Origin: Agelas oroides
Lineage: Eukaryota; Porifera; Demospongiae; Agelasida; Agelasidae
Length of the DNA: 64,000 nt
Direction: 5' to 3'
NCBI GenBank assembly: GCA_949130485.1
Contig: OX422184.1
Coordinates: forward strand, 8,906,996 to 8,970,995
Positions 1 through 64,000 of the stretch are shown here, one piece after another. Every line of letters starts with the position of its first letter. Positions within the stretch are counted from its first letter, which is position 1. A model generated the notes under the pieces. That model made no database searches and was not told the origin of the DNA. It saw only the letters and a program-made list of their open reading frames with translations. The translations under genes were made by a program, and so were the position numbers.

Positions 1-187
1 ATAACATACTCGAGCTTGAAAAAAGCTCAAATTCCACGGGAAATATGAAGCGTACCATTTTGGAAAAAATGGCCTCGCGGGATCCAACGTACAAACGGTA
101 CAGAACACGCTATGAACACGCAGCCAACGCTGCCTAGCTCTGCTAGCCATTTAATATAGCTTACAAAAGGTCCAATTTTCATACCTA

Positions 188-446
188 TTATACTCTCCCA
201 GATACGAGCGGTTTTGCGAGTGCCCTCGAGACTCCTTTCAGCGGTGAGCGATTTTCAATTATTTGTACAAATAGGGGCAGAACGTCGAAAAACTCCGTAA
301 ATTTCTGTACACGTTCTTTATCACTTTGACTGTACGCTATTCGTAGCCTCGTACCCAGGCTTCTAGCTAGCTCGTGAACAGTAAAACAGCGGATCCGTAA
401 GTCCCAGCAACATCCACAACTCAACAACGACAGTTTAGCATTTTAC
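188..446 (-). CDS. Hypothetical C-terminal exon, unknown function
   Basis: The minus strand is open from just after a TAA near 447 down to a stop at 188, about 85 codons. The last 60 residues look like a real protein: charged helical stretches and the segment FTEFFDVLPLFVQIIEN. No ATG opens the frame, so it would have to be an internal or terminal exon whose upstream part I cannot find. I do not recognise the family. It could also be another element relic. No homologous copy was noticed elsewhere in the window. Confidence 0.28.
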
Positions 447-1412
447 AATGCTGGGCAGTATTTCGAGTCAAAGTGCGTGGGCAATAATTCGATTATCAAT
501 GTAAGCTACAATGAATGTGGCTTCTACCGAGGCTTTTACATAGCCGCGGGTCGTTCGGTTCAATTCAACGGGCGCCAGGCTCGAAACGGTCCCCTTGTTG
601 ATAGTCGAATCTCGTTATGTACAGACTTGCTCATGAGAAAAAATTACGGGTTTACCCCAAATTTAGATTTTAACCCTCTCCTAGCTCCCTACGTGATTTA
701 ACTTCACCGAATGTCTGCCTACAAGCATGCATTCAGAGAGTATGCAGCATATCAAGGAAGAAGCATGGTATCAGTATAGTATTAAAACTAGTCAGTATTG
801 AATATCAGAAAAAAAATGCATTTCTGGCAGCTGTGTAGCTAGGGGGAAACAGACTGACATTTCAGAGCAGGGCTCTGAGGTTGATCTACTTGTTCACACT
901 ACGTTTTGTCAAAGCTGTGCATGCTATATAGCTGCCATGTTCAATGATAAAACAAAGAATCCAAAGGAGCAAGTTGAACACTGCCTCATAAGTGCCAGGA
1001 AGATAGTTTGAGGTAGTGCTCCATACCGGTAGGGGATAGTTTATCTGTCAGTGTAGCCACACACTACAAGCTCTGGGCAGGTAAGGCAAAGTGGTTACTG
1101 AGCACTGGAAAAGACAGCATAATCAAAGAGAGGCTGGGTATATACATTTACGTCAAGTGTTAGGCATCCCATCCGTAATCCTGTGCTATCATCTCCAAGC
1201 TGGATAAAGCTTGCATTTGACTGATATTCACTTTTTCGATAAATGCATGATTATATTTTTCAAAGAGAGGGATGCTAGGGGAGGTTCATCTGTGCGCAGT
1301 GTGTCCTGAGTCATCTGGTGCTCTGAAAGGGGTGCTAGGGGAGAACTTATATGTAGTCTCCGAGAAGGATGTCTGTATTCACTGCTGTTTGCGTTGCAAC
1401 ACCTTGCAAAAT

Positions 1413-1504
1413 ACAAGCTGTGATATGAATATAATTATGTGGTTATTTTCCATTTAGCCTGCAAAGAAGTTTACCACATAATTATATTCATATGCACAGC
1501 TTGT
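1413..1504. repeat. Near-perfect 31-bp hairpin
   Basis: Arms 1413-1443 and 1473-1504 are reverse complements apart from one extra base, separated by a 29-nt loop. The arms are AT-rich (…TATGAATATAATTATGTGG…). It resembles a small foldback or MITE core. No gene overlaps it. Confidence 0.7.
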
Positions 1505-2075
1505 CGTCCGCAATGGTGGGGAAGTGTATCATAGTCTCCTACCCAGGCTCTCCTCACACCCTGAGCTTGCAGTGTGAGACTGGTTTCATATACATGCAAG
1601 TGCGACAGTATAGAAATGAGAATTTTGCTTGATATGTAACATAAGAACACAGCAATTAACGGTGCAATCAAACTAGGTAAGGATTTTAAGTATATTAGAA
1701 GGTATGCATAATTTTAATATGTGCATGCATAGTGAGGATTCAATTTGAAGCTCTAAAGCATGCACAATTTCATAATTTCTGGATTACAGAACTGTAGGAT
1801 AGGTGGGCTAATGTTTAATGCTTGAAATTCAACTCCAAACAGTCTTCTACCCGGGATTTAGCAAAAGAAATACTACATCTGTTCAAGCATCTATCCTCGG
1901 AAAAAGGGTTCTACTAGCAGACAAATCTGATAATCATGTATTATATCACATTGCTAGCCAAATTTGGCAACTGCTGCAGCATGGTATGGGTTCATAGGCA
2001 AGGCCAGTGGAAGGGCAAGTACTTTAGTCTTTCCTGTTCGGAGGAGGTGGCAAAGGTCTGAGCAGGGTAGCAACT

Positions 2076-2115
2076 TAGCCTCGTTCCCAGGCACGGAGGA
2101 TGGGAACGAGGCTAG
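2076..2115. repeat. Dispersed palindrome, TAGCCTCGTTCCCAGG family
   Basis: A short stem-loop opens with TAGCCTCGTTCCCAGG and closes with GGGAACGAGGCTA. Related copies lie at 5101-5178, 6371-6418, 13471-13541, 34417-34477 and 36260-36312, and a half copy at 31310-31332. The stems are conserved while the loops vary. Confidence 0.7.
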
Positions 2116-3047
2116 GTAGCAACTGTGCCAGATCATCAGAGCAACAAGACATGCTGGCGCTGGGATAGTTTTCGACACCCGAAGCTACTGTAGTACGCGG
2201 GGATAGAAAATCACGCCCGAAAATACATTGTAAAACAACGCGTAACTTCTTTGAAGTCTGAGTTCCGAAAATATATCAATCTGAGAATAAATTTTTGCCT
2301 CTAGCATAGGAACATTACCACATTGAACAGATGTAAAATAGCTTCATTTTTAAGCCTGATTTCGTCACACAGCGTTGACAATTTCAACAATGTTTGACCC
2401 TTGGTGCATAGATTGCAGTGTACAGCAACGTAGTGCACAAATGCACACCACAGCTTTGCACAGCAGGTTTACTAATTGTGCACCAAACACAAGAGTGTTG
2501 ACCAGTCAAGACTGATGGATAGAAATAGAAAATATAATCAAGCTTTTTTCTGTGCTGCTGGAGGCTGCTCTGAAATGTCAGTCTGTTTCCCCCTAGCTAC
2601 ACACCTGCCAGAAATGCATCCTTTTTCTGATATTCAATACTGGCTAGTTTTATTGCTATACTGATACCCTGCTTACTTAACGAGATTCTGATAGTCACAG
2701 CGCTGGTTGCCGCTCACCGTGACACCAATGGGTCCTTCGAAGGCCTCTATGAACAACTGTGAGTTCTAAAAACAAGTTCAATAAAGCTATAAGCTGTGTA
2801 GCTTCTACAAAGCTCGTTCCCCAGCTGGTTTGTTGCATAAGGTAGGGCGGGGTAATTCGGAACGTGGGGTAATTCGAAACGATTTTTTTCTGGTTGCTCT
2901 TTGCTTCAGCAAAACACCTGCTATCACGCTTTAAGAGCTGTGAGGTGTGGCAACCCAAAAATTTCCGCCCTGAACCCCCCTTTCTAAATTTCTAGATCCA
3001 CCACTACACCCGATGAGAAGCTTCGAGTTACCCGGTTGTACCACCTC

Positions 3048-3770
3048 GTGTCACCTGCGATCTACCCCTCCAGCCAGTTCACCAGGACTCTAAATGGACA
3101 AAATCTCTCTGATTTGCACCTTGCAGATCCTGACTTTGGACGTCCAGGAAAGATCTCCATGGCATAGATATCTATGCTGACGTACTCCTGCATGGCTGGC
3201 GGAATGGACTGCCTGATTCTCCCACTGCATTCGAGACCAACTTTGGATGGATTCTTGCTGGAAGGGCCGGTAATCCACCTCACCTCCCCGTACCGTTGCC
3301 TCCCACCACATCGCTGTTGTTTCTGGTGATGATATCCTTTGCAGGTTTTGGGAAATCAACCTTTCCCCTGCAGTGATGGGGGTATCTCGAGATGCAACAC
3401 GCAGAGCTCATCCTAGTAGCTGACTTACAGAATCCTACTGAGGTTTCGACTCCGTCATGTTCCCCTGACTACAGATGTCAGCAACATGTACTGAGCTATT
3501 GAACTTGTTCCACCTGATCGCGATCTTCACAGATTTGTGTGGAGATGAGCCCTTCCTGTTCAAGAAGCTATCGAGCTGCAAATGGAGCTACAAGACCTGT
3601 TCTCTAAGGGAGGTTTGCTTCTCCACAAGTGGAATTCAAGCACTCCAAGCGTCTTGCAACACCACTCTACTGATCTGAAGGAATGTCAATCCATGCACAT
3701 GATGCCTACCTCCAGTGAGTACACCAAGACAACTGGGTATTGAGTGGATCGCCATCAAGAATTAGGGATT
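3048..3770 (+). pseudogene. BEL/Pao retrotransposon pol relic
   Basis: Plus-strand reading frames, broken by stops and frameshifts, reproduce BEL/Pao pol landmarks in the right order. They are the protease-linked segment LADPDFGRPGK (near 3107), VLLHGWRNGLPDSPTAFETN (near 3180), SGDDILCRFWEIN (near 3320), the first reverse-transcriptase aspartate block LTTDVSNMY (near 3464) with DRDLHRFVWR (near 3512), then LQDLFSKGG and LLHKWNSS (near 3590-3630) and EYTKT (near 3715). The part of the RT palm that should hold the YVDD-type motif is deleted between DRDLHRFVWR and VQEAIELQ. No LTRs were seen. This is a dead fragment; the family call rests on motif memory. Confidence 0.75.
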
Positions 3771-5100
3771 GACAAAATATGCTTTTGTTTTTACCCTCTA
3801 TTATTCATCCAAAAACAAACTGGCCCAGTTACCTATTATTCTCACTAACCGTACCCATTATTCTCAATACAAATCCAAAATTTTTAGATAATCTTTAACG
3901 ATAATTGTACTGCAACATTACTAGCCAATTGAGCAGGTAATACATATCAACTCCTCCTGTACACAGAAAAGCCATCAGATCTTGGTTCCAAGGCTGGCGA
4001 GTGTTCCGCATAAACCGCCAAAGACGATTGGTCATTGTCACTCGAAATGACTTCAGCTTTACTTCCGTCCTCTGCTCGCAGAAACACGCGGCTCTCGGAC
4101 CGTTAGTATTTTCTCTATAGCTTTGTTTAACCGCTGATTATGAAGTGAAACAGGAGAAACCTCACATCTTGAACTTGCAGCCTCTGAAGATGAGCCCTCT
4201 TCATAGCTCCCATCAATTAACACACACACTTGCAATGAACACTATTACATGCAGGAAGTATTATACTGTTTCATGATTACATAATTAAACATGAGTTGCC
4301 TTGTCGAAATAGCAACGAGGGACGTGTTTTTCGGAGGGAAGGTAGAGAGCTCTGAGTGCTACTGGAACCAGGTCTCTTTGATGTGCGATGGCACAGGGTC
4401 ATCCCAACCTAACTTCTGCTCCCAAAGTTGCTGCAGTAGAATCTTCACCTTGACAGTGGAAGGGTCCTCAGTTGAGTTTACGAACCACTTTCTACTCAGA
4501 TGGATGCCCACTGCCACGTCTGGCCGGACAATACATTAGTTCATTCATTTAGTACATGAATCATTTGTCTCACATTCTGATTTCTCCACAGATCCAAAAT
4601 ACATCCAACAGTGAGCTGTGAGACTTGCTACTCATGGACAAGTTTGCATTTGTGATCGAATGTGGGTTTCTCAAGCCTGCGGCTACAGTTACTACTGGTG
4701 ATATACCAGATATAATACGTGCAGTGTACCTAGAGTAGACTTTTTTGCGGTCAAGCCATGCTCCGTTGAAAGAAATCTGCCACCAGAGATTTGTAGCTCA
4801 TTACCCTTGTGTTTTCATTTAACCCTCTGTCTTCCACCCTTGCTTACCACACCCTTCATCTGATAAAAGTGAAGGTATATATACAAAACCCCATCCCGTA
4901 GCTGCATCCACAGTGCAAAAATATTGGGTGTAGGTGGTAGGCCATTTCGTCCTGCACATAACAGGACATCCAAGGTGGTGTGCAAGCAGCAAGAGCACAA
5001 ACTTTGACTATAAGAGAAAGGCCATAGGTAGATTCTTCGTCGGGCACCGCCCCCCTCACATCTACCCTCACATCTACCTGACGTCACGCACATGAATCTT

Positions 5101-5178
5101 TCTCCCAGGCCTTCCCTCCATTTTTATACTGCAAGCGATCAAAAACTGGAGGCGGGAACGGCCTGGGAACGAGGCTAG
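5101..5178. repeat. Dispersed palindrome, CCTCGTTCCCAGG family
   Basis: The right arm CCTGGGAACGAGGCTAGG (from 5162) matches the family end; the left arm TCTCCCAGGCCTTCCCTCC is degenerate. The loop includes CCATTTTTAT, also found in the copy at 13471-13541. Confidence 0.55.
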
Positions 5179-6370
5179 GGCTCATGCACATGAACAAAAA
5201 TCATTGTCAAAAGAACTCACATAACTGTATCCCTATAGTACCTTGTTTGCATGATTTTTATCCCGACAGTTTACATTTCTAGTGTGCAAAGAGGAAGTAT
5301 GACAGCATCACGTGACCAATTCAATGGTGAAATCAGCAAAAGTTTGAGCACTGCTGGAGGGAGACCTATCGCTTCAGGTTCAACATGCAAGTGTGTGTAA
5401 AGAAATTAACAGTGTACATGTTACACACATGGAAGGTCGTCTCGGTGTATTCCCAGTTGGCGATGATCGAAGCTGCTTTTCTGCCATTTTGGCAGAGAAA
5501 ATGAGGGACCTTTCAGGGGCCACAGCAACCCAAGTGCAGAGCAATGGACATAGATTCTTTGTTATTGCTTTAGGTACAGCTTGTAGGACAAGACCCACTT
5601 TCGTCCCGGCAATATCGGGTTTTAATTGCGTGTGAATTGTGAGAAATACTAGCGAGCGCAACAATTAAACACGCATTCATTTAAATTACATAATCGTTAA
5701 TTTGCCATGTACACAACTTCACACGTCAACAGTTACAGCTGCCATCCTTGCAGCTTCCTCTAGCACTTTCATCTAAATAAATGTGATTATCACTATCATG
5801 CCCTATGTATATATTAGATCTTTTTCTTGCATATACTATGAAGCAGTAAAGCCGCAAGTAGTATGTGCAAAATATAAAGAAAGATCTAACATACTTAATA
5901 GCCATCGTCCCTGTCCTTGCTAACTGACCAATGAGCTCCTAGACCCTCCACGAGTCTCAATAATGAACTTCATTACCATGATGATGGCCAATAATCATGA
6001 TCATGTAGAACATGGCGGGCATATTAGCGAGTATATACATACACATACCAGTAGGTATATGTATAAGTAAATGCCACTCATTTTGGTTTATTTCAGCAAA
6101 CAGTAGTAGCTCTGTGACTGCACAACTTCCAAATCCAGCAGGGACAGAAGAGACACTCAAGAAAGTGCTATCTTGGAAGATGTCAGTTGCACCAGACAAT
6201 ACCATTCTGCAAAAATGTTCGGTGAGAAACAGTGGCTCCTGGTTACACTGTACACAAATGGACTCCAGATCATACTAATAAAATAGCCATACACATGTAT
6301 ATGAGTAACATATTAAACATTATGTTCATGTAGGCAAGGATGATTGTAATTTTGTATGCATATGCATGTA

Positions 6371-6418
6371 GTCTGGTTCCCAGACCAAACACCACCATCA
6401 TTGGTCTGGGAGCTAGAC
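6371..6418. repeat. Dispersed palindrome, variant loop
   Basis: Starts GTCTGGTTCCCAGACC and ends GGTCTGGGAGCTAGAC, with a 16-nt centre. It is related to the copy at 36260-36312, which shares the GGTCTGGGA arm. Confidence 0.6.
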
Positions 6419-8089
6419 AAGTACACGAGCGAAATTGCCAGTTGTCCAGCATGCATTACACACGGCTGACATGGTTTCTTCCCATAGTAGTGGGCAAGGC
6501 TTATGAACACCACGTAGGTAAGGCACTACAATAGGATGGTTCAGTCTGCAGGGCTCCACGTGTTTAAGGACTTAATCCAACAAGCACTCTCTCTCTTCTT
6601 CAGACTTTCCATCACTTGAAAAGTAGTGTACAGTGTATCCAGCATGTCAGGTCAGGTACAAGGAATATTTCCAGTGTAAATAAATGTTTGACCACTCAGG
6701 AAAGCCCATAGGTTGGGCTATACTGTTCATTGATACTGATGCTCTTCACAGGTGTGACATATTGTTAGATGATTCTGATTACACCATCGTGATAGCTGTC
6801 GTTCACCTTCACAGCAATCATTCACTTTTAATCCCTATCTTCAAAACGGATTGCACCAACTGATAACATGCGGCCAAAATCTGACGACGCCATATGGCGT
6901 CATCGGTTGTTAAAGGGTTAATGCTGTTACATGCTGTAGCTACCCACAGTATCCCAGCAACAGGATGTATCACTACATCGTACTAGCAGGATGCATGGTG
7001 ATCACTTCAGTGTCTATGGACATCTGTCCCAGTGGCTAGTGTATGATGTAAAATAGTTCTTGTTCATAACCATGCATCAGATGTTGTGAACTTAGTGCGC
7101 CACAATTCCTATCTGCCCACATGGAAGCTGTTTTGGAATCACCTGGTTTTTACAAGGGCTAAACCACACGGACGTTGGGATGTTTTGTAGGCATCGAAAG
7201 TGGGTTCTCAGCTACAGCTAAACCAAAGAATTATGAAGGCCTTACGCATGGCTAATTTGTTTCCAGAATAGTTCTGTTGATTATGCTCCCTTGAATATTA
7301 TGAAGAGTTGGTGTAGCCCTGCTCTCACACTGCATTTTGTTGCTTGCAGTATGTACATGTATGTGAACTTGAATGACGCTGTAGCACAACTTGTCAGAAT
7401 CATGTGAGGTTCCACTTGTGTTAGCTATGTAAGCTAGATTGGGTTGTTTATTTTTTAGGTAGAGAAAGGGGACTCTGGAGCTGACTCTGGCATAAAATTT
7501 CACTTTGGAAGGCTGTTCTAGTCTTGGATGAAAGTCCATGCTGACATCAGCCTGGTATGCTTTATGAATCTGTCCGACCAGCTACTACTCCTTTAGTCAT
7601 CAAACTGTGAAGTGGTGGAAACAAGTGTTCCATTATGTTATGGATGGTAGAAATCATGGTGACAGCTCACTTGTCCGAGAAAGCAGTTGCAACCCCCACA
7701 CACTCATTAAGCGCATAATATTATGCTTATTAACCAGAGTTTATGGTAGCTGATCTTCTCACAATATACAAAACAGCCAACGATCATCCAGATGGGCAGG
7801 CAGATTTTTATTTATTATGGGTGTCCAATAAGGACCTTATCTTATGATTGCAAAAATTTAGCATGCTCGTTACTAGCCTGCATTTAGAGTTGATACAATA
7901 GAAGTTGGTGTCTGTTTAGCCAACTTGTCACCTGATGTTTGTACTGAGTTGGGTGGAGTGTGGGTGTGGCTTAGTGGGTTTTGATGTAAAAGCATTTTCC
8001 TGTAGGAATCAAGATACTCATTAGTTTATCATTTCCTAATATTGCTAGCAAGCTTGTTACTCGATTCTTTCTCACGTATGCACACTAGT

Positions 8090-8232
8090 GTAAGTCTGGC
8101 AAGTCCGAGTCCAGTGAGTTCGGCAATTTCAATGAGTCCTGTAATTCAGGTCTGGTGAATTTGATGAGGCTAGTGAATCAAGTGAGGTGACTTCAATAAA
8201 TCTAGTGAGATCATTCAGTCTGGTTAGTCCAG
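8090..8232. repeat. Degenerate short tandem repeat
   Basis: Loose repetition of a ten-base theme around CCAGTGAGTT / CTAGTGAATC, with many substitutions. No coding meaning seen. Confidence 0.35.
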
Positions 8233-9427
8233 TAGTTTGATGTATGAGTATGATGTATGGTGTTAGAGCTGTAGAACACTTGTGTACAGTATTGTGAGCA
8301 GTGACTCCATTCAACTATTTCACTCGGTTTGGTTATCTCTGATGGCAATTACATTCACTTCCGCTTCAATGTACAAACATTTATAATACAGTAGTCTGCC
8401 ACATTGGCGATGTTCACAAAAGCCAAGTTGGCCCTTCTCCTATGATGCAGTATGGTGCGAAATTGATGGCTGTCCTCTTCCATAGGCATTGTATGCTGCT
8501 TTATTTTCTTGAATACTGAAGTATTTGTTTTCTACCTATTCACCTTTATTCTGTAGTCGAGAAACTAGCAGCTGCAATGATAATGATAGACTTGAATGCT
8601 GCTGCTTGCTAGCTGTTCACAGCGTGCGCTATACATGTGCTCCACATGCCACCGGCCGGCCGGACACTCGTCAACCTGCTCGAGCTCGGAAAGAAATATC
8701 AGTCTCAGCTATACTAGTATAGATCATGTATCTATGCTCTATCTGTAACAGTTTTGTATCAAGCAAGACAATGCAGGATGTAGTAGAATGGCTAAAAGCA
8801 GAAAACTTCAGCAGTCAATTACTTGACTAAGGCAAATTGTTATATCTAGCTCGGTTCCCTATGTGTAATGTAGGATGACCAGTGCAATCACTATGCAGGC
8901 TTTATTCATTTTCCACAGGTGGCATCTTGTTGTACACGGGGCTATTTATGGATTTTCAAGGTAGTATCATCTATCTTCAGTGCTCTGTTCCCTGTCCATA
9001 GTACAAATTCCCAGGTCCCCACACAGATTTGCGGAATGAAAGCCCTGAAACATAATTTCACATCAGCGAAATAATCACAAAGCATTAATTTTACTTTTCT
9101 AAACAGAAAGGCAAAGACTTACTGCTCACTGCTTGGTGTGTACATAAGTCATCCTTCGTCTGAGTCATCCAAGCATTTGAAGGTAAGCCAACGGTTTCGG
9201 CCCTAAAGAGCTATTCAATTGCTCATTTGTGTTTTTGCTTCTATTGGAGTTTTACGCTCTTACTCAAGCCGCCCGTTCTTATGCATTCTTGGTACAGTAT
9301 GGAAAATACCGTTTTAACACCCGTGGAGGTCTTGTGAAGCTTGTGCACACCTGTTTAAGTACTGATCATGAACATAATCCAACAGGACTTCTCCACCATT
9401 TACTACATGCTCGCCCTACCAGATTCC

Positions 9428-9552
9428 AAGGAGGTTAGTTAATGTACTGCAAGAAAAGGTGAGTCAGCATTGTTATAAACCTTCCCATTCTTGGTACAGT
9501 ATTATAACAATGCTGATTCACCTTTTCTTGCAGTACATCAACCTCCTACACT
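9428..9552. repeat. Long hairpin with splice-site-like arms
   Basis: The left arm (9428-9478) and right arm (9502-9552) are reverse complements with a 3-nt indel and two mismatches over about 45 bp; the loop is about 23 nt. The left arm contains AAAAGGTGAGTC, which looks like a 5' splice site, and the right arm contains CCTTTTCTTGCAG, which looks like a 3' splice site. CATTCTTGGTACAGTAT occurs both in the loop and upstream at 9282-9298. Confidence 0.65.
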
Positions 9553-9681
9553 TTGCTCTTTTGTTGATCTGTCAATTCTCAACACTTCATATATGGTTTA
9601 AGCAAATGCACTAGGTGTCTGCTACTCAGAGCGGAACTCTAACTCTGTGCCCCCTGTTGCTACTACTGCCCCGTTAGCTAA

Positions 9682-9993
9682 GTGCAAAGGCCAAAGACAA
9701 CGGTAGAGGGAAAGATGCTAAGTGCTTGTATCAGGTGTCATTTATATGACTTAGCAAGTTTCGAATCATTTCTGGCACATGGTAAACAAGTGAATGGATA
9801 CCAGTACTATAAAAATAGTAAGCCTTCAATTTTGGTTATAGCTCTGCTGGTGTTCTTCACAGCAGTGGCTGTAGTTCTAAGAGTTCCCCACACTTTCCTT
9901 AATTTTGCTATAGCGCCTTTGGGCCTGTGCTTATTTATAATCAGTACAAGCCTAACAGCTGTGGTAAAAACAACTAATACTTACATGATCTGA
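9682..9993 (+). CDS. Hypothetical small two-helix membrane protein
   Basis: A 103-codon open frame whose second half contains two hydrophobic segments, LVIALLVFFTAVAVVL (about residues 51-66) and a second one around residues 74-95. Nothing identifies a family and no promoter or splice context supports it. Chance hydrophobic translation of AT-rich DNA is a serious alternative. Confidence 0.22.
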   Translation: MQRPKTTVEGKMLSACIRCHLYDLASFESFLAHGKQVNGYQYYKNSKPSILVIALLVFFTAVAVVLRVPHTFLNFAIAPLGLCLFIISTSLTAVVKTTNTYMI

Positions 9994-10159
9994 GGCATAC
10001 CTTGGCCACTGAAAGGCTTGATTGAACCAGTGATAGCCACTTATCCTTGGTTATGCTATTTGTAGGGGTGGGGCTAAATAGTTCTGGAGATGAGGCAGTT
10101 CCGACAGGAACAGCCTCAATTGACTGTTTGGCGTCTCTTGTATAGCCCTTTATACCCGA

Positions 10160-10222
10160 ATGACGACTATAGTCGTCATGAATATAGGTACGTTAATTCC
10201 GAATGAGGACTATAGTCGTCAT
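10160..10222. repeat. Two 20-bp palindromes in tandem
   Basis: ATGACGACTATAGTCGTCAT (10160-10179) is a perfect palindrome. A second copy with one changed base lies at 10203-10222; both are preceded by CCGA, 43 bp apart. The region downstream to about 10450 is relatively CpG-rich and contains the sequence GGGACTTTCC at 10329-10338. Confidence 0.75.
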
Positions 10223-10690
10223 GGCCACTATCGAGCGGTTAGCGCTCTGTACCCCGCGGCTACGTAGCATATAGTTAGTATGTGCCGCAGGAAGTCGAAT
10301 AAAGCATAATTAGCTGGGCTGTCCTATAGGGACTTTCCCCGGAAATCGCGTTCGAAGTTTACCGTTCGATCGCGTTGTACTTAGTACTGCCACAGAACAG
10401 CTGGTTTCCCACGCGCTACTGCTCCTACCGAATTTGTTCTAGCTAATCATCTAAACAACAGTGAAAACGTACCTTCGCTGGAAGTTTTGCCACGGATTTC
10501 CAGTCATTTTGCCGAGGGTCTCATTACTTTCACGCCGTTTCATGTCCCCTGTCACATGACCCAGGTGCAGGGTGAAAGCCGCATTACGTCGCACTTACAC
10601 CACATTGACACAAGTGGCATCGCACAAGGTGTTCGTCACTTTTTAAAGCAGAAAAAAAAAGAAGGAATAAGCTTAAAACCCATTTCCTGG

Positions 10691-10718
10691 CCCTAGCCCT
10701 AACCCCCTAACCCTAACC
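10691..10718. repeat. Interstitial telomere-like repeat
   Basis: Degenerate CCCTAA units (CCCTAGCCCTAACCCCCTAA…) on the plus strand, far from any chromosome end visible here. Confidence 0.7.
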
Positions 10719-11156
10719 TGTATACTGAACCCTGACCATTACACCACAAGCAATTTCGAAGGACCATGCACACTTTTCCGTCTAATGTGTACCGCTCAAC
10801 CATCATACAAGTGCCATACTACACTACGCATGCGCAATGCACGCTCCACCCACACATATCACGTGAGGGGGCATGAAACGACGTGAAAGTATTGAGACCC
10901 TTTTCCAATATGTAGCGAATACCCACGCTTCCACCGCTGTATCTTATTCGCACTTCACTGCCAACTCGTATGACTACTTCCCAAGAAAAGCAGGTTTGTT
11001 TTCAACATAACCAAGCCTAATAACTAATTGTTGAACTCTGCTAGTTCACAAGATATAATGCAATGAATCAACATAGTACAAAATCGCCATTTTTTATCTT
11101 GCTTCTCTCGTAATCACGTGTTTATTGTGCGCATGCGCATCGGGTGTAAAGGGATA

Positions 11157-11260
11157 GTCTTGACACTGTCATCCATGATCTGCCTTTGAATGGAATCATT
11201 GCCTCATCCACACTGACATCTCTGTGTAGGTTGTATACTCTCCGAAAATTTTCCAATAGA
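11157..11260 (-). pseudogene. piggyBac transposase fragment (first catalytic Asp)
   Basis: Minus-strand translation gives NFRRVYNLHRDVSVDEAMIP followed by FKGRS. The S-[IV]-D-E-A-M-I-P-F-K-G block is the piggyBac motif around the first catalytic aspartate; the nearly intact copy at 39-40.6 kb has the same motif. The match stops abruptly after KGRS. The next piece of the same kind of protein lies on the opposite strand from 11440. Confidence 0.7.
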
Positions 11261-11439
11261 CTATCTATAATTGGTTATGCTCACACTGGCTAGACATTGA
11301 AATCATGTGAAACTACCTTATAGTGCTTGTCTACTAGTGGTTCGAAGAGATTCAAAACTTTCGAAAGACATTGAATTCATGTGACCTAGCAAACTAACTT
11401 ACATTGGATGTCTTTGACATAGTTTTCTTCCCCACAGGT

Positions 11440-11690
11440 ACCATTACGTCTACTTTAACTTTTTTTCCAGTCTAGACCTCCTTCTGGATCTGCTTAGGGT
11501 TGGCTTGTATGGTTGTAGCACCCTTCGCAGCAACCGCAAAGGCTTCCCTAAAGACCTGAAGCCATTGTTGAAGAAGGGACTAGGAGAATGGGAGGATACA
11601 AAGTGAGACAACACAAGCAACTGACTGTTTCTTTGTGGCAGGACAATCGCCCAGTTGTTGTGATCTCCACCAATACCACCAGCTCAGAGA
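11440..11690 (+). pseudogene. piggyBac transposase fragment (second catalytic region)
   Basis: The plus strand reads YFNFFSSLDLLLDLLRVGLY, then GCSTLRSNRKGFPKDLKPLL and, after stops or shifts, SLWQDNRPVVVIST. This is the block around the second catalytic aspartate, where the usual C-D-N-x-F-[FT] has become YFNFF, so the aspartate is lost. A pyrimidine-rich tract ending CCCCACAG precedes it at about 11440. Dead relic, opposite in orientation to the fragment at 11157-11260. Confidence 0.7.
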
Positions 11691-11827
11691 TTCTGTGAAG
11701 ATCACTTGCAACGAAGAGGAGCAGAGAAACCTCACTGCTGCTTAACTGGATTAGGGTCCCTTTTTCGCTCTCTTGGATCTTCCAAGAAAGCTTTCTGCCC
11801 GAATTACACGCAGAAATAACAGCCTTT

Positions 11828-12172
11828 GTGAACAAATCAGGGAGCTCCATTTTCTCACGAGATTCCCAGAAAATCACTTCAGCCATCATTGAGGCTAATG
11901 CAACTCAAATCTCTGGTGTTCAGACTCTGAGAGACATTCTGTACAATGCTTACGATGTGAGGTTTGAAGTGAGAAATGACACACCATGTCTGTTGTATAA
12001 AGAGCAGGAGGAAGAAAAGTGGGTTCCTATCAGAGTACTTAAGGACGAGAGTGATGACTCTGACGAGGAGTACGAACTGGATTACATTCGTTCCTGCAAA
12101 CGAATTAGCTATTTCAAGAAAGACAAGAATGGGGATCCTGCTGTTTCCATCCATCATGGCAAATGTAAATGA
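11828..12172 (+). CDS. Hypothetical acidic ORF
   Basis: A 114-codon open frame, also open upstream toward 11780, with an acidic cluster (DESDDSDEEYELD) and a lysine-rich tail. It directly follows the piggyBac fragment but does not resemble the piggyBac C-terminus. The antisense strand is also open (11548-11889), with a segment SGRKLSWKIQESEKGTLIQL that looks equally protein-like, so I cannot tell which strand, if either, is coding. Confidence 0.3.
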   Translation: MNKSGSSIFSRDSQKITSAIIEANATQISGVQTLRDILYNAYDVRFEVRNDTPCLLYKEQEEEKWVPIRVLKDESDDSDEEYELDYIRSCKRISYFKKDKNGDPAVSIHHGKCK

Positions 12173-12189
12173 ATATACTGTACAGAGAG

Positions 12190-12495
12190 TCTCTACACTC
12201 TCTATGTAGGGATGGCGCCAATGCACAATATATGCAATACTTAAAAGCAAAAGGCATATAACTTTACCACAAACATGCTAAAAGTGCCGTTTCCTCTTTG
12301 CCTTTGTGATCAGCAAGACTCATAAGTGGCCAAAAGCTACGTGGAAGACAGCTAAACGCAAAAGTGTGCGGTAGCGAAAGTGCCATTTTTCGTATCTTGT
12401 TACAACCACTATGTTCAACAATGATATCTCGCGAAAGGTTTGAGTACTCACCGTCATTTTAACATGAAACTGATGTTTATCACTGCATCGTTTTA
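12190..12495. repeat. ~310-bp dispersed repeat (inverted copy at 36437-36768)
   Basis: From the end containing CTATGTAGGGATGGCGCC through the part reading AACCACTATGTTCAACAATG, this region matches the reverse complement of 36437-36768 with a few indels. It shares the TAGGGATGGC terminus with the repeats near 35.7 kb and 48.3 kb. Confidence 0.65.
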
Positions 12496-12555
12496 CATTA
12501 CAGTTGCAAAGTAGTATATTTACCTTCACTATTATATCATCCATACCTTGTTTGC

Positions 12556-12758
12556 ATGAATGTGGTCACTGGGAATTACATTTAGCCCAATTAATTAATG
12601 AGGCTGTATGTATTGCCCGACATTTGATGCACTCACTTAGTAAGCATGCAGTGTGCTCCAGTAGCGACGAGGAGTGAACAGGCCTGCCGGAAGGTATTGA
12701 TTCTGTTCCCAACAAAGTATTAATTGGGCTAAATGTAATTCCCAGTGACCACATTCAT
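12556..12758. repeat. Perfect 40-bp inverted repeat, 123-bp spacer
   Basis: Arm 12556-12595 (begins ATGAATGTGGTCACTGGGAA) is matched exactly in reverse complement at 12719-12758. The spacer begins with a segment (12599-12676) that is duplicated directly at 12905-12981. Confidence 0.8.
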
Positions 12759-12981
12759 TGACATAGTGACATGCACATGCATAAGACAGAGCCTTTTGGC
12801 ATGCCATCCCTACATCTTTTTACATTTTAATACATATCAGTCAGTTCATATTTGTTCAGCATCCATCTGTGAAGGAGTATTCCAGACAGTTTTCCATAAG
12901 CACGTGAGGCTGTATGTATTGAAACATTTGATGCACTCACTTAGTAAGCATGCAGTGTGCTCCAGTAGCGACGAGGAGTGA
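12599..12981. repeat. Direct repeat pair, ~78 bp each
   Basis: Copies at 12599-12676 and 12905-12981 both start TGAGGCTGTATGTATT and end GCGACGAGGAGTGA. They are nearly identical apart from a 3-nt indel. The first sits inside the inverted-repeat structure at 12556-12758. Confidence 0.75.
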
Positions 12982-13470
12982 TCACTCGATTGTACTCATC
13001 CAGCGGCCGATTTGAAGCTACAAGCGTAAAGTGCGAGCTCCCATGGAGTCGATTGGTGAGAAGAAGAGGCTACCTACCGGTAAAACCATTGCAAGAGGTA
13101 GCTTGCGCTTCTATTGGACTTCCGTCTGCCCTACCTTATTGACACACGTCCTTAGTGACCATTGTACTCCTCTTCATGTCCAAAAGTTCTTGTCGAAGCT
13201 GACAGTCAGTAGTTCAAATGCACAAGTTCATGAACAGGTGTTGGCAGAGACAACAGTTTGAGAGGGCTGGTATGTTAGAGTAGGGTCAGATTGTGTTGAT
13301 ACATCACACTTGCACCGATGAAAGAAGAATGTCGATTTAGCAGCAGCGTCAGACCATCCGTACGTCCGTCTATCATGAGAAGGTGGGAGAGAAGGGAGGA
13401 GAGTACTTTGTGGCAACTTCGTGGTCTTCACGTGAGTGATGTTTCAGGTTATTTAGTAGTTAGTGCGAAT

Positions 13471-13541
13471 CGGTACCAGGGTCTCCCCCTCCATTTTTAT
13501 TTTTCATCAGGGTGAGGGGAGAGCCTGGGAACGAGGCTAGC
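13471..13541. repeat. Dispersed palindrome, CCTGGGAACGAGGCTAG family
   Basis: The left arm reads GGTACCAGGGTCTCCCCCTC and the right arm GAGGGGAGAGCCTGGGAACG, followed by AGGCTAG. The loop contains CCATTTTTAT, as in the copy at 5101-5178. Confidence 0.6.
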
Positions 13542-13828
13542 TTCACCTCATGTCTTTTTATGCTCCACCCCTTCAGCTTGCTGGAGTAAGGAAATGCAAG
13601 TTAGGGTAAGGGGGAGAGGGAGGAAGGGAGAGGAGGAAGGGAGAGAGAGAGGGGGTGTATAGGGGTCCAGATGTGTATTAAATTGTGTCAGTAAATGACA
13701 AGTAATAAATAACAACTTGTACAAAATTAATAGCAAACTGACCTCGTTGCTGGGTGTAGATGAACATATCAGCAAAGTTAGTCAATCTAGGTCTGTTCAG
13801 TCTGGTGTAACACAATCTACATGGAGGC

Positions 13829-14569
13829 TTGACTTCGATCTTTGGAAATATTGACAGTGCTGATGGGACCAAATTCGCCTTGTTTGTAAAGGACAAATTT
13901 AGTGTATCAGATGAAGCTTACCATGAAATTTCACAATTGACACATGATCTTCCACGAATGTATGAACTAAAATCAGCTTCAAAAGAGATCAATTCAAGGA
14001 CAATAATTTCCCCAACTCCAGGACATATTCTTGGTGTTCAACAGCATCTAAGAGATCATTTAGTTCTTCAACTACATCATCGACTCAAAGACAGTCAATT
14101 TTTGTCTCGCTACCACACTAACAAACACATTAACATCAAGCTCTCTGGGGATGGAACACGAGTGGGTAGAAACCTACATGTTGTCAACTTCACCTTCACG
14201 CTTGTAGATGAGCCACAAGCAACTTCTGTGGCTGGGCACCACACTCTGGCTATCCTGGAAATGTCCGAACATTATGATGAACTATCAGCTACTCTACAGG
14301 ACATTGCAGATGAGGTCAATGATCTTTCACAGTTGGAACTTGGTGAATTTTATCAACTTCAGTATTTCTTGGGAGGTGATTGGAAGTTTTTAGCACTTAT
14401 TTGCGGGTTAAACGCTGCCAATTCTGATTACAGTTGCATATGGTTCAAAGGATCGTTGGAACATGGAACTGAAATGGTCTTTCGATACAACCAAGGGTGC
14501 TAGAACAATTGATGAAATCCAGACACTGTCAAAAAAGGGTGCTAGACAACATTTTGGCTGTGTAAGAGC
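13829..14569 (+). pseudogene. Family X DDE-type transposase, 5' part, split by a transposon
   Basis: A 224-codon frame plus a frameshifted continuation from 14463. It aligns residue by residue with the minus-strand protein at 49628-51261. Shared blocks are the VxDKFxVSxxxYHE motif, PTPGxxxGVQQ, the SGDGTR block (probable first catalytic Asp; residues 107-112), GGDWKFLAL (residues 182-190), CIW and GARTIDEIQ. The second Cys of the CIWC pair is Phe here. A frameshift sits near 14465. The frame runs into the left end of the 14570-21353 transposon and resumes at 21358. I can only place the family as CACTA-like DDE. Confidence 0.7.
14566..14569. repeat. Target-site duplication GAGC, left copy
   Basis: GAGC immediately precedes the left terminal inverted repeat and is repeated right after the right one at 21354-21357. 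Removing the element and one GAGC restores an open family X frame, which supports this as the true duplication. Confidence 0.8.
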
Positions 14570-14607
14570 CCTGCTGGAAAAACTACACTTGAAACATGCA
14601 TGTTTCA
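14570..14607. repeat. Left terminal inverted repeat, 38 bp
   Basis: CCTGCTGGAAAAACTACAC, then T, then the palindrome TGAAACATGCATGTTTCA. It matches the reverse complement of 21316-21353 except for that T (A in the other end). Confidence 0.88.
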
Positions 14608-14930
14608 TGCATGTTTCATGCATGTTTCAGCAAATTTCATGCATGCTTCACCATGCATGTTTCATGCATGTACCACATACAATGTGCATGCATGTTTCAT
14701 GTTCCATGCATGAAACATGCATGGAACATGTGAGAAATTGGGACGTTTTTCATGCATGTGACATGCATGGTTCATGCATGTCACATGACATGCATGAACC
14801 ATGCATGTTATGTTAATGCCATTCATGCCATGAATGAACCATGCATGAACCATGCATGCATGAATGGTCTATACCAAATGTTAATACTAGCATGTTTCAT
14901 GCAAGTTTCATGCAGGAATCATGCATAAAT
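14584..14930. repeat. Left subterminal TGCATG array
   Basis: Dense repetition of ATGCATG with spacers TTTC, GTTTC, AACC or TTC, forming many overlapping palindromes such as CATGCATGAAACATGCATG. The array reads through as the repetitive string 'HACFMHVSCM', which is a by-product of the DNA repeat. CACTA elements characteristically carry transposase-binding subterminal repeats, so these are candidate binding sites. Confidence 0.85.
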
Positions 14931-15014
14931 CACAGTTGCCATGTATGTGTGGAGAAGGAAAAGTCAAGATGTTGTACATGTATACATACACAATGTACAA
15001 TAACCACTAAACAG

Positions 15015-17083
15015 TTACTGAGCATGCAATCGCATGATCGCCCTTCTTTCATCACCACACTTGGTGGTGAGATCTCTTTTGAGCTTGTCATACGAGATGG
15101 AAGGGAACTTCATCTGGCAGTATTCTGTTATAGGAAAAGCAAATCTATATGAATCAAGTTACATATGCAGTAGTACAAAGGTTATAAAATTAACGTACTG
15201 AAGATCGCTGTTTTTATGGTCTCATTGAGGCCCTTTGTGGCGGAGGATGCAGCTAGACGCTGGGATGAATACCACACATACAAGAGGGAACGCATCAGCC
15301 CCGTGGCTGTTTGCTTAGAAGAGTTGGCATGGCTTTCCAGGTCTACAAATGAGATGTAAATGCCCATGTTCTCAACAAGTTCACATTTCTGTAGAAAATA
15401 AAAAATAATAAATAGTAAAGTAGTATAGTAGTAGTAGTAGTATAGTGTACAAACACTTACACCTGGTCCTGGTTCAAATGCTTTCTGCTCTCGGGCTAGG
15501 TCCTGGGGTGTCAGCTTATAGGTATATCCTCCACTGGTAAGGGTAGTACCACCAGTAGCACAAACAGCCTCTCCTGCAGCTGTCACCTATATGATTTGCA
15601 GGTAATTATTTTCAATTTTGTAAGTTGATAATCACAAACTCATTACCTTTTGCTCTTTTGCAGCTGAGGGGTTTACATTCACTGAGAGTTGGGGCTATGT
15701 AGGTCAGTAGAGAACATTGAGGTGGTGTATTCAGAAGATAGCTAGGTTGACATGCACATACAACTGCTTGCAAAAGTGCAAACCTTTGTTTGTGCTTCCT
15801 GATTGTCATCCCCGTGCAAGCTGGATGTGGTCACTGGAATGTAGTTCACACTTGGGCTGCTGCTGTTAGGGTCGTAGAAGTCTGCCAGGGCTCTTAAAAA
15901 CCTAACACCTCCAGGAGAAGCAGGAACTGTGAGGAAGATAAGAACAAGATGTCCACTTAGTGATAAAGAAGGCACAGACTGTTGATGATTTACACACAAC
16001 AAAAATAACCTGAAGGCATTTGGCTCCTGGGCTCACAGTCTTGAAGCAAAAAATTGAGCTCGTCTACCTCCTCATTCAGAGATGCGATTGATGATTCTTT
16101 ATCGATCAGCTTCTCTTTCAATTCCTCCAGCTCTCTTTGTAGGTTATCACACCTTTGGCAAGGAATTTTTTCCTTCCAATTTTTCAGCATTTCCTCCATC
16201 GCTCCTCTCTTTCCTTGTCTTGTTTGTTACTGTTAAGTCTCTCACTGCGATTTTTCTTCAGCAGGGCAACGTCCACTCCTCCCTTTTCATCCTGGTCTTG
16301 CTTTGCCTTCTTGGGTTCATCTCCATCATCATAGTAATCATCAATGTATTTTCGGTTTACCTTTCTCTTTCGCTTTGAATTTCCATCATTTTCCGTGCCA
16401 GTACCCTCTTCAGCTACATCTTCTTTGACTTCAACTGATGCTGCAACCAGGTCTGTCATCTCAACATCCAATTCCTTTTTATCTATGATAAAAAGGAATT
16501 GGAAAGTGAAAAAGAGCTAAAGTAGATCCAACAGGTATTTGAAAGAAGTGGAAAGTGAAAAAAAAGAAAAGAAAAAAAAGAACAATAAATAAAGCGGATG
16601 AGTGAAAAAGAAACTTAAAGCATAGACATTTTAAAATTAAAAATGCAAGGCTGTGTGACAGTGGAAGAGGGTTAGAGGAAGGGAGGGGGGAGGCGACGAT
16701 CACAGTAAATACACGGATATAATCACGTATGCGTGTTCACCCTACTTACGCTAATTTGCCTGATGTCAATCACTTGGATCGGGTACTTGCTGTAAGTGAT
16801 TGACATCAACCGCAATACTTAGCGTGAGTAGGGAAACGCGCTAAACAATTGCTGCTGAACAAGCTAACACTAAGCTAACAACGGTTAACACGCTAGCTAC
16901 CAAAAGCAATTTAGCTAGCTTACCTCCCGTTTTCAAAATATCCGCATCGTATCTACCGCCACCAGGCCAGCGGCAGGTCCCTCGAACGGGGAAACTGTCG
17001 AGCGACGACGGCGAAACGACGCACTTCCTCGGTATCACGGAGTACTGTTTCTCCCCGCACCAGTAGACTATAACGTGAGACAT
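15015..17083 (-). CDS. BEN-domain protein of the transposon, six exons
   Basis: Minus-strand exons, all with GT-AG junctions and compatible phases: 17083-16924, 16482-16010, 15926-15784, 15586-15461, 15388-15199 and 15124-15015, stop at 15015-15017. The N-terminus (MSHVIVYWCGEKQYSVIPRK…) looks like a small beta-rich module. Next come an acidic and basic stretch (SKRKRKVNRKY, a likely nuclear signal) and a coiled coil (LQRELEELKEKLIDKE). The last three exons form a BEN domain: KLTPQDLAREQKAF, CELVENMGIYIS, TATGLMRSLLYVWYSSQRLA, KGLNETIKTAIF, then YDKLKRDLTTKCGDERRA at the C-terminus. BEN domains bind DNA, several as dimers on palindromes. Oddity: the exon 16482-16010 changes frame between about 16280 and 16199, so there is a 1- or 2-nt indel or an unseen micro-exon. 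Total length is about 400 residues. Confidence 0.78.
16739..16833. repeat. Hairpin in the first intron of the BEN gene
   Basis: Arms around 16739-16775 and 16792-16833 share, in inverted orientation, CCCTACTTACGCTAA and TGATGTCAATCACTT with an interruption. It lies wholly within the 441-nt intron. Confidence 0.65.
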
Positions 17084-17517
17084 ATTTGCAGAACGCCTGG
17101 ACCATAGATTTAAACACCAGCTAGGCAGTGAAAAAACAAAGCAGCTGCATATAGCATGCAGCTGCTGCTGTATTTTTGGCGCGCGACGTACCAGCGCTAG
17201 CGCAGCGCAGCGTGCGTGTACGTGTACCTTACGTTCGTCGCGCCGTCGCTATAGCAGCAACCAGATAACGCAGCCCGGCATTGTCCCGGATATGGATTTG
17301 TCCAGTGTACGTGTATGTGTAGCTCGGTCGTCGAATTAAAGCGCTAGCGTGACAATGGAACCAGGGCAGACAGACAGCAACGTTGCACCACCTACGGTAG
17401 GGTGTTTATGCATAGATACAAATAATTAAGTGCTTATATATAAAACAGCAATGATACACACACAAGTCTCTTTATTGCAGTATTAAAGTAATAGAATTAT
17501 AGCTTTGATCAAAAAAA
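17084..17517. promoter_or_regulatory. Divergent promoter region between BEN and transposase genes
   Basis: The two start codons (17083 on minus, 17518 on plus) face away from each other across 434 bp. Positions 17175-17260 are rich in CpG and in GCGC/CGCG runs, unlike the AT-rich surroundings. A short possible upstream exon (ATG 17355, 14 codons, donor GTAGGG at 17397) with an acceptor at 17479-17480 would lead into a stop, so it is more likely an untranslated leader or uORF than part of the transposase. Confidence 0.5.
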
Positions 17518-20500
17518 ATGCATGCTGCGCTGGGATTGAAATGCCCGAGGATTGTTGTGTATGTTCATGAACTACAGAAAAGAGCTCGAGGTCCGTATCA
17601 ACAGAAATATAAAATACCGAGACAAACCCTCCACTACAGAAAGAAAAAGCTGGCAAGAGATGGGAATCAAGCTGAACCTGCAGACCTGCTGTTCAACACA
17701 CGCACAGTAGGTACATCAAACTCGTCTCAAGAACTCTCCAACACTGAGTCTGATAATTCAGATACTGACATGCAAGACCCACAGTCTTTTGACGAGGAGC
17801 AAGCCAATTCCAGCTCACAAGATATCACTAGCACTGATCTTATTGAGCCTCTCGATATCAGTGGTGCTACAAGTAGCAGTAGCATACAAGGCTCCCCAGA
17901 GAATACAGGCAGCTATGCAAATCAAAAGTTGTATGAGGGCAGTTTGATGACTGTGAAGAGTAGTTGCATTACCATTAACAGATTTATTCACAAATACCAC
18001 CTGAGCAAACAAGCACAAGAAGATTTGTTAAGCCTCCAACAACAGCTCCTTCCCACTCCAAACTGGCTTCCGTACTCCTTGTATCGCTTTCGGAAAGTGA
18101 TCGATTTTGGACAGGATCCCATGGAATTGCACCACTATTGCATCAAATGTTTTTATCCAGCCGGTAGTGCTGCAAGCACTTGCAGCAATCCATCCTGTGG
18201 AGCAGAGGTTGGCAGCAGCTACTTCATTGTGCTGCCCATTCGCTCACAGCTAAGGAAACTACTGTCCAGTACGTTACATATATACACAACTGATGGTGCA
18301 GATGTGTGCGTTTTACACAGTGTGTAATGTACGTTTAACCTTGTATAGGACCCCATTTTGTGGAGTTGCTTCACTATGCTACTGAACGAAAGAAGATTGA
18401 TCCTCAAGCAATTGAGGACATATACGATGGGTGTGCCTACAGGTGTATTGAACATGCATCACCAGTTGGTAGTATGCACCTCTCCTTCATCATCAACACT
18501 GATGGAGTTGATATACTCCACACATCTGACTTCCATCTCTGGCCAGTGCTTTTGATGATAAACGAGCTTCCTCCCACTCTCAGGTTATTTTGTCAATTGT
18601 ATATATACATGGCTGTCTGCATGCACGGTGTGCTCTACACTTATAAATATATAAATTTTAATACAGGAAGAAACATGAGAACATGTTGATGGCTGGCGTG
18701 TGGTTTGGTCAAAACAAGCCTGTCATGTCCACGTTTTTGGAACCAACTGTTGAAGAACTTTTGAAGCTTGAAACAGAAGGTAAACATATAAACTTAATTG
18801 TTATATATACATTTGCATGCATTATGTAAATACCAGAACGACATACAATTATGGTTATCTTGTTGCTTTTTTTTAGGAGAAATAATAGATTTGCCCTCAA
18901 ATTCACAAGATGTGGTTGTACAGCCTACACTTGTTAAAGCTCATGTCATTGGTGGCTGCTTTGACCTACCTGCTCGTGCATTGGTATGGAACTCAATGCA
19001 GTTCAATGGTGAATATGGCTGTACGTTTTGTGAACAACCTGGTGAGACAGTTCGTACTGGAAGAGGTGCACATGGGCACGTTCTTGCATTTCCGTTTGAT
19101 GAGAAAAATCCAGATGGTCCCCACCGTACAGCTGCCACAATCAAGCAATACTCAGTGGTAGCCGTTGAGGAAAACCAAGTAGTAAGTCATTACATCTGTA
19201 TAATTGTTATTGATGTACTGATCAAATCACTATATATTCTAGGTCAAGGGAATAAAGGCACCATCATGGCTTTCCTGCCTTCCTTCTTTTGATCCTGTGT
19301 GGGGGTATTCTGTCGAATACATGCACTGTACCTTACACGGAGTTAACAAGCTGCTAATAAGCTTGTGGATCGATCTACCCAAGTGCCAACATACAGCACA
19401 TGATATCCATCTTCATGTGAACCTCATCAACAAGAGAATACAACAGATCAAAGTCCCAGCTGAGATACCCAGGAAACCTCGATCACTAGACCAACTTGCA
19501 CATTGGAGGGGTAGGTACTTACCTGTATGGTGATATGCTCTGAACTAGTACATTGAGATATTGATACTTTTAGTCGAACTTTTCACTAGTGAAAGATGTA
19601 ATGCAGTCTTCATTCTCTGTCAATGTATAGTTGATATATTAGTTGTTTCCTTCACTAGTAAAAAATGTCAACTAATTATCATAATCTCATTGCATGCTGT
19701 ACCAGTACAATGAATTCTCCATGCAAACTATTATTAAAACTATCTCAATGTCAACTCACAGCCCACGAACACAGGGCATGGCTTCTTTTCTATTCCATAC
19801 CTGTGCTGCTTGGAATTCTCAACTTGGAGTACATCAGGCACTTGGCTCTTCTCGTAGAAGCTTTGTGGCTTCTTCTCCAGACATCTATCTGCCAAGAGGA
19901 TCTCATACGTGCAGATAAACTTCTGGTTCAGTTCTGCAAACAGTTCAGTTCACTCTATGGTACATATAAGGCATTTTGTCTTTGATGTATACTAATTATG
20001 CCCTCTACCATCTCAATGTTAGGCAAGAAACACGTCAGCAAATGTCCACCAACTGCTTTACTTCACTGACAGTGTAAAACACCTTGGCCCTTTATGGGCA
20101 CACAATACTTTTCCATTTGAAAACGTGAACGGAATGTTTCGGAATCTCTTCCATGGCAGTCGCACTCCTGATGTGCAGGTAGATCATTAACAAAGGCATA
20201 ATACCTACAACTACACGAGACAATCATATATTATATCTATGCAGATTTCAAGAGCTGTTGCAGAAATGCAGAAGATTATGTCAGAATGCAGTGGCGTTCC
20301 AAGCTCATATAGGTATACCTAAAATCATAAATGTATTACACCATGTACATTCATACATCATCTGGTATAATTTCAGCAGATATGCTGTGAAGGAGCAAAT
20401 TGGAGAAGTACAAGTATTGGGTCGTTCATCAACAATCCAAGACCATCCTTTGTTAGGGGCAGTGCATGGAAAAGTGTATTCCAGGCTACTGTTCGGAAAA

Positions 20501-20952
20501 ATGCTTTTAGCCAGCTCACAATATAATCGACCGGAAGTTAAAGATGACACTCTAGTTTCTTACAGAGAAGGAGAACAGCTGAAACATGGAGTAGTTGACA
20601 GATATGTCAGCTACTGTGAGCAGTCATGTCATTCATGCCAAAACTACTGCAAGCATGTTGCTGTTGTGATGCCAGTTGAAGAACGCCCAATCACAGAAGT
20701 TACACAGGAAAGAAATGGGCTTCGACATATGTGCATTGGATTGACACAGTAAGATAATAGAAAGTGTAAAATGCAAATTTACAATCATACATGCCTTGTT
20801 CATCTTGCAGGCAGTCAAATGCATCTTTCAAGATAGTTCCAGTTCAGAACATTATCACCAAATGTATCACAGTGAACCTCACAGAGGAAACAGCAGCACA
20901 GCCTCGACTCTTTATTGCCGACTTACCCAATTTATACGAGAAAAACCTATAA
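17518..20952 (+). CDS. CACTA-like DDE transposase, ten exons
   Basis: Exons: 17518-18268, 18349-18583, 18667-18779, 18877-19181, 19243-19510, 19762-19959, 20039-20178, 20245-20312, 20377-20748 and 20811-20952. Every junction is GT-AG and the sum is 2592 nt, exactly 863 codons plus stop. Landmarks in order: a basic N-terminal segment (YQQKYKIPRQTLHYRKKKLA), an acidic linker, a C-x2-C…C-x4-C zinc-like motif (HHYCIKCF…CSNPSCG), SQLRKLL, IINTDGV (probable first catalytic Asp), ENMLMAGVWFG, the C-x2-C insertion GCTFCEQPGETV, EYMHCTLHGVNKL, WLLFYSIPVLLGIL, LGPLWAHNTFPFENVNG (probable catalytic Glu) and a C-terminal cysteine cluster CEQSCHSCQNYCKH. At the second catalytic position, where this family normally has D-Y-M-H, the protein has E-Y-M-H. 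Exon 7 could instead begin at 20023, but that breaks the frame. Promoter shared with the BEN gene. Confidence 0.85.
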
Positions 20953-21029
20953 TAATTGTGCTATTGCTAGCTTGTACTTATTAAATGTCGATAACTCTCT
21001 CATCTCTCTCATTTTAAGTATGCATGCAT

Positions 21030-21330
21030 GGCTCATACTTGCATGGATTATGGAAGACCTATCCCATGCATGGTTCATGCATGGAAAGGGAGATCCATGC
21101 ATGCTTCATGCATGGAAGGTGAGATCCATGCATGCTTCATGCATCGAAGGGGAGATTCATGCATGGTTCAGCACGGAAGGGGAGATCCATGCATGGTTCA
21201 TGCATGGAACGTGAGATCCATGCATGCTTCATGCATGGTGGGGAGACTCATTGAAAACCATGCATGTATCATGCATGTAACATGCATGATACATGCATTC
21301 ATGCATGAAATATGTTGAAACATGCATGTT
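21030..21330. repeat. Right subterminal TGCATG array
   Basis: From about 21057 to 21247 a roughly 36-bp unit is repeated five to six times: GGGGAGATCCATGCATG, GTTCATGCATGGAA and similar. It is followed by ATGCATGTATCATGCATG palindromes. The sequence differs from the left array but uses the same TGCATG core. Confidence 0.85.
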
Positions 21331-21353
21331 TCATGTGTAGTTTTTCCAGCAGG
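21316..21353. repeat. Right terminal inverted repeat, 38 bp
   Basis: Begins with the palindrome TGAAACATGCATGTTTCA and ends GTGTAGTTTTTCCAGCAGG; one mismatch to the left end. Confidence 0.88.
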
Positions 21354-21357
21354 GAGC
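21354..21357. repeat. Target-site duplication GAGC, right copy
   Basis: Identical to 14566-14569. Confidence 0.8.
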
Positions 21358-21395
21358 TCCTATCTTTCCATCAATTCCAATAGATCATAGGATTC
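21358..21395 (+). pseudogene. Family X transposase, continuation after the insertion
   Basis: Read after the left flank with one GAGC removed, this continues the frame as APIFPSIPIDH. It aligns with QPLFPTIPIHH in the copy at 49628-51261 (minus). The match ends at about 21395. Confidence 0.7.
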
Positions 21396-21745
21396 AAAAT
21401 TGAATTTGGGGAGACCGTGCTAAACATGTTCTTTTGTTATGACCAGCTTGACCACAACTGCTCCATGTGCTGGTTCGTTTCTGTCGACGATAACCCTCAG
21501 TTTCTAATTCCTCAATTCTGTTCCTTTTCTGCAACAGTTGAGTAAGGGCTTCGGTTTTTCTGTGGTTGGTTCCTCTGAGTTAATGTGTCACAGTCAGGTC
21601 TTTTCAATGAGTTTAAGTGAAAGAAAATCGACCACAAATGTTGAATTTCATTCTTCTGTGGTAGTGATGGCAACACAGTTGGAATGTCCATTGAATTGAA
21701 GAGCCGAATTTTCTCTGGTACAGTCAGCAGATAGAGAACACATTA
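21396..21745 (-). pseudogene. Family X C-terminal fragment, inverted
   Basis: Minus-strand translation gives PEKIRLFNSMDIPTVLPSLP, IQHLWSIFFHLN, then after a frameshift GTNHRKTEALTQLLQKRNRI, and a CCHC-like knuckle CGQAGHNKRTC. These align with PEKLRLFKAIAIPQLFPRIP, RSTNHRDCDALKQMLLKLNR and CKLCKTTGHNARTC in the 49.6-51.3 kb copy. About 100 residues between the plus-strand part and this part are missing. The strand switch at about 21395 implies inversion plus deletion, or two copies joined tail to tail. Confidence 0.68.
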
Positions 21746-22705
21746 TGCCTTTAAGAATATGCATTCAGTTGCGAATAAGGCTATCTTAGGACATCATTAT
21801 GACCCTTAGAGAAGGTGGGGATTAGAGAATGCATGCTCTAGGTACAATCATGCATAGGTTATTCAGATTCCTAACTGTTACTATTATTAATCAGCAGTAG
21901 CCTGTTCATCTGCCAGAAAGGGGAGGAGTAAGTCATAAGTTGTCCATTCCAAGAGTAGTGACAAACATGAGTCTAGCCTGACTTTGAGAGTAGCTCTGAA
22001 CACAATCGGGCACAGACTGATTTGTGGTTATGACGCTACCTACAGTGTGTAGATGCATCCATCGAGTGGCAATTTTGGGTTCATGAATATATTAATGAGC
22101 CACTAAAACCCTTTTTAAAATTAGGCAAAGCACGATTGCCCTAAAGCAAACCCTAACCCTGAAGCTAGGAGTAACCCTGGTCCTGACCGTAACCCAAGTT
22201 TAAAATCCAGAATGAAAAGCCTGGGTTAGAAGCTAGGTTAACTTATTATGTACAGGTGGCAAGAATAATGGTATAGATTCAAAGCACACTAACTGTTTTT
22301 ATTATCCTGTCTGTGCTGTGCTAGAAACATCTGTGGACAGCACTGTTAAAATTAATTGGGGCACTCATTTGCATGCTCCAGAACAGCATCCTGTGATGTT
22401 GCAGTGGTTGCCATGTAAATGTTGAATTAAAAACGAGTTTTACATATAGATTTCCATGGCAACTGCTGCAAGGCTGCAGGGTGTGTGTTTTGAAGCTGGG
22501 GAATAAGCATCCCATTTTAGGAAGTTCTCTTCCTGTTATGAATTACTAGGTGTTGCAATTTAGGGATGTGCTGGTGTTGATCTAGCAGTTTGTACTGACC
22601 TGGAGATGTGGTACAGAAGGGATGTGGTTCAAGATGAGGCATGACATCACGTTACTTTTAAGGGTCATTGTCCGTACTAGCTGACTTCTGTTTACCCACT
22701 TTTCC
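21746..22705. other. Non-coding, one dispersed repeat
   Basis: No gene recognised. It contains the 22024-22203 repeat and a weak inverted repeat around 22396-22486 (TGGTTGCCATG… against …CCATGGCAACTGC). Confidence 0.5.
22024..22203. repeat. 180-bp dispersed repeat (second copy 42776-42958)
   Basis: Both copies run from GTGGTTA.GACGCTACCTAC through GATGCATCCATCGAGTGGCA and CAAACCCTAACCCTGAA to GTAACCCA.GTTTA. Identity is about 90 percent. The copies include two telomere-like CCCTAA units. Confidence 0.8.
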
Positions 22706-23160
22706 AGTCCTTGAACTCTTTGCACGCGGAAATGTTTTGTACATTACCATTTATTAACGTGGAAATTAATGTTATCAGTCTGAGGTCAAAGTGGCAAGCG
22801 TTGCCTAGCAAGCCCTGGGCAGTCCCAGTGGGCTGATTTGCATAGACAGCGTGTAACTAGGCTGGACTAGTTTATCTGGCCATTTGCTCCCCGTGTTGAA
22901 GAGAAAGCTTCGCGTTTAGCAGCCCTTCATCAAATTGACAATCACTCGTGAACTAGTACCGCCCCTTCCTGCCTTTTATGAGATCAACGTAAGTGGAAAG
23001 GTGTGGCCTAGTCTTATTACTACCCAATAGACAGGGATCTACCCTCACTTCTTGTTTGGCTTTACTATTGCGCGGTTCTGCTTTTCCTAAGATCCTGTGC
23101 AGATTTATGTGCACTTCGCGTAGGCTAAATTAATCACGTATGCATATAAATCTGCACAGC
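22706..23160. repeat. Diverged relative of the TTAA repeat family
   Basis: It shares with 23439-24086 the opening (CTTTG…CGGAA.TTGTTTTGT), the segment GGTCAAAGTGGCAAGCG, the block AAGCTTCGCGTTTAGCAGCC and AAAGGTGTGGCCTAG. It then diverges, and the right end is not found. Confidence 0.55.
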
Positions 23161-23438
23161 AAGTAGTAGTAAGTAGCCTTAGTTTCTATATATGAGTATA
23201 TATACGCCAAGTGAGCCACAAGTTTCTTAGGCGCCACAAGTTTCACAATTACCCTTTACACACAACGTTAGTTGCACTAACACCTCTGAGTCAAGTCAAC
23301 ATCAAAGTGAGTAACAAACTTTAGTGGCAAGCTCTGCAGCATTTGCTTGACGTCTTGTGAGGCTTGATGATACTGGACCTTATGTAGTGGGCAAACATGG
23401 AGGTGTTGTTAAATTTTGCCTTCGTCCATAAATTTTAA

Positions 23439-24086
23439 TTAACCCTTTGAATACGGAAGTTGTTTTGTTTATTAACGCGGAAGTTGTTCTATTATCAGCA
23501 TTATCAACCCGAACGGTCAAAGTGACAAGCGTGCTAACAAGTCTTTGGCTGGGCCAATGGCTTGATTTAGATAGATAAAATTTTATTTTGACATCAGGAA
23601 TGCTGTATCTACATATTAGTAGATTTGCGTATAAATGGCTGAACACTAGTTTGTCTAAATGGATATGTACGTAGTATGCCATTTCTACTTGTTTGAAGCC
23701 ATTTTGTGCTGACTATGCATCGTAGCCTTTGAGCAGTTGGAAACGGTGCTGACAGACAGTCCCGACAAAATCAGCTGATTTACAATTTATTTGAAGCTAT
23801 TAATCCTACCTGAAGTAAAAATATGAAGAACTGTGGCCCCCACTGGTCGAGAAATAGCTTCGTGTTTGGCAGCCCTCACCTTATCAACAATCACCTGCAA
23901 ATGTTGGTCAAAGGTGTGGCCTAGCCTCATTAGTATTCATCATGGAGAGCCTACCCTCAAATCTAGTTAAGCTTCTTAGCTTCACATGGAAAGCACACTT
24001 ATTGTTAGGATATGTATACGGTCGCTGCCACGATGGTAAGTTTTAATGTGACCATATATATATGATCACTGCATTCAGAGGGTTAA
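23439..24086. mobile_element. 648-bp TTAA-flanked non-autonomous element (piggyBac-type MITE)
   Basis: It begins TTAACCCTTTGAAT and ends ATTCAGAGGGTTAA. The tips CCCTTTGAAT / ATTCAGAGGG are inverted repeats directly inside TTAA on both sides. TTAA target sites and CCY-type tips are the hallmark of piggyBac transposition. No transposase ORF is present. Related sequence lies at 22706-23160, 30985-31060 with 31385-31500, 48474-48500 and, inverted, 53138-53640. Confidence 0.75.
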
Positions 24087-24457
24087 TAGGGTGTACAAAT
24101 TATTAGAAGTTTATCTTAAAAATTTACTGTACCTGAATGGTGCTACTTGCAATAGCCAACTAGGGAATGCTTGCTCAATTGTATGTGAAGTTGTAATTTT
24201 TGCAATTATGATTGTGATCACAATTATGTGTAACCCAGGTCTGCAAGAAGGAGAAAATAGAAGTTTAGCACTTCACAGGTCTCTGTCCTAGGCTGTTGTT
24301 ATTCCCAAGCAAATTAATTTTCCTAATCTCTTTGCCATTAAAAATTAATTTGTATATGTGATACCATGGCTAGCAGTGCAATTTGGGATTAATTGCGCGA
24401 GTAAGGTTTGGAATTTCACAAGACGAAGCCAAGTGAAGTTACTAACGGTACTACTAT

Positions 24458-24531
24458 TGACCAATCAGATGCAGATTTCACTTTTTGCACAGCTGAGTTG
24501 TGCAAAAAGTGAAATCCGCATTTGGTTGGTC
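24458..24531. repeat. Hairpin with ~34-bp arms
   Basis: The left arm TTGACCAATCAGATGCAGAT.. and right arm ..ATCCGCATTTGGTTGGTCGA are reverse complements with three mismatches around TTTCACTTTTTGCACA; the loop is about 7 nt. Confidence 0.7.
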
Positions 24532-24674
24532 GATAGCCACGCAATTGATAAGTTTGCACAATTGATAAATTTGCACAGTTAGTATATAGCCTTACAGTAC
24601 CCATACTTTAAATATCTAGATTAATGAATAAATGAATCACAGTACATGGGTATACTATATTTACGCATATGCAG

Positions 24675-24877
24675 GAAAACACGAAGATACTGTCACATTG
24701 ACTAAGGAGATGAAAAAATATGGTCTTCATCATTCACATCTTGAACATCTTATATCCAATCCAAGCCAAGATAGGTGGACTTTACCAATGTCCCCTTCGG
24801 TTCAGTTGTACGCAGATTTGCATGGTTTCCTGAAAAGAAAAAGGATTCCAATAAATGAGATTGGAAGCTGTTGTTGA
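24675..24877 (+). CDS. Possible terminal exon, unknown protein
   Basis: An acceptor-like TTACGCATATGCAG ends at 24674, and the frame stays open for 67 codons to TAG-less stop at 24877. The translation has protein-like composition (KKYGLHHSHLEHLISNPSQD, then RKRIPINEIGSCC). I do not recognise it and see no upstream exon. It may be the only host-gene remnant between the repeats, or part of an unidentified element. Confidence 0.3.
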
Positions 24878-25350
24878 ATAGGAGAACCGTGAACGATCAT
24901 CTTAGTTTCCTATAGCATTTCCTGGCTACGCATGTAAGAAGCACATGCTTTACCAGCTAAACGAAGTGCATCAGCTTATCTTGCACCTTTGTACGCGCTT
25001 CTTTGTTGCTTGTAGTTGACTGATGAAGTTCTGGATCAATTGATCTATAAATCATTGCAATCAAAAGTCTTTACGGCAAATCAATCAACATCACATACAT
25101 GCCAGTTTAAAGGTCAAACATGCGTGTGATTAATAATAATATTTCAAAGTCCAGTCTGAAAGTCAAGCTGCTACAGGGTTCCCTGGATCTCAACCTTCTA
25201 CCAGGGTACGGCAGGGGCCACCTATTCCCTCATCCATATCGGAGGCCACTGCTCCAGGACAAGTCACATACCCCACTCTGCATCGTGAAAAGAAGTAGAG
25301 CAGGTCGGGAGATCAGTCCCCCTGTCAAGCTTCAATAACTTCCGTGGTTT
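24878..25350. other. Gypsy 3' flank, possible LTR
   Basis: On the minus strand, just after the integrase stop, a purine-rich run (AGGGGGAC) is followed by TGATCTCCCGACC. This is the order expected for a polypurine tract and LTR start. No second copy of this stretch was found at the 5' side (29059-29524), so a paired LTR is not shown. Confidence 0.35.
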
Positions 25351-26253
25351 TCACCACTGGGGAGGCCTTTCACCCAATCCCCAATCAGCATCCAAACAGG
25401 CAGGTTTGAGGCGTTCAACCGATACAGTGTCCTGTCGACCATTGAGGTCTAGTGTGAAAAACTTTGCGGCTCGCTCAAGCACTTTGAAGGGTCCATCATA
25501 GGTGCACTGCAGGGGGGTGCGATGAGCAACTCTGAGGGAGTGTTTGGTTCTCACGCCCGGTCGTACCGATAACCGCATCAGGTCTCCAAGGTGAACAGCC
25601 TCTAGTTGATAGAACAATGTAGGTAAGGGAAGTCGGCAAAATAGATCCGTAACCTTGGGAAAATCCGCAGGTATGTGAGTGGACGGTCGTCTGTGATGAG
25701 CTGTCTGCTTCGGTCGCAGTCTAGCCATGGTGTTACGAAGGTGTGTAAGCAGATCAGACATATCTGGCTCAGCTGCTGGTGTACATTCGAAGAACTCCCC
25801 AGGTAGACGGATTGTTGTGTCGTAGACAAGTTCGGCAAGCGCACACCCGAGGCCTTCTTTGGGGGCTGATCGGAGGCCCAACAGGACTAGTGGCAGTTCA
25901 TCCATCCATGCTGGCCCTACCAGACGGGCCTTGAGTGCCGCTTTAAGCTGCCTGTGGAATCGTTCAATGATGCCATTTGCCTGTGGGTGGTAGGCAGTTG
26001 TGTGATGTAGCTGAGCCCCCAGTAGTTTCCCCAGGGTTGTCCACAGGTTGGAGGTAAATTGTGGCCCCCTATCAGAGGTGATGTCCGTTGGCACACTGAA
26101 CTGTGCAATATGATGTGACATGAGAGCCCGGGCACATGAGGTGGCTGTAGCATCAGCCATCGGTATGGCCTCTGGCCACCGTGTGTAGCGGTCGATGATG
26201 GTAAACAGGTATGATTTGCCCTGTGAAATGGGCAGAGGTCCAACCACGTCCAC
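25351..26253 (-). pseudogene. Gypsy integrase core and C-terminal region
   Basis: About 300 codons. The catalytic triad is visible: Asp in MDVVGPLPISQG (residue 2), Asp in TSDRGPQFTSNLW (near residue 60) and Glu in HPQANGIIERFHRQLKA (near residue 98). The remainder is the variable C-terminal part, ending close to 25351. A stop codon (TGA, near 26257) separates it from the upstream pol frame, so the chain is interrupted at the start of the integrase core. Confidence 0.85.
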
Positions 26254-26259
26254 ATGAAT

Positions 26260-28350
26260 TCACTGGAAGCGGCGATCTGGCAGCTGGCCATGCTCCAGCG
26301 GGGCGGTCACATGTCGTTGGACCTTTGACTTCTGACAGGAGATGCATGTTTTGGCCCACATACCCACTTGCTTGTTGATGCCATGCCACACAAAACGTGC
26401 AGTCACCATCTTCCGAGATGTTTTAATGCCTGGATGTGCGAGCCTATGGATGGCCTCGAAGACGGCCCGCCGCCATGAGCGGGGAACGATGGGCCTGGCA
26501 GTGCCGGTCGAGGTGTCGCACAGCAAGGTTGTGTCGGTACCTGGAAGGGGTACGTCGGCGAGTACCAGCCCGGTAATGGCCGTACGATATGCTTGGACCT
26601 CAGCATCTGCTTGTTGTGCCTGTGCCATACTGAGGAGGTCAAGGCTTGGTCGCCCTGCAGCCATGCATACGGGATGGGTGCCCAGTTCCACGCGGGAGAG
26701 GGCATCTGCCACTGCATTGTCCCGGCCATGAACATGACGCACGTCTGTGGTGTATTCGGTTATGAAGGCGAGGTGGCGTTGTTGCCTCGGCGTCCAGCGT
26801 TCTGAGCTGCTAGCCAGGGCAAATGTAAGTGGTTTGTGGTCGGTATAGATGTGAAACCGTCGTCCTTCGATGAAGTAGGAGAAGTGTTTGACTGCTGAAT
26901 ACATGGCTAGAAGCTCACGGTCAAAGGTGCTGTATGACTTTTGGGCCTTATCCAGCTTCCGGGAGAAAAAAGCTAGCGGCTTCCAGTTGCCATCAAGGAA
27001 CTGCTCGAGGACACCTCCGACACCCAAGTCAGATGCGTCGACGGTGATGCAAGTGGTGGCAGTGGCGCTGGGGTGGTTGAGTAGGGTTGCCGAGGCTAGT
27101 GCATGTTTCGTTGCATCGAACGCTGACTGATGTTGGGTAGTCCACTGAAAGTCCTGACCCTTCGCGTGAGACAAGCCATGTAAAGGACCCATAAACGCAG
27201 CGGCGTTTGGTATAAATCTGTGATAGAAATTTACCATGCCTAGAAACTCACTCAAGGCTTTGGCATTCTGTGGTCGTGGAAATCGACGGATGGCCTCAAC
27301 TCGCTCAGGTAGTGGTTCAATACCCTGTGCTGTAACCTGGTGGGCGAGGAAGTTTATGATCTCCTCACCGAATGTGCACTTCGCTACGTTGATGACTAGC
27401 CCATGCTCTGCTAGCCTCTGGAAGAGAAGATGCAGGTGACGCCGGTGCTCCTTGGCGTCGGGGCTGGCCACGAGAACGTCGTCGATGTACACAAAGAGGA
27501 AATCCTCGAGTCCCTGACAGACTTGGTCCATCAATCTCTGGAATGCCTGTGCTGCATTCTTGAGGCCGAAGGGCATGCGGAGGAACTCGAATAGGCCAAA
27601 TGGCATTATCACAGCAGTCTTCGGTACATCGGCAGCAGCCACAGGTATCTGATTGTACCCGCGTACTAAGTCAACCTTCGAGAAGATCATTTTACCTTTC
27701 AATTGAGAGGCGAAGTCTTGGAGGCGTGGTACGGGGTACCGGTCATATGTTGTGACTTTGTTCAGACGTCTGTAGTCACCACATGGGCTCCAGGTACCTG
27801 GAGTCTTCTTCTCCACCATGTGGAGTGGTGATGCCCATGGGCTGGAGGACCGACGGATAATTCCTAGTTTCTCCATTTCAGCAAACTCCCTCCGAGCAGT
27901 GGCCAACTTTTCGGGTGACAAGCGGCGTGCTTTAGCATGCACTGGAGGGCCCGATGTGGGAATGCAGTTGACGTCTACACTAGCCACATCATCGACGCCA
28001 AAACGTATGAGAGCGTACCCGTCTGGCAGGACGTAACACCGGCACCCGGACTCAATGCCTGCTCTGCTGGTAACGAGTTCGCTGACATCCTCAAGGAATT
28101 CCCATCGGTCACACGACCTCAATTTTCCACCGGGGATGTGAAGCATAGTGTGGAACACATGAGAAGGTGGTTGCTGCAGAAGAAATCTGACCTGAGCTCC
28201 TGTATCTACGAGGAGCTTGTGGCCGCTGTTGCGGTCCCATACATACAATAAATGGCTTTGACTTTGGCCAGAAACCTGCGCCACTAGGTTCTGGCCTGTC
28301 TGTTTCCCGAAGGTGGACGGTGCTCTGCTGTTAAGGGTGCGCAGGCGCAT
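26260..28350 (-). pseudogene. Gypsy pol: protease, reverse transcriptase, RNase H, integrase zinc finger
   Basis: A 696-codon frame. Aspartic protease motif LLVDTGAQV at residues 46-54; RT with KVDLVRGYNQIP (225-236) and active site FVYIDDVL (286-293); RNase H with ITVDASDLGVGG (435-446), DREL (477-480) and YTDHKP (502-507); and an H-H-C-C zinc finger near the C-terminus (HPGIKTSRK…CISCQKSK). Residues about 65-130 are out of place: part of the link between protease and RT reads correctly only on the opposite strand (27964-28158). The frame is open but encodes a scrambled region there. Confidence 0.85.
27964..28158 (+). other. ~195-bp inverted segment inside gypsy pol
   Basis: On the plus strand this stretch translates to protein-like sequence (DAKTYESVPVWQ, NEFADILKEFPSVTRPQFST, GDVKHSVEH). 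This is the type of linker expected immediately before PTSGPPVHAKARR of the minus-strand pol. Both junctions rejoin in frame if the segment is flipped. ATG at 27962-27964 and CAT at 28158-28160 form an inverted trinucleotide at the breakpoints. Confidence 0.75.
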
Positions 28351-29058
28351 GGTGGCCTGCAGGCCCTAGCCTTGTGGCCAAACTTGGCATGATACCAGCA
28401 AAGGTTGGTTTTCTCAGGGTGGTGTGGCGGCGATTTCTTCCCCATGGGTAGGGAGGACGCATAGATCGATGGCAGTCCCCGCTTTGCGACCATAATGATG
28501 TCAGCTTTGTGTGCTAATGCTGGTATAGGGTGTCTGCATCAAGGGCTGTCACTTGCACACGGACATCTTCAGGTAGCTGGCTAAAAAGATCCGTCGCATG
28601 AGGACATCCTGACTGACTGTGAGGCTTTGGATATGTGCACAGAGCTGGGAAGGTTTCCAATCGCCAAGCCCAGAGAGGTCAAGAAGCCTGTCTGCTTTCT
28701 GGTCGTCTGTGAGGCCGTAAACCTCCATGAGCTTGCTTTTTAAGTACTCGTACTTGCCCTCTGTAGGTACTGCTGCCACATCTCCGGCCATCCTCTCAGC
28801 CACCACCGGGTCTAGGGATGTGAGGTGGTAGAAGTACTTGGTGGTGGAGTCTGTGATGTTACGCAGAGCAAATTGAGCCTCTGTTTGCTGGAACCATACA
28901 TCGGGCCTGGATGCCAAGAACGTAGGCAACTTGAGAGAAACGGCATGCACGGCAGCGGCAGTGGCTGCTGCAGAGACTGCCACTTCAACAACTATTCCAA
29001 ACAGTAACAAGGGCATCATATGACAGCTTGACTGACTGTGATTTATATCATTATGCAC
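28284..29058 (-). pseudogene. Gypsy gag, frameshifted
   Basis: The main frame (29058-28549) includes KLPTFLASRPDVWFQQTEAQ and LRNITDSTTKYFYHLTSLDP, a capsid-like core typical of invertebrate gypsy Gag. Near 28580 the frame shifts; SQLPEDVRVQVTALDADTLY continues in another frame. A zinc-knuckle-like CWYHAKFGHKARAC lies in a third frame at about 28380-28420, with the pol frame starting at 28350. At least two frameshifts are present. Confidence 0.75.
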
Positions 29059-29524
29059 TAAATAATAACTTACACGGATTCTTAGGCAGTTTTCTAGTCG
29101 ATCGCTGTCATTGTAATGTCTGAACTTGTTGTGCCGCCTTATTCTGTGTATTCTGGGTATCTCTATATAGCCCCTATCATTACTGAACTATTTAATTACT
29201 GTGTGTATGATGGTGCTTTTATGTTTTGCTGCATGTGTTGTGTTGTAAGGTGTGATTTCAGAAACAAATCAGTTCTGCCCCAAAGCAAGTGGAAGTTTTA
29301 GTTGTGTGCTGAGAGCCAACTAGTTAGCCTACGTAGATTGCTACATTTGTGGGTGTGGTATCCTCGCACACCGATATCGATTATAATATCACCACTGTAA
29401 GGTCGACTGAGATTATTGACAACTGACAGAACAGAGTTATACATGCACATATATAAAAATCTTAAATGACGTCATACAGGAAATAAGGGAAACCATACAC
29501 AGCTCAACATACAATAGACACTAC
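29059..29524. other. No gene; between two gypsy relics
   Basis: This would be the place for the 5' LTR of the element at 25.3-29 kb, but I see no match to the sequence downstream of its integrase. Short open frames are uninformative. Confidence 0.4.
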
Positions 29525-30385
29525 TGCTCCTGTCCCCACATCCATTTAACATCTTTCTGTAGGAGATGGTACAACTGTGACAAAATGGTTGAGAGATTTG
29601 GTAAAAACCGGTGGTAATAATTTATGATGCCAAAAAAGGATCGTAGCTCACTGACATTTTGTGGCTTTTGAGCTTCTTGGATTGCTCAGACCTTCTCAGC
29701 TGTTGGGTGTAACCCTTCTCTGTCAATGACATGTCCGAGGTATTCAATTTGGGAGCGGAGGAAGAAACACTTAGATCTGTTTACCTTCAACCCCGAGTTT
29801 TGTAGCTTCTCTAGCATGTATTTAAAAGCTGCAGGTGGTCGTGTAAGGTTGGACCAGTAATAAGGATGTCGTCAATGTATACTGACACTCCTCCAATCCC
29901 TTGTAGCAGGTTTTCCATTGTCCGTTGGAAAATTGATGGGGCTGACGATACCCCAAAGGGTAGACAATTGTACCTGTACAAGCCTTTATGTGTGTTCACC
30001 GTAACATATGACTCCTCGTCTAAGGGCAACTGTAGGTACGCTTGCGACAGGTCTAATTTTGAAAAATACTGGCCTCCAGCTAAATTCGCTAGCAGTTCAT
30101 CCACCCTGGGGAGTGGGTAGGAATCTGCAGAACAGGCTCGGTTTACGGTCATCTTATAGTCTCTGCAGATCCTGACTTCCCCACTCTGCTTGACTACAGG
30201 GACTATGGGGGCTGCCCATTTCGAAAATTGGACTGGTGAGATAATTCCCATACTTTGTATAACTTCTCCAACTCCCGTTCAACCTTCTCTCTAAGTGCTA
30301 GTGGGACTGGGCGTGCCTTGAAAAATTTGGGGGTAGCGTTGGGGTCAACATTTAATTTTACTTCCATCCCTTTTAGGCACCCCAA
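29525..30385 (-). pseudogene. Second Ty3/gypsy: reverse transcriptase
   Basis: Minus strand: LNVDPNATPKFFKARPVPLA, then VVKQSGEVRICRDYKMTVN, YFSKLDLSQAYLQLPLDE and the active site VSVYIDDILITG at about 29870. After a frameshift near 29820 come LKVNRSKCFFLRSQIEYLGH and FFGIINYYHRFLPNLS down to a stop at 29525. RNase H and integrase are absent. The sequence is clearly different from the other gypsy copy and resembles the lineage whose Gag carries two CCHC knuckles. Confidence 0.82.
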
Positions 30386-30444
30386 CTCATCAGTGAATAT
30401 GGAGGAATACTTTGCAAGTACCTCTAGTAGTGACCTCTCTTCCT

Positions 30445-30960
30445 CTACAGTGTGCAGACTCTGACTAAGTGACCACGCTTCTTACATGCATGGCATACTG
30501 TGTTGATGAAACGACACGTTGAGGCTAGGTGGGGTCCTCCACACCTGTAACACGCCACTGCATTTCCTTGTTTAGGCGGCCTCGGCGACTCTCTCCTCTG
30601 CCTGTTCTTAGGCTTTTGTGCGGCGCTATAGTGTACTTGTGGTGTCGTGCTCATTGACTGGGCAGCCCGTAGTTGTGTGTCGCGCTCCGCTGACTCGATC
30701 GCTTGAGCCAGTTCCATTGCCTTGTCAAAAGTTAGCTTCTTTTCGGAGAGTAAACAATTTGTAATGGCTTCGTGGTTCACTCCGCACACTAGCCTGTCTC
30801 TGAGCATGTCTTGCAATGACTCCTTGTTCCTGCTATACTGGAATACTGTCGTCATAGCAAACATAAAGATGTCAAGGAGATAATCAGGAATGCAGAGAGC
30901 AGTGGGGAAGAAGGTATCGAAATTTAATCGACTTGACAACCTGTCACTTGCCCCTTCCTG
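30445..30960 (-). pseudogene. Second Ty3/gypsy: Gag C-terminus with two zinc knuckles
   Basis: Minus-strand frame with LRDRLVCGVNHEAITNCLLS, KLTFDKAMELAQAIESAERD, and two CCHC knuckles: CYRCGGPHLASTC and CHACKKRGHLVRVC. The upstream end is cut at about 30960 by sequence of the TTAA repeat family (GTGTGGCCTAGCCTTACTAG). The missing Gag N-terminus may correspond to the MATHGTIGEYDYSKDW start in the array at 55.9-57 kb. Confidence 0.8.
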
Positions 30961-30984
30961 CCTCTCTATGGTAACGATGTCAGT

Positions 30985-31500
30985 TGAGCGGTGTGGCCTA
31001 GCCTTACTAGTACTCAACAAAACGGGACCTACCCTCAAACTTTATTAAGCTTCTTCATGCTGTACACCGCCTAGTTTGAATAAATCGCTTATGCATATAA
31101 ATTAGCCTTGTCGTGCAACACCTAGAAAGCCTGTGCAAAGGGCTAAGAGAGCAGCGCTCACATCTTTGGCAATACATGTATATATAAAAGCCGATGTATA
31201 TAAACGTCATAGTTCATAATCACATGATACTGGCTGTCATTTGACACACCCTCACTAATTAAGTGCATCTGCAAACAGTGGATAGCAGGCCCTTTTCTCT
31301 GATTTTTTGAATGGGTCTGGGAACGAGGCCAGCATATAAATCTGCACTTCACAAGTTAACATGGTAGTTCTGCCATTACTAGTGCTACCAGTTTGAAGGT
31401 TCAAGTGACAAGCATTACTAGCAAGCCCTGGGCAGTGCCAGTGGCTTGATTTGTAGGCTAGACTAGTTGCTCAGAATAGATGATCACTGCTACATAAGCT
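30985..31500. repeat. Pieces of the TTAA repeat family
   Basis: 30985-31060 matches GGTGTGGCCTAGCC…CTACCCTCAAA…TTAAGCTTCTT of 23439-24086. 31385-31500 matches the early part (CAAGTGACAAGC…GCCAGTGGCTTGATTT). The order is rearranged. A half copy of the CTGGGAACGAGGC palindrome is at 31316-31332. Confidence 0.5.
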
Positions 31501-31729
31501 ATTTGAAGCCATTCTCTATAGAACATTCTAGGTAGTGCATCCTGTATCTATTTGCAACAAACACAGGTCAAGGGATATATCCACCTGAGAAGCAAATGTA
31601 CTATATTGACAAGTTTACCAAGAGGAAAGGGAGAATAGTATCCCGGGAGGAGACAATACGAAGAATCCTGACGCTAATTGAGATCCGCACCTGTTTCAAG
31701 CTACGTGGCTTGAACACAGAGGAAACAGC

Positions 31730-31940
31730 CTTACAGTGAACAGCAGAATTTACGGACGCCCAACCTCAGTAAGGAGTGTTCCTCATCCACCACCACCACT
31801 ACCGTCTCCCGAAGACAATGGCCCTCCTGCCCCACAGCGTCTATGCAGCACCACTCTGCATCTCCCATCTCATCAGGCCAAAAAGCGTTGTGTTTACTGT
31901 CAGGAGTACAGGCCAAACAGCAGGAGGCGAGGATAGTCCT
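31730..31940 (+). pseudogene. piggyBac C-terminal zinc-finger fragment
   Basis: The plus frame reads TTLHLPSHQAKKRCVYCQEY and RPNSRRRG. It aligns with TPLHLPSNQAKKRCIYCQDY / RPISRRRE of the piggyBac copy at 39-40 kb. It keeps one C-x2-C pair and then diverges. The upstream stretch 31599-31737 is open as YIDKFTKRKGRIVSREETIR but is not recognised. Confidence 0.7.
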
Positions 31941-33417
31941 TTTCCATGCTTCCATCAAGCTTTCACTATGCTTACTGTTTGCACACAAACTGCTGAGCAT
32001 TGTTATCATTCATTACGACATAACCACTAATGTATGAATGAACAGTCAATGTGCCGTAGAATTTCTAATAATCCATACACCCTAATAATTCGTACACCCC
32101 CCTTTTTCGGAAAAAGATGCTAATTTTTGCACTCTAATTTATTCGTACACGTTCTAATTTCGTAAAGCAAAATGCAAGCATGATAAGATGGCATTTCTGA
32201 CGTCCCGAAAAGCAAGTAAACACGTTCTTTTGTCCTTAATACCGATTGTAGAGCCAGGGACGCCATGAAGTTGAAGTTCACCTGTGTTGGGACCTAGTCT
32301 TGTAAGTTACACCCTTCGCAGTGTCGCGTGCGAGACTAGTTCCTGTCCGTTCTCCCTCACTACAATAAGTCTAGTATCGCCAAGCCTCACAAGATGTCAA
32401 GCAATTAAATGCTGTAGAGTTTGCCACTAAAGTTTGCTTCTCGCTCTTTGATGGCTCAGAGGTATTAGCGCGACTGACGTCGTGTACGAAGGGAAAGTTG
32501 TGCAACATGTGGCGCCTCAGAAACCTTCGGCTCACTTACCTTCAGCTCATTTACCGTACAGAAATACATACGTAGATACAAGCTAAGGCTACTTGCTATA
32601 AGTTGCTGTGCACTTTGGCAGCTACCTGAGTGCCGATAAATATCTTTACAAAGTTGTCGATCGGCCTTCCGACTTACACACGTTTTTCTTCTAATCACTT
32701 CTTCGTCACTCCCCGTTTCTCAGAATATTTGGTAATTTACGTAGTCTAATCAATTCGTACAGCTAAAAATTGTAAATTACTTTATTTTCTAGTACTAGGG
32801 CTTCATATGTATCAAGACAGTTCTGGGATTGTGCCTCAATGTCAACGAGAAAATTAATCATGTGGAGGCTTTCTCCATCTCTATTCACCCTTCATTTCAC
32901 TTCTCTAAAAGCTTTTATAGCTCACATGGTATCAATAAACTTAGTGTACAAGGGCGGCGGCATAGGGGCCATGGCCGCCCCACTTTTTAGCTAGAACATG
33001 GGCCATGCCCTATGACCACGCCTTAATGACCACGCCTTAATTGATTAAGCATCCGGGCCACATGCGCGGTACGGACGTGTACGCGCGCGAATTGACGAAT
33101 TGATAGCGCGGCGGCGAACGACAGCTCTTAATGTTCCCGTGGCACTGGCATGTTAATCAACACGTTCAAAAATTCGAGAACGTGCGTGCAGCACAGTACA
33201 GTCAAGGCTCATGAATATTAATTAGGCCTCTCCACTTTTTGGCTGCTGCCTCCATCCTTGGTGTAACACATTTGGTTGTCACCACTGACATTCAGAAACT
33301 CACCATGTCTTAACTTAATGTACACACTACTTGTAATAACCATGGTGTTTATTTTTTGTATGTTTGTGAAGTCCTCTAAAGTTTGACGTAAATATTATGT
33401 GATCTTGAGGGATATCA

Positions 33418-33467
33418 GTACAGCTATCAAGACTGAATTCTTGATACTCTATTCTTGATAGCTGTAC
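33418..33467. repeat. Hairpin with perfect 15-bp arms
   Basis: GTACAGCTATCAAGA (33418-33432) and TCTTGATAGCTGTAC (33453-33467) flank a 20-nt loop. Confidence 0.8.
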
Positions 33468-33630
33468 ACATAGCTATATGGTACATGCCACATGCAGCAT
33501 GTCAGCTTATGCATGAGTGTGATGTTTTATACACAGACGTACTCTTGGAATGAAGTATATGTAGCTAGCTGCTTCTCTCTGGATGCATACTACCATCCAC
33601 TGCCATTCAGTGTTTTTCAGTATATTTGCT

Positions 33631-34010
33631 GTTAAAGTGCTAATCTGTATTTGTTTAATCAATAGCTTTTTCATATATGTAACCATTTCTACTTGTTAGT
33701 TTGCAAATGATTGATTTTGATTATAAAAAAGTAGTTGGTTAGATTACTAACTGAACCAGTTAAAATAACAAATAATTTGTATAAGCTACTACTGGTATTG
33801 CTTGGCTTTAATGGTGTTATACTGTTAAAGTACTAATCTATATTGGTTTAGTTAACAGCAAATTTTATAAAAGCAACCATATTTTTTATTAATTTACAAA
33901 TAGCTAATTTTGATTATAAGACTAAAAATCGGTTTGGTTACTAAATATATTAGTTAAAATGATGAATTACTTTGTTGATATTACTACTAGTAGTAGTTTT
34001 GACAATAAAC
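33631..34010. repeat. Tandem duplication, ~195-bp unit, AT-rich
   Basis: Two diverged copies begin GTTAAAGTGCTAATCTGTAT and GTTAAAGTACTAATCTATAT and keep the order of TGATTTTGATTATAA and AGTTAAAAT. Confidence 0.65.
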
Positions 34011-34069
34011 TTGTATTTATTTTAACTGGTATACTTAGTAATTTGAAACATCAGTTCCATTTAAAGCTT

Positions 34070-34289
34070 GCAAGACAGGGACAGATCGTCGTGATGCACT
34101 ACGAAAGTTTGGATATAGTCTCAGAGGCAAACGAGTAACTTCTTGTCCGGGGACAGAGAGTGTCAGCTGTTGGAGTTATGTCCGCGGAGGGAATTCTAGA
34201 TTGCCACATTGTTTCTGGGAATGTCAATGCTGACAGCTTTGAAGAGTTTGTTGAGAGATCTCACGTTTCCACAATCTGATTGTCACTCT
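34070..34289 (+). pseudogene. Tc1/mariner-like (IS630-type DDE) transposase fragment
   Basis: Plus frames give GTDRRDALRKFGYSLRGKR and, after a frameshift, GQRVSAVGVMSAEGILDCHI followed by VSGNVNADSFEEFVERS. This matches the middle of DDE_3-type transposases, between the first and second catalytic aspartates. The codon normally holding the acidic residue before TGTD reads Lys. Both ends are missing. Confidence 0.7.
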
Positions 34290-34416
34290 TATCCAAGCAC
34301 TGGAAAAGATTTTGCCATGGTACTAAACACACGGTTCAGGTTCTTCATGTGCAAGTCAAATGATATGTTAGCATTGATGCAATGACTCCAAATAAGTTGA
34401 CCCTTTCACCTCTCGT

Positions 34417-34477
34417 GCTAGCCTCGTTCCCAGGCTCTCCCCGCTAAGGAGGGTGAGAGCCTGAGAACGAGGCTAGC
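34417..34477. repeat. Dispersed palindrome, best copy of the family
   Basis: GCTAGCCTCGTTCCCAGGCT at the left and AGCCTGAGAACGAGGCTAGC at the right form 24-bp arms with one mismatch around a short loop. Confidence 0.8.
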
Positions 34478-35649
34478 ACTGCACATATTCCCCCCATGAA
34501 GAAGAGCTGGGACAATATTGCAATAGTCCCTGTCCCAGTACCATATTGTGCAGATATTGGAGATCAAATATCATGATAATGAAATATTGTACCACTAAAA
34601 ATACTGACACAGAAAAGATATAGTATACCATAAATTGGGAAAAGTTTGGTGTTAAATTATTTTCATTGGTTCAGCCGATAGCGAAATAAAAATTTTCTAG
34701 TGTAAATTTATGGTTCGAAAATAACACATGCGATGTGCACACAAAGACAGCCATTTTGAACACTTTGCAACATACGTATGCAAACATAACACAAAATCCT
34801 TCTGCATTTCGTTTCAGCATTTTGAGCATAATGTTTCTGCATATTGAGCATAACTAAATATGTGCATTTTGAGCATAACGTTGAATCTACCAAAGAGAAA
34901 GATATGGTGCAGCCTGATTAACCACACATCGATGCAATCTGACCCATCCAATAACAATGAATGCAGCTAGATAAGCTATATAGCTACTGCACTTCGGTGG
35001 AATGGAAAATGGATAATTCGGAGGTAAATGTACACAGTTGCGGCAGTCTGGCTTTGCAAGACTAGAAATGTTATGCTCAAAAAGAGATCTCTGTAATTAG
35101 ATATACGGTCAGAGGGCAGGCACTAATTAGAGAAGTGACATAATCGCTTGTGGGATATTTCCTCAAGGACAGCATTGCTGTTTCAAGAGTCCTTGTCTTC
35201 CTGCCGTTCAATTTTATATTCCAGTCCAGTGATTAGAGCACCCACTGCAGCCTGGAACAATACCGATATTCATCACCAGTGCATGCTTGGATATAGAAGC
35301 ATGTGGGCAATGCCGACTTGCTCATAAAAGCCTCTGTGGTGAGATAGGAGCCCTAGAGATGCACTAGGTAGTTGCACTTAGATTAAATGGCCCCCATGCA
35401 TGGTACTGTAGCTAGTCATTACCTGCTTAGTAGCAGGGGACCCCATTTTAGGGAAGCCCCATTTTCTGACCGTGACATCATGCTACTGGATGCTACATCA
35501 TTGCTGGACCTGCTCTGACAGCCTCTACAGTGAGATAAGTGCCCTAGAGACATAGTAAATTCATGGGTTAAGTGTTCCCACACCTTCCACTGGCACTGTT
35601 CACACAAGTTAACTGTAACTGTCTGTATTCACTGTTCCATTCCAATTTC

Positions 35650-36030
35650 ATACAAGACTTAAAAAACATTAAAAATGTAAAAAGATGTATGGATGGCATG
35701 CCAAAAAGTATGCAAACAAGGTAGGGATGATATAATAGTGAAGGTAAATATACAAAGCCTCATCCCTGCATCGTTTTCACACCAGTTTGCAACTGTAAGG
35801 GATCGGGCTTTGTAAATTTACCTTCACTATTATATGCCGTTTTAAGTTCTGGTGTTGTGGTTACACTTGAAAGAAATATTCTTCTTAGGCTTAGGTCTAA
35901 CTATTGTCTATGCTGTAACTGAGATTAATATCCTAAAAAAAGGACAGATAACAAGACTTAAAAAAAAATGTAAAAAGATGTAGGGATGGCATGCCAAAAA
36001 GTATGCAAACAAGGTAGGGATGAGACAATT
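35650..36030. repeat. Two copies of a MITE-like repeat (GATGGCATGCCAAAAAGTA)
   Basis: Copies at about 35668-35735 and 35946-36025 share AATGTAAAAAGATGTA.GGAT, GGCATGCCAAAAAGTATGCA and AACAAGGTAGGGATGA. Reverse-complement pieces are at 12540-12560 and 12797-12830, and others at 48092-48120 and 48265-48292. Confidence 0.65.
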
Positions 36031-36259
36031 TAGTAGTGGTTCCAAGCATGTAATATCATTGCCAGCTAGGATCTGATGAAGGCCAACCATTCTCCGGAGC
36101 TCCGTACCAAGCTATGAGTAGCTACTTTATTTAGTGTAGCTATAAGTTGGCACCTGAATGTAGCGTCTTACCTACGTGGTGTTCATAAACCTTGCCCACG
36201 ACTACGGGAAGAGACCGTGCCAGCCGTGTGCGTGGTCAACTCGCGATTTCGCTTGTGCA

Positions 36260-36312
36260 CTAGTCTCGTTCTCAGGCCAATGAATGTGGTATTTGGTCTG
36301 GGAACGAGACTA
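36260..36312. repeat. Dispersed palindrome
   Basis: CTAGTCTCGTTCTCAGGCC at the left and GGTCTGGGAACGAGACTA at the right. Confidence 0.7.
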
Positions 36313-36436
36313 CATGTGCGCATGCGTACAAAGTTAGAAAATGGCGTCCTTCGCAACGGACAGCAACTACAGAGTGTTGTGAATCGCTTTTATTGACCAG
36401 GGTGAATTTGAAGCTATGAAGACGCTGAGTGGTCGT

Positions 36437-36768
36437 AGAGCTCCGCGCTGTGATAAGCATCAGTTTCGTGCTAAAATGACGGTGAGTACTTAAACCATTT
36501 GCGAGATATCGTTGTTGAACATAGTGGTCTTAACAAGAAAGAATACGAAAAATGACACTTTTGCTACTGCACACTTTTGCGTTTAGCTGTCTTCCGCTTG
36601 GCTTTTGGCCACTTATGAGTCTTCCTGATCATAAAGGCACTCAAAGAGGAAGCCTGGGTGCTTAAATAAGCTTTTAGCGTGTTTGTGGTGAAGTTATACG
36701 GCTTTTGCTTAAGTATTGCATATATTGCGCGTCGGCGCCATCCCTACATAGAGAGTCTACCAACTCTC
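36437..36768. repeat. Inverted copy of the repeat at 12190-12495
   Basis: The reverse complement matches 12190-12495, including the GGCGCCATCCCTACATAGAG terminus at 36734-36753. Confidence 0.65.
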
Positions 36769-36979
36769 GTGAAATTTTGAACATTGATGTGCCAGCGGTG
36801 TTGGTGCTCCCCCACTCAACACACAACTTCCTACTGAATTGTCAGATGAACCAGCACTTTAGCAGAGGCTTGTTGAACCATGAAGAGTCACCTGGTTCTC
36901 TTGATCTGTCTGATCTACTGCTTCATCCAGGTGTCTGGACTGGAATCAGCACATACATAAAGTGTGAAGTTAAAACATA
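36765..36979 (+). other. Open segment containing a thrice-repeated 48-bp core
   Basis: The frame reads ILNIDVPAVLVLPHSTHNFL and continues to LSDLLLHPGVWTGISTYIKC with a stop at 36978. The core (IDVPAVLV.PHSTHN) recurs at 38742-38790 on the minus strand and at 46655-46703 on the plus strand. Flanks differ between copies. Function unknown; it could be a conserved end or coding piece of an unidentified element. Confidence 0.45.
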
Positions 36980-36983
36980 AAGG

Positions 36984-37090
36984 GAGATGGGGCATTTATG
37001 GCTAAAATGGATGGGGCATTTTGGCTTAAATGGGTGGGGTGTTTATGACTTAAATGGGTGGGGCATTTATGGCTCACATTGATGGGGCGG
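36984..37090. repeat. Minisatellite, ~26-bp unit
   Basis: Four to five copies of GATGGGGCATTTATGGCTTA with substitutions. Confidence 0.75.
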
Positions 37091-37144
37091 TTAGTTACCG
37101 TTTTTGGGAGATATGCTGAAAAAAGTACTGGTCTTCAAGGGAGT

Positions 37145-37220
37145 ACCCTTTCTGGTCCTCGCATGACCACGGGTTTCGGTCCCTTTGAACTCCCGACCCG
37201 TGGCCTACTACAGAAAGGGC
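37145..37220. repeat. Nested foldback
   Basis: The outer stem ACCCTTTCTG (37145-37154) pairs with CAGAAAGGG (37212-37220). The inner stem CCACGGGT (37167-37174) pairs with ACCCGTGG (37196-37203). No RNA family recognised. Confidence 0.5.
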
Positions 37221-37529
37221 AGGACCACTCCCCGCTTAAGGCTTGCTTTGAGTGAGGAGCCCAATTCTCGGTTGGCATTCACACAGCTAAGAATATTCTA
37301 ATTACTAAGCAAATTGGGGGTGGGGCTAAATGGGTGAAGTTATCATAACACTAACTAGGGGGATGGGCGAACCAATGTACTGTCTCTCGCTGACTCGCTG
37401 TCGTTCCGTGTGTCTGGGAGGCTTGTTCGGCGGTAGGCGTTTCTGTACTGAACGGTACGCCTAGGGTTATAGTCGGTTCCGTAAGGCTGAGCTATGGCTA
37501 GGGTTGGGCTGGGGCTGTTCGGTGTTATC

Positions 37530-37720
37530 TTTGAGGCTCTTTCACACTTGACTAACCACTGTGAGGCTCTCTCACAGTTGTGCTGTAGGTCTGAGGCTCA
37601 CTAGAATTAACATTTCAAGTGTGGGGCTCTCTCACACTTGACTTACCACTGCTCACTCACAGTTCTGCTACTGGTGTGAAGCTCATTCACACTTGAGTTA
37701 CTACTGTGAGCTTCACTCAC
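37530..37720. repeat. Tandem GAGGCTC palindrome repeats
   Basis: Imperfect units of about 40-45 bp of the type TGTGAGGCTC.CTCACA.TTG, each a short inverted repeat. More copies lie at 37840-37915 and 48555-48640. Confidence 0.65.
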
Positions 37721-38327
37721 AGGACAGCTGTAGTCAAAAAGACCCCGTCTTTATCCATCTCCACATAGATACACGTGTATAAAGCATAAAGTATAAAGCC
37801 CTTATCCTAACACAATCACACTCGTAATTTAAAATGCGAATGAGCTTCACACCCATAACGTAACAGTAGTAACTCAAGTGTGAATGAATGAGCTTCACAC
37901 TCGTAACGTAACTGTTCCTCTCGCAATTAAATACACTGTGGTAGTTAAGTGGAGATCCCCTGCGGACGGGGTTGTGGGCCTGGGTGGGTTGACTGTACAA
38001 ACACTTTGCCTGAGCGGATACTCTCACTATCCACCACTTCAGTCTCCGGCTCAATTATCTGTTCGCCAAGGGGGTATCCTATGGTTAACTTTGGAAAATG
38101 GGAATGGGGCTGGGGGTTGTAAAGATGTATTGGACTAAGCTGTGGAAGGCTTGCTTGTGACCTAGTTATAACAGTAAGCTCAGATACTAAAACCTCTCTG
38201 TGTGCATGCTGTAGGTTTCTCTACGGGCTGGATCAGGGGCTGTGTTAGGATAAGGGCTTTATACTTTATGTACATGTATCTATGTGGAGATGGATAAAGA
38301 CGGGGTCTTTTTGACTACAGCTGTCCT
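37721..38327. mobile_element. 607-bp foldback element with ~85-bp inverted ends
   Basis: AGGACAGCTGTAGTCAAAAA (from 37721) is the exact reverse complement of the end at 38308-38327. The match continues inward through the ATCCATCTCCACATAGATA region for about 85 bp. Inside lies 37913-38116, which is duplicated directly just outside the element at 38328-38527. No target duplication seen and no ORF of note. Confidence 0.65.
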
Positions 38328-38527
38328 TCCTCTCGCAATTAAATATATTGTGGTAGCTAGGTGGAGATGCCCTGCGGACGGGGTTGTGGGCCTGGTGGGT
38401 TGACTGTACAAGCACTTTGCCTGAGCGGATACTCTCACTATCCACCACCTCAGCGTCTGGCTCAATTGTCTCTTCACCAAGGGGGTATCCTATGGTTAAC
38501 TTTGGAAATGGGAATGGGGCTGGGGCA
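38328..38527. repeat. Direct repeat of 37913-38116
   Basis: Both run from CCTCTCGCAATTAAATA through GCCCTGCGGACGGGGTTGTG-like sequence and GAGCGGATACTCTCACTATC to AATGGGAATGGGGCTGGGG, at above 90 percent identity. Confidence 0.75.
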
Positions 38528-39083
38528 AGGAATTATTGTTGGAGAGATATTCCTTCATGCACAGTGAGAAGTCTAGCCTGGTGCCTATTGTCATGCTGTT
38601 TAGGTCTAAGGCATACCTGAGGTATTATGGTTGTTAGAACACGTGTGTCTTCGGGTGGATCCACTGAAGGATGCTGCGGGTTCCCCATTTGGCAAGGCCG
38701 ACAGACTTTATCTGTACCTGCATGTTCAGAAGTTGTGTGTTGAGTGGGGGATCACCAACACCGCTGGCACATCAATGTTCCAAATTTCACACACACATTG
38801 TGAAAGCGCTACCTGAACTTGTTGTATGATGCTAGAGAAGATACTGGTAGACCCCTGACCGTTTTGTGGCGATCGCACAAAGAGTTGGCCATCGGTGACA
38901 TCAAGTGTATATGCTTGCGATGAGTTTTGAGTCACATACTCACCCAAGAAAGCCAGAAACATCCACAGCGGAGCAAAATGCCGGTAAGCAATGTTAATAA
39001 ATGCTAGAAGTGAATAAATGCAGCCAGAGTATAAGTGTAGTTTACACATACCAGAAAGATTGAAGTACAAAATACAGATCAAG
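38528..39083. other. No gene assigned
   Basis: A minus-strand open frame (39121-38726) contains YVTQNSSQAYTLDVTDGQLF with a possible donor (CAG/GTAGCG) near 38812. It also has the IDVPAVLV-PHSTHN core at 38742-38790. I cannot identify it. Confidence 0.35.
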
Positions 39084-40607
39084 TTACATGTTGTACCAGA
39101 GTCGAAAACAGTCTGATTCATCTCCCCTCCCTGTTAGGCAGAGTGCTGGTGTGCCTTCACAGTCTGGGCAGTACCAGACTGTCTCTCGCCTCCTGCTGAT
39201 GGGCCTGTAATCTTGGCAGTAAATACACCGCTTTTTTGCTTGGTTAGATGGCAGATGAAGAGGGGTACTGTGTTGGTGCTGTGAGGCAGAAGGGCCATTG
39301 TGTTCGAGTTGTGCTGGTGGACGTCCTGCTCTCTTTCTGGTACAATAATTTCCAATCAATTGTGTAGCTAGTGTGAGCCGGAAGGATTTTAGAGATCTCA
39401 TGTATGATGTAACTGGGCTATAATGTGAGAGGATATGTGCGTTGGTAATGATCACATCGACTAAAACCCAAAATATATACTTGTAGTTCTTTACGCATTT
39501 TGTCCTGATGCGGTAGTAGTGTCGGAGTTGATCCCCCTGATCAACCCCTCCCATGTACTTGTTGTACACTACTACCGCCTCAGGACATGGTATTGTGATT
39601 TTGCTACCATCCTTCTGCTTTCTCTCCACAGTCTGAGCAGTATGTGGGTCACACATTGTGGAAAGCATCTTCACGTCTTTTTTGTCCTTCCACACTGTTA
39701 TAACCAGGTTCCCACGCTGGCACGACTCGTGTTGTCCTCGCTCTGTTATGACAACCTTCTTCAGTGTCTCTGGAAAGCCACGCCGATCAATTCGAGTTGT
39801 TCCACATGCATAGATGTTCTGCTGCAAGAGCTCCTCGAAAAGTCCAGCAGTGGAGAAGAAGTTGTCACAAAACATCTGGTAGTTGCCTCCATGTAGTGGT
39901 CTGCAGAGCTGAAGTACCACCCTCTCTCCCAATCCAACTTCGGTCGATCCTCCGTCTAATGGCCTCCCAACATACACATCAAAATCGCAGAAGTAGCCTG
40001 TGATAGCGTCCGCTCGCACCCATACCTTGAAGCCCCTCTTGGTTGGTTTCAGAGGCATGTACTGCTTCATAAATATGTAGAGGAAAGTGAGAAGCCCAGC
40101 AGTCAAAACATCTAAATATCTCTATTCCATTGTGAGGCAGTAGTTCTATGCAATATCCCCTGCTTATCAACAACTTTCCTATGTTTCTCATTTAGCTATG
40201 CAATATAAAAAGTTACATGCGAACTATACTGTTGCAATGAACATACTTATAATTGCTCACCAATTTGCAGGGCGATCTTCCATCGCTTCAAGCATCTGAA
40301 AGTCTCTTTAGGCAACAATATTCAATACACATACCTTTGAAAGGGATCATGGCCTCATCAATGCTGTTTTGTGCATTTGGCCTGTAGAGGGACAAGCAGC
40401 GCTGCTTCATTGCGGAGATGATCGGTTGAACTTTCTGTAGCCTGCTATACCCCCTGTTCTCCCCTTGCAGGTAGCTGGCTGTTGTCAGCGAAATGAAGGT
40501 AGTGGCTTATCTCCTCAAACCTGTTGCGAGAAATCCGAGATGCAATGGGGTTATAGTGTGAAACTGTGCACATAGAGCTTGACCACTTGGTTGTACGAAC
40601 TGTTGTA
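39084..40607 (-). pseudogene. piggyBac transposase, nearly complete
   Basis: The upstream exon (about 40607-40338) has HYNPIASRISRNRFEEISHY, then a 1-nt shift in a G run near 40456, then LSLYRPNAQNSIDEAMIPFK with the first catalytic Asp and a donor GTATGT. The downstream frame (40106-39084) has MPLKPTKRGFKVWVRADA, the second Asp in YQMFCDNFFSTAGLFEELL, the third in YNKYMGGVDQGDQLRHYY and a C-terminal cysteine-rich finger (CIYCQDYRP…WYCPDC…C). All three catalytic aspartates are present. The exon junction loses a few residues (GRSSL expected before KQYMP), and I could not place its acceptor with certainty. The frameshift makes this copy probably inactive. Confidence 0.82.
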
Positions 40608-40664
40608 TTTAGTGTTGTTTACATTAATTTTCATGATTTATGTGCACAACTTCAAAACTACTGT

Positions 40665-40949
40665 TTATTGAATACCTCCTTCCCTATCTCCTTCTGTCAG
40701 TATAACACATGAAGAGGGTGCACTTGTTCTTCCTCTTTCAGTCCCTCTTCTTGCTCTGCCCCTCCCTCGGGTCCCACTGCCTCTCCCTCGCCTTCCTGTT
40801 CTCCCACTTCCTCTCCCTCTCCTGCTACTTCCCTGCCCTTCATCACACCCTCGTCCACTTGAATCATTCTGTTCTTCCTCCTGCCGAAATGTCTCTTGTT
40901 CTTCACGCTCTACAAGTACATGCACACTGACTTTGAAATTGATTGTCAA
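40665..40949 (-). CDS. RG-rich, acidic N-terminal exon probably of the piggyBac gene
   Basis: A minus frame of 94 codons with EEQETFRQEEEQNDSSGRG followed by arginine/glycine repeats (GRRGRGSGTRGRGRARRG). It lies just upstream of the transposase exons on the same strand. Low-complexity acidic N-termini are common in piggyBac-derived proteins. The assignment rests on position and orientation only. Confidence 0.4.
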   Translation of the reverse strand: MTINFKVSVHVLVEREEQETFRQEEEQNDSSGRGCDEGQGSSRRGRGSGRTGRRGRGSGTRGRGRARRGTERGRTSAPSSCVILTEGDREGGIQ

Positions 40950-40991
40950 GTACAGTTATTTATAAGCTATTTCTAACAAATATACCTGCAG

Positions 40992-41327
40992 GTGCTGTCA
41001 TTAACAAGGAGGTGCCTAAGCTCAGAAATGGCTCCATCCTCCCCACTGAAGTACTTGATGGGTAGCCTTAGTAAAGTAGATTCAGTGACATGCGTGGGTA
41101 GCCTTAGTAAAGTAGATTCACTGACACGGGATGTAGCGCCCACGCAAGCAGGTGCCTTGCCGAGCGAATTTTTTTTTTGGACGAGGTTTGAGAACTTAGT
41201 CGCAAAACGACAGAAAATTAATGACAGGGTTGTACCCATTCTGGTAGCTGTACGTAATTGGAATGACGTGATATGCCTGTCAAGATCCGAGAAAGTCGCT
41301 GAGTTTGCCCAGTGTGTTGTTCCTTGA
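40992..41327 (+). CDS. Hypothetical ORF with a duplicated 36-bp segment
   Basis: The plus frame ends NDRVVPILVAVRNWNDVICL SRSEKVAEFAQCVVP and has a doubled GSLSKVDS motif encoded by the tandem repeat at 41060-41127. The antisense frame (41239-40973) is equally open (FCRFATKFSNLVQKKNSLGK). I cannot decide the strand. Confidence 0.25.
   Translation: MLSLTRRCLSSEMAPSSPLKYLMGSLSKVDSVTCVGSLSKVDSLTRDVAPTQAGALPSEFFFWTRFENLVAKRQKINDRVVPILVAVRNWNDVICLSRSEKVAEFAQCVVP
41060..41127. repeat. Tandem duplication, 36-bp unit
   Basis: GGGTAGCCTTAGTAAAGTAG followed by ATTCA.TGACA occurs twice in direct succession. Confidence 0.8.
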
Positions 41328-42775
41328 CGTCTGAAGTTGACAAGACTGTGTCAGGCCTGCTGATAATTTACTTACTAAATACAGCACTGAAACGTTGGGT
41401 CTGTTGCCTTTGGCTTCCATCCAACTATCTGGCATGCACTATTTTGTATGGCATAGCTACCATTGGCGTCAATACTTGATTTTAGCATTGTCATTTTACT
41501 CTGCGATCTGAACTCTTGGAATCAACTGTTTTCTAAACAATCAGTAAAGATTGACCAGTCTGTAGTGGTAAACATCATGGGTTAAAGAGACTTTGAATGT
41601 TGAGTAAATGTTTATTAGCATGTAAACAGGGAACATAAAAGCAGTTTACCAAACATTGATTCCTACCAAAAGTTGTATGAGGTTTGATGTTGCTGGTGGA
41701 TCACACATTACGATGAAGAACCAAATCATTCACGTCATCACAGTGTGTAAGAGAGGAACCTAATAGCAGAAGTATCACAATCGCACAGCAAATGTTAGTT
41801 TAATAAATGATGTTGAATATTTATGAGCATGCCCTAAGCCTTTCATGGACTCAAACCTGAAAAGAACAGGGCTATGAATCTCATTAACCCTCCTCCGATA
41901 CTTGTGAATGTTGTTCATGTCCCATTTGAGATCAATGAATCTCATTAAAGGCATGTAATTCCGGCTGGAAGTCAGGCCAATCTCTCTCATGCATATTAAT
42001 AGATTGAATGTACCTAGCTCTGTGAGGCACCCCTAGGCAACATTCCGTTCATTGGTCCTCAAGAATATGATTAGTGGTGTCATGTTTGTTCTGTAGTAGC
42101 ACTGGATTGGGTTGACTTGACAGATGTAACATGTGGAATATTCATAGGTTCAGTTATGTGCAGCATCTTAAGGTGGCAGGTAACCCTGCATTTTCAAGGT
42201 CGACAAACCTGGAATGCAAGCCCATAGAACTCTTTGTCTTGTAGTGCACAGTCCGTTTTAGTAGTCTTAAACCGTTCACTGTCCGTAAAATTGGGGATTT
42301 TCCCCATTTCCTGTCGGCATTGGCATCCAATAATCAGTTTATAATTAAGTTAGTTAAGATGTGGCCTGGCGGTACCCTTCATGTGGTGGTCGGAACTTTG
42401 AAGATAAGCTTAGATCGACTTAAAAAAAAAAAAAAAAAAAAAAAAAAGGAGTTTAGTTGAGTGCTGTAGTGTCAGTAGCTGTGAGTAGTGTGAAGTGCCT
42501 GCTTGTGAAAGCAAGCTTGTGTCTAGAAGCAGCAGAAAGGCCACAGTGGCCATGACTGTACTCATTGGGCAGGCCCAGGTCTTGCGATCGTATGCCAAGC
42601 CTAGTAGGTGATCGTGGCCCGGTGCTTCAAGTGCTGGGCTGGGCTTTAACTAGAATGCACAATATATCATTGGTACTACGTTGCCATTGACAGGAAAGCT
42701 GAACGGTGTTTGTGTGTGGAACAGAGCCGTGAATTGTTTAGCGACATAAGGGGGAGAGGTGGTTGAGATACATTG

Positions 42776-42958
42776 GTGGTTAGGACGCTACCTACAGTGA
42801 GCATGTAGATGCATCCATCGAGTGGCAATTTTGGCTCATGAATATATTAATAAGCTACTGAAACCCATTTTTAAAATTAGGCAACGCAAGATTGCCCTAA
42901 ACCAAACCCTAACCCTGAAACTAGGAGCAACACTGGTCCTGACTGTAACCCAGGTTTA
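42776..42958. repeat. Second copy of the 22024-22203 repeat
   Basis: Same order of blocks, including GATGCATCCATCGAGTGGCA and CAAACCCTAACCCTGAAACT. Confidence 0.8.
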
Positions 42959-43419
42959 TGTTTTCGTAACCTCCGCCGAGTGACTTCTCCCGCCACGTTA
43001 AGTGACCTTCACATTCCTGTTCATTGACCCTCTTAAGCAGCTATTCTGGTTGGAGGTAGCTGAAAGAAACCAAGAGGCTCTGTGTTTCTTGTGAGAATCG
43101 CTGTTCAATTTGTTCAAAATTGTAAAACTGTTCTGGATGTGCTTCAGCTCTTACATCAGACTGGGCTTCATAGAGCATACAGCGAACTTTACCAACTTTA
43201 TCGTTTGTTTGCTACACTTCCCATAACATCAGCTTCCTGTGAGAAGCTTTAGCAAGCTGACGATAGTGAAGAATAAACTTCGATCTACAATGGTTCAACA
43301 CAGACTTGAAAATCTAATGATTCTGTTTGTTGAGAATGACCTCACAGATCAACCAAATTTTGAATCCGTAATTGATAGTTTTGCGTCCATGGGACCTCGT
43401 CGCATGCAGTTGACATAAA

Positions 43420-43495
43420 GTACAATCATAAAAGAGAACATTATTATACAGTCACAAAAGAGAACATTATTATACAATCATAAAAGAGAAAAACA
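43420..43495. repeat. Short tandem repeat, ~28-bp unit
   Basis: Three copies of CAATCATAAAAGAGAACATT with minor changes. Confidence 0.8.
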
Positions 43496-43713
43496 CATTT
43501 ACTAATAATGTCTTAGTGTTGAAGAAATAATAAAGTTTATGGAGTCAGGTTATTTGTATGGGTGCATGGGTGGGCACATCATAACCATGCTTCTCCCCCC
43601 CAACCCTCTACTGCTGTGCACGCCTATGATAGAGAAGTTAAAACTCACTGCGCAGGCCGTGTACATGCAAATCACGATGATTTGTACCGTTTATATGTGT
43701 GGACTAATAACAA

Positions 43714-44288
43714 TTATAACCATAACATTACAATTTCGTAAACATACAATTTTCTTGTACCATGGATTTCAGCAAATTTTAGCAGTGAAGGGTGGTATTC
43801 ACATCTATTGTTCTCAGGAGGCATACAACATGCCTCAGTGTGGTTCCTGATGTGGAATGAGTCAACAAGGAAGCTCACATGACGAAGTAGCCAGGTTGCA
43901 AAGTATGCACCTTTCTCAGACAAGTTGCGAATGAATGGGTGAAGATCACATGCTCTATCATATCTTAGCCGTTGTATGTCCCTACCCCGTGCAAAGTCAT
44001 TATGAGGAAAAGATAGACCTGTGTTAGCGACTCGCATGTGTACATTTCGCATGTGTTGACAATCACTCCACATGGACGAACCATTGCTAAAATACCTGCT
44101 GGCCTGTCATAAAACTTGTTAACAGCACATGCTTTCTTGCAACCTACCAAAACCTTATTGTCAGGTAATGTTCCAACATTACTCTTATCCAGCATTGAGT
44201 GTGATGCCTGTGGCACTGGTAGATTTGTATCGTGGGTTGCTGTACCTGAGCTGTGATCATCAAGGAAACTGTGCGCAGGTGGCAACAT
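43714..44288 (-). pseudogene. KDZ-like transposase fragment
   Basis: Minus frames with GCKKACAVNKFYDRPAGILA, MVRPCGVIVNTCEMYTCESL, then after a shift near 44000 RLRYDRACDLHPFIRNLSEK, VSFLVDSFHIRNHTEACCMP and CEYHPSLLKFAEIHG. The block order (GVIV…E, Y-D-x-A-C-x-L, F-x-x-D-x-F-H, then a cysteine-rich turn) fits the Kyakuja-Dileera-Zisupton type of animal transposase as I remember it. More degraded minus-strand pieces extend up to about 44807. Dead relic. Confidence 0.5.
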
Positions 44289-44480
44289 TTAGATGGTTTT
44301 TTACTTTTACCACCACTTGCGGGAGACCTTGCACAGCACTGCATCATGTTGATCTTCTACACTTTTGACCTCGGAGCAGCACACATACTTCTGTTCACCT
44401 TCTCATTACCATCCACAACAGCAAAGCCTTCACTACAACCTTTTGTATTGGACGTGTTTCACCCACTTTGGAGATTTTGT

Positions 44481-44923
44481 TCAGACACTGTTGTTTGTGC
44501 CTTCCCTGAAGCTGCTTTTGGAGAGATTTTAGCATCGATACGATGCCCCAAGATCTCCCCAATTCGCAATATATTTTGGTAGCGGTACCTGCTTTGAACA
44601 CTCAGGGGCGCAGCTGAACACGGACCAGTCAGATTCGATCGATAATCGGACGGTGAAATTTGTCATTTCTTGCTGTGTTGTCTCCAAACAAGTTGAAGTC
44701 TCCACAATATTAGCATCAGTAGAATCTACAGGCTCTTGGCTACATGCTGGTACTTGTCCGGTGTTTGTGCATTGAGTAGTTCTTGAGATATCCATGTTTC
44801 TTTCCATAAAGTACGCTGGTTGATTTACTTTAATATGTGCAGTATAAATAGGTGAGTTCGACGATATCGTGCTAAAATCTCTCCAAAAGCAGCTTCAGAG
44901 AAGGCACAAACAACAGTGTCTGA
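44481..44923. repeat. 60-bp inverted repeat, ~320-bp spacer
   Basis: 44481-44540 (TCAGACACTGTTGTTTGTGC…) and 44864-44923 are reverse complements at about 95 percent. Confidence 0.75.
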
Positions 44924-45172
44924 AAATACATACACTTTTCCGAATATTGATCATCGGACGACAGGTATATTCGGACACTCAAACGCGGAGGGAAAACTGC
45001 GTAAACATTCGGCGATACCACAAGACTGTAGCTGAGGTACGTGGTACCTGGTGCACCAAAAATGACGCCTGTGCATTGTTTCCTGTTGGTGCTAGAAGTG
45101 ATAAAATGGCCGTCCGAAAAACATTGCTAACTTACTCTATTACCTTTGTTATGACACATGCGAATTAATAAT

Positions 45173-45936
45173 ACCGTAGTGTCCCGTTAATACGCCCCCC
45201 CATTTTGTACACTACATCCCGCCTAAAGTGGGGGGAGGGCTTATATTCGAGGATGCAATTAGTCTCGACTATAAGCCCCCCCCCAAAAGATTTTACGCAA
45301 GTGCTATGTACGCAATTAGGACACTTCCAACTAACTATGGCGACGACTTTCAGGATCGAGAGTACTGTTCGCGGACATCACGTTTACAAAGCTGCGTGGT
45401 CTCCCTACATCGGAGAAGAGCTGCCAGTTCAACGCGAGGTCAATAACATTCACGACGACTTCGCTGTAGCTGTCCTCAAGAACGGCAACACTGTCGGTCA
45501 TGTACCACGGGAAATTTCCAGAGTCTGCTGGTATTTCTTGCACAAGAGTGGCAGCGAGATGACTTGCATCGTCAATGGTGACAGAAGACGTTCTGAAGTT
45601 GATGGGAAAGGACTCGTGGTTCCGTGCGTGTACATCTTCAGAGGGAAACAAAAACACCTTGACAGACTGATAAACCTGTTTGCTAAACTAGCAGCTTAAA
45701 ACTTGGAACATCTAACCGGCTTTTCTAAAAGCCACAAAACTTACAAAAGATTCACCGACTACTATAGTCTTACTGAACGCACTTGCAACGTATAGTAAGC
45801 ACGTGTAGTTTTGATGTTCCAGAAGACGCTCACCGGGGGGCGTTATAACGAGTCAAACTACCCTGTGCAGGAACTTTGGCGGAAAAGAGGGGGGGGGCGT
45901 ATTTTCGAAGGGGGCGTATTAGCGGGACACTACGGT
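45173..45936. mobile_element. 764-bp TIR element carrying a HIRAN-domain ORF
   Basis: The left end ACCGTAGTGTCCCGTTAATA continues CGCCCCC; the right end is its reverse complement with one change over 27 bp. AAT flanks the element on both sides (45170-45172 and 45937-45939), a plausible 3-bp target duplication. The only gene inside is the HIRAN ORF at 45337-45699. C/G homopolymer blocks sit just inside both tips. There is no transposase, so it would need a helper. Confidence 0.78.
45337..45699 (+). CDS. HIRAN-domain protein, 120 aa
   Basis: An intact frame from ATG 45337 to TAA 45699 with no intron. Almost the whole protein is one HIRAN domain: FRIESTVRGHHVYKAAWSPY (residues 5-24), GEELPVQREVNNIHDDFAVA with the conserved R-E-x-x-N-x-x-D-x-x-A-V pattern, then NGNTVGHVPREIS, ending in a basic helix KQKHLDRLINLFAKLAA. 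HIRAN domains in HLTF and related helicases bind DNA ends or stalled forks; here the domain stands alone. The frame has more balanced base composition than the flanks. It is bounded tightly by the inverted repeats of the 45173-45936 element. The family call is by motif; the role in the element is inference. Confidence 0.8.
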   Translation: MATTFRIESTVRGHHVYKAAWSPYIGEELPVQREVNNIHDDFAVAVLKNGNTVGHVPREISRVCWYFLHKSGSEMTCIVNGDRRRSEVDGKGLVVPCVYIFRGKQKHLDRLINLFAKLAA

Positions 45937-45939
45937 AAT

Positions 45940-47050
45940 GCAACTATTACCTTATGTAACAAAGTTTAATCTTAACTTTCGCACCATACTTGTCTTAGTA
46001 AACCAGTTACACGCAACTATTGTGCATCCGCGCGTAACGCCGCGTAATACTATAGTAACAAACATTTTAACCAATGAAAATAATATACACACAATGAAAA
46101 TACATAGCAAGCAGTATTGTGCGTCCGCGCATAGCGCCGCGTAATACTATAGTAACCAACATTTTACCAATCAAATGACATGTTGAAAATACGCCAAGTA
46201 TTTTGCGTCCATGTGATACTACAGTAACAAATTTTAACCAATCAAAATTTGCAAACAAATCCGTATCATAGTAACAATTTCACGTTGCACATTGAGGTTC
46301 TATGCTCAGTTCATATTAGGCCGCTATTTTGTTTTGTGCTTCCTTGAGAGTCTCTTACGAGTCGGTGCATGCAGTGCAAATCTGTGACGTTGGACCTCAC
46401 ACCATTCTCCGTGCCGTGCACACTGCTTGGGTTTCATTGGTGGTTCCATACTGTCGGTTGTGCTTCCTCACGTATACTGCTACTTCGTCAGCACGTAAGC
46501 ACTTGCATAACAGAACCGATTATACGCTAAGTTCTTTGGAATGCAATTAACCTCAAACGCGGGTAATTTTGGTGTCATGTGAGGTCTAAAATTTCAAGCA
46601 TCTGAGATCTGAAACAAAACTGTACAGACGGAGGAATACAGATTCACATCATGAACATCGATGTGCCAGCGGTGTTGGTGCTCCCCCACTCAACACACAA
46701 CCTTTGACCTCCAGTGACGTGTATCCTCAGTAGTGCATGGCTATAAATAGCAACGTTTGCTCGCACCTCTTCACTTTCGCCTTGATGACAACTGGAGCAT
46801 TCAGTCGAAATGTCGGCAAGTTATTTTCCGAGCTCAACTTGGTAACAGATAACCTCTTCATTTATGATTTATTTAGTCATGGTGTTTTACATGTTAACTC
46901 TTTGCATGTGACGGCCACATTTATGTCCCCACATAACGCTTCCAATGTTACGTGACAGGCACATTTACATGCCCTCTGACCTTGTACAATATACCGGTTT
47001 GTAAACTTCCCCAGAGTACAATCAGGGCACTTAGGGCGGTACCTACATGA
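45940..47050. other. No gene; tandem repeat and a repeated core
   Basis: Contains the repeat at 46017-46250 and the third copy of the IDVPAVLV-PHSTHN core at 46655-46703. No other signal seen. Confidence 0.5.
46017..46250. repeat. Tandem repeat, ~100-bp unit, three decaying copies
   Basis: TTGTGCATCCGCGCGTAACG at 46019 recurs as TTGTGCGTCCGCGCATAGCG at 46116 and, more diverged, from 46200. Each is followed by TAATACTATAGTAAC-like sequence and CATTTTAACCAAT. Confidence 0.7.
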
Positions 47051-47785
47051 ATGCAGGCATTCAACGTGGTTGATTCCAAGAATGGGTATCTTCTTGACAC
47101 CCTAGTGTACACAGGTGCTGACACACTAGAGGAAGCTAGCCCACAATTCGAGTCACTCCCTCACACTGGTCTGCATTCCTGGCACTTTAAGGCTCTCACG
47201 AAAAATTGCTTTGATCTCCCAGACGCAATCAGAGCAAAATCTTTCTCACTCAAGCAGGGTGATCACTTATCCTTCAGGTGCGAGCAACTGTTGGTCACAG
47301 CATGGAGAGCCAAAGGAAGTGATAATACCCTCATAATGCTCAGCTCGTCCAGTTCAGCAAAGATGGTGGCGACGGAGTACTTGGAGCAACAGGAGAGTCG
47401 TCGCACTTCCGTTGGTAGACCCCTCTCAAGACCATGTCCTGTATGCCTGGACAGGATATACTCTGTCTATGATGATATCTATAACATGACTAATCTTCGT
47501 CTTATGCTAAGCCAATCCTACAGACTGTACAGTATTATAAAACCAACATCTTGTTTTCGTATGCCCCTTCCCTCGCTAAAACTTCGTGCTTCTATCCTCC
47601 GCTGCCATCGAGTCCAGGCACCCGTATACTTCTTCACTCTCAATTCTGCCCTGGAATTCAGTGCTATGGAAACTAGTGCTTCTCCTTTGTCTGCACTCTC
47701 TAGCTGTCCTCAACATCCATCCACTAAGACTAGATCTAATACAGGGGATGGTCACTCACAATGTATCGTTTATGGTATGGCCTGA
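47051..47785 (+). pseudogene. piggyBac transposase relic with internal deletion
   Basis: An open frame of 244 codons. FNVVDSKNGYLLDTLVYTG (residues 4-22) matches the strand after the first catalytic Asp. Then CFDLPDAIRAKSFSLKQGDH, LSFRCEQLLVTAWRAK and IMLSSSSSAKMV correspond to the region after the second catalytic Asp; the segment holding that Asp is missing. PSLKLRASILR near residue 175 matches a C-terminal piece. The frame survives but the enzyme cannot be functional. It is a different piggyBac lineage from the copy at 39-40.6 kb. Confidence 0.68.
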
Positions 47786-47821
47786 TGCCACCAGTTTTGT
47801 CTTAAGCAGCCACAGCGGCTC

Positions 47822-48475
47822 TGTTTATATACACTGACTTGCCGTGATTATGTCACTACGCGAGAGATTATTTTCTGTGTAATTCCTACATCAACCAACA
47901 GAAAATATAATTATCTCTCTACTATAGGGGCTAGAAGGGAGCTAGCATTGGCTGGCAGACGGCACAGGCCATAACACCACCACATGCAAGACCCCAAAGA
48001 GCAGGTGAGCCCCCTATTGCAACCCCACTGGCTCCCATTCCCCCTTCATAATTAATGCCAAAATTTTGGCCCTTCTGGCCAATTGTTAGCTCCCTACCTT
48101 GTTTGCATACTTTTTGGGAGGACATTGTAGATAAGCAGGAATCCAGTTGCGAATGAATAGAGAAGATGAGAGCAACAGGAAAGGAGAAGTATTCCTTCAA
48201 GAAGGCCTACGAAGCACAACACGACTTTAACGAAGAGATAAGCGACAATATGGAGAATATAAAAATATAAAGAGATGTAGGGATGGCATGCCCAGAATTG
48301 TGCCAGTTTGTCGGTCACAGATTGCTCCATCTGTGCGTTCACCCTACCTTGCTCCTGTCGGATCATTTCTACAACTGCTTATATACACTGACTTCCCGCC
48401 AATACGTCCACTACGCAAGAGAGATTATTTTCTGTCTATTTCATATGTCAACTGACAGAAAATATATAAGGGTTG
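47822..48475. repeat. Two direct copies of a ~100-bp repeat
   Basis: 47822-47925 and 48376-48475 share TTATATACACTGACTT, CACTACGC.AGAGATTATTT and a foldback TATTTTCTGT…ACAGAAAATA. The second copy runs into TTGCCAAACACGAAGCTTTT of the TTAA repeat family. Confidence 0.65.
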
Positions 48476-48554
48476 CCAAACACGAAGCTTTTTCTCGAAT
48501 GAAGGGAGCAAACCGCCTCCAGTTTTCACTTACGCAGGTGTCAAGATGCCAAGA

Positions 48555-48640
48555 GGGTTGTGAGGCTCACTTAAGTTCCTACTGTGAGGCTTACTCACAG
48601 TTGTGCTACGGGTGTGAGGCTCACTCAAAACACAGTTACG
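48555..48640. repeat. GAGGCTC palindrome repeats, second locus
   Basis: Three units of GTGAGGCT.ACT.A, as at 37530-37720. Confidence 0.6.
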
Positions 48641-48992
48641 TTACAGATGTAGGGGTGGGGGCTCTGACAGTATCTCCGGGGAGGTAATTGGTTCCTTGAT
48701 ATAGATCTTCCTGGACCGAATTATGTATCTCAGGGTGCGGGTGCAAGTAGTAGCAGTCTCAAATGCTGACATCATCCAAACTGACACAATGTGTCAGTTT
48801 GGAGCATAACAGATATACAGATCCACAATAGTAGCATGGCTATCTTCTGCCCAGAAAGTTGGCTGGCTTGTCATCGATCTCCATATCACTCACTATGGGA
48901 AATGGAGCTTCTGAGTACCTTACTTTTAGTATCTGATTCAGAAAGTCTGAAAACCTAAGAGTGTAAGACCCGACTATCGAAGTCTAGCAGAC

Positions 48993-49510
48993 GTGAAAGT
49001 CCCGAAACGTGTTCGTATCTCAACAAGGTCGAGTATATCCACGTCTGGCAAGCTGTACCGGCTAAGAGTATTGGAGGAAGACGAAGCTAATGACCATGTG
49101 AAAGTTAGATATATTGGCTACGGCAGCGACTGTGATGAGTGGAGGTCAAGAAACGACATTGTGCAATTGAATGATGAAGAATCCAGCTCCAGCTCTGGTG
49201 AAAGTGATGGTGCAGACCTGTCACAGCTCAGTAAACGTATTAAACCGTTTTGCCTATACGAAGAACTAGCCAGCAGAGTCAAATCTTTAATACAGCTGGA
49301 GATTTTTGCTATGTGACTCCAGGCACAGTTAAATTCTATTTAAAACACTGCAAAGGCAAGATTGACTACCAGATGCAAGCTGATGGTACACTGATGAAAT
49401 CTTGGTATGATCAAGGATTGTACCGTTTAATATTTCAATTTATTCGTGGAGATGGCACTTGCTCACAGTGGAGCAGTGTTCTGAAGTCATGCCAGTCCCC
49501 CTCTAAATAG
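48993..49510 (+). pseudogene. Family X N-terminal region with chromo-barrel-like module
   Basis: Plus frame 48993-49316: YRLRVLEEDEANDHVKVRYI then GYGSDCDEWRSRNDIV, a chromo-barrel/tudor-like fold, and an acidic serine-rich linker. After a frameshift near 49290 come TAGDFCYVTPGTVKFYLKHC and RLIFQFIRGDGTCS to a stop at 49508-49510. The same start (RLRVLEEDD) is found on the minus strand near 52345 as the beginning of the other family X copy, which is why I place it in this family. This copy faces the minus copy tail to tail. Confidence 0.55.
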
Positions 49511-49627
49511 TACAGGATGTATTATACACAAACATATTGAAGATGCATTGTATATATTATATATATATATGTATACATGTGACATTTATGTTCTAAATAT
49601 TGCACACTCAATAGTTTAGATTCATAC

Positions 49628-52345
49628 TTAAGAATCTTGATCTCTCAGTTCACATGTACGCGCATTGTGACCTGTAGTCTTACAAAGTTTACAAACGTGG
49701 ACTTGTTTAGGACGACAGCAGTCTTGGTCAGTTAGGTCCTCTAAACGATTCAGTTTTAGAAGCATTTGTTTCAGAGCATCACAGTCACGATGGTTTGTAC
49801 TTCTGAAATAATCCTTGGTAAGGTCGTCATTGAGTTCCTCTAATCCTTGTTGAGAGAATGGGGCAAGTGTACCGTACATCTCAAGAAATTGAGGTATGTG
49901 GCTCACAAGTAAGTGCATATAAGGTGTGACGTGTTTAGTCTGGTACACTGATAAAAAAACTGTCATCCAGTTTATCACACGACTTTGAAATCTTTTCACT
50001 CTCTCATTATCCAAAGCAGTAGTAGACTGAAGAACAAGGTAAATCTCAAGAAACTCTGTCCATAGTTCTTGCACTTTGACAGCATGTGGAATTCTTGGGA
50101 AAAGCTGTGGAATAGCTATTGCCTTAAAAAGTCGGAGCTTTTCAGGACCTGTCAAGTCTCTCCATTTTAAAGTCTTCGAGTCTTTGTCAACGTACATATG
50201 AAAGCTGATCTTGCACGTTTCTTGAAGGAATCGTTCATATGTTACCACATTTGTTGCTCTGCTTCGGTCAAGTGCTTGAAGCTTGCATTTTTCAATTCCA
50301 TCGAGTCTTCTTAACTCTAGTATTAGCAGGTTGATGAGACTATCACAAACCCTAAGAAATAGGTGGAGAACATCTGGAATTACATGATGAATAGGAATTG
50401 TGGGAAACAATGGTTGTCTGGCACAACTGTAAGTTTGATTACATCTTTTGTTCAGCCTTGCCAGTCGCTGAATTTCCTCAATAGTTCTAGCACCTTCCTG
50501 TTCATTCGTTATCGACCACACTTTACTAATGTCGTGTCGGTCTTCCGAAGGACATACACACCAAATGCAAGAATACTTTGCATTTGCAGCTTCAATTCCA
50601 ACACAGAGAGCTAGAAATTTCCAGTCTGCTCCAAGAAAGAATTCGACACTATATTCATCACCAACCTTCAATGATTTCAACTGCTCTATTTCAGCTCGTA
50701 TGTCTTCCAATGCTTCAGACAATACTTCATAGTTCTCTCCAGCATTCAAAATTGCTATTGTGTGGTTTCCTCTAGGAGAATTTGGATTTGCTCCCTCTTC
50801 AACTACTACGAACGCTATTATAACTGCGTGCATGCTGTGACTAATGCGTGTTCCATCTCCAGTTACTTTCACTCAAACTTGTGCATTTTGAGCAAGAGTG
50901 GGAATTTCTTTAACTAGAATTTGTATTCGTTTTTTCAGCTGTTCTTTGAGTGACTGTTGTACCCCAACAACTGTTCCAGGGGTTGGGCAAACAGTATAGT
51001 CGGCGTCTAATTCCCTTGCTCTTTTTGTCAATGCTGATGTACGTGGGAGTCCCTTATTCACCATTGCAAGCTCATGATATGTCTGATTGGACACATTGAA
51101 ACGCTCTTTTATGTAAAGTGTTTTGTCAACCAGATTTTCAATACTCGTCTCAGATTCTGCTCCTCTTCCCACTCTAGTTCTGCCATCCTGCTCAACAGAC
51201 AATACTTCCCCTGTGTCCTTATTAATAAGTTCCTCACAAGTTGGCATAAAATCTTCATTTTCTGTAAATGAAAGAGTAAGCTTAAAGACATTAAGAGCAC
51301 ACAAAAGACTATACTATGACAAGGTAATTTGAGCTCAATACAGTAGCTATAGATCTATTCGGCTATTCTGTGCTGTCTAGTACATGTACTGTATGTATAT
51401 AATTTTTAGAGCTAGCTCTTACCACTTTGATCTGCGCCATGTAAATTATGCTACCATTGAATTACGTCTTTCAACTTCTTGTTAGCTTCCTTGAGCTCTA
51501 CCTGTAGCTTAGCGCATTTGTTCTTGCAGGATTGAGCTATCACATGCTCTGGTTTTCGTTTTCGATTTGAATATGGAACAATCTCCTTTCCCGCAAGTTC
51601 AACTACCCAAATTGTCTCCTTCCATTTATTAATCAGCTTTGCTCGTCCTGTTCCACCACAGGCGTGAAGAGCCCTACCCATCCTGTATAGCTTTGATTTA
51701 AATACTGATCGTAAACGATCAGTTATGACAACATCACATCGATATTGAGTAAAAACTTTGACGATAACTCTTTCTACTGCAAGTTGGTCAGAAGATAGAG
51801 ATAGTTCCAATGGCAAATGTACTGAGGCTTCATTGTCACTTGATAGATCAAACAGTGGTACACCATACTTGTTTGGATGACTGAAATTGTACAGGATGTG
51901 ACTACAAATAGGAAAGGAAAAATAATTTAGTGACAGGTAGAGCAACACACACACAGTACATATGCATGACACACACACTATAACACACAAAACACACACT
52001 GCACACACATACACAACTCACATTGCATACACATACCCAGCACACGTTGAACACACTGGCATTGCATATACATACTCAACACACACACACATAGCACGCA
52101 TACACAGCACATGCATACACCATAACACATACAACAAGCATCAACTTGACAAGTACATAGCTTCTTTAGCACGTAAAGTTACTCTGTACTCACTTGTTTA
52201 CTTCCAACGATTGTAGCGCCGTCATCAGATGCTGCCGTGCCCTCGTCACCCAAACGCACTTTCTCGACCACTACTTATATCACAATGACTGCGGTAGCTG
52301 TTCTTGTATTTAACCCTGGCAAGGTCGTCTTCCTCCAATACTCTT
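49628..52345 (-). pseudogene. Family X transposase, longest copy
   Basis: Minus-strand exons: about 52345-52194 (chromo-barrel-like start, donor GTGAGTAC), about 51890-51467 (VERVIVKVFTQYRCDVVITD…KNKCAKLQVELKEANKKLKD), and 51261-49628. The last has PTPGTVVGVQQSLKEQLKKR, then a TGA at about 50871, then TGDGTRISHSMHAV, GADWKFLALCVGIEAANAKY, CIWCVCP, PIHHVIPDVLHLFLRVCDSL, LEELNDDLTKDYFRSTNH and a CCHC knuckle CKLCKTTGHNARTC. The D (TGDGT), D (IPDVLH) and E (LEELND) positions parallel the D-D-E order of CACTA-like transposases. A single in-frame stop is the main visible defect of the last exon. Confidence 0.7.
51948..52135. repeat. CA-rich degenerate microsatellite
   Basis: Runs of ACACACACAC and CATACACA with interruptions, inside an intron of the family X copy. 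Confidence 0.85.
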
Positions 52346-53137
52346 AGCCGATGGCAGCTGCAAGTCACGATCAAAAAGCGGAGTATAGAAAGGGGTCTAT
52401 CCTGGCAATCAAGCTACCAAATCAAAGTACAAGGTTCAGAGGACACAAATCTGACCGTAAAAGTCTATTTAAACAACACAATTTGAGAAACAAGTAATTT
52501 TAGATACTGCATTACAAGCTGTCAATACATTTTCTATTTGGGTAGAGTCTGAACGTTCAGGGTTCTGCCAATAAAGGCGGATGGTTCTACATCATGGAAG
52601 GACTTCAGGTCTCATCAGGATGAAGTAGAAAGGTAGAAGTTTTATATTTCGACCGTAAAAAGTTGTACTTTGCCTCCTGTAGTGTGTGAGAAAAGTTTGT
52701 GTACAATTACGGGAACCCCCATCCCATACAACGCCGTACAAATTCGCCTCGGAACGGGGGCGTGGCACGTAAGCCTGTTATATGAGTGAAATGTACGCAC
52801 ATTTTTTGACATGCTACTCGGAAATTTATCTGGAAATCCTTTACTTACTTTGTATCCTTGATTGAATTGCTATCAAAACTTCATATGAATAATACATTAC
52901 ATATTTCACAAGATATTCAGATCAAAGTCCAGAGCATTTCATGACTTGCTTCTAAAAAATCTCATTCTTGTCTTGATATTCAGAAACTATTTCAATTAGA
53001 ATTGGATGAAGATCAGGCTGGAATCATGTGAAATTCAGTGGCTAACACTCAGTGTGCAAGTCATGCATCTGATGAGTCTCTACCTACTGATCAAGACCAT
53101 CAATCAGCTACTGATCAAGAGTCTGAGACCCACCCTT
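52346..53137. other. No gene recognised
   Basis: Upstream side of the minus-strand family X copy. No convincing first exon, terminal repeat or other signal seen. Confidence 0.4.
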
Positions 53138-53640
53138 ATACCCTCACGATAAGTTCGTGGTGGTGATGTGATCAATATACTTCTTTTAGTGGGGAATACA
53201 TATATGGTCACATAAACTTCCCGTCATCGCGGCGACCATATATATTATACATATCCTGACGATAAGTTTGTGCGGTTTGCGCGCAAAGCTAAGAAGCTTA
53301 ACGACATTTGGCCCCTCCATGATAAGTACTAATGAGGCTAGGCCACACTTTTCGACTGACATCATCATCTGGAAAGACAGGAAGAGGCGGTACTTCTTCG
53401 CGAGTGACCGTCAATGAGCTGAGGGCTGCCAAACACGAAGCTTTTTCTCGCCCACAGGGAGAAAGCGTTCTCCATATTTTACCTCAGGTGGGAGTAATAG
53501 CTTCAAAAAACTTATTAATCGGCTGATTTTGTCGGGGCTATGGGTATCAGGTGAGAAAATCGGCACAGTTTCCAACCGCTCGAAGCTACGAAGCATAGTC
53601 AACACAAAATGGCTTCTACTAGGCACATGCATGCGCCTGG
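53138..53640 (-). repeat. TTAA-family repeat, inverted copy
   Basis: The reverse complement follows 23700-24080: GAAGCCATTTTGTG.TGACTA, CCGACAAAATCAGC, AGCTTCGTGTTTGGCAGCCC, GTGTGGCCTAGCCTCATTAG, TTAAGCTTCTTAGCTT and GTGACCATATAT. It is flanked on the right by TTAACCCTCTGGCAGA, which is a family-like tip. Confidence 0.7.
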
Positions 53641-54616
53641 TAATTAACCCTCTGGCAGAATCACTCAATCCAGTCTTTTCTAGTAGAACCTCATGTGGAA
53701 TTGAAACGTAAACTTTTCTTAGACTGGCACGACTGCCCCTGTTGGATGGTGATCAGAGTGGTCTACACACGTGCATTAATACCTGATGCAACTAATGAAG
53801 TACATGTGAGTTAATTGAAACTGAGAGGCTTGTCACATCCTGACTAAGTAGACTTGAGTAGTAGACTTATACTACTCAACAGTCAGAAATTTATCCTAAG
53901 TGCCAATAGCAGTAGTAAGAGCAGCTACATCATATGAAAGGCTATTACAGTTTTCAGTAAGCTTACACACTCACGAGGAATTGTTGATGACTGAGTGAAT
54001 TCCAACTATCTATCTAACCCTTATATCCTGACCGAGTGTAAATATATGGTTGTGTCGCGAAAGAGGTGCCCAGGCTTGTGAGAATATTTCCTTGCACTGG
54101 TACATCTATGCAGATGACCGGTTTCACCCAATTCAGAGCCACTGCACCATCACTTGCCTCATTCCAACCCCTTCACCACAGCGATCGTTGCTTGCAGTAT
54201 GAGTAGCAAGTGTACAAACACGATGATGAGAATGAAATATGTGATCGATAAGGTTGCAATCATTTTTGTTCAGCAACTACATGCCATTTGCTCTCCTGCT
54301 ACGTGACGTAGACTCCAGAAACTTCTCTGGGGAGTCATTCAGCATTGACTTGGGTGCTGTTGGAGAGGCCATACGAAACACCGCTGGGATTGATGAGGAG
54401 AGCTTAGCAACCACGTTGGTTGTGAAATTTCCGTGTACTTAATCTAAATATATATGCAAAAATGTGGATTGCTCTTAGCTCATTTGAGAGGGCATGGGGA
54501 ATCTGGGGGTCGAGTACCAGTACTACACTGAAACGTTGAGCAGACAGAGGAAAAGGTTGATACACAAGTTCCTATTGCTGGATGGTACATAGAATGCCTT
54601 CAAGTAATTTGTCAGC
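53641..54616. other. No gene assigned
   Basis: A short frame at 54254-54442 (VDSRNFSGESFSIDLGAVGE) is not recognised. No repeat of note. Confidence 0.35.
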
Positions 54617-54868
54617 ATGCAGAAGGTTTGGCGATACGATGAGAGTGAGACTGATGCATACAGCCGTGACCGTGTGGAGCAAGAACTCCTTGCGCTATTT
54701 CCTCCTCTGAAAGCAAAGGGTCTAAGGCTTGAACTCAGCTACGAAGTGTCAATTGACGGTGATGCAGACATGCAGGCAGTTCTCACTGCATTTGTCGAGA
54801 ATAATCTGGTGTTCAGGACACTATGTGCGAGAATGTATGAAACCAGTCGTGGAAGTTCAATGTTCTAA
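54617..54868 (+). CDS. Hypothetical ORF, possibly PB1-like
   Basis: 83 codons from an ATG. The stretch DRVEQELLALFPPLKAKGLR then LELSYEVSIDGDADMQAVLT has the L-x-Y…(V/I)xI-x-x-D-x-D-(L/M)xxA(L/V) spacing of a PB1 domain, a small protein-interaction fold. It ends at 54868 with no obvious donor. The resemblance is weak and the gene may be one exon of something larger or a relic. Confidence 0.3.
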   Translation: MQKVWRYDESETDAYSRDRVEQELLALFPPLKAKGLRLELSYEVSIDGDADMQAVLTAFVENNLVFRTLCARMYETSRGSSMF

Positions 54869-55878
54869 GATGCAAAAAGAATGCCACCAAAAAAAACCGC
54901 AAGGTTACCATATGCACTTGATGTTTTCATCAACATCATATTCAGTGGTTGTTCGGTTACACTTTCTTCCTGGTAGCATTTCTTAAGCCTCTTATCCAGG
55001 TGGAGATTCAGCTACCTGTACAACAGTAAATTATAGTCTTATATCAAAATGAAATTATTTCAACTATGAAAATAGCAGTGACTGTCCAGGATGATCTGGT
55101 TTACCACTATGAAGGGCGTCCACTAGTGAAGTGAGTCAACCAGCACTGCAAGAGAGACAAGAGTCACTTGAATTGCTACACAGATTTATGTGTAGGTTGA
55201 CAACTGAAGGAACAGCAATAAAAGTTTCACAGGTATACATGAAAGCCTCTAGATGAGAACTTTTTGCACAGCACATGGTTCATCACTTTCATTAGGGTCA
55301 ATTTGCATGCACAGCTGCACGAAGAACAGCTGCACGAAGAGATGGTGCTTTCGAAGATTGGAGTCTCTACCGACTTTTGAATAAGGCCAGCCACCTGACT
55401 GCATTCTGTGCATGATATGGCAGTCCCCATCTCCCGGTCACCCCAGCGCAGCTGATGAGGCCTGGTATTGGCCAAAACGCGTCCTGTGCATTGGGTGACT
55501 TTGCATAACATGAGATGTGGTTCGTTGATTGTTCATGCATGCCTAATTTGTTGCATGTGGCCCCGAAAAAATCCAATCTTTCCCACAGTGACTGGGATTT
55601 TGAAGTGGTTTTGTGATGACTGTACTGCTATTACCTACCTGCTGTGGGCAATAGTTTAGTGGTGCATGTCTTTCTATATATCTGTACATCTAGTCATTTC
55701 TACAACTATATATGTATGATCACTATTCAGACCTGTAACGAATACTATTCACTTTATGTCTGCAAATTCTGCTAGAAAACTATGCTTGTGAAGATAGCTA
55801 TATCTCACACTTCAATTTGTAGGCAATACTTCAACAGCAGAATCATCAATAATACTTGCTCATGTGTATCATGTGCTA
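54869..55878. other. No gene recognised
   Basis: Only short open frames and a doubled CACGAAGA…GCTGCACGAAGA near 55315-55340. Confidence 0.4.
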
Positions 55879-55905
55879 CCTAACCCTAACCCTAACCCTA
55901 ACCCT
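55879..55905. repeat. Interstitial telomeric repeat (CCCTAA)n
   Basis: Four and a half exact CCCTAA units, ending seven bases before the first unit of the LTR/gag array at 55913. Confidence 0.9.
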
Positions 55906-55912
55906 ATACCTC

Positions 55913-56982
55913 CTGCAGCTAAGCCTGTCTATGCATGTGTTGTTGTCAAGATCATTTTTGTTACAGTTACATCATACCTTTGTATATAAGTCAGTGTTTT
56001 CATTTTTAGTTGTAGTTGCGCTGGTTCGTGTCTTACAATAATCATTGGCGACGAGGGTCAAACTTTTGGCCATGGCGACACATGGAACCATCGGCGAGTA
56101 TGATTACAGCAAGGACTGGGTATTGTACTGCAAACGATTGGAGCACTACTTTGCAGCAAACGATGTGAACGACGCTACATGCTGTTTTCTGCAGCTAAGA
56201 CTGTCTGTGCATGTGTCGTTGTCAAGGTCAATTTTGTTACAGTTACATCATACCTTTGTATATAAGTCAGTGTTTTCATTTTTAGTTGTAGTTGCGCTGG
56301 TTCGTGTCTTACAGTTGGCGACGAGGGTCAAACTTTTGGCCATGGCGACACATGGAACCATCGGCGAGTGTATGATTACAGCAAGGACTGGGTATTGTAC
56401 TGCAAACGATTGGAGCACTACTTTGCAGCAAACGATGTGAACGACGCTACGTGCTGTTTTCTGCAGCTAAGACTGTATGTGTCGTTGTCAAGGTCAATTT
56501 TGTTACAGTTACATCATACCTTTGTATATAAGTCAGTGTTTTCATTTTTAGTTGTAGTTGCGCTGGTTCGTGTCTAGGTCAATTTTGTTACAGTTACATC
56601 ATACCTTTGTATATAAGTCAGTGTTTTCATTTTTATTTGTAGTTGCGCTGGTTCGTGTCTTACAATTGGCGACGAGGGTCAAACTTTTGGCCATGGCGAC
56701 ACATGGAACCATCGGCGAGTATGATTACAGCAAGGACTGGGTATTATACTGTGAACGACTGGAACACTACTTTGCAGCAAACGATGTGAACGACGCTACG
56801 TGCTACCTTCTGCAGCTAAGACTGTCTGTGCATGTGTCGTTGTCAAGGTTATTTTTGTTACAGTTCGACAGTCTGATCATCTCTCTGGCAGTCCTAGGTG
56901 TTGTTTATGTACACGTGTGTCGCCATGGCCAAAAGTTTGACTCTCGTCGCCAATTGTAAGACATGAACCAGCGCAACTAGCC
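55913..56982 (+). mobile_element. Tandem array of a gypsy LTR-end/leader/gag-start unit
   Basis: Units begin at 55913, 56189, 56461, 56576 (joined without a leader) and 56810 (short). A full unit of about 272-276 bp starts CTGCAGCTAAG, carries a TATA-like TTTGTATATAAG and ends its LTR part with GTGTCTTACA. Then come a probable primer-binding site TTGGCGACGAGGGTC and an ATG that opens MATHGTIGEYDYSKDW and YCKRLEHYFAANDVNDAT, a typical start of the Gag of one gypsy lineage. The third unit lacks leader and gag. Positions 56922-56982 hold an inverted copy of the leader/LTR junction. The gag lineage matches the C-terminal Gag at 30445-30960. Confidence 0.8.
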
Positions 56983-57186
56983 TTGTCAATTATCTGGTTC
57001 TAACATGTGTTATGTAATTTCTGTTCTAGTTTCTCCTGCTCCATCACTTCAGCGATTGGCCTCCATGCCAGGAGGAGGTAGCAGGAAATTTTTTTTTACT
57101 TACTAAATTGACCCAAATTACCTCAGGATAGTTACAGTAGCTTATTTAATTATGAATCATCAGTTGCTCAGGCCACAAAGGGATCG

Positions 57187-58345
57187 GAGGTGTTACCATT
57201 TCACAGAGCGCATTTTCTCACTCCGTGACAGTCTGGGGCTTGGAGTAACATGGCCAACTCGAAGAGAAAGTGCCATTCTTCTGCTGCTACTCATGGAAGT
57301 GAGGACACAGTTTTTCCTGAAAGGTGAGTAAGTACCTGTGTATAATTCCCTTAAAGCCTGTAAGGGTACCATGTTTTTTCTTCCACTGCCATTGAATAAA
57401 ACACTTGAGACCCTTGACCAGGTACAGCCTACTAGCAATGTGAAGATTCTTCTGCCAAATCCAGAGTTGTTTATCTTAGTAAATGGGAAGCCCACAAAAA
57501 GTAACACCGTTTGGCGGACCTTAGTGGATGTAAATGCTGTAAACAGTGCGATACAAACACTGAAACAAACAAACTGGCTATACGTAGATGTTGATGATGC
57601 ATCTGTTGACGAGGCAGCTACAAAGGTTATAGAAGTTGTGAGGAATGCTAGTAGCACTATGCTGGAGAAGGCAAGTGTAGACGATATCCAAGGCTTTCAA
57701 GCTTTCACCATCCGAAACTTAGACAACAAATTGTCTACGGATTCTGACACGGAGCAATACAAATTGCTCAATGTCAAGGAAGACCCCATAGACAATCGTC
57801 AACAATATCTTGATGTCATGTGCTTCCCAACACTCTTTCCCACTGGAAAGTTTGGTGAACATCACCCACGTGCAGTCAAGCTGTCTCACAGTGAGCACAT
57901 AAAATCACGGCTGCTTAATAAGGACTCTAGGTTCCGTAAGGAGCCGCAGTATGTCTTCTACCTGTTATGGCAGAAAGAAATGCGAGAGCTTTCAGCTGGC
58001 ATATATAATCTTCTAAAGTGCACAAGAAGCCAGCCCATGACTGTCAGTACACTACTAAATCAGATAAAAACATCTGATGACGCTCTTGAAGCAAATTTAT
58101 GCACAATGCTTCAGAGTGTCCGCGGCACCAAACAGTACTGGTTCATAAGGCAAAGTGAACTGCGGTGCATGATTCGTGAGTGGGGTTCACCTACGTTCTT
58201 TCTCACGTTTTCGTGTGCTGAGTACGAGGCACAAGATATCACAAACTATCTAAGAAGGGTAAACAATGTGCCTTCCAGCTATGACAGGGAGGCTTTGTAC
58301 TGAGGATCCGATATCAGTTTCGAGACAGTTTTCTTTGAAGTTCCA
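57187..58345 (+). pseudogene. Helitron Rep/helicase, N-terminal domain
   Basis: One frame from 57187 to 58303 with a single TAA at 57329-57331. Downstream: LNKTLETLDQVQPTSNVK, VNGKPTKSNTVWRTLVDVNA, GFQAFTIRNLDNKLSTDSDT, YLDVMCFPTLFPTGKFGEHH, FYLLWQKEMRELSAGIYNLL and SPTFFLTFSCAEYEAQDI, the conserved Helitron-like N-terminal domain. Near 58288 the frame slips; TEDPISVSRQFSLKFQ continues to the breakpoint at about 58345. A GTGAGTAAG at 57324 overlaps the TAA and could be a donor for an alternative short exon (ATG 57250). Confidence 0.82.
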
Positions 58346-58544
58346 GGAATCTGACACGTAATCCTCTCCTGAATCCATGCTAGCACTTTGCCAGGCTCAT
58401 CCTGATCAATAATTGGTGCGTCTCTGATCCAAAGGAGCACATGATAATGCGGTGCTCCCTTGTTTTGGAACTCTTTCTTCCAGTAAAAGTGATCTACTTT
58501 ACCAAGAACCTCACCTTTGACCAAAACTTTCTGGAAGAAAGCAC
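58346..58544 (-). pseudogene. Inverted Helitron segment with the HUH nuclease motif
   Basis: The minus strand reads AFFQKVLVKGEVLGKVDHFY, then WKKEFQNKGAPHYHVLLWIR with H-Y-H at the place of the Rep HUH motif, and ends AWIQERITCQIP. The flanking plus-strand parts are the residues expected immediately before (SLKFQ) and after (NESNPDLHRLV) this block. The segment has therefore been flipped in place, within a base or two. About 199 bp. Confidence 0.82.
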
Positions 58545-58848
58545 TGACAACGAGTCCAACCCTGACTTACATAGACTGGTTACTAGGTACCAAATGCACA
58601 AATGCAGTGCGTATTGTAAACGAAGACGTAAGTGCAGTGGCAACACGTTTATTACCAGGTGCAGGTTTGGATTTCCTTGCCAAGTGTGTGAAAATCCAAA
58701 ACTGAGTTCCGTACAAGAGAGTCTCAAGTGTAGAAGGCGGATATATGAGCTACCACGCTCACATTCAGAGGTCAGAGTAAATGACTACAACCCGCTCTTG
58801 CTAATGCTCTGGAAAGCTAACATGGACATTCAGTTTGTGGCAGAGTCA
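58545..58848 (+). pseudogene. Helitron Rep, region after the HUH motif
   Basis: NESNPDLHRLVTRYQMHKCS, CRFGFPCQVCENPKL, RRIYELPRSHSEVRVNDYNP, LLLMLWKANMDIQFVAES in one plus frame. The last serine is followed by the second inverted segment. Confidence 0.8.
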
Positions 58849-59380
58849 TAAGTAGTAGAGAGTAATAGTAGTCTTCCCTCTGTGCTTCATTTTCGGGATC
58901 AAACAGCTTATGATTGGGAAGCCAAGGCTTTGTGAGTTTTCTGTACTTCCTATTTCCATTATCGTCTTTACCTTGCCAATCGTAGTAAGCCACAAAGTCA
59001 TAGAGACAAACATTTTCCAAATTTGCTGGCCTCTGAGGGTAGAATGTGTCTATTAGATTGTCCTCAAAGATCTCTTCACTATCTGGATTATGCTTGGCAA
59101 TTTCTTGCAACACCTTGTGGTTTATGAGGCGCCTATTTCGTCTGTGAGGCATTGAAACATCTATCCACTTGACAGTGTCAGATTTTTCATTGAGGTGGCC
59201 ACCGAGCAACAGATCGCTGGCCTCATACAGTCCACATTCTCGAAAGCGTAGACTTCTGATGCCAAAGCTCCAAAGACGGCCATAAATGCTCTTACTTTCG
59301 CTAACTTCTTCCCAGATCTCTTGCATGTTACTTCTTTCAGCTTTTGTAACATAACCACTAACATAGTGGGCAAGAGCAAG
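58849..59380 (-). pseudogene. Second inverted Helitron segment
   Basis: Minus strand: SLALAHYVSGYVTKAERSNM, IYGRLWSFGIRSLRFRECGL, YEASDLLLGGHLNEKSDTVK, WIDVSMPHRRNRRL, NVCLYDFVAYYDWQGKDDNG, HKLFDPENEAQREDYYYSLL. It begins where the plus strand stops (…QFVAES / SLALAH) and ends where the plus strand resumes (YYYSLLL / LFTPFREES). 532 bp, flanked by TCA (58846-58848) and TGA (59381-59383). Confidence 0.82.
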
Positions 59381-60298
59381 TGATCTCTTTACTCCATTTA
59401 GAGAGGAAAGTGGTCTTCTCCTTGCAGAACGAGGACACCTTAGCTCACCATGCCAAACTAAACAAGATGTTGGAAGCCCAGTCTAACATTAGGAAAATCA
59501 ATGAAGCCAGACAGGCTGATGGGGAACAAGAAATGGTAAGCAAAAGAGGATGATGACCCACAGTTGATAGGTGAAGCTAAAAATGCCATGAATGAGGTCT
59601 TTGACATGAATGTCAATTCAGGTGATGATCTGTCCTTAGAAGATAGGATCAATATGTTAAACGCAGATCAAAGATGCGTGTTTGACAAAATACATAACCA
59701 TCTCCTTCACCAACAGCAGCATGAAGCCAATGAATGTAGTTGTGAATTCAAACCACTTCATATGTTTCTCAGTGGTGTTGCAGGGACTGGCAAATCGTTT
59801 CTTATTGAAACGATAAAAGCTTTAATCAGCAGTATGTGGGCGTCAGATGATCGAACGTGTGCTATTACAGCACCCACAGGTTTAGCTGCTTTCAATGTAG
59901 GTGGTAATACCATTCATAGAGTCTTCCAATTGCCATTGAGCATGAAGGTAAATCCGCTACCTATTGGTCACTACCAAAAGCTTCTCAAAAGGTTATGAGA
60001 ACCACTCTTCGTAACGTAAAATTCATAACTGTAGATGAGGTTTCAATGGTGTCCAGCCTCAACTTAGCGTACATGCACCTGAGGTTGGAAGAACTTTTTG
60101 GTACTAATGAGTGGTTTGGCTCTAAAAATATGCTCTTTGTTGGTGATCTTCTCCAACTACCACCTGTCAATGGAAATAATGTCTTTGAGAAGATTACCAA
60201 AAAATCCCTGTCATTCAAACTGGGGTGTGCAACATCAGTCAACATTTGGAGAGATACTGTTGTTTATGAGGAACTCACCATTAATGAGCGATAGAAAA
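59381..60298 (+). pseudogene. Helitron PIF1-like helicase, motifs I-III
   Basis: Frames in order: LFTPFREES; KLNKMLEAQSNIRKINEARQ; LIGEAKNAMNEVFDMNVNSG; Walker A SGVAGTGKSFLIETIKAL (near 59780); TAPTGLAAFNVGGNTIHRVF; then after a shift near 59995 Walker B VKFITVDEVSMVSS (near 60030) and motif III NMLFVGDLLQLPPVNG (near 60140). Shifts near 59420, 59540 and 59995, and a stop at 60292. Probably inactive. Confidence 0.82.
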
Positions 60299-62039
60299 AA
60301 GACAAAGAATATTCAGTAATGTTGGATGGTGTAAGACGTGGCTGCCCAACTGATGAAACTCTGCGTACTCTGGAACAGAGAGTAATAGACGTGTCTGTAG
60401 CTGACAAATTTGATGAGCTTCAGAAATCTGGTCACACACCAGTGTGTCTATTCCCTACAAGAAAAGCCTGTAATGATTTTAACACAGATGCTAAGCTATC
60501 TCCTTTCTGAAGTACACAAGTTGGTGTGTACTGATGAAGTGGATGAAACTGCAGGTACACGTAAGTGGAACAAGAAAGCAGCTGATCAGTTAGAAAAGCT
60601 AAACAATGACTGTAATAGGACGGCAGGGTTGGAAGCCAAGCTTTCACTGGCTGTAGGTGCACGGGTCATGCTGCGTCGCAACATTAACACAAAACGTGGT
60701 TTAGTCAATGGTGCTATTGGAACTGTTATTTCCATTGCACCAAACCATGTGACTGTTCAGTTTGATCACGTAAGTCAGCCTTTCGATGTACGAATGGTCA
60801 AGAGTAGATTTATGGTAATGAAAAGTTTTTTTTGTATACAGGAGGCAGTTCCCACTCATCCTGGCATATGCTGTGACAATTCACAAATGCCAGGGTTTGT
60901 CATTAGATTGTGCAATTGTAGACCTCTCTGACCAAATATTTAGTGATGGAATGGCCTATTTAGCACTCTCCAGGGTCAGATCGCTCTCGGGGCTATACCT
61001 GACTGCATTTGATCCTAAGTCCATTATGGTGAGTAAAAGCTGTCTGAAAGAAATTAACCGATTAAGGGAATTGTACAGGAAGGATCTTCCACTGTATATA
61101 TTGCCACCAGCACCTAGTACTGCCACTAAGCAAAAGCTTAGTGGTAGTACTGTGCCTGATCAGCCTAAAGCTAAAAAGCATATCATTTCCAAGCCTAAAA
61201 CCAGCACTAATTGTGCAAAACCACCAAAGTCAGATAGCCAACCGCATGTCACGCTCTCATCCTCAAAGAAATGCAGTACCAGAAAACAACCCACAAAGCG
61301 TACAGCACCACAGAGTAAACCAACCTCCCTGTCTCCACCACCATCACCAAAAAGACCCAGACTCTCAACTAACCCACCTTCAGGGACACCGGATGTTCAG
61401 TACGTAGGAACCACATATGAAGAGCTTGGTGCGAATATTGATCTGCCACTCCCTCCAGATGAGTGGAAACTTAGTGCAATTCAGATTCTGGCTGCATACA
61501 GTGGTATGAGTGTTCACAACAACCTTTCCACACCAGCTCGGGTGAGACATGTACGCTGTGGTGAGATTGCACCACACATTCGTGACAGGGTCCTGGGGGA
61601 TGGAAACTGTCTTTTTAGGGCAATCTCAAAAGAGATAACTGGAACAGAAGAAAACCACACCGCCGTCCGCCTTGCCGCATTGGGGTATTTGCGTGAGAAC
61701 CCCTCCCTAATAACCTATGGTGCCCCCACCTTCCACATTGACCCGTGCACTGATCCTGTGAGACGAGCTCAGCTTCAACAAGAAGCTGTCTCCAGGTACA
61801 TTAGTACTCACCACATGGACCGGTGTGGCTGGGGCACGGACTTCGCGATCATGCTTCTTGCCAGTCTCCTCACAATTCAGATCTTTAGCCGTTCAACTTG
61901 TGGCGAAAGCAGGGAATGGGTCTGTTTTGCACCAGGGTTTACTAGAAACAGGTCGGCATGTCCATATGGAATTTATGTGTACAACATTACTAACTTCCAT
62001 TATGATAGGGTCATCCCTGTCCTACGTCCACCACAGTAG
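60299..62039 (+). pseudogene. Helitron helicase C-terminal motifs plus OTU cysteine protease
   Basis: LDGVRRGCPTDETLRTLEQR, a shift near 60480, GARVMLRRNINTKRGLVNGA, a shift in the T run at about 60826-60833, then [20 protein letters not shown] and [20 protein letters not shown] (helicase motifs V and VI). The last frame (60873-62039, 388 codons) continues through a basic proline-rich linker into an OTU domain: [14 protein letters not shown] (Asp/Cys of the active site) and [10 protein letters not shown] (probable catalytic His) at the C-terminus. OTU fusions are known in animal Helitrons. The OTU part itself is intact. Confidence 0.82.
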
Positions 62040-62360
62040 ACAAACTCAACCATATATCTCTGGTCATACTGTACATATATGACATTGAAATATGGTGTGA
62101 CATTCATGTCTTACAACCATTACTTTAACCATACGGAGTTTGATCCACAATAGATCACTGATATATTTACAGTTCTCTTTTATAGGTGGTGTCTGAGATG
62201 GCAACCACTTAGAATGCACCACTTATTATGGAGTGCACCACTTCAACAGTACCCTTGCACATCACCCTTTTGGGGGATGGTGCGATTCTAAGCCTAGCAC
62301 ACCTTCTGGGGCTCTGGGGTTCTGATGCTCCAGGACTCTGGGGGGGAAGGTGCGGTTATC
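62040..62360. other. Helitron 3' flank, no gene
   Basis: No CTRR-with-hairpin terminus identified. Short direct repeats (GCACCACTT at 62217 and 62235; GGGGCTCTGGGG-like near 62308-62345). Confidence 0.4.
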
Positions 62361-63069
62361 AGTCAAGCCCACCCTCCGGGATGGAGCTATCTTCTAACAA
62401 ATGGTGTCACCACACACTTTACAACAATGGAGTGAGTTAAAACCCTCAGCACAACATCAAATTTTGATCAGTACTTTCCACAGGTCAACATGCAGCACAC
62501 AACAGGAAACATCTGTTTACATGTAAGCTGCTCATTAGACAGTTTACATAAAAACATTACGGCATTATCTATCATACTGACCATCTGCTACCTGCACACA
62601 GGGCTTTTAGGTCTGGCTATCAGCTGCAGTCAAGCCCATCCTCAGAGATGGAGCTATCCTCTAACAAATGGTGTCACCACACACTTTACAATGATGGAGT
62701 GAGTTAAAACCTGATGTCAAATTTTGATCAGTACTTTCCACAGGTCAACATGCAGCACACAACAGGAAACATCTGTTTACATGTAAGCTGCTCATTAGAC
62801 AGTTTACATAAAAACATTGCGGACTGCAGCCATTATCTATCATACTGACCATCTGCTACCTGCACACAGGGCTTTTAGGTCTGGCTATCAGCTGCAGTCA
62901 AGCCCATCCTCCGGGATGGAGCTATCCTCTAACAAATGGTGTCACCACACACTTTACAATGATGGAGTGAGTTAAAACCCTCAGCACAACATCAAATTTT
63001 GATCAGTACTTTCCACAGGTCAACATGCAGCACACAACAGGAAACATCTGCTACCTGCACACAGGGCTT
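62361..63069. repeat. Tandem repeat, ~268-bp unit, 2.6 copies
   Basis: Units start AGTCAAGCCCA.CCTC at 62361, 62628 and 62896. Each continues AACAAATGGTGTCACCACAC, GATCAGTACTTTCCACAGGT and CAACATGCAGCACACAACAG. The third copy has an internal deletion and stops near 63069. Confidence 0.88.
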
Positions 63070-63589
63070 CACCATACAAGTACGTATGAAGGTACTGTCC
63101 GACAACTACATTTGACTACCTCTCTACTCTTTCTGTAATGTAGATTTGTTGCATGCAACACACACATACACCAATTGTCCCGTAGGACAAGGTCAGAGAT
63201 ATTTCTTGCTGGTTGGAGAACTTACGGATGTTTAAGCTGTACACTGAAGAACATTTAGCTTTATAATCTGAACTGACATTTCATCTTGTGTGTTTGCATT
63301 GCCGTATGTTGCCGATTTTAATTTGGGTTTTCCCCCTGTGGTCTTTTTATCCCACTGGGTTTTTGTCCACAGAGGTTTTCCCCTGATCCTTGTAGGGCCA
63401 GCAGGGATCTAAATATTTTGTTTAGTGTTTTGGTCCTCGGCAACTGGTTTCTAATTTCTTTTGTTAGTTTGTGATTGATTCAAGTTTTCAGTCTTGTACA
63501 CTGAACACTGTACTAAGAGAACGACCACTAGTTTGCAATTTGGTTCCCAGACCACTCCGCCTCTTCCGTTGAGGGGACTGGGATCGCAA
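63070..63589. other. No gene; LTR-like vestige
   Basis: 63320-63400 contains GGGTTTTCCCCCTGTGG, TATCCCACTGGGTTTTTG and GAGGTTTTCCCCTGATC, a pattern seen in some LTR ends. No second copy is visible. Confidence 0.35.
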
Positions 63590-63760
63590 CACTGTGGCCT
63601 GCGTGGGCCACACACGTACACATTGGCTACCCGCGCGGCGCGGCCGTCGCGTCGACGCAACCGGCGGCGCTGGATATGGGCGCGGCGCATGCCGCGCTGA
63701 CAGTAGTACATACAGCTGAGCTGAAGTAGTGCGCATCGACGTCGCAGCTCAGCTGCAGTG
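63590..63760. other. GC- and CpG-rich segment with two hairpins
   Basis: GCGCGGC-GCAT-GCCGCGC at 63680-63697 and CAGCTGAGCTG (63713-63723) pairing with CAGCTCAGCTG (63745-63755). Strong CpG enrichment against an AT-rich background suggests a promoter or an element end. Confidence 0.55.
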
Positions 63761-63942
63761 CAGTACCTGCAATGGCTACAATCCTATTGGGTGGAGCTCA
63801 TTAGCAATTGCGATTGGTTAAAGTGCCTATTGTTGGTTAACGACAACATAGTAACCAAAGGTGGTTGCTTGGTTGCTGCAGTAGCTAAAAGTAAGACGCA
63901 TACGCACAATTATATTACAGTCATAGTGTACGTGCTTGCAAG

Positions 63943-63982
63943 ATGGCAACTCATGATCAGCGTGAGCTTGAAACCCCAGAAC
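63943..63982 (+). CDS. Possible first coding exon of a gene leaving the window
   Basis: ATG at 63943 opens MATHDQRELETPE and reaches a donor-like AC/GTATGTG at 63983. It lies downstream of the CpG-rich segment at 63590-63760. Too short to identify. Confidence 0.25.
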
Positions 63983-64000
63983 GTATGTGAACATTAACGC

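Follow-up and report, generated by a model that had tools for sequence, protein, structure and literature searches.

A CMC-type transposon of the sponge Agelas oroides that probably uses a BEN-domain protein as its second component

In a 64,000-nt stretch of DNA from the sponge Agelas oroides, hereafter referred to as the window, we find a transposon of 6786 bp (positions 14569–21354) that carries two divergent genes, one for a transposase and one for a BEN-domain protein, and arrays of short palindromes just inside its inverted ends. We consider it probable, at roughly three in four, that this is a two-component CMC (CACTA/EnSpm-Mirage-Chapaev) transposon with the BEN protein in the role of TnpA. 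In such a system, the DDE transposase would cut at the 39-bp inverted ends and join the element into a new site, generating a 2-bp duplication. The second protein, in which an N-terminal domain of no assigned kind is followed by a charged linker, a probable coiled coil and, at the C-terminus, the BEN domain, would bind the 11-bp-spaced repeats inside the ends, oligomerize through its coiled coil and thereby mark or pair the two ends for the transposase, like TnpA in plant En/Spm. Each lineage would have its own BEN sequence and a matching repeat motif.

Results

The element and its insertion

The element has the termini CCCTG..CAGGG, and its ends and flanks are as follows:

14569–14607, + strand: left terminal inverted repeat, 39 bp, beginning CCCTGCTGGAAAAACTACAC; 38/39 positions match the right end
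21316–21354, − strand: right terminal inverted repeat, 39 bp; 38/39 positions match the left end
14567–14568: target-site duplication AG, left copy; the uninterrupted site has a single AG
21355–21356: target-site duplication AG, right copy; the uninterrupted site has a single AG

The original prediction had recognized this element, at 6784 bp and with 38-bp ends, and had given it a 4-bp duplication. Among 13 insertions with distinct flanks, 11 are consistent with a 2-bp duplication, in which the outermost C/G is assigned to the element, and two, including the one in the window, with a 4-bp duplication, in which it is left out. We therefore reject the 4-bp duplication and count the outermost C/G as part of the element, which yields the bounds given above.

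The window element interrupts a repeated gene, in which a Pfam scan found nothing informative; its insertion is established by a paralogous uninterrupted site at C2:9945481–9945566. The same ends are found in 13 mobile, non-autonomous derivatives of 1.18–1.49 kb, ten of which are 95–100% alike among themselves. These represent 13 of the 16 loci L055–L070, the opposite end of the remaining three being outside the DNA examined. A search for relatives of the element in viral and genome contig collections yielded none that could be confirmed.

The transposase gene

As judged from its sequence, the transposase is of the tnp2/CMC type. Its gene has ten exons with GT–AG introns and reads through to 863 aa:

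17355–17396, + strand: possible alternative first exon (MEPGQTDSNVAPPT), with a phase 0 splice to 17578
17518–18268, + strand: exon 1
18349–18583, + strand: exon 2, first catalytic D (residue 302)
18667–18779, + strand: exon 3
18877–19181, + strand: exon 4, second D (residue 396) and C415-x2-C418
19243–19510, + strand: exon 5
19762–19959, + strand: exon 6
20039–20178, + strand: exon 7, H627-x3-H631 and catalytic E651
20245–20312, + strand: exon 8
20377–20748, + strand: exon 9
20811–20952, + strand: exon 10, contains the stop
16930–17400: CpG-rich divergent spacer, probable shared promoter

Pfam Transposase_21 (tnp2, PF02992) matches the protein with 34.9 bits against a cut-off of 28.6, and PF18759, which we take to be the Plavaka model, is absent among its Pfam matches up to E 1. 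Across 20 aligned transposase proteins, D302, D396, C415 and C418 are invariant, and H627, H631 and E651 nearly so. The protein thus displays the D, D, E triad with C(2)C and H(3-4)H between the second D and the E, the signature by which the CMC/CMCT clade is defined in the relevant part of PMC12730594. The transposase was first described under the label ‘CACTA-like’; CACTA termini and a 3-bp duplication are not found in the element. Both the divergent arrangement of two multi-exon genes and the CpG-rich spacer between them had been correctly foreseen, the latter having a CpG o/e of 1.31 compared with 0.53–0.57 outside the element. It probably is a promoter shared by both genes.

The BEN gene

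The second gene lies on the opposite strand:

16924–17083, − strand: exon 1, N-terminal domain MSHVIVYWCGEKQYSVIP
16010–16482, − strand: exon 2, encoding a charged linker and, by eye, a probable coiled coil; frame break near 16209
15784–15926, − strand: exon
15461–15586, − strand: exon
15199–15388, − strand: exon, most of the BEN domain (from profiles)
15015–15124, − strand: last exon, in which the BEN domain ends, with the stop codon

Compared with the loci L043, L045 and L046, which are partly decayed themselves, this gene has lost 4 bp near 16209, which breaks its frame. A 41-base intron could bypass this break but, by eye, lacks a pyrimidine tract. A fully intact BEN gene model was obtained in no copy. 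Given the broken frame, the window copy, originally described as autonomous, probably is not, and its movement would now need BEN protein supplied by another copy.

Because Pfam fails on the window sequence alone, with no PF10523 match to the domain up to E 10 (cut-off 23.2 bits), the BEN label originally given to this protein is retained on the grounds of relatives and profiles. PF10523 matches five of nine aligned BEN sequences when E values up to 10 are admitted, the best being 0.00025. While the window domain alone finds no match in the PDB, a four-sequence BEN profile matches NAC1 structures (8yzs, E 6.9e-6; 7bv9, E 1.2e-5), and a nine-sequence profile matches only NAC1, BEND6 and Insv. 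A protein search for BEN relatives produced two matches with E up to 10, the better at 1.2e-3, and the scanned pieces of the protein, with the coiled-coil stretch outside the scan, match no Pfam family. When predicted alone, the 63-aa BEN exon gives a low-confidence model (mean pLDDT 67, pTM 0.37). In P0040, the BEN C-terminus continues into a repeat that, by eye, resembles a translated TGCATG array.

Subterminal arrays

The predicted TGCATG arrays are indeed present at both ends of the window element, where CATGCATG occurs 17 times on the left, 16 times on the right and not once in the interior:

14590–14960: left subterminal array, on the BEN side; CATGCATG palindromes, mainly spaced 11 bp apart
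20991–21315: right subterminal array, on the transposase side; CATGCATG, with 31, 4 and 11 as top lags

The motif may be set beside the preference of the NAC1 BEN domain, which selects ACATGT with the core CATG (PMC7764960, in the passages on binding). In the left array, the self-match at lag 11 is 0.51 (z 8.7), and in the right array lag 11 has a z of 6.0; 0/500 shuffles reach either. Lag 11 is the top lag in all six BEN-side regions compared, which were picked after the arrays had been seen (0/500 shuffles each), and in wider regions it is top in five and second in el6. Beyond the BEN gene, 11-bp-periodic arrays were found at nine of 12 BEN loci tested; in the DNA examined they are absent from the fragment L043, the decayed locus C5:6756139 and L081, which has a BEN-like segment on the same strand as its transposase. 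On the transposase side, el3, el5 and el6 show a weak signal at lag 11, which 18, 7 and 5 of 500 shuffles reach, respectively, and no such array was found in el4. Among 1829 control windows, 28 have lag 11, 22 or 33 as the top lag with a value of at least 0.36; based on these and the shuffles, we reject chance periodicity. An element need not contain a BEN gene to have an array: an el5-like one is located at C1:23818348–23819097, beside a transposase without BEN.

The array motif tracks the BEN sequence across eight loci (Mantel r 0.76, 20/40,320 permutations; for el4, el5, C6 and C17, the BEN sequence used is a single exon's worth). At a ninth locus, C21:4459095, which shares 69% BEN identity with el5, the array motif is that of el5, with a 6-mer cosine of 0.64 to el5 and of at most 0.15 to the other seven. 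Three motif groups can be distinguished: el1/el2, el4/C17/C6 and el5/C21. This likeness of motif and BEN sequence may come from shared descent of whole elements.

The BEN protein might alternatively be cargo or a silencing-evasion protein that acts on chromatin or on the element's own promoters and is dispensable for transposition. Known BEN proteins are chromatin-related (PMC11472053, in part), other transposons carry chromatin enzymes, such as TET/JBP in fungi (an example given in PMC12730594), and the spacer between the two genes is rich in CpG. We nevertheless regard this as unlikely: arrays are found on both sides of el1, el2 and el5, at the very ends that are cut, their motif changes along with the BEN sequence, and the non-autonomous copies keep them at both ends, which suggests that they matter for mobility. 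As to inverted ends, el5 has ones of 24 bp with no visible duplication, those of el3 are doubtful, and for el2, el4 and el6 none could be fixed.

Still less probable, in our view, is that the arrays grew like satellites, by slippage or unequal exchange and without a binding protein, so that spacing and motif sharing reflect descent. In el3 tandem growth of this sort does take place (20.9 copies of a 63-bp unit), but the 11-bp spacing is common to different motifs. Moreover, el1 and el2 have 35 DNA matches (E 1e-3 or better), every one of them in the terminal arrays of el1, although their BEN domains are about half identical, which implies constraint.

Pairing of BEN and transposase genes

The preferred reading, a transposon with a BEN protein as second component, also draws on the recurrence of the pair across the genome. 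We counted 33 BEN clusters and 56 transposase clusters. Eight of the former (7/32 without the window) have one of the latter within 10 kb, compared with a mean of 0.25 and a maximum of 4 in 20,000 random placements; we therefore reject chance pairing. For this count, the BEN list includes weak matches (E up to 10), rows belonging to a single cluster were combined, several further exon rows from those clusters and the BEN row C6:2486191 were omitted, and contigs lacking a length were set to 8 Mb. Five of the eight close pairs are divergent, the other three are not, and a sixth divergent pair was seen on reading further DNA. It is highly improbable, and largely refuted by this count, that the BEN gene was captured from the host or belongs to an unrelated element next to the transposon, its pairing being due to chance or to a capture peculiar to the window copy: CACTA elements often capture gene pieces (PMC8195511, in part) and BEN-only fragments exist (L043, L045, L046), but the pairing recurs with BEN domains that are only 13–52% identical.

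The original prediction had named two adverse outcomes, copies without the BEN gene in its place and a BEN gene matching a conserved host locus. The diverged relatives that we read keep the gene back to back with the transposase and adjoining the terminal array, and no BEN relative read (fewer than half of the 18 PF10523 places) resembles a host gene at a conserved locus. The proposed two-component system, with the BEN protein as putative array binder, has thus survived the tests of BEN placement and motif tracking. The pairing is not universal: 50 of the 56 transposase clusters have no detected divergent BEN partner and 48 have no BEN within 10 kb, about 4 kb upstream of the transposases C1:23816448 and C11:3161295 contain no BEN gene, a Pfam scan of the DNA upstream of two transposase loci returned no BEN, and the BEN-like segment of L081 is not divergent.

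Discussion

If the two-component reading is true, transposition becomes a function of the BEN domain, and the use of two proteins familiar from plant CACTA elements is not confined to plants but recurs with an unrelated protein as the DNA binder. The BEN sequences and their array motifs, paired by nature, would constitute a ready data set for a BEN recognition code, and the case raises the testable question of whether host BEN regulators came from transposons. A far broader proposition, which we consider unlikely, is that BEN proteins serve an entire class of animal transposons as dedicated readers of helically phased end arrays, with protein and motif co-evolving, and that host BEN regulators, such as the CATG reader NAC1, descended from transposon proteins of this kind.

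Comparison with known systems

While the two-protein arrangement is known from plants, its realization with a BEN protein has apparently not been described before. In the open-access library searched (subscription papers and Repbase being outside this scope), we found no description of a transposon with a BEN second protein and no paper joining ‘BEN domain’ with EnSpm and DNA transposon; ‘BEN’ has 0 occurrences in the main text of PMC12730594, and the portions seen of PMC5704228 contain CACTA and BEN in unrelated places, the latter in the reference list.

Transposase_21 proteins of Littorina, Mercenaria, Mytilus and Dendronephthya are about 30–39% identical to the transposase, compared as proteins alone. 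NAC1/NACC1 provides the best solved-structure relative of the BEN domain and is reported to bind CATG, but it is a host BTB-BEN transcriptional regulator, whereas here the domain belongs to a transposon gene with a different N-terminal region. With the CMCT clade, which comprises EnSpm, Mirage, Chapaev, Plavaka, ESTA and Transib, the element shares the DDE transposase with C(2)C and H(3-4)H and a duplication within the range of 2–5 bp (PMC12730594, clade description). Its termini are not the CA..TG of most members; as the source gives these for ‘most cases’, we file the element in the clade by its transposase only. A close parallel is plant En/Spm with TnpD and TnpA, which likewise combines a tnp2 transposase, inverted ends and a second element-encoded protein with motif-rich subterminal arrays whose motifs are lineage-specific (PMC2613891 and PMC8195511, each in part). 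Unlike En/Spm, however, the window element ends in CCCTG rather than CACTA, makes a 2-bp rather than a 3-bp duplication, has two separate divergent genes in place of overlapping spliced transcripts, and encodes a second protein that is BEN-like.

The element and its insertion site

The window lies on contig C2 of a 259-Mb genome and carries an element, el1, in which a CMC-type transposase gene and a BEN-like gene are arranged divergently:

14569–21354: el1, 6786 bp
17083 to 15015, minus strand: BEN gene, its exons encoding an N-terminal domain, a charged linker, a stretch judged by eye to be a probable coiled coil, and a BEN-like C-terminus
17355–17396: possible alternative first exon of the transposase gene

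The terminal inverted repeat of el1 is 39 bp long, starts CCCTGCTGGAAAAACTACAC and is identical between the two ends at 38 of 39 positions. The sequence TTTGCTGGAAAAACTAC, two bases different from the el1 end, has numerous copies in the genome, perhaps as termini of another short repeat family. The element is inserted within a gene-like repeat, and its site has an empty counterpart: an uninterrupted repeat copy at C2:9945481-9945566 is continuous across the insertion point and agrees with the interrupted repeat in 83 of 86 aligned columns, the remainder being a 3-base gap that is not at the insertion point. This gene-like family bears the motif GLNAANSDYSCIW / HVIPDVLHLFLR, with copies at 13811–14500 together with 21355 onward, and at 49631–51313 (minus strand); the left piece of the interrupted copy gave no Pfam match above the cut-off.

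Short derivatives with el1-type ends, 1.18–1.49 kb in length, are found at 13 of 16 loci (L055–L070), the other three having one end missing from the DNA read. Ten of the 13 are 95–100% alike among themselves, so movement of the family was recent. Among the other transposase pieces seen, the closest is a partial copy at C1:603889-605089, with about 83% DNA identity over 1.2 kb.

Duplication length was compared over 13 insertions with distinct flanks, namely the window and 12 short derivatives, as a 14th copy duplicated another's flanks. The base preceding the CCTG end is C in 12/13 and that following the CAGG end is G in 13/13. With this outer C/G assigned to the element, a duplication of 2 bp fits 11 insertions, 1 bp fits two and 3 to 6 bp none; the 4-bp duplication of the original prediction is an alternative reading of the el1 site alone.

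Further frames in the window that by eye resemble those of mobile elements are:

25354–28365 and 28552–31041, minus strand: retrotransposon-like reading frames, Gypsy type
39087–40121, minus strand: piggyBac-like transposase frame, judged from its motif
57332–62036: Helitron-like replicase and Pif1-type helicase frames

Recurrence of the BEN–transposase pairing

Diverged relatives of el1 in the same genome repeat the divergent arrangement:

el2, C5, about 6.283–6.290 Mb: BEN gene (minus) left, transposase gene (plus) right, a CATGCATG array at each end
el3, C2:14.706–14.711 Mb: divergent pair
el4, C2:18.184–18.193 Mb: divergent pair
el5, C23:2.478–2.487 Mb: divergent pair
el6, C5:6.224–6.229 Mb: sixth divergent pair, recognized by reading the DNA

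The second element is organized like el1, though diverged, their BEN domains being 52% identical. Genome-wide, 8/33 BEN clusters (7/32 with the window excluded) lie at most 10 kb from any of 56 transposase clusters, while random placement within contigs gave a mean of 0.25 and a maximum of 4 in 20,000 trials. Five of the eight close neighbours, window counted, are divergent; those at C21:4457983, C21:4459095 and C23:2473170 are not.

Upstream DNA was also read at four transposase loci without a previously known divergent partner. At C5:6.224 it contains the BEN gene of el6, whose match to a local model is weak (8.6 bits, E 0.36), so that its assignment comes partly from the shared architecture. 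At the C21 locus, a BEN-like segment lies on the same strand, and about 4 kb upstream of the C1:23.816 and C11:3.161 transposases contain no BEN gene; these three loci count against the generality of the pairing.

Subterminal arrays

The terminal regions adjoining the BEN gene hold subterminal repeats with an 11-bp period. In all six elements, the top self-match of these regions, which were chosen after the arrays had been seen, is at an offset (lag) of 11 bp (0.39–0.62, z 5.1 to 10.1), a score reached by 0/500 dinucleotide shuffles for each element. In wider regions, lag 11 ranks first in five elements and second in el6, and a scan along whole elements recovers the same stretches in 6/6; among control windows, lag 11, 22 or 33 is highest in 28/1829. 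On the transposase side, the signal is strong in el1 and el2 and weak in el3, el5 and el6, and a scan of this side of el4 found no such array. Since eleven bases approximate one helix turn, the array sites would face the same side of the helix.

Beyond the six elements, lag-11 stretches also lie past the BEN gene at C21:4459095, C17:5.879 and C6:2.496, the latter two examined on account of their BEN match. Altogether, 9 of 12 tested BEN loci have such an array; none was found at L043 (a fragment), C5:6756139 (a decayed copy) or the same-strand segment in L081. Immediately past the el3 BEN gene, a 63-bp tandem array (L075, C2:14710992-14712315; 20.9 copies) has an inner periodicity of 11 bp.

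The array motif is CATGCATG in el1 and el2, and ACAACCTTGT/ACAAGGTTGT in el4, C17 and C6, whose BEN domains are 50–83% identical; the array motifs of el3, el5 and el6 differ from both. Over eight loci, BEN identity correlates with array 6-mer similarity (r 0.76, reached by 20/40,320 permutations). In a later test on a ninth locus, C21:4459095, whose BEN domain shares 69% identity with its el5 counterpart, the array proved to have the el5 motif (cosine 0.64 with el5 and no more than 0.15 with any of the other seven). Shared descent contributes to this correlation. The persistence of a motif where the proteins are only half identical nevertheless argues for constraint on it; between el1 and el2, DNA similarity at E 1e-3 or better is confined to 35 matches, every one of them within the el1 terminal arrays. 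Ambiguous in this respect is L011 (C1:23818348-23819097), an el5-like 11-bp array adjoining the C1:23.816 transposase, whose upstream DNA, as far as read, contains no BEN gene; this element may borrow the BEN protein of el5-type elements.

The BEN gene of the window copy

The el1 BEN reading frame is interrupted near 16209, where L043, L045 and L046, themselves partly decayed, each have four extra bases. A 41-base intron could bypass the break, but as it looks poor, we take the BEN gene of the window copy to be broken.

The BEN label of the window domain needs care: Pfam returned nothing for it up to E 10, and alone it matched no structure. PF10523 is matched by five of the nine sequences of the BEN alignment. 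A four-sequence profile (window, el2, el4, C6) matches two NAC1 chains (E 6.9e-6 and 1.2e-5) and one further, unrelated chain (E 1.3); the only matches of the nine-sequence profile up to E 10 are NAC1 (two chains), BEND6 and Insv (structure 4ix7, listed as RE55538p). PF10523 also matches open frames of 394–421 aa at C2:12776888, C2:13206719, C2:15085608 and C22:4787846 (19.8–23.0 bits), perhaps a second multi-copy BEN family.

Comparison with known systems

The el1 transposase (863 aa from ten exons, GT-AG introns) matches Pfam Transposase_21 with 34.9 bits (cut-off 28.6). We found 39 relatives, the named ones including molluscs, octocoral, fish and wasp; scans of viral_contigs and genome_contigs for transposon relatives confirmed none. 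An alignment of 20 proteins (the query and 19 of the 39) shows complete conservation of D302, D396, C415 and C418 and near-complete conservation of H627, H631 and E651, which is the D-D-E signature (C(2)C, H(3-4)H) described for the EnSpm-Mirage-Chapaev group (PMC12730594). In a search of open-access literature, mostly at the level of titles and abstracts, no CACTA-like element was found described as carrying a BEN gene.

In plants, TnpA binds the subterminal repeats and TnpD cuts, neither being dispensable; the proteins that bind such repeats show little similarity from one CACTA element to another (PMC2613891, PMC8195511). The NAC1 BEN domain selects ACATGT, with the core CATG (PMC7764960); NACC1 is also reported to bind CATG, and BANP to oligomerize through its coiled coil (PMC11472053). 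Because of these precedents for TnpA and for CATG binding, and because the window array is composed of CATG, we propose that this BEN protein takes the functional role of plant TnpA: it would bind the array, pair the element ends and be required for transposition.
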